64,000 nt of DNA from assembly GCA_036244855.1 (NCBI GenBank), contig BQKZ01000066.1, positions 194,486 to 258,485 on the forward strand. The letters are read 5' to 3'. Below the pieces are notes generated by a model. It worked only from the letters and a program-made list of their open reading frames with translations, was not told the DNA's origin and searched no databases. This document shows positions 1 to 64,000 of the stretch, one piece after another. A program made the position numbers and the translations under genes. The DNA comes from Temnopleurus reevesii (Eukaryota; Echinodermata; Echinoidea; Temnopleuroida; Temnopleuridae). The first letter of the stretch is position 1. Every line of letters starts with the position of its first letter.

Positions 1-313
1 ACAGAAAAAAATAGATTTTTCTAAAGTTTTTGGCAGCCATCAAACATTCAATGTTTGTATTTAACCCTTTGTGTATTGGAATAGTTCTGAAAGGGAATAG
101 AAAGCATCATTTGTCTATTGTGTATACTCCACAAATTTACACATAAAAGAGTCATTCCCATAGAGGTGTGTAGTTGTGCAAAATGCAAACAAAACCACTG
201 ACTGAAGTATTTATAATTCATCTTGTATTATATCCTAAAACAAAAGCTTTGATTAAATCACTCTTCATAAATTTTGACCGTTTCTAATCTCATTTTCTGT
301 ATTTTCTTTCCAG
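1..313. other. Intron of gene A with an old interspersed repeat
   Basis: There is no coding signal before the acceptor CAG at 311-313. About 62-200 resembles 55522-55635 joined to 55960-56010 in gene B (shared pieces include ctattgtgt and catagaggtgtg). This is therefore a dispersed repeat, not a conserved regulatory element. The earlier exons of gene A lie outside the window. Confidence 0.5.
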
Positions 314-385
314 CTGGCGGCAGTGGCAAATGGACGACTAAAAACTGTTTGACTGTGGAGGCCTACGTCTGTAAAGTTCGAGCAA
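314..385 (+). CDS. Gene A exon: C-terminal part of CTLD A3
   Basis: 72 nt, phase 1 on both sides, between CAG at 311-313 and donor gtaag at 386. It encodes GGSGKWTTKNC followed by AYVCKVRA, the usual last strand of a CTLD with the third and fourth disulfide cysteines. Gene B exon 57242-57313 has the same length, phase and pattern ([17 protein letters not shown]). The earlier exons of this domain lie upstream of the window. Confidence 0.85.
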
Positions 386-3300
386 GTAAGCACACACATA
401 TATATCAATTACTATTCAGGGATTTCACTTTTCAGACATATGTCAGAATTAGGACCTTTTTCAACCTACATTTGAATAATTTACATTGATAAAGTGCCTT
501 TTCATAAGATTCAAAGCGCATTTTAGAAAAAGTAGTAGAATGCACAATAAAGAAATGCATATAGAAATAGCAAAATGACAATACATGTATAACTTTTCAA
601 ACAGATTAGTATCATTATTAATGGAACATATAAATGCAATACAGGTAACTCTGCCTAAGTCGAATCTGTTGGGACCAGTCAAATCTGTTCAACTTTTGTG
701 AATTTCGACTTAGAAGAGGCTAATAACACTGGTTTTGTATGCTATGTTCCAGAAAATTACATCGACTTAGGCAGTTATTTGACATAAACAAGTTAGACTT
801 AGGCAGAGTTGACGGTAATTACATGCAAATGGAAATAACAAGAGCTCAAAAACATCAAAGTGGTGTAGCTACAAGATTGCACAATCAATCTTTGCCTTAG
901 AATTCACTATTTTATGTACAAAACGGCATATCAAGATGGATTTCAGACTTTTTTCAAAGGGATTTAGTAGCATCCCTGCTGTAATGGAGACACAGGAAAG
1001 GGATAGCAGCTTGATAACATTGCTTTGACAAAAGCATCAGGGTGATACTGAACAATTTTGCATGTTCTTATTCCAATCCAAGAAAAATTCATTGATACAA
1101 ACCATTCTAGAATATGCATGAGTTGCATCTGTGTGTGAATCTAAAGGCTTTCATGACTATTATTGGACTGTTGTCTCTCAGTTTTGTCCAGCCGTTGCAT
1201 TTTTCAAATTTTAATTTTTACCTCATGCATTTTTGTGTGTGTAATTTCAGAAGGAAAAGCATGTGATAACTGGGTATTCATGTTTCCATGAATCTTTTAC
1301 TTGATTTGAAAAAAAATTTCTGGAGTGCTTAAACAATATTAGGCTTTCTAAATAATTTGTTTGATATTTGATTTCTTTTATGCTAGGGTTATACCAAGGA
1401 TCTGCCTTTTGACATTCATATATACGCTAATGGACTAATATAATTTTCATCAAATTTTTCATTTCTTTGCAGGTCAACCCATCTTTCCTATACTACCCAG
1501 TGACTGTAAGTTGACATTTTGTTTTGTAAAAATTTTATATTTTAGAACAATGTGTGGGTTTGATTCTTCATGATTTTTTCTCATCTCATTTACATGGGAC
1601 AGTCCACTATTTCATAGGAATTAGAATTGAATATCAACTTTGTCTTATTAGTAGATGCTAATTGCATGCAAACTTTAGCATAAAGGTTGTTCTTGACAAC
1701 ATAAAAGCTTGCCTGAGGCTTGCTTGACATAGCATCAAGAAATGACATGCAAACTAGATTAAGAGATTTGTAGATTGATTGTTGGTAATACTAAAGGGAT
1801 CTAACGGGACTATAAGTATATTTGTTGGCAAGAAACACAGATGAATAAGAATCTCTAATAACTCTGGCCAATTTAGTAATAATTAAAAGCTTTTTCCGCT
1901 CTCCCTTATCTAGCTATTGGTTCTTGTGAGGCTGGCTGGACTCTGAACAGAGACAATTGTTACAAGACAGTGGGTAACGCAGCGTACTTTAGCGATGCAG
2001 AGAACGATTGTGTCGCGATGGGTGGACATCTAACCAGCATCCTAGACCAAGAGGAACAATCATTCCTTTCCAGTAAGTCCACTTTAAGAAATGTAGCCAG
2101 TGACTGTTTCGTAAAAGATCATTCTCATCTTCAGGATGAAATTAATGTGATAAAAGCCAGTATTTGAAATCAGTTTTGTATGATGAGAATGCTGGTTAAA
2201 GTTACGAAACTGAACTCAATTGGCCTCCATCTGGAAGAATTTGGTAAATAGACAAAATGTGTATATCAGCTATGCATTTAGAGAAGAGGAGTGTTTGTAT
2301 GGTTGTATAATTGATTCTAGTGAGATCTAAAGCTAAGTTGATCAAACTGTTTTTGGGATCCTCTTCATGACCATTATCTTTGAGATCAATTTTGCAAACT
2401 AGTGTAAGGCAGGAAAATAAACTAAGTATTGGATTTCACCAGTTGTAAGGCAGTAAAATAAACAAAGTATTGGAGAAGTAAACTGACGATGAAGAATAAC
2501 TAAGTCGGAGAACTGAAGATTACTGAAGAACTAAGTTAACTGAAGAGGAGACAAACAGAGGCAAACTGAACACGATGAAGTCTGGTGGTATACTGAGGAT
2601 TTATTCCGAGGGGTGACTCAGCCACTCGATTAACACATTAACATTATTACACATAAAAATATTCACATCAAGTAAAGAACAAAAGAGAAAGGAGACACTC
2701 CCAACCGAAATAGACTAACCCAATTCAATAAAGTAACCAATAAGGGAGAGAGATGAGATGACAAAAGAGAGGAGAATGACCATGAAGGAATGTGAAGATG
2801 GTTGAACTGATGAGCTGAACTAAAGAGTCAGGTGGAGGATGCAATGAATGAACACACCTGAATAGAGAAGGAATGGACAAGGATGCCAGAATGAAAAGAA
2901 AGGAATCCCGACTAGGTGGTGAAGTTGATACTTGAATATGAAGAGAAGAATAGGGAAAATGCCAGACTGCTTGGCAACCGAAAAGGAATAAATAATACAT
3001 GCAAATCATTTAAAGTCTAGACAGTCAATAGAGGAAAACCCAAACAAATAAAACTAAAGCCATGTCAAAGTAATGACCCTACACTAGTTTTTAATTGAAA
3101 CCATCTTTGAAACGTAGATATGAATTGGGTCTAGCACATTCCTTACTATAGTACCTTTCCATCATTGTGGTGCACTCAATCTAGGAGAGGGAAAATTGAG
3201 TGACAAGAATACCATGATGAACGATTGAAGGATTTTGTGAACACAGAATGCCGTCTCCATTTGTAACAAGTTGCTTTTTTATCTAAAGCAAATGATGTAA

Positions 3301-5973
3301 AAGCTGTATTCATATTTGCATTGCAATGTTCATGATTATTCTATTTTTTCTCTCTTTTCAAAGTGCGTGCTGCCATGGCTGAGCGCAGGGTCTTTATCGG
3401 ATTCACAGACGTCACCAACGAGAACAACTTTGAATGGATTGATGGCTCCCCAGTAAGTATCTGAGACCAGGGTGGTGTTTCACCAAGTTACAAAAGACTT
3501 TAAAAACAACTTTACTAACGACTGGTTTAAGATCCTGTGCTGAATGATCGAGAATCTTACGCCCATTACACTCGTTTACATGCTCCTGTTCTTCTTAAAG
3601 TTGTGCGTAAAATTAAGAACGATTTGGTGAAACGCCGCCTAGGGTTGTGTTTCATTAATCTGTTCGTACATCTGTGCACGACTCTAGGAACAACTGGTGA
3701 TCCTCTCACAGACTCAATGATAAGCCTTGGCGCAGAATCACACCGAAGAAAGGGTCACCAGTCGTTCATAAAGTCATGCATAGATCTAAGCTCAGCTTTC
3801 TGAAACACAACCCTGCTTCCACGAAACTAAGCAGAAAGTTTTTATAGTTTCAATAAACTTATCACAAAGTGGAAATCAGTTAGGAGGTCACTTTTTTATG
3901 TTTTTGTAGATTTGAGTGCCTGCACGTCCCTATTTGCTTATACCTGTCAACAAGTCTTTGTTCTCATTGTCTTTTGATTTATCATGAGAAATGTTCAAGT
4001 TTTAAAATTTGATATTGATAATATTAAACTTCTTATTTATTTTCATGTAATGATTAGAACTAGAATGAACTAATATTATTTTTGGCCTCAGACACTTTAG
4101 GTCCTACAGGTACAATGTCAATAAGTGCAAGGAGGCTATTTTATTTTTGAAAATGAGATCTTTATGGTAAAATAATGGGATTTTTATTGATTTTTCATTG
4201 ATGTGTGTAATGAACAACAGTGAACAATGAAACTTGCTTTCTGTCTTGAAGGTGAGCTTCACCAACTGGGCCCCATACCAGCCAGATGACTGGAGCGATG
4301 AGGGCCAGGACTGCTCCTACCTCAGATACGAAGAGAACGAAGAGGGCTTGTGGGACGATATCAACTGCGATAAAGCTCGCTATGCTTACATCTGCAAGAA
4401 ACCGAAAAGTTAGTACTCCTTTTCTAAAATAATTTTCAATATCTGATTTTCTTAAATACTGTGAGGACTGTTCAATTTGCACACAATTTATCAACTGAAA
4501 ATAACTAATTCTGTAATATTTGTTTTTCTTTAATCATCATTTTTTGCTATGTTTTCCTTTTTCTCACAGTACCTGGAGTGACTGCCCCTCCACCAGCTGT
4601 GCCAACACGTAAGTCATACATTGTATATACATGTACCTGCACTTATATTTTTTGTCACAATTTGCTGCATAAGGTGGTTAAAAACATAAAAGTATAATTT
4701 GTAACACAACAAATACACTGTATTATGTCCTTGGAAACACTTTATATTGATGAATGGTGTGAAATATTTAAAGCTGAAATGTATAGGAAGTTTTATGAAT
4801 GTTTGCTTTACAGACATGATAGCTGTAAACGTCACATTGACATGTTTCCTTGTTTCAGAAAATTTATGTGAGATCCTTGTGAACAAAAGTTGGACCAAAG
4901 TCAATTTTAGGATTTTGTTTCTGGAAATTTTGCATCTAAGAGCCAACAGTGAAAATTTTCATCCTCTTTACCTGTCTATACCGTTAACCACAATCCTTGT
5001 GATAACAGATTAGATTATGACTGGGTCATGTGAAATGATCTTTGCGCTCAAGCTAGCCACAATTTGCCACATGGCACAGAAACAAACTTTAAAACTCATC
5101 ATGAATTGGCTCCCTTTTGGAATAATACAATTGTAGGCTTGTAGGTGCACTGTACATAGGAGCTAAGAGTTAAAATCTCTCTTCTTTCTTGCCTTTAACC
5201 GTAGCCGTTTTCGATCCTCGCTGTGGTAACGGATGGGAATACGACACCGGATCGGGTAACTGCTACCTCTTCAAACCTACGGATTACAGGACCTGGGACG
5301 ATGCGAGAATGCAGTGTAAAATTGGAGGAGGAGAGCTGCTCAGCATTGTCGATCAGACGGAACAAACCTATATCAATGGTAGGCTCATTGAACGGATGAT
5401 ATTGATGATGATGATGATCATGATGATCATGATGATAGTAATGATGATGATGATGATCATCATCATGATGAAAATGATGAGGAAGGCTGCTTTGCATTGT
5501 CAATCATACGGAACAGACCTATATCAATGGTAGATATAGTAAAAATATTTACAGTGATAGCGAATGGATGTTGATGATAGAGATGATGATGATGATAATG
5601 AGGGGGATGAGGAGAAAAGCTGCTTAGCATTGTTGATCAAAAGAATCAGACCTATATCAATAGTTAGTAAGTACAGTGAAACCCTGATGGTGAGAGGATG
5701 ATGTTGATATTGATGATAATGATGATGAGGATGATGATAAAGAAGGTGATGATGATTAAGTTGATGATCACGATAATGTTTACGAGGATGATGTTGATGA
5801 TCATATTGATGATTGAGATGATGATGATAATGTTCATGGAAGGCTTTTGACCAAGCCTCCTGGCTTTTAGGATTCCCCACTTTCTTATTTTGTTTTATAT
5901 ATTATGTACTGTATTTTTTTACATTGTTGATATTTTTTAAGAAAGTGAAAATAAATGAATTGAATTGAATTGA

Positions 5974-6006
<33 letters not shown>

Positions 6007-9000
6007 ATAATGATGATACACCTGATGACAATGACCATCTCCCTTGCACATCATTCCTCCATAACCTGTCTTCTATTTGTAACCCAATCTAGCATCTTGA
6101 TAGCAGCTAATGCGTTCTCGTCAGAGGATATCGTGGTGGTAACAATAATTCTTTGTATCTCTTTCCTCTTTAGCTCGTCTTGTATATGTAACTCAAGCCA
6201 GCCTCTGGATCGGAGCTAACGATCTCTCATTAGAGGGAGGATGGCAATGGAGTGATGGCTCTGGCTTTGCATTCCTCAACTGGAGTCCCGGTGAGTACTC
6301 TTTCAGACCAGCTAACCAAAATTGTATTTTCAGTTTGGGGTGTTCTATTACATGTGCTGAAGGAGAGCATATCATCAAAGTGTTTGGTTTGAAAGAGGAG
6401 GATGCTGATGGGAAGAAGTGGAAGGAGGGAATGTCAAGATCATCATGGCATGAGAACCAGTAATAGTAAGAAGAAAAATGAATACTTGAATAAAAGATAA
6501 TGCATAAGGAGGTATCTTCTTCTTCTTTAGTATGAGTGTAGTAGTGTTTTATGCCACATCCTGCAGTTGGGTGAGCCAGTCAGTCTGGGCATCACAGAGG
6601 TTTGATGGGTCAGTCATCCCATTAGGTGGTTGGAGTAACGGGCAGTCGTAGATGATGTGGTCTGCGGTCTGTTCACCTGAATCAATATCTGTAGAAAAAG
6701 AAAATTCCTTTGTAACACAATTCTCTTTATATATCTAACTATTGGCGATTAAAGACTTTGATATTTTGATTTGAAAAATTTGCTGTTTATACAAAATTGT
6801 ATTTCTCTCCTTTCTCTATTAAACGGTTTCAATATTTGCACTTTTGAACCATTTTTTATTTGGTTTTATTCTCTCACAGATGAGCCCAATAACTATGACC
6901 CAGGAGAACACTGTGTTCAGATCTACTATGCAACCGGTCAATGGAATGATTTCTTCTGTGACAGAGAAATTGGCTACATCTGTAAAAAGAATGGTAAGTA
7001 AGAGTAATAATAATGATTGGTCCGTTTGTATAATGCAGAAACTATGATGTATATGTGCTTGATACTAGATACCATGATATCACCCTGCCTATAACTGCCG
7101 AGCTACTCAATGGCGCTCAAGTATTTCAAGAAATACATTCCTCTCAGGTACCCATTTTTTCCTATATTTAGTGCAATACAGTGTGGATGAATTTCTCGCT
7201 GAAGAAAATTCATGCCTTGGATGGGACTTACACCTTGACCCTTTAGTTGTAAAAACTTCTACAACAGGACAGTCATTTATATATTATTTGATGACTTGGT
7301 CATTGGTCCCTTTTTGTATGATAATCCTTTCCATTCTAAATAGTAGTCATTATGAACAATAGCCCTTCAGATTTTATTTGTAACAAGATAGTGTTTAGGT
7401 TTGGCTATATGAGCTTTCACCTCAAGAGTGCTTTTGAGTGTGGTCACATCAATTTTCTCTAGACAGTATATAAGTATATTACATTATAAACATATACATT
7501 AATGAATAATATCTTTAATATCAAATTTATATCAGGTTATCTGACAACGCATTACAATGTGGTTCCCAACTCCTACCTCGTCGACAACGATAACGTCATC
7601 ATCCAAAACATGTACCCGGAGGACTGTGCACAAGCCTGTGTCACGACCAACGACTTTGTCTGCCGATCCTTCGACTACCACAAGGACACCTTGCAGTGTG
7701 CTCTCAGTGATTCGACTAAGGACATGGGATCGGCGCTCCAAGGCGCTTCTACTAGAGATTACTATGAACGTTGTAAGTATTCATCGCTAATCAGCATGAG
7801 GTTTTCAAAGTTCTCTACAAGCATTAGAAGTATCTATATAAGTCATTGAATTACAATTAATGGGGGCCTGGATGAGAATGAAAAGTTTTTATTTGATGGG
7901 CTTATATTTTTTAGACCAATTTGCTCTTTACAGCTTTTTTAACCCACAGAATTTCAGTCAGGAAGGGGAATATTTTAACTGGAAGAGTGCTCCCTCTATG
8001 TTTTCATGCGTATCCTTGGTACATCGCCGTAAAGATGTACGAATGTCGATCTCTTTTATTTAGTGGACAAGCCCAATGCGATACAGTGCGCACAAAATCT
8101 TTACATTAAAATTAATAAAGGGTCCATTTATGCAAGATTTTAGATGAATGCTGGTTAAAATGATGACCTTTTAAAAAGTGACACTGAAAGATGACACTAA
8201 AAATGTGACACTCAATGGGATAGGCAAAATAGTTAAATTATTTCTGTGAATTTAAATGAGGATCCCTTCATTCTTTCTCGGTGATCGACGTCGTAGACTC
8301 AGTGCCGACCACTATACCACCAAATTACAGATGCCTAGCTGAATGGGATCCCTATGGGGACAATATTACCAAATGAATTAATATATTGAAGACATATCTT
8401 GAATTTCAAACGAGACTTTCTCTCCTCTTTTCTTTCCCCAGTAATGGACGTTGTTGACCCAGTGCCGACCACCATACCACCAAACTACCGATGCCGTGCT
8501 AACTGGAACTCGTACGGTGACAACTGCTACTACGTCCAGACCTCGACAGGAACCTATGACGAGGCTTTGAATCAGTGCAGAGCATTGGGTGCCGAACTGG
8601 TATCCATTCATGACGCCAATGAGAACAGCTTTATACAGTCTCTCTACTCATCAGGTTGGTCAACTTTAAATACAGAAATTAGTTTCACAAATATTTTTTT
8701 TCAACTTATCATTACTGTTATAGCCTTTTGTTTTGATATGAACATGATTACAAGTAGAAAATGTGCAGTCACATTCACTACAGAAATGAAAATTATTATC
8801 TTTTTTTCATAGAAACAAGTTATTGCCTGCTACCAAAATGTATTTAAATGCAGACAAATTCATCATACTGACTATATTTCCAAATCAGAAACAAAAAGGT
8901 CACCAAAATGGGGATCCTTAAAACTTTTTTCTGAAAGCAAGTTGGGGTTAATTATTTGAAGTACATATGGAGGCATTCATTCCAGCCAATTTTAAGGAAA

Positions 9001-12000
9001 TTCATAAACTCATAACATCCATTTCACTGCAAAAATGCCCAACACAGGATTTTCTGTTATAAATTATTGCACTGTTCTGTAGTCCAGCTGGTATCAACTG
9101 TGCTGTATGGATAGGAATAAACAACATCAGAATCAAGATTTATTTTCAATGGAGCGATCAAACCCTTGTGGATTACACCAATCAGAATGGTGAGAAACCG
9201 AAGATAACAATGATAAACTTTTGGAGATGATGATAATCTAAAGTGCATTTAGAGCAATTATTCAAAATTTTATTAATATATATGCCATTTTATCTTCTTC
9301 TTCCTCTAGCGGGTATTAACAGTGCGGTCTGGATAGGAATGAACGACCTCAGAGTTCAGATGTCGTTTGAATGGAGCGATGGAACACCTGTGGACTACAC
9401 CTTCTGGAATGTTGGAGAACCCAACAATTACCAAGGCAATAATGAAGACTGCGTTGAGATGTTCAACAATGTAAGAACCTCATTTTTTGTTTATATTTTA
9501 TTTAACCCATTTACTCCTGGAATCGGGTTGCCTCTGCACAAAGTCTATGGGAATTACAGAATTCAGTAGTCAATGGATTGATAAAATGGAAACATTGTGC
9601 ACACTTTTTTGATCATAACGGTCACCTAACATCCAGGTGCTTGTGTCATATGGCTTTGCGAAGAGATACGCACAACTCTACGCAAGAATGGTAATCCTTC
9701 TCTGAAAGTTCACCAGTCATTTGTAGAGGTGTGCATCCATCTCTATGAGCAGCTTTATGTAACAGGTACCAGGTCAGGAGATTTTAGCATGTTATAAATT
9801 TTAAGAAAATGTTGACTTGTCTTTGGTCCGCCGAAAGTCCCATTCAAATGGGAATCAATAACGAAGAAGTAATAATATGATAATAATAATATTGCGGATT
9901 TATATAGCGCCTTTTCGGTCAGTATTGACTGGTATTGACTGGATGGCAATTCAAGACTTAGCATCTAGGCAGCCAAATAGGTGCTCACATCATATCAGAT
10001 AATGTGCTGCTGTCTCCTACCGGTCCCCAATCACACCTGGGTAGAGTGCAGCTTTGTGGATAAATTTCTTGCTGAATGAAATTAACGCCATGGGTGGAAT
10101 TCGAACCTACGACCCTCTCGTTGTAAGGCGAGAGTCATGACCACTACACCACGGCGCCTCCGTGGTGTAATACTATGATTGTCACAAAGCTTTAGGTTGT
10201 CTGTTCTCTGGTAATTTTTTGTTACTTTTACCTCAGGTTTTGTGCATTTCAATTTTAAAAATCTGGGCCGGCCTAAAAATGTAAAAGTTTGTCAACTGGG
10301 GTTCTCTCCATGACAATGATTGTAATGTGGGCAAGCATAATATATGACCAATGTGCAGTACATTAACTAAATTTGGATTATACACTTTAATATCAAATGT
10401 TCACACCTAATTAGTACATTAAATCTTAAGCTAATACTGCAATTTTCAACATTATTTGTTGTTTATTTGTCTTTTGTTTGTATGTTTGTTGCTAGGGAGC
10501 TTGGAATGACATCGCATGTGCCAGAACCATCCCATCCATCTGCAAGCTGAAGAAGGAAAACCTCCCACCTACAGACCAGCCAATCACACCCTCTGGATGT
10601 AATCTGGTAAGATCTTAAAATACCAACATATGACATGATCACATACCTTCCTACTACTCAGAATTTAGTGGAATAGTTATGAATTTTTAAACTATGTTAA
10701 GAGAGTTTCAAGGCCATTTTAAAGAGTTTTTCTACTTTTCACAGTAATTTCCTCTTTTTCAGCAAATCATTCCCTTTTTCCCCTGAAATCGGTTTAGAAG
10801 CCTGTGATGAGGTGTCACATGAACATTACAACAACAGGGCTCTGTAAAAAAGATTTCTGATATATGTTAATTTATGTACTAAAGATTTGCAATTGATTGC
10901 AAGATCGATTATTTGCTTTTTTGCATGATTTCCAATAAACTTGTGATTGATATCAATTTATTTGAAATCCTGTGTTATGGGGCCGTATCAGCCAATTATA
11001 TTCAATGGTTAAACTCTGTAAGATTATATACCCAGCAAAACCTGCCAAACTGAAAACTAAGTCTTTTCCTTTATAAAGGGGTTATCAAGATCCATCATGG
11101 GTGCTCGTAAATCGTATTTATTTGCATTCTGTAGTGGTATTAGAATTAAATGTATCATGCTCGGGTTGCATAAAACTTAAAATTGTGACAATTTTATCAT
11201 GATTAGTAAATGAGTAAATTCTGTGGAATCCTTGATGCCGATTGGTGTTGCGCAAACTGTAGCCACACCTATGGAATTTCATTTTACAGTGCTGTGACAC
11301 CTATGGCTTATGCCGATGCACATTGGCTAAAGTTGGAAATTTGGGTCTCCAAATCACAAGATGGAGAAATATCTAAAGAAACTTAAAATTTGATAATGTT
11401 TTATAGTAGTAGTAGTAATGGTTTATTTATTGAATTGAATGACAATTAAAAACATTTCTTGCAGCCAAAGGCTGAATTGCAAATGTATTTACAGAAAATC
11501 ACTTAAAATACAAAGAATACACATATATAAGTAAAAATACTAAAAATACACATATAAGTAAAAATTTAAAAAATACACATATTTAAGTAGAAATGCAATT
11601 AAGAATAGAAAATGGCGTACCAGATCTGTAGCAATGGCAGTGGAAAATGATATTGCAAATTTGGGTTTTGTGATATGAAATAAGTGAACATTACTAATAA
11701 AAGGTACTGATANNNNNNNNNNNNNNNNNNNNNNNNNNNNNNNNNNNNNNNNNNNNNNNNNNNNNNNNNNNNNNNNNNNNNNNNNNNNNNNNNNNNNNNN
11801 NNNNNNNNNNNNNNNNNNNNNNNNNNNNNNNNNNNNNNNNNNNNNNNNNNNNNNNNNNNNNNNNNNNNNNNNNNNNNNNNNNNNNNNNNNNNNNNNNNNN
11901 NNNNNNNNNNNNNNNNNNNNNNNNNNNNNNNNNNNNNNNNNNNNNNNNNNCATGGGTGCTCGTAAATCGTATTTATTTGCATTCTGTAGTGGTATTAGAA

Positions 12001-15000
12001 TTAAATGTATCATGCTCGGGTTGCATAAAACTTAAAATTGTGACAATTTTATCATGATTAGTAAATGAGTAAATTCTGTGGAATCCTTGATGCCGATTGG
12101 TGTTGCGCAAACTGTAGCCACACCTATGGAATTTCATTTTACAGTGCTGTGACACCTATGGCTTATGCCGATGCACATTGGCTAAAGTTGGAAATTTGGG
12201 TCTCCAAATCACAAGATGGAGAAATATCTAAAGAAACTTAAAATTTGATAATGTTTTATAGGATCTAAATCTGTCTTACTCCACTATTCCTCACATTCAT
12301 CTATAGAAAATGATGTTTACAAAGACATATTTTTGTCTGTTTTCATCATCCGTAGGGTGAGGTAGCCTATGGAAGTTCATGCTACAGTGCTGTCACCACA
12401 CCAATGATGTGGGCTGATGCTCAGGCTGATTGCGTTGTCAGAGGTGGAAACCTTGTCTCTATTGCTGACAGGTATGTTTTCAAGAAGTATTAGACTTTTA
12501 ATATCTTGATGAAAATGAATTCTGAGAGTGTCCCGAAAGAGAGCTGATGAAGTAAATAAAGATGAGCCAAAATAGGCATGGAGATATTTAAACAGCACAA
12601 CATGCTCTATATTAATTGAATCACTGCAATTGATGATGTCTAAGGGGTCTTTATCTATTCTGGGTTTCAAGCAGTTTGTAGTATTCATTTTGCTAGGCCT
12701 CCAGGAAGGCACACTGTTCTTGATTAGACTTGACGATAGTATAGTAATGGTATGGAAAATTCATCCAGTGAACCACCAACATTTCAATTACAAATCTAGA
12801 GACCTACTAGATTTTCTTTCTGTCTTTGATTGGAACAGTCTGTTGACTCGGTTTCAAAGGCATTCACATAGATTCACTATTTTTAATCTGTCCTAGATTC
12901 AAGCAGATTGCATTATCCAGCAGATACTAGGTCAGCAACTTATTCTAGATGGGTCTGAACGATATTGATCAGTCTATATCCAAGTTGGATCTCCTAGACA
13001 TTTGCTAATTTTTGAATGACTTTAAGAAGGACTTGTATCAGCTCTTGTGCTTAATGATCAATAACAAGAACTGATACCAGTCATTCTTAAAGTCAATCAT
13101 AAATTGGTGAAACAACGCCCAAATCACTTTCATCTGAAGGGACTAATCCTTAGCTTGGTTTTCCATTTTTTGTAGGTTTGAACAGTCTGTAGTATCCAGT
13201 CTCTTGGGTCTTCAGGATGGCACCGTGTTCTGGATTGGTCTGAATGATATTGATATGTATTGACAGTACTACTTGAGTAGCCCTCCTGCAATGTCATTTC
13301 AAATTCATAATAGAGCTACACTGTTTTCTACATATTCTTGTTTCAAACCGTCCATAATTTTCTTGATTCTGTCTTTTCTCTTTTCTAGGTTTGAACAGTC
13401 TGTAGTATCCAGTCTCTTGGGTCTTCAGGATGGCACCGTGTTCTGGATTGGTCTGAATGATATTGATATGTACGGACAGTACTACTGGAGTGACAGGTCT
13501 GCTGTCTCCTTTACACATTGGGACGTTGGCCAGCCAGGTAACATGATCTTCAAAACTATTCAAAACTATTCATACCCCCTAAAAATCTCAGTATGCCATT
13601 TCTTGTAAAATAAGAGTGGATCATGAATTATCTGAAACCATTATTTGTTGGTTAGAGAGTAAGAAAATCCAAGAAAGCTATTCACTTCTCGACCTGACCT
13701 TTACGTTTATCATCCAAAAACTTGTCCACTACTAAAGCTCTCATTTGAACTTCCCCATTTTAAAATTTATTAATGCCCAAATAAACATTTATTTGTACTT
13801 CCATGTACTGCATAGGATGAAGGTCCTATAAAATTCAGACCGGTGTTGAACTTTTGTCTGATTGTACATTCAGCAAAAGGGGATTATACATACATACATG
13901 TACATACATGTATTTTATTTATGTAAAATTACAAGCAATATCATTGCTCCTTATTTAAGCTTTTGAAATTTGAATAATGTAATTGTGATGTTTGCACTCT
14001 TCAATGATGACATAAAGGGCTTTTGTACTGTGACAGTTAACTTTTCGGAAATCTTTTTGACTGTATCATTCACTTGGTGTGTTTAGATATGACTCTGGTG
14101 GTAACTGCATTGCATCCACCTCCGGCAACATTGCCAGCTTGTGGAGACTCTTACGAGTAACTTTTCCATGGGCTTGAACTCAAAACTCTAATACAGTATC
14201 AAACTATGGGGTTGGATTAACAGTCAATTATATTCTGATTAATTTTTAATCTTTTTCTAATTCTATGTCCATGCAATTTACTTTATATTTAGATGACTCT
14301 GGTGGTAACTGCATAGCATCAACCTCCGGCAACACTGCTGGCTTGTGGAGGAACATCCAGTGTGACACCCAGGCTAAGTACATCTGTGAGAGGGTTAGAA
14401 CCGGTTACACAGCCGCTCCAACGGTACCTGCCCCCGGACCACCAACCGCTCCCAACGATAATGGATGCTACTACGACTGGGTTGGCTATGGAGGATGGTG
14501 CTTCAAGGTGAGTCCCTTTTTATGAGCATCCTGTAATTCCCTGCATAGTTTTTGTAGACACTCTGTAATTTTCTGTGTATTGTTTCATAACCACCTGTAC
14601 TCCGATACCCACCATTTTAGAAAGCACCATCGGGTACATCCTGTACTCATTTGAGTATGAATGAATGATAGAGATAAGATCAAATATCACTCCAACAGAT
14701 TCATGAATCTTTTAATAATAATAATAATAATTCAATTTTTATAAAGCGCATAATAAAACATATGAATTCTCTATGCTCTGTACAATTTTAACAATTTGCA
14801 ATTTACAACATTTTCTACAAACTTAGTTACTAGACTATATCAAATGAAAAAGTTAAACAATGATGATTAACAACAAGAAATAACCGAAATTTAGAGGAGA
14901 AGACAAGCACATCATGTTCAAGAAACTAATTATTTCAAGGCAAATAGATGGGTCTTCAATAAGGATTTGAAAGTTGTAGTTGTTGGAGCTTCTTTGATGG

Positions 15001-18000
15001 TTTTTGGAAGTCCGATCCAGAGACTAGGAGCTGCAGCTGAAAAAGCTCTACCACCATAAAATTGTGTGTTTGTTTTTAATTATATTGATACGTTTAACTT
15101 ACATGTAGCTAACATGCATTCAGAGAGATTGTGAACTTGGAGTTGAGAATAGACTGTAGTATTTGGGATTGTTCAAGAGTATTCTGAAAATTGTTTATGG
15201 CGAGTACTGTGCAGGTGTGAATTGCAAACTGTGTTGTCTGTTGATGCTCCCAAAAGTCAAAACCAAGAAATCCTTTTATTCTTATTTTCAGATGGAAACA
15301 GGTGAAGATCCAAGCACGGATGCAGAGAAAATCAAGCGTTCATGGGGCACAGCTCGCGATGCCTGCGTCTCTGATGGAGCTGAACTTGCAAGTTTCCATG
15401 ACCCTGATGAAGAGGCTTATATCAAGTCCAAGATCCCAATGCCGTAAGACCTTTTTATGATTCTTTAGGACAAATATATTTGATCTTACAATTTGCTCTT
15501 AGAAAAACAAAGAGAATGTTCCATTGCATTGATTCTATGATGAAAAAAAGATGAGAAGATCAAGAGATTATAGGGCGTGGCTCAGAATGCCTGTGTCTCA
15601 GACGGAACCAAATCCCAAGTGTCCACGACCCTGATGATGAAGCCTATATATCAAATCCAGAATCCCTATGCCTTAATGACTGATATTTCTGCCTCTGTAG
15701 AACAAGTAAACGATATTGGAACAATCAATTGTGTTGTATTAATACTGTGTAAATTATGTAAAGATACTTGCTGCTTGAAACGGTTGATCCATTTGAAAGT
15801 TGATGTGACATCTTGCAGATAAAAGAAGAAAGGGAAAAAATAAGACTTGATGAGGCTTTGTCTTGGTTTCTTCACTGTTATTTTTTTTCAATTATATTTT
15901 AATACTTATGGTTTGTTGAAATTGATGTAATTCTTTTGTTGTTTTTGTTCCACAGGGATGATGGTTATTGGATCGGTCTTCATGATAGATCAGTAGAAAG
16001 TGGTGAGTCTTTGCTTTTTATAAAAAATTTTTGATAATGAATAACAATAATTATGATGATGGTGATGAACAGCAACAAAGTCATTAAGAACAATTAAGAA
16101 GACAAGAGGGAGTAGGAGAGAAGGAGCAGGACATCAAAGAAAGAGAAGAAGAATAAAGGAAAAGAAAAAGGAGAATGAGATGAAGAGGAAGGGGGAAGAG
16201 CCTGAAGAAAGTTTTGATAATTATGATCACAAGGATGATGATGATGATGGTGGTCATGATTATAGTGACTATGATGATAATGATGATGGTGATGATGATT
16301 ATATTATCATTGTCATGATAGTGAAAATAATCAAATAATCATTAAATCATTACTTTTCTAATTCAATCAGGATTTGAGTGGAGCGATAGGACACCTGTCG
16401 ACTACACCAACTGGTGGGAAGGAGAACCTAACAATGCTGGAACCATTGGAGAGGACTGCGTTGAGATGTTTGGTAACCATCGTGGCTGGAACGACAATGA
16501 TTGTGCTGGTCTCAGGAACTGGATCTGTAAGATTGCTCGAGGTACNATGATTATAGTGACTATGATGATAATGATGATGGTGATGATGATTATATTATCA
16601 TTGTCATGATAGTGAAAATAATCAAATAATCATTAAATCATTACTTTTCTAATTCAATCAGGATTTGAGTGGAGCGATAGGACACCTGTCGACTACACCA
16701 ACTGGTGGGAAGGAGAACCTAACAATGCTGGAACCATAGGAGAGGACTGCGTTGAGATGTTTGGTAACCATCGTGGCTGGAACGACAATGATTGTGCTGG
16801 TCTCAGGAACTGGATCTGTAAGATTGCTCGAGGTATGTACACCTTAGAGACTATTATATAATATCACAATGTATGTACAGTCAAACCTGTCTATAGTGGC
16901 CACTGTCTATAGTGATCACCTGTCTATAGTGGCAACTTGAATTGACTGACCAGGTGTAAATGCATGTTATAGAACCTGTCTATAGAGGCCACCTGTCTAC
17001 AGTGGCCACTTAAGTCGATTCCCTCCAGGTGAAAATGCATGTTATAGAACCTGTCTATAGAGGCCACCTGTCTACAGTGGCCACTTTTTCTGTTTCCCTT
17101 TGGGTGGCCTCTGTAGACAGGTTTGACTGTACTTAGTTTTAGTATCGACTGGAAAGTGAATGTTCACAGTGTTGCACAAACACCTGAAGAGAATGGTCAA
17201 GAATTTAAATAAAAAAACATTTGCTAAACGATTTTGCGAGACAATGTATGATGACAGAGTAGTCAGTGAATAAATATTCAGAAAACCAGCTTTGTCACGA
17301 CTTGAAATACTTTTCCATCCCATGTGCTGCTTCCTATGTTGGCCGGAATGAAAAAGGATGTGATGACTAAAATCAATAGGCTTTTAACCACTTTTGAATT
17401 GATTTGTTAAATTTTTCTTGTGCACACAATCCTTCCTGTATGTTGTTTTCAAAATCACCTCACTTATTTTCCAAATTAAAGTTCTTTGCAAGTGCTCACT
17501 ATAACATGTAGCTTTGAATTCAAAATAATCTCCAGTTTGGGTCTCTGTTAAGTATACCCATAAAATTGCTTAGAAATGCTCCAATTATCCAGAACATACC
17601 CTGCCCTTTTCCTTGGCAAGTTGTTGGAATATTACTAAATCATTGTTAAATATTTCTTCTTTTTTACCCCTTTTTTTTACAGGAGTTAGACCAAGATCTA
17701 CTCTGGGACCATCTACTGTTACCCCATGTAAGTAAATCCTATCCCTACGATACAGATTAGTGTATAAGCTTAAATTTCTTTTGTGGTTTTACTTTCTCAA
17801 AATTTTTTCAACAATAATAATCTTTCTTTTTTAAAATTTTTACAGTAATATCTTATACACAAGTCAAACAGCTTATAAATATTGTAAGAGAGAGAGCAAA
17901 CTGGTTGTTTTTTTTATTCATAATTTTTAAAAGGTTTTTGATATTTTCAACATATTTTTTTAACATTTAGATTGTGTCATGAAAGTTAGCTTTTGTCATA

Positions 18001-21000
18001 ATTCTTCTGAAAAGGATTTCTCAACATTTATCTCAACGTTATACCTCTTTTGCATTCCTCATCCTGGGCCCCAGTGACCCAAAGATCATGACTGTGCCCT
18101 GTTTGGGGGATTTCCTCTAAATCTTTATGGTCAAGATTATCCTGGTTTTAATTTTGACCTACATCTTTTTTTCCCAGTTTCCCTCAGATCTTGAATGGGG
18201 TCCTGCTTTTAGGTTTCTCATGAATCTGTTTTGTCAAGATATCCCGGATCTAATTTTTACCTACCTGTTTCTGAAAATTAAAAAAAATCCTGCAATAATT
18301 TGGCTCTTTAAATTGATTTACCGGGCTCTTATTTTCTCTCTTTCTTCCTCCAATAGGGCCCCAATGCCCCACAGACCCAGACTGGGTACTGTTCCAGAAC
18401 TATTGCTACTTTTTCAGTGGTGGTCTGACCGGTTCCGACGCCAGACAGGGCTGGAACGACGCTAATGCTTACTGCATGGAGAGGGGAGGTTATTTGGTCT
18501 CTCTTCATTCAACGGACGAGAACAACTTCCTTCAGTCTATGGTAAGTTCTTCTTTTTCTTCTTCTTTTTCTCTTCCTTTTGTCCTTCTTCCTTTTTCTCT
18601 TCTTCTTTTCCTTCTTTATTTTCTTCTTCTTCTTCTTCTGTCAATGCTTAATGCATGGAGAGGGGAGGTTATTTGGTCTCTCTTCATTCAACGGATGAAA
18701 ACAACTTCCTGCAGTCTATGGTAAGTTCTTCTCTTTCTTTTTTTCCACTTTTTTCTCCTTCTTCCTCCTTCTCTTTTCTTCTCCTTCTTTATTTTCTTCT
18801 TCTTCTTCTTCTGTCAATGCTTACTGCATGGAGATGGGAGGATATTTGGTCTCTCTTCATTCAACAGATGAAAACAACTTCCTCCAATCCATGGTAAATG
18901 CTTCATTTTCTTGCTCTTGTTGTTGTTGTTCTTATTCTTATTCTCCATCTTCTCCTTCTCCTTCATCAGCTTCTTCTTTTTCCTCTTCTTCATCTTCTTC
19001 TGATAATGCCTACCTCATGGAGAGAGGAAGTTACTTAGTCTCTCTTCATTCAACTGATGAGAACAACTTTCTTTAATCCATGGTAAGTTTTTATTTTCTT
19101 CTTCTTTTTCTCCCTCTTTTTCTTCTTCTTCTCCTTTTTTTTCCTTCTTTTTCTTCTGATGCTTACTGCATGAGGGGTGGGGGTATTTTGCTTCACTTCT
19201 TTTTGACGAATGAGAACCATATATGACCAAATGGGCAATCTTACGACTCTTGTTTGTCTATTTTCTTTGTTTTACAGCTCACCAGATATACAGACAGTAA
19301 TGACTGGATCGGCCTCAGGACTTACGGTGGCACTGGCTTCTATTCGTAAGTATCATTCATTGGGTTTTAATAAATTAGCTAGACAAAGCTATCAAAAATA
19401 TTTTAAGAATAAATTAAACCAGAAATGAGTATAGTCAATAATCCAATCAAAGGTATCGCAATAGGTTATTCTACATGGATTCTGAAGTTGGATAAGACAA
19501 GGCAAGCTTTTAAAATGAGGAATTATTGAGAAATCGTATGAGAGGGAGATACCATGACCTTATCTAGTTTTGATGAGCGTCCACGGTTGTATCATTGCAT
19601 ATTATGTACAAATTGTTTGTAAGTGCTAGTACAGTTTGCATTTCTGACATATTAGGTCAAAATAAAAAAATTAATTGTCAGATAATTTTGAGCTTTCATA
19701 TTTGCCCCTCTCTTTGTGTTTCTGTAGATGGTCAACTGCTGCACCCCTAGACTACCAAAAATGACAACAAGCCCAATAATTCCAATGGAGAGGAGGAATG
19801 TGTGTGTGTGTGGGGAGGGGGTCACTCTCATATTTTTTATTTACGAATTCTTGTTTAAAACAACTGCAAAAGATATGAATTCAATATGTATTTTTATTTC
19901 CCACCATTTTTTTCAGATGGTCGGATGCTTCACCCCTAGACTACCAAAACTGGAATGACAATGAGCCTAATGATGCCAATGGAGAAGAGGAATGCGCAGG
20001 AGTGGGGGGGGGGGGGTCATTCCACCAATCTACTTATGTTAGCCAGCTGCAAAAGAAAATAACAAAATGAATGATTAAATATTAATCAAGCTTTCATATT
20101 TATACTTCTCTCTCTTTCTAGATGGTCGGATGCTTCACCCCTTGACTACCAAAACTGGAATGACAATGAGCCTAATGATGCCAATGGAGAAGAGGAATGC
20201 GCAGAGTTCTATCAAGGTATTTATCCATTAACACATATCCAAATAGAATTAAATGACCACAAGTGAAATCTTGTAGGACTGAAGTAGGACTAAATAAAAT
20301 CTTGTAGGACTAAATAAAACTAGGCTTTGATGTTCCTGCTCATGGTAATCAATACCTATGACACCCTGAGATACACCCTTATTTTATGGTAATCTATGGT
20401 AATCTCACACTTTTTGGGACTAGTTGACACCACTTTGCTCATGTGTATATCTGCTATTGTTGATATACATAAATCATATCTATTCAAAACCACCCTACTA
20501 TTTCATATAAACTCAAGCATCTAGCATTTTGGATAAAGTAGAATAACATTAACGCATTTATGAAAATATGTGATATCATTTAACAAGATTCAGTTAATTT
20601 TGTTTCAATATGTATTTGTTCCATTCAAATGAAAAACAATATGTTTGAGTAAGAAATATATTTTATGAAAGAATACAGAGATAACTAAGGAGACAAGAGT
20701 CTTGTAAAATGCTGCTACCAACGAAACAAATATTATATTGATTTTGTTTAAACACAAGATGGAAGATGGAACGACTTGAACTGTGGTGACAAACTGACCT
20801 TTGTGTGTAAGAAGCCTGTATCGTCCGTCCAACCAGTGACCTATGCCCCGACCCCCAAACCAGAGGGTAACTGCCCGTTCGGAAGCATGCGCTTTGACAA
20901 CGACTGCTACCGCATGATCGGAGCCAACTCGGCGGACAGGAACACATGGTATAATGCCAGAGACATCTGTAGGAATACTTACAATGGAGATTTGGTCACT

Positions 21001-24000
21001 ATTCACCATAAATGCCTGCAATGTGAGTATACACCTACGTCTACTGTAGAGAATGAAATTTTCGCAATAGTTTTAATTTTCGCAAACAATGTAGCGTCGA
21101 CCATATCCAAATTTCCTCTCTGTGTGATCTACTCAAGATATGAAAATAGCAGCACAAATGTCAAAAACTTTTTCCAAAATGTGAAACTACATGTATCTGT
21201 ACACTAAAATATTGGCTTATACAGTATATGAATCTATGAGGCTCATGGTTAAATTCCATTATCAGTTGAAAAATAATTCAGCTATTTCTTTTCTGGCTAT
21301 TGACATCACAATGTATATAATTTTGATAGTGAAATGTTATTTCATATTTTTTACAAGATATTTCATAATTTGCACCCAGTTCACTATAAGGTAATTACTC
21401 CACAATTGCTTTAAATTGTTTGTACACTATTTAAAGCCAGTGCCAATTTTTCAGCATTTGTATCTTTGTATCTTTAATTATTAAAATATGAAATCAAATA
21501 ATTTGTCCAAAATCATTTTTCCAAACAGCTTTCTTCATCACTAAAATGAAAGGCATCGACTACCAATTCTACATTGGATTGAGTGATTCTCTCAACAACG
21601 GCCAGTTCAGATGGACCGATGGAACGTCCGTCGACTTCACAAACTGGAACGCTGATGAACCTAATGATCAAAATGGCGATGTAAGTTCAACTTTCTTGTT
21701 CTTCTTTCAATGTGAGTACAGTCCTTTGAAAGGGAGTATGGTGTTCTTTTTGTGATGCTATGAACTTATTGTCATGTTGCAATGGAGAGCTCTTAATATG
21801 ATTTCAGTTTAACCCTATTTTAACTGGGCTTTTTCAGACCAAGTATATACTGGGGGGGGGGGGGGGGAATTTGACCCCCCCCCCCTTCAGATCTTGGCGG
21901 TGGATCGCGCGATCGCCGCAAAATTTTGCACGCGCATAGTGTAGAGTGTAAACTACATGACTATATAGTTTGATTTTCTGAAAATTGATGATTTTTATTT
22001 TTAATTAATTAATTATGCAAATTTATGCATGAAATCTTATTTTCTGTTCTATTTCACTCATTGAAGCTCCTAGAAAGCTCATTTTTGGTATGAATATTCT
22101 CCATATGATTCCTCACAATACTACTTGAAAAAAATTTGGTATGACAATATATTTCTTATGTTTTTTATTGTTTTATGAATTTCTTATGTATTTCTTTGTT
22201 TTTTCGACCTTTTGTTTTCTATTGTTTTTTGGATGGAATTTATTGCAGAACGTTTTAGAAGCATATTTATGCTAAAATGAATTAATTACAACCAATAAAA
22301 TTGAAAATAACTACATCTTTATGAATTCAGACAGAAATTTACATTGACTTTGTACACAAAATCACGTTTTTGAGCGATTTTCGGTCTGACATGCATGTAC
22401 AAAAAGTGACGCGGCGACGTAACCATACACCCGATTTTCGCGAAAATAGTCTTAAAAGTTGCGCAAGACTTGAAAGAAAAAAGTCAGCGAGTCTCGCGGG
22501 GAAAAAAATTTGCGCGGCGGAGCCATCACAAAATTTGTCGAGGGGGAATAGGGTTAATCCATAAAAGTATTATTGTGCTAACCGTGTAAAATGAGATGCA
22601 AACGAAAAATTGTCCTTGCCTATCATATTTCATAAGGGGTATCAAAATCTATGGGAGCCAATTTCTACTCAGAGCATCATTTTTCCACACTTCTACCTTG
22701 AAAAAAGTATAAGTTATTTATACATGTTAGCAGAGTTTTGTATTTTACTTTTTTGTTACTTCAATTTTTATTTTTGGTCAGATATTTCATTGGTTTATGT
22801 CTGTGGAGACAGAGGTGTGATGCCTTATGGCACTGATCAGCTCTGGACTTATCATGTTTGTCAATAGATGTAGCTTTGAAAGATGAAAACTGTTTCAGGA
22901 ATGTCTCATTTGTATTGTAGGAGTCAGATATACATTATTTATGAAATTATAATTCTTTTCTAATTTCTTTCTACAAGTTAAATACAATCGAGGAAATTTT
23001 TGTTAATTTGGTAAGGGAAACCTGCTGAATATAACTTGAGAAGTCTCACTTTAACAAAGGGCATTCAATTGTTTGAATGACAGGTGATTGTACAAAGAAA
23101 GTTACTTGTATTATTATATGAATATATGAATTTGATTGGTGTATGAATTCAACTGTTCTATCATTGTCTTCGTTGAAATTGCCAAATAGATATTAATGAT
23201 AGTATTAAACAATACCATTGAACTGACATTGTTATTTTGTATTTTCTCTCTTGTAGGAAGATTGTGTTGAGATGATCGAGACTGAATCACGAGTGGGTAA
23301 ATGGAACGATATGACCTGTAATGACTACAACGGTTTCATCTGTCAGAGCCCATTGGGTGAGTTCGATAATAGCTCCATTTTCCCTGATAATAATAAAAAT
23401 TATCTAAATATATGCAATTAATGTACCGCTCATATCCACTCTGCAGAGTGCTAGCCTATCACTACCAATGCACAAGTACATGTATTTCCAGGAATAAATA
23501 TTCCGGCCAGTGCCTATTCATCTCACCTTGGTCGTGTGCAATACAACATGGAACAAAGAGTTCTCGCAGAAGTAAATTAACACTTTGGATAGGATCAAAA
23601 CTAATACACTTTCTGAGTGCTAGTGCATGTGTCCTAATAAAGATGAGGAGCCGAACAGTGTTTCAAAAAAGCTGTATGGCAAAAAACAAGCCTTTCAAAA
23701 GAACAATGGATGAACTTTAGGCTAAAAAATGTATCATAGAAACCAACAACATTTTGTCCTGAAAGAGGTTAATTGATTGGAAAGGACAAAACATCAACTC
23801 ATAAAGAATTACCTGCAAGACTTTTGCAAACTACTATTTTCCTTAAGTCTTAATTTTATTTTTTTAATGAATGTGTAATGAAGAAATTTGTCAATAGACT
23901 TTTTGTCTTTTTCATGAAGACCCCGATGCACCTGTCCCAGCGCCAACACCAAACAACTGCCGTAGTGGATTCACTCAATATGGAGATAGCTGATTCAAGG

Positions 24001-24455
24001 TTGTCACCAGAGGCATGTCCTATTCAGAGGCCATTCAAGCTTGCCAAAATGAGGGTTCGGATACCAACCTCGCTAGCATCATTGATGTGTATGAGAGTGC
24101 CTACACGGATACGCTCATCCACTATAATGGAGATACCCTCCTTTGGTTGGGTCTCATCGATGACAAAGTAAGGTTTCTCTTTTTTTATTGATTTCCTGAT
24201 CTTCTTCATCATCAACATCATCATCTCTATCATCTCCACCATCTCATGATCATCATCTTCATCTTCACCATTTTCATTATCATCATCATCATTATCACCA
24301 TCATCATCCTCACCATCATCATCATCTTCATCACCATCGTCATCATCATCATCTTCATCATCATTATCATCACCATCATCATCATCATCTTCATCTTCTT
24401 CTTCATTCTCATCATCATCATCATCTTCGTCATCATCATTATCATCATCATCACC

Positions 24456-24489
<34 letters not shown>

Positions 24490-27400
24490 TCATCATAATT
24501 ATTATCATCACTGTCGTGGTCGCCATCTACATCATGGTTACTATTTTCAATCTACTTTTACCTCTCCTCCTCCCACTATTTCTGCTCCTTCTTGTACTTC
24601 TACTTCCCACTCTTCCTCAATCTCTTTATCTGTCAAGAGACATACGTCTGATCTCTTCTTCACCCCATCCTGATCTCCTTAATTTATATTATTCTCAATA
24701 TGTCTGATGCTAAAATTCTTCTTTCTCTTTATGACCATTTGTAGGCAAGTGGACAGTACAAATGGGTAGATAGTCATCCTGTATACTACACAAACTGGGC
24801 TCAGGGAGAACCAAGCCGAGGGGCTGGAGAGGGATGCATGGCCATCAACCCTCCTACTTTTCATCCTTAGTCAATATTCTTAGTTCTTATGATAGTAACA
24901 CACAAATATCTTTCTCTAATCCTCCAGGCAAGTGGCCAGTACAAGTGGGTTGACAGTCACCCTGTATACTACACAAACTGGGCCCAGGGAGAACCAAGCC
25001 GAGGGGCTGGAGAAGGATGCACAGCAATAAGTATGAATGGCTGGGATGATCACTCTTGTGACGACACGCTAGGTGCTCTCTGCAAATACAGTTTAGGTAA
25101 GTGTGAGAGAGAAGTTACATTTCTGCAGACTTGTTTCAATAATATATCTATCTTGGACCATACAAAACATTGTTAAACTTTCCTTGTCAAAACAAGTCTT
25201 CTTGTGATTTGTATCCAATCACTTTTAATCAATTTCAATCTAGATTGTAGTTCTTTGCAAAGATATTCCTTGAGATGAGAGAAATTACCTGAGTTTTTCT
25301 ATTATGATGTTATATCAGGACCAAAATTAAAGAGAAAACTAATAAAGAGGAGGGACAAGAAAAATCACCTGAGTTTTTTTTTTAATATCAGTGTTCTTTA
25401 CAATGAGGTTCCACTGTATAATGAAAATGCATACTCCCAACCCCTCCTCAATAAAATAATTTTCTAATTCTCAATGATTTGCTTTCTCACTAACAGTATC
25501 CATACCCATCGACCACCCTGACGTACCAGGCACCTGCCCCGATTCCTGGATCTCCTACGGTTCCTACTTCAACCTATTCTCTGATGAATTCCTCATGAGA
25601 GCTTAAATATGGCTTCAGAAACACATCCAAACAATTCAATCGTTGTAATTCTCAATCTCCTCCAATTTTCTTTGATAGTACCCATCCCTACCAACCACCC
25701 TGATGTACCAGGCACCTGCCCCGATTCTTGGATCTCCTACGGCGCCAACTACTTCCTCTTCTCTGACGAATTCCCCACTAAAACTCAAATATGGCTTTAT
25801 AAACAAATCCAAACAATTCAGTAAATCAAATTCTCAACACCTTTTTCTTTGACAGTGCCCATCCCTACCAACCACCCCGATGTACCGGGCACCTGCCCCG
25901 ATTCCTGGATCTCCTACGGTGCCAACTGCTACCTGTTCTCCGACGAGGCTGCCGAGAGGCTCTCCTGGCCGGCGGCTGAGTACACGTGCAGGCAGCAGGG
26001 CGGTGATCTCGTCAGCATACACTCTAAACAGGAGAATGAATGGATCAGGAGCCGGCTGGTGCAGGAGTTTACCGATATCTGGATTGGATTTGAGGCCACT
26101 CCATCATGTAAGTTCATTACTCAAATTAACTTAACCTCCTCCCTAGATATTTCCAGGACAGTGTTGGTATAGGTACCTAGAGTCAAACCTGTCTATAGTG
26201 GCCTACTAAATGGCCACCTAAATTGATTCCCTTTGGATGAAAATCCAGGAGAACGAATCGATTAGGAGTAGGCTGGTGCATGAATTATATCTGGATTGGA
26301 TTTGAGGCCACTCCATCATGTAAGTTCCTTCATTGTCTTCTTTCTCGACTAGCATCCATACTATTTTTTGGTTCCCTTTATCCTGTTAACTTTATGCTTA
26401 AGTACCGGTACTATAATATTTCTTTGTTATACAATACCATGTTATGTTATTGTTAGATCTTGAACATTGCAAACAATTATGTCACTGAAAGTGAATGGAT
26501 TATGAGAGTAAATCTATCATTTTTAATTTTGACAAGTTATTTGTGAATATTTGTGCAGTAATTGCTGCACTTGAGTAATGGAAAAAGAGATCAATGCAAG
26601 CACACAAAAAGCGAGTAATTGTTCGTCGAGTCAATTTATCCGAAATCCAGATTTTTGTTGGTATATGGTAGTAACAAAAATCAAACAGTATAAAGACAAT
26701 TTCATAAATAGTGTGTGGCTTTTGAATGTTGACCTTTTAGTTTATGAAATATATTTCACACTATATAAATTCATTGGATTGTCACCATCAGAATTACCTT
26801 TTCAACGGTAACATCACAAATTATCTTCTTTTTCTCTCATCAGCATCTTTTGCCTGGACTGACGGCTCACCGGTAGTATACACCAACTGGAACCCAGGTG
26901 AACCCAACTCAAACTTCCTCGGTGATGAAGACTGCGCTGAGATGTACCTGGAAACAGGAAAATGGAACGATTTGGACTGTCTTACTCTCCAGGGATACGT
27001 CTGTAAAACACCAAAAAGTGAGCATGAGATTGATTTCCCTTTTGGAAATAGAAATCTGATTGATGGGGAGTTCTTTAGCCTGATGTCTTCACTCGAGATT
27101 GGGGTTTTTCTTTCAAGCAATGGAACATAGTTTTTTTTCCATTACACAAAGCTTTGGAAGGGTGAAGTGCTGAATTGCTAAAGTGCTTTATAAGAATGAA
27201 CAAATGTGTCAAGAGAATGATAATATATATCTTTGTGGTACTTTTCCTGTGAGGCCTGGAAATTGTTATTACCCCTGCTAAAGGATAAACATTAACAACT
27301 GCACTTGAAACCAATGATTACTAGAGATGAGTAGTCCCTGCACAAAGTATATGGGAATTGTTGAATTCAGTAGTCAATGGGATAATACAGTGCGTTACCT

Positions 27401-30400
27401 TAGCTCCCAAAGGAGCTTCCACAATGTCAGCATAGAGTAGCTTCAACAATATCCTACCAGCCCCCTTGGCAAGGTGCAGCATAAAGCAGATGAATTTCTT
27501 ACTCAAGGACATTAACATCATTAGGATTTAAACCATGCCCTTCTCGTTGTATAGCTAGAATCAGATACACGACACCATGTAGAAAGGCGTGCATGTCAAT
27601 ATGTATTCATCCCAATGTGTCTATTGTCTTGTTGATATAGCCCCAGCCTCAGGTCAACCTACACAGCGCCCTCCCGTCACCCAGAAACCTGGCCAGACCA
27701 CAAAGGCTCAGGGTAAGTCTATCTACCTCCTCCCTCAACCCTTTCATGACAGGGTTGGTATACATATACATGTACACGTTCCAAAAGTCCATCCTGTCTT
27801 GGCGGCCACCTGTCTATAGTGGCCATGTGTCTATAGTGGCCACCTGTCTATAGAGGTCACCTGTCTACATTGGCCACATGAATTGGTTCGTTCTGGATGA
27901 AAATGTGTGTTACAGAACCTGTCTATAGAGATCTATAGAGGTCACCTGTATACAGTGGCCATGTGTCTATAGTGGCCACCTGTGTACAGTGGCCACTGTC
28001 TGTAGAGGTCACTTGTCTACAGTGGCCACCTAAATTGATTCTCTCTGGATGGAAATGTGTGTTGTAAAACCTGTCTATAGAGGTCACCTGTCTACAGTGA
28101 CCAATTTTTTTTGGTTCCCCTGGATGCCCACTATAGACAAGTTTGATTGTAGCTACCTGAAATAGGTATCCTCAATTTTTCAGTCTTCAGTGATGAATTT
28201 CTAGAAAATTTCAATCAATTGTATTTATAAATTGTGAATTGAAAAACCGATTTTCATTCACACACCATCCTGATAAGACATGCATGGAAGAATGATTTTG
28301 ATTGGCGCGTGCAGATCAACTGCAGTTTATTATATTTTCTTTCGTAGTTGTTATCTGTTTGGCTATTAAATAACTTTTGATCGGAAACACTAAAATTGTG
28401 CCTGATTAGCAGAAAATTAGAATCGAGGAATGTACGCCATGCAAATGAAATATACTTTACATAAAGTAAATATTTTTGTATTTGTATTTGTATTTTATTT
28501 CCAATTGACATCAGAAACATATAACATAGTGAAAAATAAATCATAATATGATAGATAAAATTACATGAGTGTTTAAAAAAATTGCATAAAAAAGACTTGC
28601 TGAAATGCCCTTGCCGAGGAATTAAGATAAATGCCTCTGTTATTCCTCGGGGTCCAAAAGTTTCAAAAGTTTGAAAGGATTGTTGGCTTTTAGAACAATT
28701 AGGCATAGTAGGCAATCTACTGGTTGCATTGAATTTCATTCAAATAATTTAGAATGAAAATAAAACCCATTGCGGCCGAATTCAAGTGAAATTAAAAGTG
28801 AAATGTGATCATTGTATTTGCTGTAGTATCATTCCTGTTATGAATTTGATGTAATTCCCGTTGAAAAACTATAAAATTTTATTGCTTGAAAACTTTAAAA
28901 TCTTAACAAATAGGTGACATATTTTCTATTAGGGGGCGGGTAAAAGCAAAACAGAAGGAATTTATATATACAAGTTAAGACCATTAAAAAAATGTCACTG
29001 CGGCTTCACTTAATTCCAAAGTGCAGAAGAGATAATAGATAGAGAAGGAGAGGAATATTATTGCCCCCAGATCATGCTGTCCGGGCCGTTTATTGTATTT
29101 GCCTACATCAAATCTATTTAAACTCATCAATTTTTTGTGATAGATACCAAGTTGAACCAATAAATAAGCTCAAAGATTGAGTGTTTGATAGCACATGATT
29201 TGCAGACAGAGTACTGTTATTGGGTGTAAGTGAAATGTAGTAGTATTTTCTTAAATCAGATTATTGTAATTGTGTGTACATGGAATGTAGTCATGTTTTT
29301 GTTGTTGTTTTTTAAAGATTTTCATATGCTATTCTAGTCGGCAAATCTCAAGTGGTATTCCTTTCATTGAAAAGATATCTTAAGTCAATTGCAGCATAAT
29401 TATTTATCACAGATTAACCATTAATTGATTACTCAAATTAATTAACATGTGTATTTTATCAACATCACTTATTCCTTCTGTGTTTATAGAACCAGGTGAA
29501 AATACAAAGGATTCATTGAAAAGATATCTTAAGTCAATTGCAGCATAATTATTTATCACAGATTAACCATTAACTGATTACTCAAATTAATTAACATGTG
29601 TATTTTATCAACATCACTTATTCCTTCTGTGTTTATAGAACCAGGTGAAAATACAAAGGATACTCCCACAAACAGTGCACCAATTACTGGTGGTAAGTTT
29701 CAATATTGGTCTAACATTCAACACCCTTTCAAAGCATAAGACCTAATATTTCATCGTTGATCAAAATCGATGCAGAATATTTTTTTATATTAAAGGAGAG
29801 ATTGTGATTTAAATTATATTCTGAATAAAATGGACATGTAGTAATTTCTATCAGACATGAAAAACTGAAATAAACATCCTGATGGAAACTTCAAATGCAG
29901 TATTGGTAATTGATTAAAAGTATAAGTTTCTGAAGAAAAATGTATTCTTTAATTAATTTTCATTGTTTCTCAAATTTCTAACACATTTAAATTTTCTTAG
30001 CAGAGATTCTAGTCAAGTCTAGTCAATTTTGCAAAGCCAGTTCATCCCATTTTATCTATTCATTATTTATTTTGTGTGAGATATACTACATAGAACATGC
30101 ATTGCAGAACTGTGGAGCATTTGAAAAAACAATGGGAACGAAAGAGTGACAGTATAGGAAAGTTGGACGGAAAAGGAAATAAATGCTTCTTGGGTTGGAG
30201 TTGAAAAAAAGCTACTATTTGAGTTGGACTTAAAACAATGAATGCCCATTATTGATAATAAAATTACCTTTTTCTTTCCCATTTAAAATTACCCAGGTGT
30301 GTCAACGGGTGCCATTGCCGGTATCGTCATCGCGGTTGTCCTCATCATCTGTGTGACTGGTCTGCTCGTATTCTTCTTGTACACATCAAAGAATAAAGCC

Positions 30401-30502
30401 ACTCTCAAAACGCCAGAGATTCCGAGCAGTACAGGATTCGAAAATGTAGTTTACAATGAGAAAGATGGGACAAAGCTTTCAGCATTTGAAACAAACGCAT
30501 AG
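314..30502 (+). CDS. Gene A: giant mannose-receptor-like multi-CTLD transmembrane receptor (5' partial)
   Basis: Spliced gene with 33 visible coding exons (listed separately). The exon lengths total 4,610 nt, which equals 2 nt completing a split codon plus 1,536 whole codons including the stop, so the splice model is frame-consistent. Domain order: end of a CTLD (A3), A4, A5, PAN/Apple, A6 to A12, Pro/Thr linkers, one transmembrane helix, and a short tail with FENVVY. Most domain borders are phase 1 introns. Sugar-site triplets: QPD in A4; EPN in A5, A6, A8, A9, A10 and A12; QPG in A7; EPS in A11. By family knowledge (MRC1, PLA2R, DEC-205) the protein should sit at the cell surface and internalise glycan ligands. 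It lacks any visible CysR or FN2 module. An in-frame TGA in A11 would truncate it if real. Orthology to a named gene is not claimed. Confidence 0.88.
642..815. mobile_element. Short inverted-repeat element with TA target duplication (MITE)
   Basis: Inverted ends: AACTCTGCCTAAGTC near the left edge and its complement GACTTAGGCAGAGTT near the right edge. The element is flanked by TA at 640-641 and 816-817. About 174 bp with no coding capacity. TA flanks and a CAG-type end fit a Tc1/mariner-related MITE. It lies in the intron after exon 314-385. Confidence 0.55.
1473..1505 (+). CDS. Gene A linker exon between CTLD A3 and A4
   Basis: 33 nt, phase 1/1, acceptor tttctttgcag and donor gtaag. It encodes a short Pro-rich spacer, SQPIFPILPSD. 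Gene B has an even shorter 18-nt exon (58099-58116) at the equivalent position. Small linker exons like this separate several CTLDs in both genes. It is supported by splice sites and frame only, since linkers are not conserved in sequence. Confidence 0.65.
1914..2072 (+). CDS. Gene A exon: CTLD A4, first part
   Basis: 159 nt, phase 1/1, acceptor ctag at 1910-1913, donor gtaagt. It encodes CEAGWTLNRDNCYK, then C-x5-GGHLTSI and EEQSFLS. These are the first two cysteines, the CY(K/R) strand and the helix-2 region of a long-form CTLD. Gene B exon 58749-58907 has identical length and phase and similar sequence ([24 protein letters not shown]), which anchors the paralogue alignment. Confidence 0.9.
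2073..3363. other. Intron of gene A, no gene seen
   Basis: About 1.3 kb. Contains an imperfect direct repeat near 2403-2436 and 2444-2475 (core gtaaggcag, aaaataaac, aagtattgga) and a purine-rich stretch at about 2500-3000. The only long open stretch is on the minus strand in this purine-rich region and has no domain signature. I see no exon here. Confidence 0.5.
3364..3452 (+). CDS. Gene A exon: CTLD A4, middle (WIGL-type strand)
   Basis: 89 nt, phase 1 to phase 0. It encodes RRVFIGFTDVTNENNFEWID then GSP, the equivalent of the WIGL core and the FEWxDG strand. Gene B exon 59244-59332 is also 89 nt with the same phases ([20 protein letters not shown]). Donor gtaagt at 3453. Confidence 0.88.
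3468..3815. mobile_element. Foldback MITE, gtgtttcac family
   Basis: Ends are imperfect inverted repeats: caggGTGGTGTTTCACC at 3468 and GAAACACAACCCTG ending at 3815. Inner arms carry cgactggt and its complement accagtcg with agactttaa/ataaagtca. An internal ggttgtgtttcatta suggests a nested or composite copy. It resembles 60862-61033, 13000-13120 and 50084-50230. The 88-codon open frame inside it is not a gene. Confidence 0.55.
4252..4408 (+). CDS. Gene A exon: CTLD A4, ligand loop and C-terminus (QPD)
   Basis: 157 nt, phase 0/1. It encodes FTNWAPYQPDDW, GQDCSYL, GLWDDINC and YAYICKK. QPD is the galactose-type triplet in calcium-dependent lectin sites, and WDD stands in place of WND. All four core cysteines of the domain are present. 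The gene B equivalent is duplicated as 59730-59883 (QPD) and 59955-60108 (EPN). Confidence 0.88.
4570..4608 (+). CDS. Gene A Pro-rich linker exon between A4 and A5
   Basis: 39 nt, phase 1/1, acceptor ctcacag, donor gtaagt. It encodes IPGVTAPPPAVPT. Gene B exon 61154-61192 has the same length and phase and ends in the same PT and donor context (atgccaacac|gtaagt against gtgccaacac|gtaagt). It is a flexible spacer, possibly O-glycosylated. Confidence 0.8.
5205..5378 (+). CDS. Gene A exon: CTLD A5, first part
   Basis: 174 nt, phase 1/1. It encodes [20 protein letters not shown], then GGGELLSIVDQTEQTYIN. Gene B exon 62477-62650 is also 174 nt and starts [13 protein letters not shown], so the two are clear paralogues. 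A (GAT)n tract begins about 20 bases past the donor, and degraded copies of the exon's 3' end sit within it. Confidence 0.9.
5397..5840. repeat. (GAT)n microsatellite with two decayed copies of the preceding exon's 3' end
   Basis: GAT/ATC-rich tracts at about 5397-5475, 5575-5605 and 5695-5840. Between them, 5481-5531 and 5609-5664 repeat the last ~50 bases of exon 5205-5378 in degraded form (gctgcttagcattgttgatc and cctatatcaatgg are recognisable). This points to tandem duplication of the exon end with its intronic microsatellite. His-rich and Met-rich open frames here come from the repeat. Confidence 0.7.
5838..6020. repeat. Retroelement-like tail ending in (TTGAA)n, then (GAT)n
   Basis: A stretch ending aataaatgaattgaattgaa followed by (GAT)n at 5974-6006. 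Tails of the form aataaa plus a short (TGAAT)n repeat are typical of non-LTR retroelement 3' ends. A similar structure occurs at 51358-51570. No reverse-transcriptase coding sequence remains. Confidence 0.4.
6174..6290 (+). CDS. Gene A exon: CTLD A5, middle
   Basis: 117 nt, phase 1/1. It encodes ASLWIGANDLSLEGGWQWSD then GSGFAFLNWSPG. This is the WIGL core and the strand leading to the ligand loop. Here the intron splits just before the EPN motif rather than earlier as in A4, so exon borders differ between CTLDs. Confidence 0.88.
6880..6993 (+). CDS. Gene A exon: CTLD A5, ligand loop (EPN, WND)
   Basis: 114 nt, phase 1/1. It encodes DEPNNYDPGEHCVQIY, GQWNDFFC and GYICKKN. EPN and WND are the residues that bind the second calcium ion and mannose-type sugars in active CTLDs. 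This domain therefore keeps a complete predicted sugar site. Confidence 0.9.
7085..7260 (-). repeat. Decayed tRNA-derived SINE fragment
   Basis: Shares gtggatgaatttct(c/t)gctga and following text with the better preserved minus-strand SINE at 9876-10168 (gtggataaatttcttgctga). The promoter boxes are no longer readable. Confidence 0.4.
7536..7772 (+). CDS. Gene A exon: PAN/Apple domain
   Basis: 237 nt, phase 1/1, one exon for one whole domain of about 79 residues. It has the PAN cysteine pattern: EDCAQACVTTNDFVCRSFDY, then QCALSD, and a YYER ending. PAN domains occur in plasminogen/HGF and in many invertebrate surface proteins, where they bind protein or carbohydrate. The phase 1-1 border lets the module be inserted without disturbing the frame. 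It lies between CTLD A5 and A6. A PAN module inside a CTLD array is not part of vertebrate mannose-receptor architecture. Confidence 0.82.
8281..8376 (+). pseudogene. Decayed copy of CTLD A6 first exon
   Basis: Text such as gtgccgaccactatacca and ccaaattacagatgc matches the functional exon 8442-8654 (gtgccgaccaccatacca, ccaaactaccgatgc). It breaks down about 90 bases in, has a stop and no donor. It lies about 165 bp upstream of the functional copy. Confidence 0.7.
8442..8654 (+). CDS. Gene A exon: linker plus CTLD A6 first part
   Basis: 213 nt, phase 1/1, acceptor ctttccccag. A linker with DPVPTTIPPN leads into CRANWNSYGDNCYYV, ALNQC and GAELVSIHDANENSFIQSL. The VSIHDxxEN motif is a hallmark of the CTLD helix-2 region. 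Confidence 0.9.
9088..9191 (+). pseudogene. Decayed copy of CTLD A6 middle exon
   Basis: ctggtatcaactgtgctgta and tcaatggagcgatc match the functional exon 9310-9470 (gggtattaacagtgcggtc, tgaatggagcgatg). The reading is interrupted, and the EPN half is missing. It lies about 220 bp upstream of the intact exon. Confidence 0.7.
9310..9470 (+). CDS. Gene A exon: CTLD A6 middle and ligand loop (EPN)
   Basis: 161 nt, phase 1/0. It encodes AVWIGMNDLRVQMSFEWSDG, WNVGEPNNYQG and NEDCVEMFNN. It has the WIGL core, an EPN triplet and the third core cysteine. Donor gtaaga at 9471. Confidence 0.9.
9876..10168 (-). mobile_element. tRNA-derived SINE (minus strand)
   Basis: Read on the minus strand, it starts ggcgccgtggtgtagtggtc (A-box-like) and continues to ggttcgaattcc (B-box-like), about 65 bases in all, as in a tRNA-derived head. 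The body has a conserved tcagcaagaaatttatcca and the element ends in an AT-rich trinucleotide tail (aataataatatt on the plus strand). The plus-strand relative is 61276-61560. A functional tRNA gene is unlikely because the stem pairing looks incomplete and a long tail follows. Confidence 0.7.
10496..10606 (+). CDS. Gene A exon: CTLD A6 C-terminus plus linker
   Basis: 111 nt, phase 0/0. It encodes GAWNDIACARTIPSICKLKK, a linker NLPPTDQPITPSG and the first cysteine of the next domain (CNL). WND is kept, so A6 has a complete predicted sugar site. The exon spans a domain border, unlike the phase 1 borders elsewhere. Confidence 0.87.
11096..11406. repeat. 311-bp direct repeat, left copy
   Basis: Matches 11951-12261 at an offset of 855 bases with no difference that I noticed. 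Inside, 11264-11362 is a degraded copy of the CTLD A7 exon 12356-12471 (cagtgctgtgacacc against cagtgctgtcacc). The two copies flank a retroelement-like stretch and the N gap. Confidence 0.8.
11407..11712. repeat. AT-rich retroelement-like sequence beside the gap
   Basis: Starts with (tag)n and tggtttatttattgaattga, with repeated blocks aaaatacacatat. It resembles the reverse of a non-LTR 3' tail. It runs into the N gap and has no counterpart beside the right copy of the 311-bp repeat. Confidence 0.4.
11713..11950. other. Assembly gap (238 N)
   Basis: Unknown sequence. It is flanked by the 311-bp direct repeats, so the true spacing and copy number of this intron are uncertain. Confidence 0.99.
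11951..12261. repeat. 311-bp direct repeat, right copy
   Basis: Second copy of 11096-11406, running without a break into the functional exon region. It contains the degraded CTLD A7 exon copy at 12119-12217. Confidence 0.8.
12356..12471 (+). CDS. Gene A exon: CTLD A7 first part
   Basis: 116 nt, phase 0/2. It encodes GEVAYGSSCYSAV, ADAQADCVVRGGNLVSIADR (last codon split). The first cysteine comes from exon 10496-10606. Donor gtatgt. Confidence 0.87.
12662..12985 (+). pseudogene. Two old decayed copies of CTLD A7 middle exon
   Basis: 12662-12742 (ttcaagcagtttgtagtatt, ctccaggaaggcacactgtt) and 12897-12985 (ttcaagcagattgcattatc, gggtctgaacgatattgat) both resemble the functional exon 13389-13537 (ttgaacagtctgtagtatcc). 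Both are scrambled by point changes and indels. Confidence 0.65.
13000..13120. mobile_element. Foldback element, gtgtttcac family
   Basis: Arms gaatgactttaagaagg/cttgtatcagctcttgt (13013-13047) and acaagaactgatacc/agtcattcttaaagtcaatc (13064-13098) pair around a 16-base loop. The right edge ends in ttggtgaaacaacgccc, as in the family at 60862-61033. Confidence 0.5.
13176..13263 (+). pseudogene. Recent copy of CTLD A7 middle exon with in-frame stop
   Basis: Has its own acceptor (tttttgtag) and is nearly identical to the functional exon for about 85 bases. TGA at 13261-13263 then replaces GGA, and TTGAG replaces TGGAG. It lies 213 bp upstream of the intact copy. Inclusion would end the protein. 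Confidence 0.85.
13389..13537 (+). CDS. Gene A exon: CTLD A7 middle
   Basis: 149 nt, phase 2/1. It encodes RFEQSVVSSLLGLQDGTVFW then IGLNDIDMYGQYYWSD and FTHWDVGQPG. The triplet at the sugar site reads QPG, not EPN or QPD, so calcium-dependent sugar binding by A7 is doubtful. It is the last and intact member of a set of four copies. Confidence 0.88.
13538..14086. other. Intron of gene A, no gene seen
   Basis: AT-rich. The only repeat noted is a short (catgta)n-like stretch at 13890-13912. No coding signal. Confidence 0.4.
14087..14160 (+). pseudogene. Decayed copy of CTLD A7 C-terminal exon
   Basis: atgactctggtggtaactgc and cctccggcaaca match the functional exon starting at 14293. It breaks after gcttgtggag and has no donor. 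Offset about 206 bp. Confidence 0.75.
14293..14507 (+). CDS. Gene A exon: CTLD A7 C-terminus, linker, start of CTLD A8
   Basis: 215 nt, phase 1/0. It encodes DDSGGNCIAS, GLWRNIQCDTQAKYICERV, a Pro/Thr linker (PTVPAPGPPTAPNDN) and then CYYDWVGYGGWCFK, the N-terminal strands of the next CTLD. The WND position reads WRN, consistent with a non-canonical A7 site. Confidence 0.88.
14508..15291. repeat. Intron with an interspersed repeat
   Basis: About 14715-15060 begins with (aat)n, ttcaatttttataaagcgc and ends near ggagctgcagctgaaaaagc. A similar start occurs at 33225-33260 (ttcaattaatacagcgcttt). I read it as a dispersed non-coding repeat. Nothing else is recognisable in the intron. Confidence 0.4.
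15292..15443 (+). CDS. Gene A exon: CTLD A8, helix region
   Basis: 152 nt, phase 0/2. It encodes SWGTARDACVSDGAELASFH then DPDEEAYIKSKIPMP. An unusually polar, acidic start (METGEDPSTDAEKIK) forms a longer loop than in sister domains. Acceptor ttattttcag. Confidence 0.85.
15575..15685 (+). pseudogene. Decayed copy of CTLD A8 helix exon
   Basis: ggctcagaatgcctgtgtct and gtccacgaccctgatgatga mirror exon 15292-15443 (ctcgcgatgcctgcgtctc, tccatgaccctgatgaaga). Frameshifts and a lost donor make it non-functional. Lies about 230 bp downstream of the parent. Confidence 0.75.
15956..16002 (+). CDS. Gene A exon: CTLD A8, WIGL core
   Basis: 47 nt, phase 2/1, acceptor ttccacag, donor gtgagt. It encodes PDDGYWIGLHDRSVESG (edge codons split). 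This is a small exon holding only the WIGL strand. Its phases match the exons on both sides exactly. Confidence 0.85.
16371..16541 (+). CDS. Gene A exon: CTLD A8 ligand loop and C-terminus (EPN, WND), copy 1
   Basis: 171 nt, phase 1/1. It encodes FEWSDRTPVDYTNWWEGEPN, GEDCVEMFG, GWNDNDC and WICKIARG. This is a complete EPN/WND sugar site. A near-identical copy follows at 16662-16832 after a single N, and only one copy is needed for the frame and domain. The donor here (gtacn) is cut by the N join, so copy 2 probably carries the natural splice site. Confidence 0.8.
16546..16546. other. Single-N contig join
   Basis: One N lies at the seam of a 291-bp direct repeat: 16256-16545 recurs from 16547 with very few changes (one is att/ata in the exon). 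This looks like an unmerged contig overlap or two haplotypes laid in tandem. Confidence 0.8.
16662..16832 (+). CDS. Gene A exon: CTLD A8 ligand loop, copy 2 (likely the same exon)
   Basis: 171 nt, phase 1/1, with intact donor gtatgt at 16833. One synonymous difference from copy 1 was noted. It is in frame with copy 1, so both could in principle be spliced in, but a half domain repeated alone would make no CTLD fold. Most likely an assembly duplicate. Confidence 0.75.
16878..17129. mobile_element. Tc1/mariner-like MITE with TA target duplication
   Basis: Ends CAGTCAAACCTGTCTATAG and CTGTAGACAGGTTTGACTG are inverted repeats, flanked by TA at 16876-16877 and 17130-17131. The interior is made of repeated cctgtctatag(a/t)ggccac blocks. 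Related fragments occur at 26183-26245 and 27780-28152. CAGT ends and a TA target are typical of Tc1/mariner relatives. Confidence 0.7.
17683..17727 (+). CDS. Gene A Ser/Thr/Pro linker exon between A8 and A9
   Basis: 45 nt, phase 1/1, acceptor tttttttacag, donor gtaagt. It encodes GVRPRSTLGPSTVTP. Flexible spacer, possibly O-glycosylated. Confidence 0.75.
17728..18356. other. Intron of gene A, no gene seen
   Basis: AT-rich and rich in T runs. An open frame from 18127 runs into the next exon but its upstream part has no domain and lies before the splice acceptor at 18355-18356. Not coding. Confidence 0.4.
18357..18541 (+). CDS. Gene A exon: CTLD A9 first part
   Basis: 185 nt, phase 1/0. It encodes CPTDPDWVLFQNYCYFFSGG, WNDANAYCMERGGYLVSLHS and TDENNFLQSM. 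The LVSLHSTDEN motif is typical of the CTLD helix-2 region. Its 3' half is repeated four times downstream within pyrimidine-rich DNA. Confidence 0.9.
18643..19215 (+). pseudogene. Array of four decayed copies of the CTLD A9 exon 3' half
   Basis: Copies at 18643-18720, 18816-18893, 19005-19082 and 19158-19215, spaced about 150-190 bp, in CT-rich sequence. Each keeps ctctcttcattcaac or a trace of it. The first two end in atggtaa donors. In the frame of the parent exon copy 1 carries taa after aatgct, copy 3 has taa before the donor, and copy 4 is shifted. Copy 2 keeps an open frame but lacks the N-terminal half of the exon. Similarity falls from copy 1 to copy 4. Confidence 0.85.
19278..19345 (+). 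CDS. Gene A exon: CTLD A9, WIGL core
   Basis: 68 nt, phase 0/2, acceptor tttacag, donor gtaagt. It encodes TRYTDSNDWIGLRTYGGTGF then YS. Phases match the flanking exons 18357-18541 and 20122-20216. Confidence 0.87.
19728..19805 (+). pseudogene. Decayed copy of CTLD A9 ligand-loop exon
   Basis: Acceptor tctgtag is kept. atggtcaactgctgcacccc matches the functional 20122-20216 (atggtcggatgcttcacccc) but is shifted to a stop after ccaaaa and ends in a (gt)n run. About 390 bp upstream of the functional exon. Confidence 0.75.
19917..20003 (+). pseudogene. Nearly intact copy of CTLD A9 ligand-loop exon without donor
   Basis: Acceptor tttttcag and about 85 bases almost identical to 20122-20205 (one synonymous ctt/cta change), including the EPN codons. 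The copy then runs into gcaggagtgggggg, and no donor follows. It is 205 bp upstream of the functional exon. Confidence 0.8.
20122..20216 (+). CDS. Gene A exon: CTLD A9 ligand loop (EPN)
   Basis: 95 nt, phase 2/1. It encodes SWSDASPLDYQNWNDNEPND and EEECAEFYQ. Mannose-type EPN triplet. Donor gtattt is weak in consensus, but length and phase fit both neighbours. Confidence 0.87.
20759..21022 (+). CDS. Gene A exon: CTLD A9 C-terminus, linker, start of CTLD A10
   Basis: 264 nt, phase 1/1. It encodes DGRWNDLNCGDKLTFVCKKP, a linker with TYAPTPKPEG, then CPFGSMRFDNDCYRM, ARDIC and GDLVTIHHKCLQ. WND completes the A9 sugar site. The acceptor (aaacacaag) has a poor pyrimidine tract but the phase fits. 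The A10 helix region has an extra cysteine (KCL). Confidence 0.85.
21529..21680 (+). CDS. Gene A exon: CTLD A10 middle and ligand loop (EPN)
   Basis: 152 nt, phase 1/0. It encodes YQFYIGLSDSLNNGQFRWTD and NWNADEPNDQNGD. Contains the YIGL core and EPN. Confidence 0.88.
21811..22558. mobile_element. Inverted-repeat element with poly-G/poly-C core
   Basis: Left end TTTAACCCTATT and right end AATAGGGTTAA are inverted. About 750 bp, GC-rich ends (cgcgcgatcgccgc; cgcggcgacgtaac) in AT-rich DNA, no credible coding sequence. It holds 16 G at 21852-21867 and 11 C at 21875-21885. Probably a non-autonomous transposon in an intron of gene A. Confidence 0.5.
22559..23256. other. Intron of gene A, no gene seen
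   Basis: AT-rich with no repeat or coding signal that I recognise. The open frame at 22610-22867 has no domain features. Confidence 0.4.
23257..23356 (+). CDS. Gene A exon: CTLD A10 C-terminus (WND)
   Basis: 100 nt, phase 0/1, acceptor ttgtag, donor gtgagt. It encodes EDCVEMIETESRVGKWNDMT then CNDYNGFICQSPLG. With EPN in the previous exon, A10 has a full predicted sugar site. Confidence 0.88.
23920..24167 (+). CDS. Gene A exon: linker and CTLD A11 first part, contains in-frame TGA
   Basis: 248 nt, phase 1/0. A linker DAPVPAPTPN leads to CRSGFTQYGDS, then TGA at 23991-23993, then FKVVTRGMSYSEAIQACQNE, NLASIIDVYES and LLWLGLIDDK. The stop sits exactly where the conserved second cysteine of the CY/CF strand should be, one base from TGC or TGT. 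The rest of the exon and all downstream exons are well kept. This could be a sequencing error, a null allele, or a real truncation that removes A12 and the membrane anchor. Skipping this exon together with 24928-25096 (417 nt) would restore the frame. Confidence 0.8.
24185..24510. repeat. (CAT)n-rich microsatellite
   Basis: About 320 bases of CAT/ATC triplets with TTC variants, in the intron directly after the TGA-bearing exon. The long Ile-rich (plus) and Met-rich (minus) open frames here come from the repeat and are not genes. Confidence 0.95.
24743..24846 (+). pseudogene. Truncated copy of CTLD A11 ligand-loop exon
   Basis: Acceptor tttgtag and gcaagtggacagtacaaatg through gggctggagagggatgca match exon 24928-25096 from its start, including the EPS codons. 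The copy then diverges without a donor. Offset 185 bp. Confidence 0.82.
24928..25096 (+). CDS. Gene A exon: CTLD A11 ligand loop and C-terminus (EPS)
   Basis: 169 nt, phase 0/1. It encodes ASGQYKWVDSHPVYYTNWAQ, GEPSRGAGEGC, GWDDHSC and GALCKYSLG. EPS and WDD are variants of EPN and WND, so the sugar preference may differ. This exon lies downstream of the TGA in exon 23920-24167. Confidence 0.87.
25497..25822 (+). pseudogene. Two tandem decayed copies of the CTLD A12 first exon
   Basis: 25497-25606 and 25679-25822, period about 180 bp, both with acceptors (taacag, tgatag). They share ggcacctgccccgattc and tggatctcctacgg with the functional exon 25856-26107. Both lose the second core cysteine (Asn-Cys-Tyr becomes a Tyr-containing Phe-rich version) and end early at taa or with no donor. 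The functional copy is third in the series. Confidence 0.85.
25856..26107 (+). CDS. Gene A exon: linker and CTLD A12 first part
   Basis: 252 nt, phase 1/1. It encodes PTNHPDVPGTCPDSWISYGA, NCYLFSD, EYTCRQQGGDLVSIHSKQEN and DIWIGFEATPS. One exon covers the N-terminal strands through the WIG core. GC content is higher than in the flanking introns. It is the third of three tandem copies and the only intact one. Confidence 0.9.
26183..26319. repeat. MITE fragment followed by a decayed end of the CTLD A12 exon
   Basis: 26183-26245 carries gtcaaacctgtctatagtgg, as in the element at 16878-17129. 26249-26319 then repeats the last part of exon 25856-26107 (ggattggatttgaggccact, catcatgtaagtt) with internal loss. 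Confidence 0.65.
26844..27017 (+). CDS. Gene A exon: CTLD A12 ligand loop and C-terminus (EPN, WND)
   Basis: 174 nt, phase 1/1. It encodes SFAWTDGSPVVYTNWNPGEP then NSNF, GDEDCAEMY, GKWNDLDC and GYVCKTPK. Complete EPN/WND sugar site. This is the membrane-proximal CTLD. Donor gtgagc. Confidence 0.9.
27330..27585 (-). repeat. Decayed SINE-like repeats
   Basis: ctgcacaaagtatatgggaa and ttcagtagtcaatgg recur at 9534-9577, and gatgaatttcttactcaagg recalls the tRNA-derived SINE on the minus strand at 9876-10168. Too worn for clear boundaries. Confidence 0.4.
27641..27712 (+). CDS. Gene A Pro/Thr/Gln linker exon after CTLD A12
   Basis: 72 nt, phase 1/1, acceptor gatatag, donor gtaagt. It encodes PASGQPTQRPPVTQKPGQTT then KAQG. 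Low-complexity stalk, likely O-glycosylated. Confidence 0.78.
27780..28152. repeat. Diverged MITE with cctgtctatagtggccac blocks
   Basis: At least eight imperfect (g)tctata(g)tggccac blocks, ending actatagacaagtttgattg. Same family as 16878-17129 with more internal blocks. No clear TA flanks at the left edge. Confidence 0.55.
28153..29362. repeat. Intron with minus-strand retroelement-like tail
   Basis: 28487-28745 starts tttgtatttgtatttgtatt and ends ggtccaaaagtttcaaaagt. On the minus strand this resembles a non-LTR 3' end with a short repeat tail. 28250-28330 shares an inverted relation with 40900-40990 (aagacatgcatg against catgcgcgtctt). No coding exon seen. Confidence 0.35.
29363..29660. 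repeat. 149-bp tandem duplication containing a linker-exon acceptor
   Basis: 29363-29511 repeats at 29512-29660 with one difference noted (aattgatt/aactgatt). Each copy ends with tgtttatag and the start of the linker exon (accaggtgaaaatacaaagg). Only the second leads to a donor. The duplication is recent. Confidence 0.85.
29639..29692 (+). CDS. Gene A stalk exon before the membrane
   Basis: 54 nt, phase 1/1. It encodes EPGENTKDTPTNSAPITGG. Thr/Pro-rich stalk. Use of the upstream duplicated acceptor at 29489 would read 22 bases of exon-like sequence and then intron, so the downstream acceptor is chosen. Confidence 0.78.
30297..30502 (+). CDS. Gene A last coding exon: transmembrane helix and FENVVY tail
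   Basis: 206 nt, phase 1 to stop TAG at 30500-30502. After GVSTG comes a hydrophobic helix of about 24 residues (AIAGIVIAVVLIICVTGLLV continuing FFLY), then basic TSKNK, and a tail of about 37 residues containing GFENVVYNEKD. F-x-N-x-x-Y is the tyrosine-based internalisation motif found as FENTLY in mammalian mannose receptor MRC1. This makes gene A a type I endocytic receptor. Confidence 0.92.
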
Positions 30503-32900
30503 TTTTAGGTTGGTAGTATTTATATAGTTTTTGATAGAGCTGTATGTCTTAATCAGATGGATAGAACTTTACCACAGGGTTGTCTGACATCAAAAGATGA
30601 TGCACTTTACTGCCCTACTCTGACAAAAGGAAGCAACTCTGAATTTTATCAAAATTGACTTTTTCCTTGATTTGAATTATCTAAGGTATCCTCTATAATA
30701 TAGTGAAAGAATTTAGGTAAAATAATCCCTAGTTACCAAGATATAGACATATCAAAAGGAAGCAACTCCACATATTTCATTGGAAATGGAAAACACGTTT
30801 TCTTGATTTACTACAAAACATGTTTCCCAGAGTTGCTTCCTTTTGTCAGAGTAGGGCAGTTTAGATATTCATCACAATTTATGACTACATTTTCAAGAAT
30901 ATGAAACCTGAGTCTTTTAAACACCATTTGTACAGCTGGTTGTGTTACATTATTGCTTGTGGAGCTAATGTCCCTTTCTCAAGGGTAAGTCCGCGAAATA
31001 GGAGTTTATCGTACCTGAGAATGATTCACCAGTCTTGCTTACCTCGACAAACTGTTTTATGAATTAGAACCCTGTATTCATTAATGAAATATATAAGTAT
31101 ATTTAAAAAAAGAATATGGATAGGGTGGCTGTTTGGTCCAAGATGGTGGTTAAAAAAGGAAAAATAACACAAGACATGGGAGATAGAAGTTAGGGGGAGA
31201 ATTGAAGAAGTTAATAGAGGATGATGATGCACAAACCTATGCAAATTTGAACGAGGTCTATAATGGATAAGTGAAACTGTATTAATCACTTTGGACTCTC
31301 TCAATATTTATGTGAATATTTTTTAACAGGAACTGTTTGATCTGAATGGACATATAAGATATATTACATCTGCGTTGTAAATGATAAGATTTATTACAGT
31401 TTGCACACTACAAGCGTAGCTTTATATTGCGCAAGTGAATAGATTGTTATGGGAGGGTGGAAAATGCCAGTCAAAGCTTAGCACAAGTGCATGCAATCTG
31501 TACAAGAAATTGGTTTGTGCCTGCTATCAACTAAGCGGGGACTGGTACTACTATCTATGTTCATAAACAAACATCTTGGCACAAGTGTGAGCAAAACAGA
31601 GATAAGTTGAAGTCATATCCCCTTTAAAAGATACTGACTGGTACAATTATAAAACTATTGTCATTAAAATTGAAAAGACCCTATCAGTTTATAGTAGGAT
31701 TATACAACATTGTAACAGAAACCAAAGGGTAGATCGTTCTATGGTTTATATTACATATTTCATTTCATAAATAGCAGTATCATGGCGTGGAACCCATTGT
31801 GTCTTTTCATGATGTCACTGCACATGATAGAAATTTTTATACCATCTAAATGACAAAATATTGTTGTTTGTTGTTTTGAATGTTCTTGAATAGGACATCC
31901 ATTACTTCATTTGCAATGCAAGGCAGAATTTTTACTTTGTTATCACTACAAAAGCTCAAAACAATATTTATGGTCCACTGATGCCACTGTGACCCCATTT
32001 TCCTGAGTTTTATAGTGATAACAGGTAGGTAAAGAATTTTGAAGTGCCATGTGTATTAAAAATATATAGCTCTTTATTTTGTACTGTTTATATAAGTGTA
32101 ATGTGGTTTATGCAACTTAAATCTTTCCACCACCAGTCAAGAAAAATCCATAGTCATGAATAGTCAGGGAAAATTCACGGACTGTGTAAATTATTTAAAG
32201 TCATAGAAAAGCCATAGAGTTTAATACATCTACCTTGGCTGTTGCAGCTTTCCAGATTATTGGGTCTAACAACTCATATTCTTTGATCATAGTCTTCTAT
32301 TGTAAATGATGTTCATCATCATAAAGTGTGTGATTTCGTCAAATGTGTCAGAAAAAAAGTCATGGAAAGCAGCAGTTTAATCCTTGAAAAGTCATGGAAT
32401 TCTGTTTTCAATTTTTGTTGGAACCATGCTTGCAGATTTAAATGCAGTCATGTTTCCATGTAGTACAATATACTTGGTATTTCTTTGCAAGCATAATTTT
32501 GCTTTGTCATTCATATGCTTCTATAAAAAAAAATAATAAAAAAACCTCTCTTTTGCACGAAGTCATCATCGAGAGTGTTATTTCTTCTTTGTGACTGTTA
32601 ACGTGCAATATTACATGTGTGCAGTCGTTGAGATTTCGCTATTATGAAAAAAAAATATAAAGAGAAATAAAAATGCTTGTACATTCAGTCTATTTTTCAA
32701 TTTTAATTTCAATAAATAAAAAAATTGTATGTATTTTGATATTGAACATGTGTGATGTCCAAATTTTGTTTTAAAATGAATATTTTTTATATATATTTGT
32801 CAGTGAAATTGATAGATTTTATAACAACGCATTTGTGCTAAGTATTATTTTAATCATGATTTTAATAAAATGTTCATTTGTTTATTAAAATAATTGCATT
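30503..32900 (+). other. Probable 3' UTR and downstream region of gene A
   Basis: No open frames of note. It holds a foldback element at 30610-30859. Candidate polyadenylation signals AATAAA occur at 32666, 32711 and 32864; which of them is used cannot be told. Confidence 0.4.
30610..30859. mobile_element. Foldback MITE in the 3' UTR of gene A
   Basis: Perfect inverted ends of about 32 bases: CTGCCCTACTCTGACAAAAG followed by gaagcaactctg on the left, complement on the right. Flanked by TTTA at 30606-30609 and 30860-30863. An internal direct copy (caaaaggaagcaactcc) lies at about 30754-30770. In a transcript it would form a long hairpin 110 bases after the stop codon. Confidence 0.75.
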
Positions 32901-33224
32901 TGAGTGGTTTCATTCGTGACTTTGAAAAAAGCTGAAAAAATATTTGCCTAAGATTACACCAATTTCTATTCACCTACAGTTTCCCATTCAGAATGATTAA
33001 AAGGTACTAGAATTCCCGCCCCCTTGGCTTGTTGACACTAGAAGTTTTTATTACCACAATCGTAAACTCTGAGATGTTGATATTATCTTGTTTAACTGGC
33101 GTGTCCTTCCATCAATGGTTAATGATTCCACCAGCTACTGTCTTGCAGGTTCTAAGTAGCTATGATCCCCTGTTGCCATTACTCAATACAGTATTTTTAC
33201 TAATCATTATGACACCTCAAATGT

Positions 33225-33265
33225 AATAATAATAATAATTCAATTAATACAGCGCTTTTTATAGA
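33225..33265. repeat. (aat)n with ttcaatt..agcgc repeat start
   Basis: Matches the start of the repeat near 14715 (ataataataataattcaatt, then agcgc). Fragment of the same dispersed family. Confidence 0.35.
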
Positions 33266-33469
33266 GGATTCAAAGCGTTGCTTAAAAAGACCTACATTCA
33301 GCTACATTAGGAAATATTGATGTATCAACACTACTATCTGTACAAGTCTGTGAGTTTCTCAAAAATTTTATGCCATAATACACAAAAATGAGACTGTTTC
33401 GAGCAATGGCATAGCCCAATGCTGGAAGTATATGTTTATTAATGTGTGGTTTGGGTATAGGAAATTTTT

Positions 33470-34801
33470 CTGGCTATGCATGCCTAAGGGAGAGCATACA
33501 TGTGGTGTTAGCATCAGGGGGGAGTGTATGGGGTTGGTATATAATTAGTGTGGGTGTGTGGAATAGTACATATGGGTGTGCATGGACTCGTTTGAAAATG
33601 CATGGAATATAAATTTTGGTCCATATGGAAGAGAGTATGTGGGTGCATCTAAGGGTATGAGTGTGTTTGGAAGAATGTGGATGTGTATAAAAGATCGTGG
33701 GTGTGGACGAGAGTGGATGTGTGTTGAAGAGTATGGGTTGTTTGGTGTAGTGAAGATGCATGTGCAAGATTATAGGTATGTTTAAAAGAGAGTGGAAGAT
33801 TTTAGGTGCCTTCTAAGTGTGTTGTGCATCTAAAAAGTGTGGGTGTGTATGGATTTATGTGGATTCGTATAGAGTGCGTGTTATTAATTTGGGTATTTGT
33901 GAAAGAACTGGTGCGTGTGGGTTAATGTGAAAGAGTGTGGGTTAGCATAGAAGATTGTGGGTGCATGAGTAAGCGCAGGGATGCATATCAAGAGGGGATG
34001 CAAGTGTGAGAGTATTGGTGTATATCGGATGCAGGTGTATATTAGATCGCAGGTGTAGATTGGATCTGGATGTATAAGAGTTTGGGCTTATATGGCAGAG
34101 TAGGTGTGTATGGAAGAGTAATTTGGGTGTATAGATTGTCAGTACGTGCATATCAGAGATTATCGGTGCATAATGTGGGATGAGTGTTAAGAGTGTACCT
34201 GTTAAAAGTACTGGAAGCTTGGTGTGGATGTGTAAATTGGCAGCGAATAGCAAAAATTATAGGGACATAAGGCAGAATATGGGATGAGTGTTAAGGGTGT
34301 ATGTACCTGTTAAAAGTACTGGTGCATATAGTTTGGTATTGGTGGAAGAGTGTGTTTGCTATGTGTGTGTGTGTGTGTGTGTAGAATAGTGTTCATTTGT
34401 TTAGAAAAGTGTGCATGTGTGTGAAAAGTACTAGTGGTGCGTGCAATTAGGGTTGGTGTGTATGTTCTTTTTTTTTGTCAATGCGTTTTAATTGGTGCAT
34501 ATTTCAGCATATAAGTCTCAAATAGTGGATGTGAAGAGTGTGGGTTAACATGAAATAGTGTAAGGTGTGTGCAGAATGTCTAGGTTGCCCAAATGCATTT
34601 TGAAGAATGGGGAAATGTGAGTGCCTGTGTGTATGTATTTATCTGTGTAAAAGTGTTTTGTTGCCTAATGGAAGAGTGAGAATGCATCTGTTTGATAGAG
34701 GGGAAAGAGAGAGGGGTGTGTGTGTTTTGAGGAGTTTGGGTGTGTATGAAGTGTGTGGGTGCCCGAAAAACGGTGCACTGATGAGAGAGAGGATTGCTTT
34801 T

Positions 34802-34842
<41 letters not shown>

Positions 34843-34985
34843 GGTATGTCGCGTTCCATTAAAATGAGTATAAATGGAACGCAAGTGCATGGAGACATAA
34901 TCCTCCATGAATGTAGCAGAAAACGTCCATGGTTAAACCAATATGCATTTTTAAGAGTGTGGGTGTGGGGGAGAGGGTAGCTTGC
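33470..34985. repeat. GT-rich irregular minisatellite block
   Basis: About 1.5 kb built from degenerate units such as gagtgtgggtgtgtatgg and agagtgtgggtt, strongly G/T/A with little C on the plus strand. Includes (gt)n at 34363-34382 and (ga)n at 34807-34841. Open frames on either strand (33576, 33942, 34607, 34753) come from low complexity and are not genes. Confidence 0.75.
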
Positions 34986-35847
34986 AATGTGAATGCATGC
35001 CCCGTGGATGGAGAGGATGGAAGATGGTGGGTGGGAAAGGAGAAAATGTTAGAGCAAAACAGTCATGTACATTTTAGGTTGTGATTAATGAATTAATGTC
35101 TGACTATCCAATATATGGTAGGAAAAAATACAGATATCAAGTTCGTAATATTGATGTTGAACTGGAGCGAGGTGCAAGAAATTTTTTATCGGCGCGAGGA
35201 TGCAGCGAGGTGACGGTACCGGTCCGATGCTCGTTCAATTTGAGACTCATAAGTCGAGACGTTTTGCGTTAAATTCAGTGTGGCTCTTTGTTGATACTTG
35301 ATACTTGATACTTGATACTTGATCCAATAATCCCTTGATGCAGCTCACATACAAAGCTATACTGGGATGAAGAAACTTGCTGTGTGCCACAAAAGGGTGC
35401 CATTGTGTATAAACAAGTTGCTCACTTGTTTATGAATATGAAAGCATGGAGAGAATGAAGAATTTCAGCGAATCCCGATACATGAAGAAATATGGACTTC
35501 AAAATCTAGAGGAATTCGTCTTTGCATGGTCATCGCGCAGTTTTCGGGATGCGTAAATTGGGGATGGGGAAGTATCGGGCGAGAGATGTGCCAGATCCCG
35601 CTCCTCGCATCAATAATCACGGTGCTGGTAAGTTTTATGGCATTGTTGTTTGTTTTGCGTGATGAAAACTGCATGCCAAATTGGTGAAAAGTACATAAGG
35701 AAGTCTTACCCGATTTGCCGACATACTGAAATAAATCGTAAAATTAAAGGCTATGATACTAAATGTATTATTTGTGATTTTGTTGAAAAAATATGACAAT
35801 CATGGGGTGCCAAAAATTAGGCTGATGACCTTGAGGGAGTTTGGAGA
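34986..35847. other. Intergenic, no gene seen
   Basis: Contains (ttgatac)n at 35289-35323. No coding or RNA signal recognised. Confidence 0.4.
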
Positions 35848-35885
35848 CTGTCTCTTATACACATCTAGATGTGTATAAGAGACAG
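35848..35885. other. Nextera mate-pair junction adapter (library artefact)
   Basis: CTGTCTCTTATACACATCT at 35848-35866 followed directly by its reverse complement AGATGTGTATAAGAGACAG. These are two Tn5 mosaic ends back to back, the circularisation junction of the Illumina Nextera mate-pair protocol. It is not native DNA. The sequences on its two sides need not be neighbours in the genome. Confidence 0.97.
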
Positions 35886-36002
35886 CTTTTATTCATTTTT
35901 TAGTCTCTCCTTACTCTCTAAAGCGATAATATTTCCGGCAAAGATAATGATGATCATCATCATGATGATCATCATCATTATGATAGTGGTGATGATGATC
36001 GN
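35886..36002. other. Short suspect segment ending in a single-N join
   Basis: 117 bases between the adapter and the N at 36002, half of it (GAT/ATC)n with internal palindromy (gatgatcatcatcatgatga). Its placement rests on a read that crossed a mate-pair junction. Confidence 0.7.
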
Positions 36003-37768
36003 CTCTTATTACGTTAGAAGATAGCACATTTGCAAGATGTTGTTTTATCTATTGTTATTAACAAATCAACTTGTTTAACTTTCATTTTGACATCACACCT
36101 CCCCGAAGCCGACGAACTTGGGTATAAAGAGCTGTAGGCCTATGTGAAAATATTGTTGATTTATTTTTCACTTTACTTTTGCTTGGTGTGATGATATAAA
36201 GATATATTGTTCAAGTCAGACTTTCTTCCTACCTGTTATCACTATTTAAGCTCAGAACAATAGACACATTCCAGTGATGATGAATCTCTTTGAGAAAGAT
36301 TAAAAGTTCCATAATTAGTTGCTTTTAATACTATCACTCAAACTTTTTATAATATGTGAGTGATCATAGATTTTGCGAGGAATGGACACGTTTTTAGTTC
36401 ATTCACACACATTTGTGTATACATATGAACGCCATGCTCACTTCTGCTTTCGATTGGCATAGATACTTCAGGAAAACTTATTAACATTCTTTGTTCTTAT
36501 TAAGTACACATTTGTCTCTGTATTGGCAAATATTTATCTTGTATGGATGATTGCTATATTATATAAAAATTATATTTTTAAAAGTTTTTTTTTCTATCAT
36601 TGATTTTTGGTTAATTATGAAATTAGTTTTCTAAAAAAAAAGAAGAAGGAATTAGTATAGGCATATATATATATATATGTACAAAGACAGCAGAGCAGCA
36701 AGTTTATTGGAAATGACAACACATCTTGGAATCAGTTACAAGACTTTAGTCAAATGTAAGATACTATGAAGTGAAGTGAATTCAATATAAAAGTTATCAG
36801 GATGATGACAATTTATTGATTGATAGCAGCGAAGCATGTAATCAAACATGAAATACAGATCTTTGTAACACTTCAAAAGAAAATATTTGACATTTCCAGT
36901 TTATTTCAATGCATTTTAGAAACATTTATTCGCAAGAAAAGGAGAATCCGATAGAATTAAGATATTATTATGAATATGTCTAAAGAAAAGTATCTTGAAT
37001 GAAAAATAAACAAATTGATAAAATATGGAATAAGCAATAAAAAAATTAATAAATCAACTTAATTAAAGTACAATTACGTAACTAATAAAAATACCAATGA
37101 TAGATAATTTCACCTACAAGGTTAGTTCTTGTTGTTGTGTTTGGTTCTTGTTGTTGTGTTTTGTTCAATATATACCACAAATATACCTCTATTTATGATT
37201 TAATGGATACAAACTTTGCATTTATTTGTTCAATTTTGCCTCCTTGTACCAGCGAGAATGTGGTACATATTTCATGCAGTGTGCAAAAAATAGTAGCAAA
37301 CAAGAAAGTGAACTATATACTTTACTTAACCTTTCAGTATTGCCTCATAGGAAAGAAAATTTTGTGTCGAGAAGAGGTACATTAAAAAGTTCATACCTAT
37401 TTATCACGAAGATCACTATTCCGTTTTTATGATACTTGTGCAAGGGGGATATTAGTATTTATGAGGAATATATATTTACCAAGCTATAACACTCATTTGT
37501 TTAAAGTGGGTGTACCTGACTATTATTCTGAAAATATGATGCTGCGAAATCATTCTACTTCTGGACGAGTTGATGGATGGGGACGATTTAGGAGTCCAGC
37601 TTCCGTCGCTTGAAAGTTAGATGTAAATTTTTCGTATACACTATAGCTGTGGATCTTGCATTGTTTGTGTATATAACTTCATAACAGATCTTGGACTGGA
37701 AAAGAACAATTTTGTGGAGAATTCAAATATATTTTTTTTTTGCTTGAGTGCATGGTGTTGGATCAGCC
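36003..37768. promoter_or_regulatory. Upstream region of gene B with weak TATA-like site
   Basis: AT-rich with no coding sequence. (ta)n at 36664-36678. A TATA-like gtatataac at 37669-37677 lies about 95 bases before the start codon. A short out-of-frame upstream ORF (ATG at 37752, 8 codons, overlapping the main ATG) is present in both copies of exon 1. The promoter assignment is a guess from position. Confidence 0.25.
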
Positions 37769-37814
37769 ATGTATCTGAAAGTGTCTCTACTTTTTCTGCT
37801 TTTGCCGTTGCTGG
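37769..37814 (+). CDS. Gene B exon 1: signal peptide, copy 1
   Basis: 46 nt from ATG to donor gtaact, ending in phase 1. It encodes [16 protein letters not shown]. With the next exon the sequence continues [10 protein letters not shown], a good cleavage site before the first CTLD cysteines. A second copy lies at 38416-38461. Confidence 0.78.
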
Positions 37815-40800
37815 GTAACTAATTCATAATGATTTCTAATATTTAATTTGATATTTTGATCACTTAAATTCTACATGTAATTTTAGGTTTAAGATATAAT
37901 GAAATGTGATTGGACAGATAAACACCTAAACTTTTCTTTACAGAGATTCATCTTGATGTTTCATATTTTGTTTAGGAAATAAAGTATGTCAGCCTTTTTT
38001 TTTATTAGTTTTGACCCACAAACTTAATGCCAACCAACATTCTCTTATGGGTAAAAAAAAAAAGGTTAGAAATAAATAGGAGGTACGATATGACTGAATA
38101 GAAATTATATTTCAACAATTTACCATCCTTATCATAACACCGGGGACCTGTTTATAGAACAAAGCACAGAAACATGGGCTATCATTTACGGTTTTCACAC
38201 ATTCCCCTGGTGAATCTGACAATGACCATGAGATAGATAAAAGATTCTTATCTCTTCCATGGTGGACCGTTCACACACGAGGGAAATTTGTTTTCATTTG
38301 CTTGTCTTCTAAGCGACACGAAGTGAAGGAAATTTACAAGTTTAAAAAAATTTCTTTTTTTTTTTGCTTGTCAGCCGNTATTTTTTTTGCTTGAGTGCAT
38401 GGTGTTGGATCAGCCATGTATCTGAAAGTGTCTCTACTTTTTCTGCTTTTGCCATTGCTGGGTAACTATAATTTTTAATAATTTATAATATTTCATTTTA
38501 TTAACTTAAATTCTACTTATCTGATTATTCTATTTATCTGATTTATCTGATTGGACGGATAAACATTTAGATGAATAGATATAAATATATTTCATAGTTT
38601 GTATTTGAAGCAAAATATGTGAGCTGTGTTTATAAGGTTTTTTTTTACTTTATAAGGTTTTTTTTGACTGAGTGAAAGTGAGAACCTTTTTTTGTTATGA
38701 TTTGGTTCCTGTTTTTTTTATATTTAATTTCATTTGTTTGTCTTTCAAGCAACAGGAAGTGGGGACATTTCTTTTTCTTTTTATTCTTTTTTTTGTCTTG
38801 TTTTTGTTTGTTTTGTTGGGTAGGCACTACATGGACTCAGACGGGAGACACCGCGCATGCGCAGACGGGATTCTTAGCTGGATTTTACGAATGTCTACCG
38901 ATGCGAATGTAGAGGAAAATTTGAAAGGAAAAGAACGTACGAAGTGAGATGAATGTATGAGAAGGTGAAGCGAATGAAGAGGGAGGTTTTAGGGATTAAC
39001 AGGGTATTCTTTTTAAAGGAGCGGAGGCGATCAAAGAATCCGAAAAGCTTTATAAAGCTCTTTGAGAATCACGTCCGTCTGCGCTGTCAATGAAGGTAGC
39101 CTACATCCGCGCGCGGTGTCTCCCGCCGGAGTCCATGTAGTGCCTACCGTTTTGTTGAGGGACAGGAAGTTTTTGCCACCGGCCCCCTGTATTTTGAAAT
39201 TCTGGACCTGCCCCTTTTAACGCACATTATTTTCTTGGAAATGTCATGTAAATGCTCATTAACAGTGTGTGGAATGATTGTACTTGTTTGTTTTTGCAGA
39301 ATATATATTGACAGATTGGTATTCGCTCGAATTATTTGCATGTTTAAAATCTCTACAAGAGTGATCCAGAGAAAAGAGGGGATGGGGGGGAGGGATGGAT
39401 ATACAGTCAAAATATTTTGCTATTCCTGTAAATTCTAAGAACAATACATATGGTCCAGTGGTCCTACTTTGATCCCATTGTCCTTAGCCTTCTAATGATA
39501 ACAAGTAATAAAAAATATCTATAGTTGCACTTTAAGTCTAAACTGTCATCGAATATCTTGTGTTGTCTGGTTATGAACAGAAATTCAACACCACTCAAAT
39601 ATGGTGCAGTAACTGCCATTCACAAATCTATTTGTACACAAATATTAGCTTAAAGATATAGATTAGTAATGACCAGGATGCAGAAATTGATGTTAAATGC
39701 TTTACATGCCTAAATATATCTATGTAGGATATTAGGAGTACATTTATGCTCGTATTCTATGTATTTTACGTCGAACAGGTCAATACGCCATCGTTCCTGC
39801 GGTGTGCTAAGTGCTTTAGCGCGGGAGAGCGTCGGCCTGAAATTGGCGGTGCGATCGGTGGTATTGTCTGCGGTGTGTGGGTTCGCGTTCATTTTGTACG
39901 TGAAGCATGTTCTGTGAGGAAGTACGACCGCACCAGGTTATTTTATTTTGCGATAATTAAGCCATTTCTAGGTCGATTTCATTCAAACAAACTATGAACA
40001 TGCTCTAATTTACTATTGAAAAAATGCATTATGGTAATAATTTTACTGCAGCTCGCAAACTAGTTAAATATCTGAAGCGCCCTCCTCCCAAAACTAATCT
40101 TTCCCTTTAAAACTTAGATATTAGCTTAAAACTTAGACTTGATATTGAAATGGTCAATTAGGAGACTGTGTTTCTAAATATTTAAGCTGTGATCTAATGT
40201 AAACTTTTAAAGTGAAATCAATGAAATTTGTCAGCATGATATTTGTTATGAAAAAAAGTTGAAATTATAAAAAAAAAAATGACCATTAAATGTCTATGAT
40301 ATTGAAATGTGTGAATTACATTCACATTCATTTTGTTCACATAATCTCGTTTTATAGCAATCCAAAGAAGCTTTGAATTTCATTCAACTTCATTATATAA
40401 AAGCTAAATCTGTTTCTTTTTGTGGCATTATTCAAATTAATGCATGGGATGTGGAGTCTCATCAGAAAAAGGCTCTAAACCCAGTATAAACATAGGATCA
40501 AAATGATACATGCCTGCCGCAATATTGAAAAAAAAATAACAAAGGATACTTTGCATGAGGGGTCACATTAACATGATGAAAATCCAGTTGATGCATTTTA
40601 AGCTATATTTTTTCTAATCTCTGAGGCATGTATAATGGCGATAAATGTGAAATATACTGATATCGTTTTCGGGGGGACATTTTTTTTTTCTCTCGGGACA
40701 ATGTCGCAAATTTCAAATCCTGGTCTGCAATCAGAAACTACATACATGTCTCAACCCGGGATCGATGTCCAATTATTATTGGAAGTGGTCTTTGACTTCA

Positions 40801-43800
40801 TGCTGTGTACTGTGTACTAGGCCGAAATTGAAGACCTGAAACCAGAGTCTGTGCCTGCAGACTAGGAGGGTGTTGTTCAAAAGTTGCAATTGATTGCAGG
40901 TTGCAGTTGATTGGAACGTGCCAATCGAAATCATTCTTTCATGCGCGTCTTATTGAATGCGCCTGCAGTGCGCGAATGAAAATGCATATTATAATTTGCA
41001 AAGTTGCACTTGATTTTGAAATTGGTCATTTATTCTATTTCTATTTATTTTCCCTTTAGCATCATGCCAGAAGTGCCCAAAAGGATGGTCTTTGAGTGAT
41101 GATATGTGTTACAAGCTGTTCACGACCTCCGTGAACTATGACCAAGCGGTCCAGGAATGTGCATTGAATGATGGAACACTCGCTATGCCTAAAACAGCAT
41201 CCGTTAATGTGAGTATAATCTATGTGTTGTGTACCGTATTTTGTTTATTCTATGGATATGAAACAGAAACGCCCTTTTACTAATCCAATACCACTTAATG
41301 GCGAAAAGTGAATCATATTAACTTAAAGGTGTAAGATTAGTTTCACACTGAGAGCCGCAACCCTTAGGTTTCAGAAACTACAACTGCCGTGAACTATGAT
41401 GGGACTCTCCCTATGCCCAAAAAACAGTGTATGTTAATATAAGTATAATCTACATGTTGTGTACCACGTTTTGTTTATTCTATGGATATTAATAGTGAAT
41501 CGTATTAACGTTTAAGTGTAAGATTAGTTAGGTTCAAACTTAAAGTCAAAACCTCAGGGTTTCAAAAACTACAACAGCCTTGAACTATGATGGGACTCCC
41601 CCTATGCCAAAAAAAACAGTGTATGTTAATATAAGTATAATGTACATGTTGTGTACCATGTTTTGTTTATTCTATGGATATACAAGTGAATCGTATTAAC
41701 GTTTAAGTGTAAGATTAGTTAGGTTCAAACTTAAAGTCAAAACCTCAGGGTTTCAGAAACTACAATAGCTGTGAACATAGCATAAAACATATGCATAAAG
41801 ATTTAATTGTAAACCCGCTTATTCAAAAGAATTAGGACTTTTGGTGCATGTTTAGGGCCTTGCTTACACTTCACATTTATTGAGTTTTGTGTTTAGTGTT
41901 TACGTGGTTGTGTTATCATGAAATGCAGAAAAAGATGATGAAAAAACATGATTATAGCAGAATCACGGTCATTGGTATCGTATGAACATGACTGTGTTTT
42001 CTTGTGTGCGTCTCAGGATCTTTTGGGCATATAGAGAAATTTGACCAAAGACTCACCATTCGGGTGGGGGGGGGTGATGATAGGATGAGTCTTACAACAA
42101 TCGACAATTGTATTACCCAGCTTTGTTTGAATTGATTTCTACTTTATTGTCTTCTTCACAGAATCATCTGCAGAATCTTCTTGACGATGCAAATGCTGGA
42201 AATGCCTTGATAGGTCTTCATGATAAGATCAATGAAAATAAGTTTTATTGGATTGATGGTGACGAACTAACAACTTCACAAGCGTAAGTGAAAGCATTTT
42301 GTTCTGTTCTTCACTTAATGGTTACACATCTTTGGTTTTGTGGCCTATTTTGATACTGGAACAAAGATAAGATTTAATTATCTGCTATAAGAGTTAATTA
42401 TCTCTCCCTGTGGGACTGTTCACACATTGGACTTTGTTTAACAGTGAAAGGCATCCTTTATAAATAGCATACCTGTCATCCAAATTTTTAATCTGAACTC
42501 ATCGTGCAAGGTGTCATGCCTACATGTACATGTACACAATGAAATTGCATTCGGTACAGTTTGTGGGTTTTTCTTTTGTTATGCAAGGCCAATTCTGAAA
42601 GCTTTCTACCAATGTCAGGTATTGGGGTGAATATCACGGCTTTAGGAGATATTTTTTTTTGTGAGATCAGGACCATTCTGATGAAATTTTGACACTTGAC
42701 AGGTATGTTGTAGGATGGCTATACATGTAAATGCATTTGGTTAATATTAATTTGTAAAATGCACAGATTCTGTAACCCATGAAATTCCATTGGGGAGTAA
42801 ATCTCATTGGGAATGAAATGTATGGGAGCATTTTAGCAACTGTTCATACATGGAATTCATTGGGAGATATTTGAACGCTGTAATTTTACCCCTGTTGTAC
42901 CCTTAGTGTCCTAGCTTTTTTGCAGAAATATTTCTAGTTTTCCCAACGAGTTTCTTTTTGAACTTTTTAGAAAGCATGATAATATCACAGAAAACTGTCA
43001 AAGAAACAATCTTTGTGCACTGTACATACCTTATCGTGAAAATTAAGTTCTAACTGATTTTACATTATTCCTCAAATTGTCTTACATATCTTAAATTTTG
43101 CATTTGCAAATTACATTTTTGTTTGTTGTGTATTTTGATTATAAATGAAAAAACTAATATCTATTATATAATGAACTGCACTTCCCAATTTTGCTTGTTT
43201 ACAGATAAATCTTGATATTTAGATTTTCAGAGAACACTTACAAAACAGTGACTTACAAAACAGTGAATAGTTCCTCTCCATTTGATGGCATGTATTGCTC
43301 GACAAACTACATAGTCTGTTGAGTGTCCTAATGTACTTATCCCTATTTGGAAGTTCAACTGAAAATTACTCTATTTGGTTTAACGAACCAGCAATTAGAT
43401 ATTGAAAATAAATCTGCTGACCAGCCATCAATATCATTAATGAGGAAGGTTCTTTCATAATCATGCTTTTCAAATAATTCAACTCACTGAATTTTCATAG
43501 TCTTATTCTTAGTAATATTTGGCATCTTCATGAAAATGACCATAAAATTATTTTTATTCATCTTGATTTTTCAGAATTTCCTTATGGCCAGTTCATTTCA
43601 TAACATTTTCTGCACATTGATCACCTAACATAAGGTGTAAGATCTGAGAATACTAATATCTTTCCCAGTATAAGCATTCATTTCAGCTGCAAAACATTGA
43701 CAGAATAAGAAATAATGTATTTTAGTAGTGGATTGTAGACCAGAGCACTGCCCACTGTAACTGATATAATTACATTTAACCCCTCAAGGCTGCTGACATT

Positions 43801-46800
43801 TCTGCAGTTCTCCAGCAAATTTAAGAAGAACAAAGAAGAAGAAGCTAATTAACCACTGACATTTTTTATAGGCTCTGTAGGAGTAGATTGATTCCAGAGG
43901 GCAGCAGGTCATATTATAGCTCTCATTGCTATCATAAATTTAATTTCACATGAAGTTTTCATACATTCTAAAAACAAGCTTGGGATTAGTTCATGAATGA
44001 TGAATGGTAAAATTAGTTTCCCATTTTGTAGGTAACTAACAAAATGATGTCATCTGACCAATTTAATGAACCAATCACAAAGCTGACTATTTGGTTCCTG
44101 TCTGATAAAGTAAATAATAGTAGAACAAGGCTTTGCATGTTGTTTCACCAGAATATGTTTTAGGTGTTTGATCTGTCCAACATTAGGACTAACAGAAATA
44201 GTTAGTTTTCATTGCCAAACTGTTTTTGTGTTTCTGACCCACTCCAGCAAACCCATTGCTTCGTGGCAAACAAAGAAGATGACCGTTTGGGAGTGGGTGA
44301 ATTATCTTCAGAGTTACACTTTATTTTGATATTTCTATTTGACTTTTCACAAAGTTATTAACAAATTTTCAGTGACCAGAAAATAATTCTGTGATATTGA
44401 AGTTTGAATTTCATTTTTGTGGAATCTTTCACAAAATTATGCACTACTTCACGTTAAGGAATCAGAATAGAGTCACGAAAGAATTACAATTCTGTAGAAT
44501 ATATTTTCAATTCACAGATTAATTTTATAATTTTATATGCACACCCATCTTCAAGTAAAACATTATCAATTCCATATTGAATGTGGACAAATATGAAAGT
44601 TTGCATTCTTTTCTTTCATCACGTCTCTTCAGTCATTGGGGCATTGGAGAGCCCAGTGATGTTTCAGGGGCGGCTGATTGTGTAGCTCTAAAAGATGATG
44701 GGTATTGGAATACCTTTACCTGTGATATAGGTTCTTATTACATCTGTGAGAGACCAAATGGTATGTTCTTGGATACTGTGACTAAAAATGGCGGCTAATT
44801 TTGTACTCTCAGTGTATCTATGTTCTGGTATATCGTCTGTGTGCATGTGGACCCAGCCTGTTGTAACCTGTATGATGATCATTTGTGGTTGTTGCAATTA
44901 AAAAGATTATGTACAAAATTACTTGCAGCAAATGATATGATAATCAATAGTGTATAAGTGTCTTGTAATCGTGTGACACGTAACTTCACTGTATCTATGT
45001 TCTGGTATATTGCCTTGTTGCATGTGGACCCAACCTGTTGTAACCCATATGTTGATTATTTGTGTTTGGCGCACTTAGCAATTATATACACTTAAAGGAA
45101 AAGTATACGATTTTTACCAATTATATATAAATGTCTTGTCATCGCAGTACTACGTGTACCCACGTTATCTATGTTCTGGTATACATATAGTATGTGTGCT
45201 TGTGGACCCAGCCTGTTGTAACCTGTATGTTGATCACTTGTGGTTATTGCAATTAAAAAGATTATGTACGAAATTACTTGCAGGAAATGATATGATAATC
45301 GATAGTGTATAACTGTCTTGTAATCAAGTGACACGAAGCTTCACTGTTACTATGTTCTGGTATATTGCCTTGTTGCATGTGGACCCAACCTGTTGTAACT
45401 TATATATTTGTCATTTGTGTTTGGTTCAGTTAGAAAATGTATACATTTACAGGGAATTAGTGTGATCCTAACAAATTATTTATAAATGTCTTGTGATCGT
45501 ACGATATATACCCTCAATGCATATCTATGTTCTGATATATAGTCTTTGTGCTTGTGGACCTAGCCTGTTGTAACATATATGTGTTTATCATTTGTGGTTG
45601 TTGCAATTAAAATGTGATGTCAAAAAAAGAGCTTGAGCTTTCGATCCTAGCAGAATCTTAATCATAACCAATTAGAATGTATTAAAATTACCTACTTATA
45701 TATTATAACCAGACTTTTTATGATTTTAACCAATTATGTAATGTCTTGTAAACTTGTATAGTGCTAGCATATTCTGAAAATGTGAGTACATGTGTATGCA
45801 CCTAGCCTGTTATAGTCTATGCTCATCGTAAGTGTGAAAGTAGTATATATCCTATCTAGAAAATGCATACAAAATGTATAAAAATGAATTGATAGGAATT
45901 GATCACACCCATGATTATGAGTATACAATATGGTTTTCCAATTATTCAAATGTCCTGCAATGTTCTTATAAGCAGCGGAATATAATATACATGTACTACC
46001 ACTCGCAGTTATGTATTACCATACAGTCTAAATGCAGGAGTATACATATAGGTCCCAGTCAGCTTTATTATTTATTAATTGGAATTGAAAGAAGTGTATT
46101 TTTTGGTTCGGGTATGTAATCGAAATAACTTTATTACAGGAATTCATTATGAACAGGCATATGAGTATAGCATGATTTAAAATGCCTTAATTGTAAACAT
46201 TCTTTTGAAAAGCAGCTTAATTTGTTCTACCCGTGTATCCGCCCAGCCTGTTATAGTCAACATATATAGTTTATTATTATATAGTACAGGTAGTAAACTC
46301 CTTGTCTGAAATGAGTGCAGAAATTTATTATACCCATAGTATAATTGTGTATATATATATACAATCTCTATCAATTATGTAAATACCTGTAATCATTCCT
46401 CAACATGTTGATTCTTAATTAGCAAACATGCTAGAATCATTAAAGATATTTTCTTCACCAAGATGTTCGACTGACTAATAATTGGAAACTGCCAGATGAT
46501 CAGGATTTTAGGCATTCTCCCTCAAAGAAACATGTATTCAACTTAATTTGCTTGACTTCTTCTTGCTGAAGCATAGTAAATTCTTACTTACTCTGCATTA
46601 CTGCAGCAAAGTATGGTATGCATAAAGTGAACTATTCATTGTATTCTTAATCATCACAATTATTTAGCTGTAAAGTTAAAGTCAGAATTATTTTTTAATT
46701 GTTATCACACTAATCGCTCAGATCTATTAATAACTATGATCCAGAGATCCTGGCAATCCAATTCTCCTCAGCTTTAAAGTGATTTACAGATTATCAAAGA

Positions 46801-49800
46801 ATTCTGATTTGCATTGTAAAAGTCTCTCTCCTAATTGAAAGTATCATAACTTTTTAAGACCTTAATGTGACTTGAAAAGTTACATTTCTTCTTTTGTGTG
46901 TGTTTACTCACATGAAGTATGGGATTATGCTGATAAATTTGATAGCTGTAAATTTTATTACTGGACACTCCCCCATTGTAAAGCTATGTTACTTTGGAAT
47001 TTAATCCTTTAAATTTTATCGACGTAAGCAGTCAACATTCTTTTCATATTACATACGGTTCATGTTTTGATTAGGGGGAAAGGACTTTTTGGTTTTGTTT
47101 AAATATTCATCATTTAAAATCAATACGTTCATATCTACCTGTGATAGTGGTTTAACAATTACATCATGCTTGGAATTGGAAAGTATATTGGATATAAATC
47201 TTTGGATGGACTAGCAAAGGAAAATATTTTCCCTTGGGCTTTTCCCCTCTGGAAGATAGTATTGCGAGCCCATCCTTAGATATGTAACTCCAATAAAGTT
47301 TCTCACTGTTTGGGATATTTGAATATTGTCCCAAATCTGAATTCAATGGGAAAACATTGTTCACCATACTTTGCACCTGAAAATGCTATTTAAACATTTT
47401 GCTTAGATAGGCACAATCATTCTCATGACATATCCTTAATACTTTTACCAATTACAAATCACATTGTGAGGATATAATTATACTCCTTATTTGTGCATAT
47501 TCATGTTTTACATATCGTGCAAGAAATTTTTCACATGATGTATTGAGAATACCAATGCATTTCTTTGCATACTGTCTTTCCCCATTTCGACCCTCATCGT
47601 TGAATCATATTACGATTAATATTAATCCATGCTTTTACAAAGTTTCCCAATAGACCAGTTCACTAAGTGATGCAAACTTTATGCATACCTCTAACACAAA
47701 GACCGTTCTTGACAACCCAAAAGTTTGTCTGCGACATGTGCAATATATCAATAACTAATGCATGCAAACTAGATTCAATTAGTTCAATTGTCAGAACAGG
47801 TTTAAGAAATACCACATAACTGTATAATGTTTGTTTGCAAGAATCGTACATAAATTTGAATCCATTAGTGAACTGGTCTATTTCAACCCTCATTGTAGAC
47901 TCATATAAAATACCTATCAAATCATGCATTTACATTAGTTTTATCTCTTTCATGTCATCGTAGAAATTGGTATGGTTCATCACCTAACAATGCTGGTTCA
48001 GGCGAAGACTGCGTGGTTCTGAGAAGGGCTGATGGCCTGTGGAACGATCGGGCTTGCACCATTAAGTTTAGACACTTATGCCAAAGGAGCAATGGTATGT
48101 TTTACACAAGAGATTCGCACTGAATGCGACGTAGTCCTGTCTCGCACTTGCCGACTCGCACTTGCGCAGTCGTGCCTTATTTTATTTCTTATTTCTTATT
48201 AATTAGAAACATTTGTCTTTTTGCATGTCATCGTAGAAAATGGAATTCAGGGGAGCCTAACAATGCCGGTTCGGGCGAAGACTGCGTGACCCTTTTGAGC
48301 AACACTCTCTGGAATGATGTCTATTGTACCAGATATTTTTATTTCTTGTGTGAAAGGGATAATGGTATGTTTTTTGTTTCGCTTGATCGCTATGATCAGG
48401 GGAAAAGAAAGGGATTTGATTTTGATTTTGTAATTTTATTTGTCAGATAAAACATCCAAGATACCATGACAATGATATCCCATGAAAGCGAGGTTGAATA
48501 ATAAATTTTGATTGTGGGCGTATACAGAAAGACATGACCGCAGAAGCTCTAGCATCAATGCTAAGATAGATTTAAGATTTGTTCATATGGCCATTTCCAC
48601 TTAAATTTGACTAATCACAGTATAATTATATGTAAAAATATGAAATATATGTAAAAATATGAAATACAACCTTAACAGTATTTTTCAGATGTACATCAGA
48701 TTTATATACCTTTTAAGCCTTTTGTCTTTATGTGCCTGTTGTTCCAGAGCAACGTATTATTATGAAGCATTCTTCATTTGATACTAGAGTATAGCCACCA
48801 TCTATAACCATTCGAACCAATATGAATATATATATATTTTTAATTTTCAATCTTGAATCGGAAAGTGAATGCAGAGAACTTATTACATAGAAATGTATAT
48901 AATTTGCTTTTCATGTGGGAATATATATCATAGTCCAATATCGATATAATCCAAAATAACTATAGTTTTCCACTTTAGTTTACTATATTAATGCACTATT
49001 TGAAATTCTATGAAAGAATCTTTATGTTTTGTGTTTTGCTACATGCTTACAAACTTTTATTATCACAAGAACATGATGTAATTTGCTATATATGTGTATG
49101 ATATAATTTGCTAATAATGACAGTGCATGTTGATAAAGTCTAATAGGCCAATACTTTATAGCGCATAGTGAAATATCTTATATGTATGCAAATTTATCTG
49201 CTTTGTTAAATCCGGCTTTATTAACATTTTGTTTATACACATTGTATCACATAGTGCTTGTTCGGGAACATTATATTGACCCTAGATACAAATATGATAT
49301 ATAGACATTCATTATTGATAGATATTGCTGACTCGATCAAATGTGTTCATATAATCTTATAGGCAGTCATTGTCCATATATCACATACAAGTTCTATATA
49401 CAACCCTTGAAGGTTTTTTTTTGTATAACCGCAAAATCATTATTTTTAAAAACTTGAATGCCTTGAATGTTTTGCCAAATGAAATAGATTATTCATTATA
49501 GACTACAGTATGTAAACAGTTGAATCAGTAAGTAGACAAAGCATTTTTCACTTGGAAAGTCATCACAAATTTAGAATTAAAGCAAACTTAAGAATTCAAA
49601 TTGTTCAATATTCTGAGATATATATTGAATAATCAGAAACTTTGACCTTTCTAGTGTTTCCAAAGCATACATCCTTATTGTATCATGATTTAATTCATTT
49701 TCAATTGTTCCTATCCTTTTAAATATAATTCTATTTAAGGAGTATGATTATCAATAAGTAACTATACGCTAAAGCAATATTTAGTCTAATACATTGCAAA

Positions 49801-52800
49801 TGACATATTTTCGTCCCACGGGTTGATGATTTGATCCAATCAGATGCTCTGAGCAAATTAGTGAAAGAAAAACTGTTGAGAGAGAATGGAACTCTTTCAT
49901 GCAAGAAAAGTACCCAACATAGACCGGTGGCCACTCTTGATAGGTTTGAATGGGTCCAGTTCAGGACCCTGTGACTGGATATCATCTGTCACTGCATATC
50001 TTCCATTGCTCGGAAAAACTAGATGGATTTCACAGAAAACTCAACTTAAAGAATCTGCAATACACCACAAATATTGCCTGGATTGTGTTTCATAAAGCTG
50101 TTCACAGATGTACCCATGTCTCTGCTCAAGACTGGTGACCCTTTCTCAGGTGCTGACTAAGCGACTTAAGGGTCATTGAGTGCAGCAAAGGGCACCAGTC
50201 TTGTGTACCTCTAGCTTTATGAGACTTAAAGTGTAGGGTGTAGCAGAATATTGGGGTTGAATGTTCTATATTCAGGGCAATGGCAGACACTCTTAGTTGA
50301 AGGGACAATAGACTCAAACAAAGTAAACCACTTCCGTTCAAGCCTTCACAATATCTCTATGAATACAAAAGAAAATAGTTTGCCTGCCAATTTAGCAAAC
50401 AGATGTGTCACCTGTTTGACATTTCTCTGAAGAATGAGAGGGGAGGATGTTTCTTTTGTGTACACCCAAGTATGGTAAATGCTTGAATGGAAGCTGTTTA
50501 CTTTGTCCAATTCCTTTGTCCATACTCCTCACAGTGAATACAAGCCTTTACGGTTGTTCATATCAGAGAGCATGATAGGACATTAATGTAGTAAGAAAGT
50601 AATTTCGGGCAGTGTAAACAACATGCGCAAGATCAATTGTACTAGAAAGATATCCCAGCATGCTTAGCGTTTGAAATAATAGTAAAGACACGTATCATAC
50701 ATGGGCAGATGATATCAGATCACAGAGTTCTGAACTGTTCTATGTATTATTGTACGCCAAATTCATCATTTCGATTATTGTGCTGTTACTCGTACCCTTG
50801 GGCTAATTGCACGATATAGTCTTCGCTATATCCTTCTTGCAAAGACGTCTTAACTTCTTGTACCATCCTCTTAGCATAGACATATTAACGTTTGCGTCTA
50901 TGCTAGGAGGTTGGCACATGAGGTGAAGACATCTTAGCAGAAAGAGGATAGCTAAGGCCCCAGAAATCTCACCCTCATTGCTAACTACCCTATACTTTGT
51001 AGACATTCCCCTCCTGTGTGATGAGAGAGACGGATGGTACGGGGGCGAGGGCTTAGATAGCTGCTACAAGTACTACAGCTCCTCCAAGACATGGCAGAGT
51101 GCTGATACGTACTGTCGCAATGTCGGGGGAACTCTGGCAGCCATCAGTTCCGAGGACGAACAGTATGCAGCTGCCAACGTGATCCCGAACCCAGCGCAGA
51201 CTGTTTGGATTGGATTGAGTGATACTGTGAGTATGCAGTAACCTTCGTTTATGGGACTGGTAAACATGTGGGGTTTGCAGCTGATCCTTGACAACCTTTT
51301 TGATGAATATTCATGTTATCAGAATGTACTGTTAGCATATTTTTTATCTCATGTTTCTTAAATTAGCGACCTTGTGGTCGAAGGGGCCCTCCTCACAAGC
51401 TCAGCTTTTATCTGGCTCCTAAAACCACTCATTGTTTGATATAAATTGAATTATACTGCGTTTCTTTATGACTTATATTATTGTATGTCAAAATTGTATG
51501 TATTGTATGTCAACATTATGTCATATAGTGATGGTTTTGAATAAATGAACTTGAACTTGAACTTGAACTAAACCATAATGCAAATTAGGGAGGACTTCAG
51601 TCTCTCGCAACCTCTTGGTAACATCTCTATGAATATTCCATTCCTGAAAAATCTGTTGCAAAATTATGTTGCCGCAACCTCCAAATCTGGTTACCTTGCT
51701 GCCACCTCTTGCATAAACTGAGATCTAAGAGCTTATCTGCGTAGAAACTGTGGCAATATGTTGTACCACTGCAAGATTGTGACATGCAGCAACCTTCGTA
51801 AACCTGACTTGTGCAGACTAAAAGTTTACTGTGGATCCAAAGTTGATCTTCAGCGGAATACATCTCCTCAATATCCCACGGGGTTGGCAGGTCTGCTTGT
51901 CCTGCTTAACTCTTCTCTCACAATACATTTCTCATTAAAAGTTTCATCTTCCAGCTGTTCATTTTTTTCTTTCAAAAGGTTACGGGAGCTGCTGGAAACT
52001 ACAAGTGGTCAACAGGCGAGTCTGTATCCTACATCAAGTGGGCTCCAAATCAGCCAGATAGTAGGTCAGTAATCAAAAGCCAAATTCTTCTAGATTATGT
52101 TCCAAGGCGCTTGCGTGCCTTTGTAATTACGCGATTCTCACCATTGGCCAAAAAGGAAAATCAAGAATCCAAGATGGTGCTATTCAGTTTTCACCATAAA
52201 AAAGTCATCTGAGTCGGGATACCAACTTCCACTTTATTGGACATTCATGCATGTGCATTCCTCGTAGATAGGTTTTAGATTTGTTTAAATTATGTTTGTT
52301 TTGCACCTTATTTTCAATATTTTTTAATTTAATCATCAATCTTAAATTGTATTCTTTGTCTTTTGAGCTTTGATAAGGGGTCGCAAACTCAATGTCAGTA
52401 ATTATTCAGAATGTAAAAAAATCCAAAATGTACCCATGCACCCATCGACCTGAAAATCTTACATTAGTCAAACAAATTCAATAGAAAATATTTCATACAA
52501 TTTGGCAGATGTTTCATCTCTGCACTAAAAGCATTCATTCTATGTAAATACCAGTCATGAATAGACAATTCATAGGGCAATTAAATGGTTTCCATGGAGC
52601 CAGGTGCCAGGTGCAATATGGTATGATCATGCTATGCAACCATAGAAATATAAATCCTTGTATCACCATAAGAAGCAAAAGAGGAAATGAAAAGTAGAAA
52701 ATCAATTTTATGTAGGCTTGTCTACAAATATTCGCAGGATATAGCTCTACCACGAATAGAGCATGGAATGCATGATTAAATTCTCATTGTTTGAATAGAT

Positions 52801-55800
52801 GGTTGGAAAAGTTGGGGAATTTGTGTCTCACTCACTGTTACCCTGTTCAAATCTACTTTCAAAGTGGCTTCACTAATACTAGATTTGAAAGCCAGTTCGG
52901 AAGGCCAGTTGTGTTCCATTTCAGATTACAGACCCATGAACTGGATTCCAAAAGCTTCCAGAGCGATCCTCCCGCTTGTATATTAATGTGTTTTCATTTC
53001 ATTGTTCCCGTATTGCGTATTGTCTCTGCATACCAGTCACAGAATAGCAGAAACAACCAGATGCGTGACATACTCATGATCAAATTTACAACATAAGGTC
53101 ACTTTATGAGGCTCAAGATTTAACCTATCAGCTTCATTGGCCGTTCCTGGGCACGAAAATATACTTCAATAAACGAATTTCCAAACTAGTTTGGAAGCCC
53201 AAATTTATTATCACTTGTCCAGTCCAAACCTGCCCTTAACCTAGATTCTGTCAAACTGGTTTCTATTAAACAGGTTTAATACTCTATATCCGAACCTGGT
53301 CTATGAGTGGCAGCGGTGGGATATTTGACACACAGATCATATATCGTTATGGTCTACTAAGATGTAGTCTAAAGATCAATGTACTATGAATGTTTTACCT
53401 TGGAAAGAAAATACTTTGACTCATTATTGTCAAATAAAATGACGTTATTTTCTTGTATCATATTAATACAATATTATCTAATTGTATATTATTTCAAATG
53501 TGCAGCTTTTACACTTCCGGAGGGGACTGTGCAGAGATCCTAAGCACGGATACAAACCAGCAATGGAGTACAGCTGTATGCACTTCGTCAAATTCTTTTG
53601 TGTGTGAAAGACCTACAGGTGATATGTTAATTACTCAATTCATGATCCCAATGGATTAAACACATGGACTACCAGTTCACATATGCAGTGGGTTAACCCT
53701 ATTCGATAAGGATAAAAATGCTTGTTGTCTTCCACCTTCTGACACCTATAAAAGTGGCCTGACCTTTTTTTTTCTGAGGCGTCGTGGCGTGCGCCTGAAA
53801 TCAAGCTGTTCGGGACAGTCATAGACTTACTTGGGTTAGTTCCTGCCTGTGGGTTCGAAGCCTGGTCGCATACCGTCTTTCGGATGGAGACGTTAAGATG
53901 GCGATCCTCTTTCTCTCTTCTTCTTCTTCTGGCGTAAATATTCAGAATTGAATGATACACGCCTCTGAACTACATCCTTTCCTTTTTTTTTTCTTTTTTC
54001 TTTTTTCCTACAAAAAAGGTCCTTTTTAATTTTGATATCATAGATAAGCATGTTAGATATGACCTGCTAAATCATTTTGAGATAATCCATAGCATAATTG
54101 CACTCAGCAATTAGCTTTTAGTTACCCTTATTAAAAAAAAATAAGCTTCAAAATTTTAACATTTTGATCTTTTGATCTTCTGAATCTCCAATGTTTATTA
54201 AAATTAACTTCTAAAAAAATACTTTTTCTCAAAGAACAGTAACCAACATTCACTTGTGTTTAAGAGTTGGATTTTTCATTCTATACTTTGAGAACACTAT
54301 AATATTTAAAGAACACTGTAATATGAGAAACTAAAAATAAAAAATTGGAAAAGTAAAAAAAAAAGTTACACATACCATGCAAAAGAGAAGCAGTATAAAT
54401 CAGCAATAGAGCCTGGTGGTCTGTCAAATGGTCTGACTGTAGTTCACGTAAATCAGCACTAAAGCCATGTGGTCTTAAGATAGTCCGATGTATTTAGCTT
54501 TAACACAATATCTTTCCCATTATACATTCACACAACAGGAACGTGCTATGATGGATGGCGCCTATACGGCGGTTACTGCTACCAGATCAACGCCCATTCC
54601 CCAACAATTTGGAAGACGGCCAAGTTCACTTGTGAAGCGCAGGGTGCCTATCTCCTGACTAGCTTGAGTGCGCAAGAGAACCTGTACGCTGTGAATCTGA
54701 TTCAGGATCTGAAGGATACGGGAGTCGAAGAATCTTGGTTGGGTCTCTCAGGTAAATAAACATGTTAGACACCCAAAAAAAAAGCATTGTTTGCTTTACT
54801 TGAGAGGCGCAGGGTGCCTGACGAGCTTAAGCGAGTCAGAGAACATGTACGATGTGAACCTGATTCAGGATCTGAAGGATACGGGAGTTGAATGAAGAAT
54901 CTTGGTTGGGTATCTCGGGTGAGTTACCCCCATCCCTATCCCCCAAAAGTCATTGTTTGCTTAATTTGTGGGGTGAAGGGTGCCTATCTCCTGACGAGCT
55001 TGAGCGCGCAAGAAAACATGTCCGTTGTGAATCTGATTCAGGATCTGAAGGATACGGGAGTCGAAGAATCGTGGTTGGGATTCTCAGGTGAGTAACCGCG
55101 TTTAATAGACCCCCTTCCCCTTCACCTTCCCCCCAAAAGAAATCATTGTTTGGTTAACTTGCAAGGCGCAGGGTGCATATCTCCTGACGAGCTTGAGCGA
55201 GCAAGAGAACATGTACGCTGTGAACCTGATTCGGGATTTTAAGGATACAGGAGTCAAGGAATCGTGGTTGGGTCTCTCGATCAGGTAAAGTAACCACATT
55301 AGACCCCCCTAAAAAAAAAACCAAAACAAAATCATTGTTTGGTTACCATCAGCCAACCAACCCTCTGAAACTAGCTGTACATGATTTCTTTCCTTTTCAC
55401 CTATATTGAAAGATAAATATTTGAAATAGAACCTCTAAATTTTGTTCAGCTGTTGCGCTTTCACATTTTGATTTACTGGAATTAGTTTTCAAGGCTATTC
55501 AAAGCAGAATAAAAAAAGAGAGTTAACTCTTTCTGTGTTGCATTAATTCTGAAGGTAGGGATTGCATAGCCCAAGCCATCAGCATAGGCACTGCAAGAAA
55601 TAAAAGGCACACTCTGGCTATTGTGTGTAATCCCTGGCCCATATTCCGATAGCGAGGTTTAAGTTAACCCTGGTCTAAACCTGTGGTTTAAGTATGGAAA
55701 GCCAAAAGAGGCTGGAAGTTTTAACAGTCGATGTTTAATTTACCAGCACATATGGTACTCGTATTATATTAAACTGTCTCGGAATGAAAACCTGAATAGT

Positions 55801-58800
55801 TTTCTACATTATTAGAGCATTAGAAAAGAGAGCAGTTAACATAAGAATTATTCATTGTGAATGAAGGTTTGGCACTTTTAGCTACCCATACTTAAACCAC
55901 AGATTTAGACCAGGGTTAACTTAAACCTCGCTATCGGAATACGGGCCTCTGAGTTTATACTCAAAATAGCACTACCTATAGAGGTGTGCCAATGTGCAAA
56001 AATGAAGACAAAACTACGTAATTTTTTATTATTAGATTGATTGTGACTATGATAATTTTCTGTTTTTATTTCCTTCAATCCGTTTGTAACGTACAGATAC
56101 TGAGGTGGATGGCTCATTTGAATGGGTGGAAGGTAGTTCTCTCAGCTACCACAACTGGGACGTAAACGAGCCAGTAAACAGAGCAAATTCTGAGGACTGC
56201 TCCTACGTTTCCACAGGTAGGTCTAGTTTAACCTAATCAGGACAAGAATTATTTTGCAACAATTTCAATCACTATTCCTTAACTAAATTGGCAACACTGA
56301 CATTTTGTATTCACTTTTTAAAACATTCCTTTTCAAATATGTTACCAAATTGAATCTTCATCATCAAAAGTGTGTTTAAATTTCAATGCAGCCAATTTGC
56401 TTGAAAAATAGGGATTTTTTCATGTTTCATGTGTTGCAAATTTTAGAATTTGTGAAATATTACGGGATTACTTTCATTTAAAAATACAAACAGCAGATGG
56501 CTGCACAATAGTGGTATAGAATTTGTTTTATTTCTTGTCATGCATTTGGTATATTTTAAAGCCCTGCATCAAATGTTATCTGAACCAAAACACAAAATTT
56601 TTATCATTCTGAAAGAGTTAAATTCACCCCCCTCCCCACTTACGGAGCCAACCACACACAGAAGCATGTTACAGATTCTTTGAGGTATTGGCGAAGAGCC
56701 AGTTATAAGGGTTTAAACAATTCTAACCAATATTTCCCCAACTTACGATAGAAGAAACACTAATTGTCAAATGAAGTTGAGGTTATATGTTTTGTATTGA
56801 TGTTTTTTTTATAACATTTAGGAAGGAGGCATACAGCATGCAAATGAATTTGATTGTTAATTAATCTTCGATGAGGAGAGAGAAATGGAAAGAATGACCA
56901 TTATTTTGCATTTCCTGGTCATAAATTGTCCTTGAACTGATTCACAAATGAGAAGCAGCAAATTTGATTTCAGGAAATTGAGTTTTCTCTTGCATGCTTG
57001 CTATTCTTTTGACTGGGTTACTACTTGTTTTATGATTCGAGTCATCATTCATTTGCCCTTTGCAGTTTATTTTCAGGCCATATAGGCTTATAATAGAATT
57101 TGTTTGTACAAAATGTTGATTTTGGATGAATTTCGGGCCGTCTCATTAATTCTAACCTGGCATCCCTGCAATCAAAAAAAAAATTCAAAACTATGTACAA
57201 ATACATCGCGTTTATGTATCTTTTTTTTCATCTCTTTCTAGGTGATGGAACGGGGAAATGGAGTACTCAAGACTGCACATTAAAAAGCTCTTACATATGC
57301 AAGGCCAGAGCAGGTGAGGCTCATTCTGTTTCTTTATGAGGCCAGAAAAAGTTGTTTGGTTGTCCTCCACTGACTAACCTGCTGAAATTTGTCTGACCTG
57401 AACTTTCAACCAAAATTTGTATTCCCATTGAAAATCACACGGAATTCATAGGTTGGCATGGAAAATTACCAGAAATGACAGTTTTGGTAGCTGAAATGCT
57501 GACTAATTTATTTGACATGTGGAAGTTGCTGCAGAAGTCCTGTTAATTATCTTCTTGTACACATCATAATACACAAGCATGGCATCAAATTACTTGAAAA
57601 CACTCCATTGTAATTTTCAGAGAATACCAAAATGGGATGAAAGAGCAATCTGCTTGATCATTTGAACAAAAAAACAAACAACAATCCCCTTGTTTCTGTA
57701 TCAAAGTGAACTAGCCACTCCTTCAAATTTGATTGCAGTTTTTATTTATTCTTACATTGAATTGTGTGACAAGTACTTAAACGTCAGAAAATTTTCCTTA
57801 TTTGTTTCAAGTATCCGAAAATTGAATAAATGTATTATTATTTTACAATGACTATACAGTTTCCTTCTAGGCTGCTTCAAGTTTCTGATTATGTAAAAAA
57901 AAAATAATTAAAAAAAACCCACTTTGATTAGTAGTCAATGATAATGAAACAAACAAATGAATTGATTAATTAAATTGTTATGGTGATTATATATTCCTCG
58001 TCTGCTTATAGCAATTCTTTAAAGATACATCTGTATGATTATTAAAGCATAATTATTTATACATCTATTCTTTTCATCAAAAGGTACATTAATTTCAGAT
58101 CTAGATCCAGCAGTCGGTAAGTTTGTTTTATATACATTTGATGTATTTTTAATGTTTTCATATTAGTTAAAAGTTTATTTGAGATAATCTTAAAATTAAG
58201 TTAGCTATTATAATTTTCCATTTATAAAGTGCATGTTTACTGGAAAATTGCAAAAAAGGAGATTTGTCTAAATGCAGAAATATATTAAGGGAAAAGTCAC
58301 AGAAGATTATCATGAACCTGACAAGCATAGCTTTTACAAAGGTCTCCACTTTCTTTCGTTGTATAAGATTTTCAGTTCCACTTATATTGCTCATCTATCA
58401 TTTTATCCCTTATATGTATTTGTAAAAAAAAATGCTGAAATAACAGTCACTTGATTGGAAATTTGGCAATTTATTCATTCAAACATCATCAACATATACA
58501 GTTAACATTCTGTTCATATTACATTTTGTTCCTATATATTACACTATCTTGAGCAAATAACACAAATTGTAAAAAGAAATTTAGCAATGGGTTTATTACG
58601 ATTGATGAAACAAAATATATATGTGAAATAAAATAAAGAGTTTGATTGTAATGTATTATCTTTAATTTGAAGATTTTTACTGAAATGAATAATAAAATTG
58701 AATTGAAATTGAATTGATGAATATGATTTTTATTGTAACTTTTGATAGGCATACGTACATGTGACGATGGCTGGACCCTGAACGGAGAAAGTTGTTATTA

Positions 58801-61800
58801 CTTTGACGGCAAGGGACGGAAATTTGATGATGCGGAGCTTCATTGTATTGAAATCGGCGGCCATCTTGTCAGCATTCATTCCAATTTAGAGCAAAACTTT
58901 CTTTCAAGTAAGATTTCTCTAATGTTCACTGACGTCAAGAAATATATACATTTTTAGTATGCAATATGACAGATTGATAAAAAATTGAAAATCTAAAGTT
59001 ATTTTGTAGTCGCTGAAATAACAGAAAAGCAGCTGAGAATACATTGAATTTATACGTCACCATGTTAAAGTTTTATTACGTGATACTCTCTAGTTTTTCT
59101 GTGTCACTGGGAGAAAAATCTTTAACCTAATGGTACTGTTCCAAGTGGATTCTACGTACTTCACTTAGCAAGTCTTTAAAATTTGCATGCATAGTCAGTA
59201 GCGATAATTGTAGTATAACTTTAAATTTTTGGTGCTGTTACAGTCCGTGCTAATATGGGAGGAGCGTACCTCTGGATCGGTTTACATGACATGTCGACAG
59301 AGAATGTTTTTTCATGGACAGACGGGACAAAGGTAAGTCTTGGTAGAGTTGTTCGTAACTCAAACATGTTCTTGCACTAAAATGCTTATTCAATATAGCG
59401 ATAGAGTAGGCCTGAATTATATATCCATGAAGTAAAACAGAAATAGGGACACAGGGGAACCCGTCCATGGAATTACCACGGTCTCATTGAATGAAGAAAA
59501 ATCAGATGCATAAGTAGACAAAATTTGAGCAAAATTGGACAAATCCAATCCAAGTTACGAATTTATTAATTCTCAAGGATATCACGATCTGCGCGATCTA
59601 TCCAAGTTGTGACAATTCCCTATCAAGTTAATTTCATAGTATTATTTTAGTTATTGTCATTATTGTTGTAATTATTATTACGGGAGAATTGAATTGTTTA
59701 TGATTTGGACTGTTCGTTAATTGTTCTAGTTGGACTACCAGAACTGGGCTAGCGGCCAACCTGATAACTGGCAGAGCGGGGAGGATCACGTTCATCTGAG
59801 AACAAATGAGCTTGATGCCGGCAAGTGGAATGATATTGATGGTAATAGTTGGACCATGCAGTCCATCTGCAAAAAGGGCAGCAGTAAGTGATCTATTTAC
59901 TCATTTGTGTGTGTTTTTTTGTTTATGTGGTTATGTGTTCGTTAATTGTTCTAGTTGGACTACCAGAACTGGGCTAGCGGCGAACCTAATAACTGGCAGA
60001 GCAGGGAGGATCACGTTCATTTGAGAACGAATGAGCTTGATGCTGGCAAGTGGAATGACATCGATGGCAATAGTTGGACCATGCAGTCCATCTGCAAAAA
60101 GGGCAGCAGTAAGTGATTCATTTATTCAGTTATTTGTTTTTTATTGTTTGTTTATTAATTTATTTGTATGTGTTTATTTTTTAGTTATTCATGTATTCAT
60201 TTATTTTTTTGTTGATGTCAGCAAGTGGAATGACATTAATGGCAGTAGTTGGACCATGCAGTCCATCTACAAGAAGGGCAGCAGTAAGTGATATCTATTT
60301 ATTCATTTGTGTTTTTTTTTAAATTTGTTTATTTCTTCATGTTCATATTTGTTTGATGCTGGAAAGTGGAATTACATCAATGGCAATAGTTGGACCATGG
60401 AATCCCACTGCTTGAATGGCAATCGTAAGTGATTCATTTATTCATTTGTTTTTTGTTTCTTTCTTTATTGATTTGTATGTTTGTTTATTCATCTATTCAT
60501 TTATTTGTTTGGACGGATGACATCGATGGCAATAGTTGGACCATGCAGTCCATCTGCAAGAAGGGCAGCAGTGAGTCATGAATTTATTCCTTTGATTGTA
60601 TGTTTGATGTCTTCAAGTGGTTCTACTCATTGAACGCATGTTCAGCATCTTAATGAGGAGCACTTTTATGGGGTGGTGCTTTAAAAGTGCTATGACATTG
60701 ATGGCAATAGTTACCATGGATCAAGAATATTTTATTTGTGTGTTTGTTTGTTTGTTTGTTCATTTTATTTACTACATGGTTTTTAGTTTCACCTCTTTTT
60801 TTACTCTCAATTAATATTTTCAGATAGATTATTCACTCAAATTTGGTATGAGATCATACCAGGGAGGTGTTTCACCAAGGTAAGAAAGACTTTACGTACG
60901 ACTTTACGTTCGACTGGTATCCCTTCTTGCGCTGAATGCGCGTAATATTATGAATGATTACGCACAAGAAGGGATACCAGTCAAATGTAAAGTCGTGCAT
61001 AAAGTCTTTCTTACCTTGGTGAAACACCTCCCAGGAAGTGAAGAATGGAACATAATAGTGATTAATTGAATGGATCTGGAAAATGTAAAGATAAATTTAC
61101 TACTCAAGAAGCATATACTTACTGCTTTCTTTGTCTTTTTTTTTTCATATTAGGCGGTGGTACCCCAGTGGATCCACCTATCATGCCAACACGTAAGTAT
61201 CAAAATGGAATTCTGTGGCATATCATTGATTTTAACCTTTTGATATCTGGATTTAGGTCTAATCAGATATTTCTTGGGAGCGTCGTGGTGGAGTGGTTCG
61301 GACTCTCGCCTCTTAACTAGAGGGTCGGTGGTTCGAATCTCTCCCAGGGCGTTAATTTCCTTCAGCAAGAAATTTACCCATAGTGTGCTGCACTCAACCC
61401 AGGTGAGGTGAATAGGTACCGGCAGGAATTTATTCTTCTAAATGCAGAAGCACCTACTTAGCAGCTATGCTATGGCCGGGTAATAATATTAGATAATTTG
61501 TCTCGCGCCTCTGAATAGGTGACTAGAGAGATGGCGTGTTTAAATGCTATATATTATTATATTATTTTTATATCAGCCAGACAGAAATGAATATTGAGTG
61601 GTTCGAAAAGCCATTAATAAAGTAAAGAGGCCAACACAAACAAATATCCTGAAAATGGATTTTTTTAAATCTCTAGACCTCTTTTAAAACTTATCATTTT
61701 TTGTTTTTAATTGGCTTCACAGTGAACACTATATTAACAACGATCTTAGTTGTTTTCTCTTGTTGGGCACATTTTGATCTGTGGGTTTAGCTCCCACATA

Positions 61801-64000
61801 ATAATACTTGTATGGCTAGACGATTTGCTGGTTTTTTGAAGATCTCATTTAATTTTTCTCATACTTTTAAAAATCCTTATGTTCATTAAGCAAAGTCTTG
61901 ATCAATGGTTGCAAACCGAAAATGCTTGTATTTTCCGATAATTTACTTATGATCTTCTTCCCGCGAACGCTATTTTTATCCAATCCAAACTAATTTTACA
62001 AAACTATTTCAAAATATTTTGCTTGTGATTATGCACAATTTATAGTGATAGATGCATACGTCTAGCTAATATTTATGGAATAGCTAATTCATCAATTGAA
62101 GAGAGTTGATCAGTTGTCTTACGATGTGCAAATGTAGAATATAGATAGAGGGATATTTATGGAATAGCTAATTCATCAATTGAAGAGAGTTGATCAGTTG
62201 TCTTACGATGTGCAAATGTAGAATATAGATAGAGGGATATTTATGGGATAGCTAATTCATCAATTGAAGAGAGTTGACCAGTTGTCTTACGATGTGCAAA
62301 TGTAGAATATAGGTAGAGTGATGTGTCAGCTGCTGTATATCGCTAGTTTTTATCAGACTATAGTGATTATAGACCATACTCATTGAGACACCTGATCAAC
62401 TCTCTTCAAGTATTCTTCACTACAATAAATCTCTTTTAATCCAAGTAATTTGTCTTCAATCCTCCTCCAAATTCAGCTAAGTTCGACCCAAGATGTGGCA
62501 ACGGATGGGACTTTGATTCGACGAGTCAGAACTGTTACCTCTTCAGATGGACCGATTATCTGAACTGGAACGACGCCAGGGAGTACTGTCGAGTGCAGGG
62601 TGGGGATTTGACTAGCATTACAAGTCAGGCTGAACAGGCGTACATCAATGGTGAGATGATTTTATCTCTTAATTCTCTGCCTTTGCAGAGGCATTATTCT
62701 TTTAGTTTGGTGTCTGTCCCAAAGCCCCCCCCCCCCCACAAAAAAAGTTCTTCAGATGCCCTTAAAATACCAACCCTCTAGAAATGGCTGATCTGAACTT
62801 CTATTTGCTTTTCACCAAAATTGAAAAATCACAGTAAAATTATAAATAAACGTGGGAAAGATGACCTGAAAATATGTCTTCAGATGCCATTTTGCTTCTC
62901 ATCTCCTTTTATGGCCTTATTTTCCTCATGGATTGTTCAAATTGTGTTTGAGTGCGGTTGAGTGCAGGGTAGCTATTTTAAGAGCATCACAAGTCAGGCT
63001 AAACAGGGAAACATGAACGGTGACGCACTGATAATATGTCAATTCTTATGCACCAAACCCTTTTCAGACAATAAAGGGGAAGTCCGTCCCAAATACTTTA
63101 CTATTTTAATGAAAGGAGAATAATTTGAACAACTTACCAAGAAAAGAAAATGTCTAAACTGGTACGATGCCAGGGAGTACTATCAAGTGCAGGGCAGGGA
63201 TTTGACCAGCATTACAAGTCAGACTGAACAGGCATATATCAATGATGAGGAACTTTAATTTTTTCAATTTACTTACCTTAAACCCTGCCGTAATCAAGCA
63301 ACTATAAATGTGAAGTCCATCCAAGATATTTCACAATGTCACTAAAAGGATAATAATTTGAACAGCACATCAAGGAAAGGAGATATTAAAACTGGTACGA
63401 CGTCGGGGAGTACTGTTGGGTGCAGGGCGGGGACTAGACTAGCATTACCAGTCATACGGAACCGGCTTACATCAATGGTGGCAAACTTATACAAGTCAAA
63501 TAATTGCCATTGTCAACAGTAGGGTAATGCCACACACATGAAAGATAGAAAACTACAATTGCACACATTATAGTTATGCCTACAACTTGTTGTGTACCTA
63601 TGATATGCCAAAATAATAACCTCTATGAAGTATTGGTCGAATGTAGTCCAGAATATTTAATTCAAATAAAAATCTATTCTATCATAATTCATCTTGACAC
63701 CAATGGTATCATGATACTCCTAGCGTATTACGGTACCACACACACACACAAAACATAAGAGCACATACAGTGCGCACTTCAATACACTGCCACACCATGC
63801 GGAATACGCACTGAGAGAGACTCTTGCACTATTGGTCAACGAGGGGTTAACGGCTGTTTTGAATTTTGAACGCACGGTCCATTAGTTCGAGGCCCGAATA
63901 GAAGAATTATTATTGGAATAACTATAAATGCGCCTATCATGACCAATCTTTGTGCTTAATTGATTGGTGATAAGTTCTAACATTTAGTACTCTTCATCAT
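37769..64000 (+). CDS. Gene B: tandem paralogous multi-CTLD receptor (3' partial)
   Basis: Visible coding exons from the signal peptide to the first exon of CTLD5 (last visible exon ends at 62650). One exon from each alternative set gives 1,906 nt, i.e. 635 codons plus one base, with every splice phase matching. Domain order: signal peptide, CTLD1, CTLD2, CTLD3, 18-nt linker, CTLD4, 39-nt linker, CTLD5 start. No CysR or FN2 domain precedes CTLD1. Exon lengths for CTLD3 end to CTLD5 match gene A closely. CTLD1 has three alternative last exons and CTLD4 has two. The transmembrane part lies outside the window, so membrane anchoring is inferred from gene A. Confidence 0.85.
38378..38378. other. 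Single-N contig join between two copies of exon 1
   Basis: The sequence restarts after the N with ttttttttgcttgagtgcat, as at 37731, so the second exon-1 copy begins at a contig edge. Confidence 0.75.
38416..38461 (+). CDS. Gene B exon 1: signal peptide, copy 2
   Basis: 46 nt with the same protein sequence as copy 1 (one synonymous ccg/cca change noted) and the same donor gtaact. The 5' flank is nearly identical, while the following intron is clearly diverged with indels. Either an alternative first exon from a tandem duplication or a second haplotype placed in tandem at an N join. Confidence 0.65.
38819..39148. mobile_element. MULE-like MITE with 9-bp target duplication
   Basis: 330 bp. 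Ends GGTAGGCACTACATGGACTC and GAGTCCATGTAGTGCCTACC are perfect 20-base inverted repeats that continue imperfectly (gggagacaccgcgc / gcgcggtgtctccc). Flanked by GTTTTGTTG at 38810-38818 and 39149-39157. A 9-bp duplication and long inverted ends fit Mutator-like elements. GC-rich ends stand out from AT-rich surroundings. No transposase. Confidence 0.85.
39158..41059. other. First intron of gene B, no further exon seen
   Basis: Mostly AT-rich. A GC-richer patch at about 39780-39920 has an open frame (39746-39997) without CTLD features or usable splice sites. 40870-41030 carries a degenerate inverted relation to 28200-28330. The distance from exon 1 to exon 2 is about 2.6-3.2 kb depending on which exon 1 is used. 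Confidence 0.4.
41060..41208 (+). CDS. Gene B exon 2: CTLD1 first part
   Basis: 149 nt, phase 1/0. It encodes [20 protein letters not shown], then [20 protein letters not shown]. It has the N-terminal cysteines and the MCYK strand; LAMPKTA replaces the usual LVSIHxx helix start, as is common in CTLDs with shorter loops. Follows the signal peptide directly. Confidence 0.88.
41388..41760 (+). pseudogene. Tandem decayed copies of the end of CTLD1 exon 2
   Basis: 41388-41439 and 41578-41630 (period about 190) contain gtgaactatgatgggactc / tgaactatgatgggactccc and ccctatgcc..aaaacagtgt, worn versions of the exon end. Both are followed by copies of the parent's intron start (aagtataatctacatgttgt, ttttgtttattctatggata). 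A third intron-only trace begins at about 41754. Confidence 0.75.
42162..42283 (+). CDS. Gene B exon 3: CTLD1 middle
   Basis: 122 nt, phase 0/2, acceptor ttcttcacag, donor gtaagt. It encodes [20 protein letters not shown] then [26 protein letters not shown] is the WIGL core. It ends with gc, so any third exon starting with t or a yields Ala. Confidence 0.87.
42284..44632. other. Intron of gene B, no gene seen
   Basis: 2.35 kb, AT-rich, no repeats with clear borders and no CTLD-like open stretch in any frame. Confidence 0.4.
44633..44760 (+). CDS. Gene B exon 4a: CTLD1 ligand loop, alternative 1 (EPS)
   Basis: 128 nt, phase 2/1, acceptor cgtctcttcag, donor gtatgt. It encodes [20 protein letters not shown] then [11 protein letters not shown] and [12 protein letters not shown] and WNT replace EPN and WND, so the sugar site is non-canonical. 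It is one of three exons (also 47964-48094 and 48237-48364) with the same phases and role. Since 128 is not a multiple of 3 and entry and exit phases differ, two of them cannot be joined in frame. Confidence 0.85.
44812..45700. repeat. Satellite-like tandem repeat, about 176-bp unit, five copies
   Basis: Units start near 44812, 44989, 45164, 45344 and 45520, each with ctatgttctg(g/a)tata, gtggacc(c/t)a and cctgttgtaa. Units 1 and 3 share attaaaaagattatgtac, and units 2 and 4 share tattgccttgttgcatgtgg, so a two-unit (about 353-bp) higher-order period is visible. Worn traces (cctagcctgttatagtc, cagcctgttatagtc) continue to about 46270. Confidence 0.85.
45701..47648. other. Intron of gene B, worn satellite then no recognisable feature
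   Basis: The first ~600 bases carry diverged satellite units. The rest is AT-rich and featureless. 47578-47645 is loosely repeated at 47880-47940 (tttcgaccctcatcgttga / tttcaaccctcattgtaga) on the two sides of a MITE. Confidence 0.4.
47649..47882. mobile_element. MITE with AATAGACCAGTTCACTAA ends
   Basis: 234 bp with perfect 18-base inverted ends (AATAGACCAGTTCACTAA left, complement right). The interior (gttcttgacaac..aaaagtttgtctg, gcatgcaaactagatt) resembles 1660-1770 in gene A's intron, so the family is dispersed. It inserted just before alternative exon 4b. Confidence 0.7.
47964..48094 (+). CDS. Gene B exon 4b: CTLD1 ligand loop, alternative 2 (SPN)
   Basis: 131 nt, phase 2/1, acceptor catgtcatcgtag, donor gtatgt. 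It encodes [20 protein letters not shown] then GLWNDRAC and [12 protein letters not shown] stands in place of EPN and WND is kept. It is open throughout, with intact splice sites and all expected cysteines, so it looks functional rather than decayed. Confidence 0.8.
48237..48364 (+). CDS. Gene B exon 4c: CTLD1 ligand loop, alternative 3 (EPN, WND)
   Basis: 128 nt, phase 2/1, with the same acceptor context as 4b (catgtcatcgtag) and donor gtatgt. It encodes [20 protein letters not shown] then TLWNDVYC and YFLCERDNG. This version has the full mannose-type EPN/WND site. It is only 142 bp from 4b, so the pair arose by local duplication. Confidence 0.83.
48365..50083. other. Intron of gene B, no gene seen
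   Basis: Very AT-rich. Short open frames at 49731-50138 show no domain. Confidence 0.4.
50084..50230. mobile_element. Foldback element, gtgtttcat family
   Basis: Left arm tgtttcataaagctgttcac and gactggtgacc; right arm gcaccagtcttg and tagctttatgagac. Related to 3468-3815, 13000-13120 and 60862-61033. Confidence 0.45.
50231..51002. other. Intron of gene B with a small inverted repeat
   Basis: 50830-50945 has inverted pieces (gcaaagacgtcttaacttct...agcatagacatattaac / cgtctatgctaggaggt...gaagacatcttagc). No coding signal. Confidence 0.35.
51003..51226 (+). CDS. Gene B exon 5: CTLD2 first part
   Basis: 224 nt, phase 1/0. It encodes [40 protein letters not shown] and TVWIGLSDT. One exon covers the N-terminal strands to the WIGL core. 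Acceptor ctttgtag, donor gtgagt. Confidence 0.9.
51358..51570. repeat. Retroelement-like 3' tail ending in (TTGAAC)n
   Basis: Ends gaataaatgaacttgaactt followed by two more gaactt units. aataaa plus a short repeat tail suggests a 5'-truncated non-LTR element. Sits in the intron after exon 51003-51226. Confidence 0.5.
51979..52064 (+). CDS. Gene B exon 6: CTLD2 middle and ligand loop (QPD)
   Basis: 86 nt, phase 0/2. It encodes [20 protein letters not shown] then WAPNQPDSR (last codon split). Galactose-type QPD triplet. Acceptor tttcaaaag is weak but the phase fits. Confidence 0.83.
52065..53505. other. Intron of gene B, no gene seen
   Basis: 1.4 kb with no recognised repeat or exon. An open frame at 52791-53096 has no domain features. 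Confidence 0.4.
53506..53618 (+). CDS. Gene B exon 7: CTLD2 C-terminus
   Basis: 113 nt, phase 2/1. It encodes [20 protein letters not shown] then WSTAVC and SFVCERPTG. The WND position reads WST, so despite QPD this domain's calcium site is incomplete. Donor gtgata is off consensus but the phase matches the next exon. Confidence 0.83.
53777..53945 (+). mobile_element. tRNA-like SINE fragment
   Basis: gcgtcgtggcgtgcgcctg (A-box-like) and gtgggttcgaagcctgg (B-box-like), then accgtctttcggatggagac. Different body from the SINE at 61276-61560. Ends near a (ttc)n run. Confidence 0.45.
53946..54538. other. Intron of gene B, no gene seen
   Basis: AT-rich, with T and A runs. Nothing recognised. Confidence 0.4.
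54539..54751 (+). CDS. Gene B exon 8: CTLD3 first part
   Basis: 213 nt, phase 1/1. It encodes [40 protein letters not shown] and ESWLGLSG. Three worn copies of its 3' half follow at about 180-bp spacing. Confidence 0.9.
54806..55284 (+). pseudogene. Three tandem copies of the CTLD3 exon 3' half
   Basis: 54806-54918, 54972-55087 and 55165-55284. All keep ctgattc(a/g)gga and a donor (gtgagt, gtgagt, gtaaag). Copy 1 has a small deletion and an inserted tga near the end, copy 3 has a small insertion before the donor, and copy 2 reads best. None has the N-terminal half or a strong acceptor. The second and third cysteines are missing, so none can replace the parent exon. Confidence 0.85.
55636..55947. 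mobile_element. MITE with long inverted ends, nested in an older repeat
   Basis: Left arm from 55636: ggcccatattccgatagcga, then ggtttaagttaaccctggtc; right arm ends at 55947 with the complement. Arms are about 62 bases with few mismatches. The surrounding repeat also exists without the insertion at about 62-200 in gene A, which supports the boundaries. Confidence 0.75.
56097..56216 (+). CDS. Gene B exon 9: CTLD3 middle (EPV)
   Basis: 120 nt, phase 1/1. It encodes [20 protein letters not shown] then [20 protein letters not shown] replaces EPN, so sugar binding is uncertain. The WLGL core came from the previous exon. Confidence 0.87.
56217..57241. other. Intron of gene B, no gene seen
   Basis: About 1 kb, AT-rich, no recognised repeat or coding signal. 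Confidence 0.4.
57242..57313 (+). CDS. Gene B exon 10: CTLD3 C-terminus
   Basis: 72 nt, phase 1/1. It encodes [20 protein letters not shown] then KARAG. Paralogue of gene A exon 314-385 (same length, phase and GKW(S/T)T..C pattern). WST replaces WND in both genes' CTLD3. Confidence 0.88.
58099..58116 (+). CDS. Gene B exon 11: 18-nt micro-exon linker
   Basis: 18 nt, phase 1/1, between atttcag and gtaagt, encoding DLDPAVG across the split codons. Its position equals gene A's 33-nt linker exon 1473-1505. The frame also closes without it, so inclusion may be optional. Confidence 0.55.
58749..58907 (+). CDS. Gene B exon 12: CTLD4 first part
   Basis: 159 nt, phase 1/1. It encodes [40 protein letters not shown] and QNFLSS. 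Matches gene A exon 1914-2072 in length, phase and motifs. Confidence 0.9.
59244..59332 (+). CDS. Gene B exon 13: CTLD4 middle
   Basis: 89 nt, phase 1/0. It encodes [20 protein letters not shown] then DGTK. It ends in phase 0, feeding either alternative last exon. Gene A equivalent: 3364-3452, also 89 nt. Confidence 0.9.
59730..59883 (+). CDS. Gene B exon 14a: CTLD4 ligand loop, alternative 1 (QPD)
   Basis: 154 nt, phase 0/1, acceptor ttgttctag, donor gtaagt. It encodes [29 protein letters not shown] and [11 protein letters not shown] is the galactose-type triplet, with WND kept. The usual EDC cysteine is His and the partner cysteine after WND is absent, so one conserved disulfide is lost as a pair. 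154 is not a multiple of 3, so it cannot be spliced together with exon 14b in frame. Confidence 0.88.
59955..60108 (+). CDS. Gene B exon 14b: CTLD4 ligand loop, alternative 2 (EPN)
   Basis: 154 nt, phase 0/1, with the same acceptor (gttcgttaattgttctag) and donor gtaagt as 14a, 225 bp downstream, with a 71-base intron between. It encodes [20 protein letters not shown] and GKWNDIDGN. There are nine base differences from 14a: six silent and three replacement (Q to E, D to N, G to R). Two of the three convert QPD to EPN, the mannose-type triplet. Splice sites and frame are intact. Confidence 0.87.
60220..60725 (+). pseudogene. Decayed partial copies of the CTLD4 last exon
   Basis: 60220-60283, 60354-60424 and 60511-60570 keep the end of the exon (aatagttggaccatg, tccatctgcaagaagggcag) with donor-like gtaag or gtgag. 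A trace lies at about 60689-60720. The ligand-loop half is absent in all, and the last cysteine codon is changed to Tyr in the first. Interspersed with (ttta)/(tttg)-rich DNA. Confidence 0.82.
60862..61033. mobile_element. Foldback MITE, gtgtttcac family
   Basis: Near-perfect hairpin of about 170 bases: left gggaggtgtttcaccaaggt, then aagaaagactttacgt, and cgactggtatcccttcttg; right arm is the complement ending aaacacctccc. Best preserved member of the family at 3468, 13000 and 50084. Confidence 0.8.
61154..61192 (+). CDS. Gene B exon 15: Pro-rich linker between CTLD4 and CTLD5
   Basis: 39 nt, phase 1/1, acceptor catattag, donor gtaagt. It encodes [13 protein letters not shown]. Gene A counterpart 4570-4608 has the same length and the same ending. 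Confidence 0.82.
61276..61560 (+). mobile_element. tRNA-derived SINE (plus strand)
   Basis: ggagcgtcgtggtggagtgg (A-box-like), then ggtggttcgaatctctcc (B-box-like), body ttcagcaagaaatttaccc and gtgctgcactcaacccaggt, ending in an AT-rich (tat)n tail near 61545-61565. Same family as the minus-strand copy at 9876-10168. Not counted as a tRNA gene because of the long non-tRNA body. Confidence 0.75.
62069..62320. repeat. 84-bp tandem repeat, three copies
   Basis: Units start at 62069, 62153 and 62237 with atatttatgg(a/g)atagcta and contain gaagagagttga(t/c)cagttg. Nearly identical. An inverted trace (ctgatcaactctcttcaa) follows at 62391-62409, just before exon 62477. Confidence 0.88.
62477..62650 (+). 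CDS. Gene B exon 16: CTLD5 first part
   Basis: 174 nt, phase 1/1. It encodes [40 protein letters not shown] and QAYIN. Paralogue of gene A exon 5205-5378 (174 nt, same phase). The rest of the domain is beyond the window. Three worn copies follow. Confidence 0.9.
62957..63480 (+). pseudogene. Three decayed copies of the CTLD5 first exon 3' half
   Basis: 62957-63020, 63154-63244 and 63387-63480, spaced about 200-230 bp. Recognisable pieces: gccagggagtactatcaagt, gcattacaagtcag, gaacaggcatatatcaatg. They show frame breaks, lost acceptors and, in the third, an in-frame tag. Upstream of each is a shared attttaatgaaaggag or similar intron piece, so the duplicated unit included intron. Confidence 0.82.
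63481..64000. other. Intron of gene B at the window end, no exon seen
   Basis: Short (ca)n at 63736-63748. The next CTLD5 exon (WIGL core) has not been reached. Confidence 0.4.

Follow-up and report, generated by a model that had tools for sequence, protein, structure and literature searches.

Two adjacent exons of a sea urchin lectin-domain gene as a candidate splicing switch of a sugar-binding site

Results

The window, meaning the whole stretch of DNA that was analysed, is 64 kb long (C66:194486-258485) and runs to the end of its contig in an assembly of 558 Mb and 10,433 contigs. In a profile scan, its plus strand carries two tandem CTLD genes with matching domain order, gene A upstream and gene B downstream of it. 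No known RNA families or tRNAs were found in the 64-kb window at the settings used. The exons discussed here belong to CTLD4 and CTLD1 of these genes (Table 1). Other elements lie around them. Interspersed repeats with many genome copies are present in the introns flanking the CTLD4 exon pair of gene B (59453-59597 and 60611-60686), and inverted repeats at 60859-61035 and 55636-55947, with arms of 79 and 73 nt at 90% and 93%, are possibly small mobile elements. The intron ahead of CTLD5 contains an 84-bp tandem repeat in three copies that are 97% alike (62069-62322).

Table 1. Features of the two tandem genes, numbered by window position unless another sequence is named
Feature	Position	Strand	Description
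Gene A CTLD4 third exon	4252..4408	+	157 nt; QPDDW; single; outgroup for exons A and B
Gene B CTLD1 second exon	42162..42283	+	frame open into X1, X2 or X3
X1	44633..44760	+	128 nt; alternative CTLD1 third exon, gene B; EPS, AAD, WNT; Ca2+-site residues partly lost by motif
X2	47964..48094	+	131 nt; alternative CTLD1 third exon, gene B; SPN, GED, WND
X3	48237..48364	+	128 nt; alternative CTLD1 third exon, gene B; EPN, GED, WND
CTLD4 first exon	58749..58907	+	159 nt; gene B
CTLD4 second exon	59244..59332	+	89 nt; WIGLHD; constant, predicted to join A or B
Tandem duplication behind the A/B pair	59711..60149	+	225-bp unit in two copies, 92% alike
Exon A	59730..59883	+	154 nt; phase 0 to 1; QPDNW, probably the ancestral type; codes for the second half of CTLD4 in gene B
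A-B intron	59884..59954	+	71 nt; GT..AG; AG-free run of 64 nt ahead of acceptor
Exon B	59955..60108	+	154 nt; phase 0 to 1; EPNNW, probably derived; alternative to exon A for the same half of CTLD4
Relic R1	60212..60283	+	3' half of exon and donor, first half missing; conserved last Cys changed to Tyr
Relic R2	60353..60424	+	3' half of exon and donor, first half missing
Relic R3	60499..60570	+	3' half and donor, first half missing; aligns only from about 60517 onwards, and in that part any difference from A or B is silent
Linker exon 3' of A/B	61154..61192	+	39 nt
CTLD5 first exon	62477..62650	+	next coding exon past linker
Y1	L010:2389-2516		gene A CTLD1 third exon; EPN; open from second exon
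Y2	L010:2849-2988		gene A CTLD1 third exon; EPN; open from second exon
Y3	L010:4078-4205		gene A CTLD1 third exon; EPN; open from second exon

The central feature is a pair of exons, A and B, both in gene B. A first-pass annotation of this DNA had described two intact, adjacent exons of equal length for the same part of CTLD4, and both were found again, with 59332 as the end of the preceding exon. Its count of differences also proved correct on recounting: 9 of 154 bases differ (5.8%), six silently and three with a change of amino acid (Q10E, D12N and G17R from A to B, in exon numbering), and the first two of these convert QPD to EPN. The common acceptor context and phases that it had reported are equally real, the final 19 bases of the preceding introns being identical, and GTAAGTGAT directly follows exon A and exon B alike. 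As to the reading frame, followed from the constant second exon to the linker, A alone or B alone leaves it open through the linker exon into the next CTLD, while A and B joined, or both skipped, give stops. Since each exon is 154 nt long, joint inclusion or skipping shifts the frame. On these grounds, a functional mRNA should be able to hold just one of the two, as the annotation had proposed for in-frame transcripts. The exons are thus homologous, adjacent, equal in phase and of frame-shifting length, the marks by which a mutually exclusive pair is recognised, and we infer that they are spliced in as alternatives.

The further suggestion that the 71-base intron sterically blocks joint splicing held in part. 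The length of the intron speaks for it, as do three of its four yTnAy motifs, whose distances to the donor are 16, 20 and 42 nt; the fourth, at 62 nt from the donor and 9 nt from the AG end, speaks against it, being beyond the threshold of about 50 nt between donor and branch point given in the available part of PMC7969005. That threshold is derived from vertebrates and the branch points are motif matches. The same portion of that paper describes distant branch points for OGDH exons, and the excerpt of a human catalogue of mutually exclusive exon clusters reports possible steric interference in 57 (9%) and a length not divisible by three in 377 (60%) (PMC5740500). The intron probably hinders the joining of A to B. 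The frame is the firm part of the predicted exclusivity, and steric hindrance fits it without being proof. The same observations bear on a different reading, in which inclusion of both exons is a regulated poison event that shifts the frame, triggers nonsense-mediated decay and lowers protein output. Early stops do arise from joining A and B and from skipping both. However, the branch-point-like motifs mostly disfavour A-B joining, and this reading leaves the motif change in exon B unexplained. We give it little credence.

The differences between the exons were compared with those expected by chance. Nei-Gojobori estimates for the pair are dS 0.278 and dN 0.024 (dN/dS 0.086, or about 0.09). 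The probability of six or more silent changes among nine is 0.0012 by the binomial; simulations at kappa 1, 2 and 4 put it at 0.00065, 0.0036 and 0.00825. These values are uncorrected for the pair having been picked beforehand for its motif, and so are the next two: three random non-silent changes would include exactly Q to E and D to N with a probability of about 5e-5, and the placement of all three (3/3) within the nine-residue binding loop has P = 0.004. Over the 214 aligned bases of the tandem unit, the exon differs at 9/154 and the intron parts at 8/60, the latter divided into 0/19 ahead of the acceptor and 8/41 past the donor. Non-silent sites are less divergent than intron sites (Fisher p = 0.005), and silent sites, of which 6 of about 26 differ, are not distinguishable from them (p = 0.34). 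In the 3' half of the exon there are four silent and no non-silent differences. The A/B pair as a whole looks constrained.

Which exon carries the silent changes would matter for this reading. If they fell on A, then A would be constrained, and B, its motif aside, might be drifting neutrally. If they fell on B, then B would be constrained despite gaining a new motif. The partial copies R1 to R3 just downstream are relevant here. Compared with B, the non-silent and silent changes number 5.0 and 3.0 in R1 and 9.2 and 3.8 in R2, each over half an exon, and 0 and 1.0 in R3 over 17 alignable codons. R3 (60517-60570) may have been copied from B very recently. The relics carry B's base at sites 105 and 114 in 3/3 and at site 108 in 2/3. 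As the relics themselves may derive from B, the silent changes fit either exon, and an assignment of silent changes to exon A by way of the relics was dropped, R3 being unalignable at site 90 as well. The relics were likewise rejected as an unconstrained control for A and B: R3 has no non-silent change, and Fisher tests of relic changes against A/B changes were not significant (p 0.19 to 1.0).

The non-silent changes are easier to orient. CTLD4 of gene A, the upstream tandem paralog, has no exon pair, and its third exon serves as the outgroup. Among the proteins retrieved, the best match of that exon is Amphiura filiformis P0028 (residues 95-142, 56%), which reads QPDNW with G ahead of ED and is 49% identical to A and 43% to B. 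Another protein, P0005, has QPDDW and QPDNW. Because A's residues are found in gene A CTLD4, P0028 and P0005, we take QPD, Trp and Gly as most likely ancestral, with E, N and R most likely having arisen on exon B. Across wider sets, 40 alignments of exon A face QPD in 21 cases and EPN in 9, and 41 alignments of exon B face EPN in 16 and QPD in 15; the top match of B, P0020, reads NPD. The protein searches found no protein from the same species or a close relative, and the matches were 23-47% identical. They included Amphiura, Anneissia, Lytechinus and Glandiceps alongside many fishes, molluscs and arthropods, a range compatible with an echinoderm or one of its relatives.

Local duplication is frequent in this window. 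Under the criteria used (offset 100-600, length of at least 60 nt), there are 21 tandem duplications in 64 kb, or 3.28 per 10 kb. Twenty control stretches of 10 kb contain 22 between them (1.1 per 10 kb), and L010 contains 3. CTLD exons are touched by 15/21, against 7.2 expected (p = 0.00055), and by 15/19 against 8.3 expected when only the CTLD-bearing parts are considered (p = 0.0015); these tests used 41 hand-picked exons and AT-rich introns align less readily, which makes both indicative only. Several of the duplications copy a piece of an exon together with its splice site. Among six groups inspected, one copy is broken or truncated in four (13168, 19659, 24743, 9083). The other two are intact on both sides: X2/X3 and 16256/16547, the latter probably an artefact. 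That the A/B pair arose by duplication is therefore nothing unusual at this locus; less usual are the preservation of the pair and the change in its motif.

Because short tandem duplications are so common here, an unused, decaying exon B is a live rival to a working pair. Exon B would then be a young and largely unused copy that has yet to decay, with A in nearly all transcripts. The number of duplication clusters that touch CTLD exons, the frequency of broken copies in the inspected groups and the three partial copies of this same exon all speak for it, as does the probable placement of all three amino-acid changes on B. On the other hand, B is open with its acceptor and donor intact, its amino-acid changes fall without exception in the binding loop and yield precisely the alternative canonical motif, and gene B keeps other intact alternative exons. 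We regard this explanation as unlikely, though not negligible.

We also weighed an assembly artefact, in which two alleles of one exon had been set side by side. Near-identical copies are indeed kept apart in this assembly: C6387 (L005) and C412 (L006) hold the same CTLD gene stretch, 94% alike over 1.67 kb and probably two haplotypes or a recent duplication, which is close to the divergence of A and B. There are also false-looking duplications at N positions. One (16256/16547, spanning 16256-16835) is 99.65% alike around a single N at 16546 and another (11096/11951, spanning 11096-12261) is 100% alike around the gap at 11713-11950; both are probable assembly artefacts rather than exon pairs. 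Yet the A/B region contains no N, the copies differ in the intron parts (8/60) and at silent sites (6 of about 26), and three further diverged copies follow. Outside the locus, no near-identical copy of the exon was found among the nine matches listed (42-47%; 26/26 candidates scored). A 1,981-base query had its full match on C66 alone among 40 scored of 828 candidates, the other 45 of the 46 rows lying on two repeats, an outcome that leaves some room for a second haplotype contig. To an artefact we give even less credence than to a poison event.

The arrangement has counterparts in CTLD1. In gene B, X1, X2 and X3 each continue in open frame from the second exon into CTLD2. Gene A has Y1, Y2 and Y3 and two partial copies besides, the open frame of Y1 to Y3 covering the join from the second exon only. 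All of these exons (6/6) are free of stops with a length that leaves 2 on division by three, and over all 15 pairs pS is 0.61-0.97 and pN 0.21-0.46. Between the members of either array, the profile scan showed no further first exon of a CTLD. The CTLD1 arrays look like old, constrained alternatives that would not be joinable in frame, which raises the likelihood that A and B work likewise. What is new beyond the A/B pair is thus the presence of three intact, long-diverged CTLD1 third exons in each of genes A and B. Selection of a "sugar-site cassette" by splicing may therefore be a recurrent property of the two genes.

With either exon, CTLD4 is a C-type lectin domain by the Pfam profile PF00059 (68.0 bits when A is used, 71.2 when B is; curated cut-off 22.6). 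Both exons have the residues of Ca2+-dependent sugar binding, namely QPD or EPN, GED or RED, and WND, in alignments with CEL-I and selectins. The canonical inner Cys pair (EDC, WNDxxC) is absent from both, which read EDH and WNDIDG; the paralogous exon 4252-4408 keeps it. Compared with solved structures, exon A alone has the GalNAc lectin CEL-I (1wmy) as its top match among 58 sequences, with E up to 1, and exon B alone has L-selectin at the top and CEL-I third, among the best 60 of 64. The score of wild-type CEL-I is 30.1 bits against A and 27.5 against B. For 4wqq, a mannose-binding EPNH mutant of CEL-I (PMC10377782, in the portion available), the scores are 21.8 bits with A and 26.2 with B. 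When the whole domain is the query, multi-domain receptors lead the solved matches, with lymphocyte antigen 75 first, and rank above CEL-I.

The first-pass annotation had read the pair as a switch between galactose and mannose specificity, by the motif rule known from mannose-binding protein. That rule is not simply transferable. The Trp after the motif is kept in both exons (QPDNW and EPNNW), and in CEL-I, according to the available text of PMC10377782, a change of QPD to EPN alone was insufficient to turn GalNAc into mannose binding, with Trp105 to His also needed. CEL-IV, in the same text, has an EPN motif and binds galactose through a Trp. Since exon B keeps the Trp and EPN alone failed to convert CEL-I, a clean galactose-to-mannose switch is unlikely by this analogy. 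A weakened or broadened Gal/GalNAc preference for exon B, perhaps with fucose- or mannose-type ligands, is the likelier outcome.

Discussion

The sequence of events that best accounts for these observations would begin with a 225-bp tandem duplication, which copied the third exon of CTLD4 and with it the code for the primary Ca2+/sugar site, from the motif loop through WND. Exon A would have kept the probably ancestral QPD-Trp site of galactose/GalNAc type, while exon B would have gained E, N and R inside the binding loop to give an EPN-Trp site. One exon would be used per functional mRNA, as the length of 154 nt forces by way of the frame and as the short intron probably helps to ensure. The A/B pair would then be the youngest case of an arrangement that also exists in CTLD1 of gene B and of its tandem paralog. 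That A and B are interchangeable sugar-site exons, used as alternatives and differing in binding, is the reading towards which we lean, if only modestly. Anatomically the splicing switch has good support; biologically it is unproven.

A broader view, to which we hold tentatively and with somewhat less than even confidence, is that the two tandem genes code for combinatorial lectins in the manner of Dscam. The sugar-site cassette would be mutually exclusive in more than one domain, allowing 3 x 2 forms of gene B and at least 3 of gene A. Such cassettes would keep arising by short tandem duplications that touch exons, and the QPD/EPN pair would be the youngest to change the chemistry of the binding site. 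Should both exons be in use, a single invertebrate gene could change the chemistry of a sugar site by splicing, a natural echo of an engineering step in CEL-I. If this holds, then together with the CTLD1 arrays it would allow a germline lectin receptor to vary its glycan recognition without extra genes.

Mannose-receptor-type proteins (MRC1, MRC2, PLA2R and the Amphiura filiformis "macrophage mannose receptor 1-like" protein P0028) have serial CTLDs, as does gene B. They are the best matches of the three-domain stretch of gene B and, among solved chains, of the whole CTLD4. Identity is 23-41% among the 43 matches of that three-domain stretch, and the comparison covers the part of gene B between its two ends.

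Known mutually exclusive tandem exons provide a second comparison, drawn from the parts of the sources at hand (PMC7969005, PMC5740500, PMC9013439). Those of Dscam, myosin heavy chain, OGDH (4a/4b) and the human catalogue in PMC5740500 are adjacent, homologous and of equal length, like A and B. They also encode the same part of a domain, shift the frame on joint inclusion, and have a short intron with branch-point-like motifs near the donor. Unlike them, A and B exchange the Ca2+/sugar site of a C-type lectin domain, and their exclusivity is read from sequence alone. A literature search over titles and abstract openings, with few subscription journals covered, found no description of mutually exclusive QPD/EPN lectin exons among the papers listed.

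The closest parallel for the binding site itself is CEL-I from Cucumaria echinata (1wmy). It shares QPDNW, ED followed by a non-Cys residue, and WND with exon A, and in the printed alignment it is without the inner Cys pair, like both exons. The two key changes of exon B are those of the QPD-to-EPN step engineered in CEL-I, as given in the available part of PMC10377782. Unlike the mannose-binding EPNH mutant, exon B keeps the Trp and adds a change of G to R. And unlike the EPN and EPNH mutants, which were made at the bench, A and B are a natural pair within one gene.
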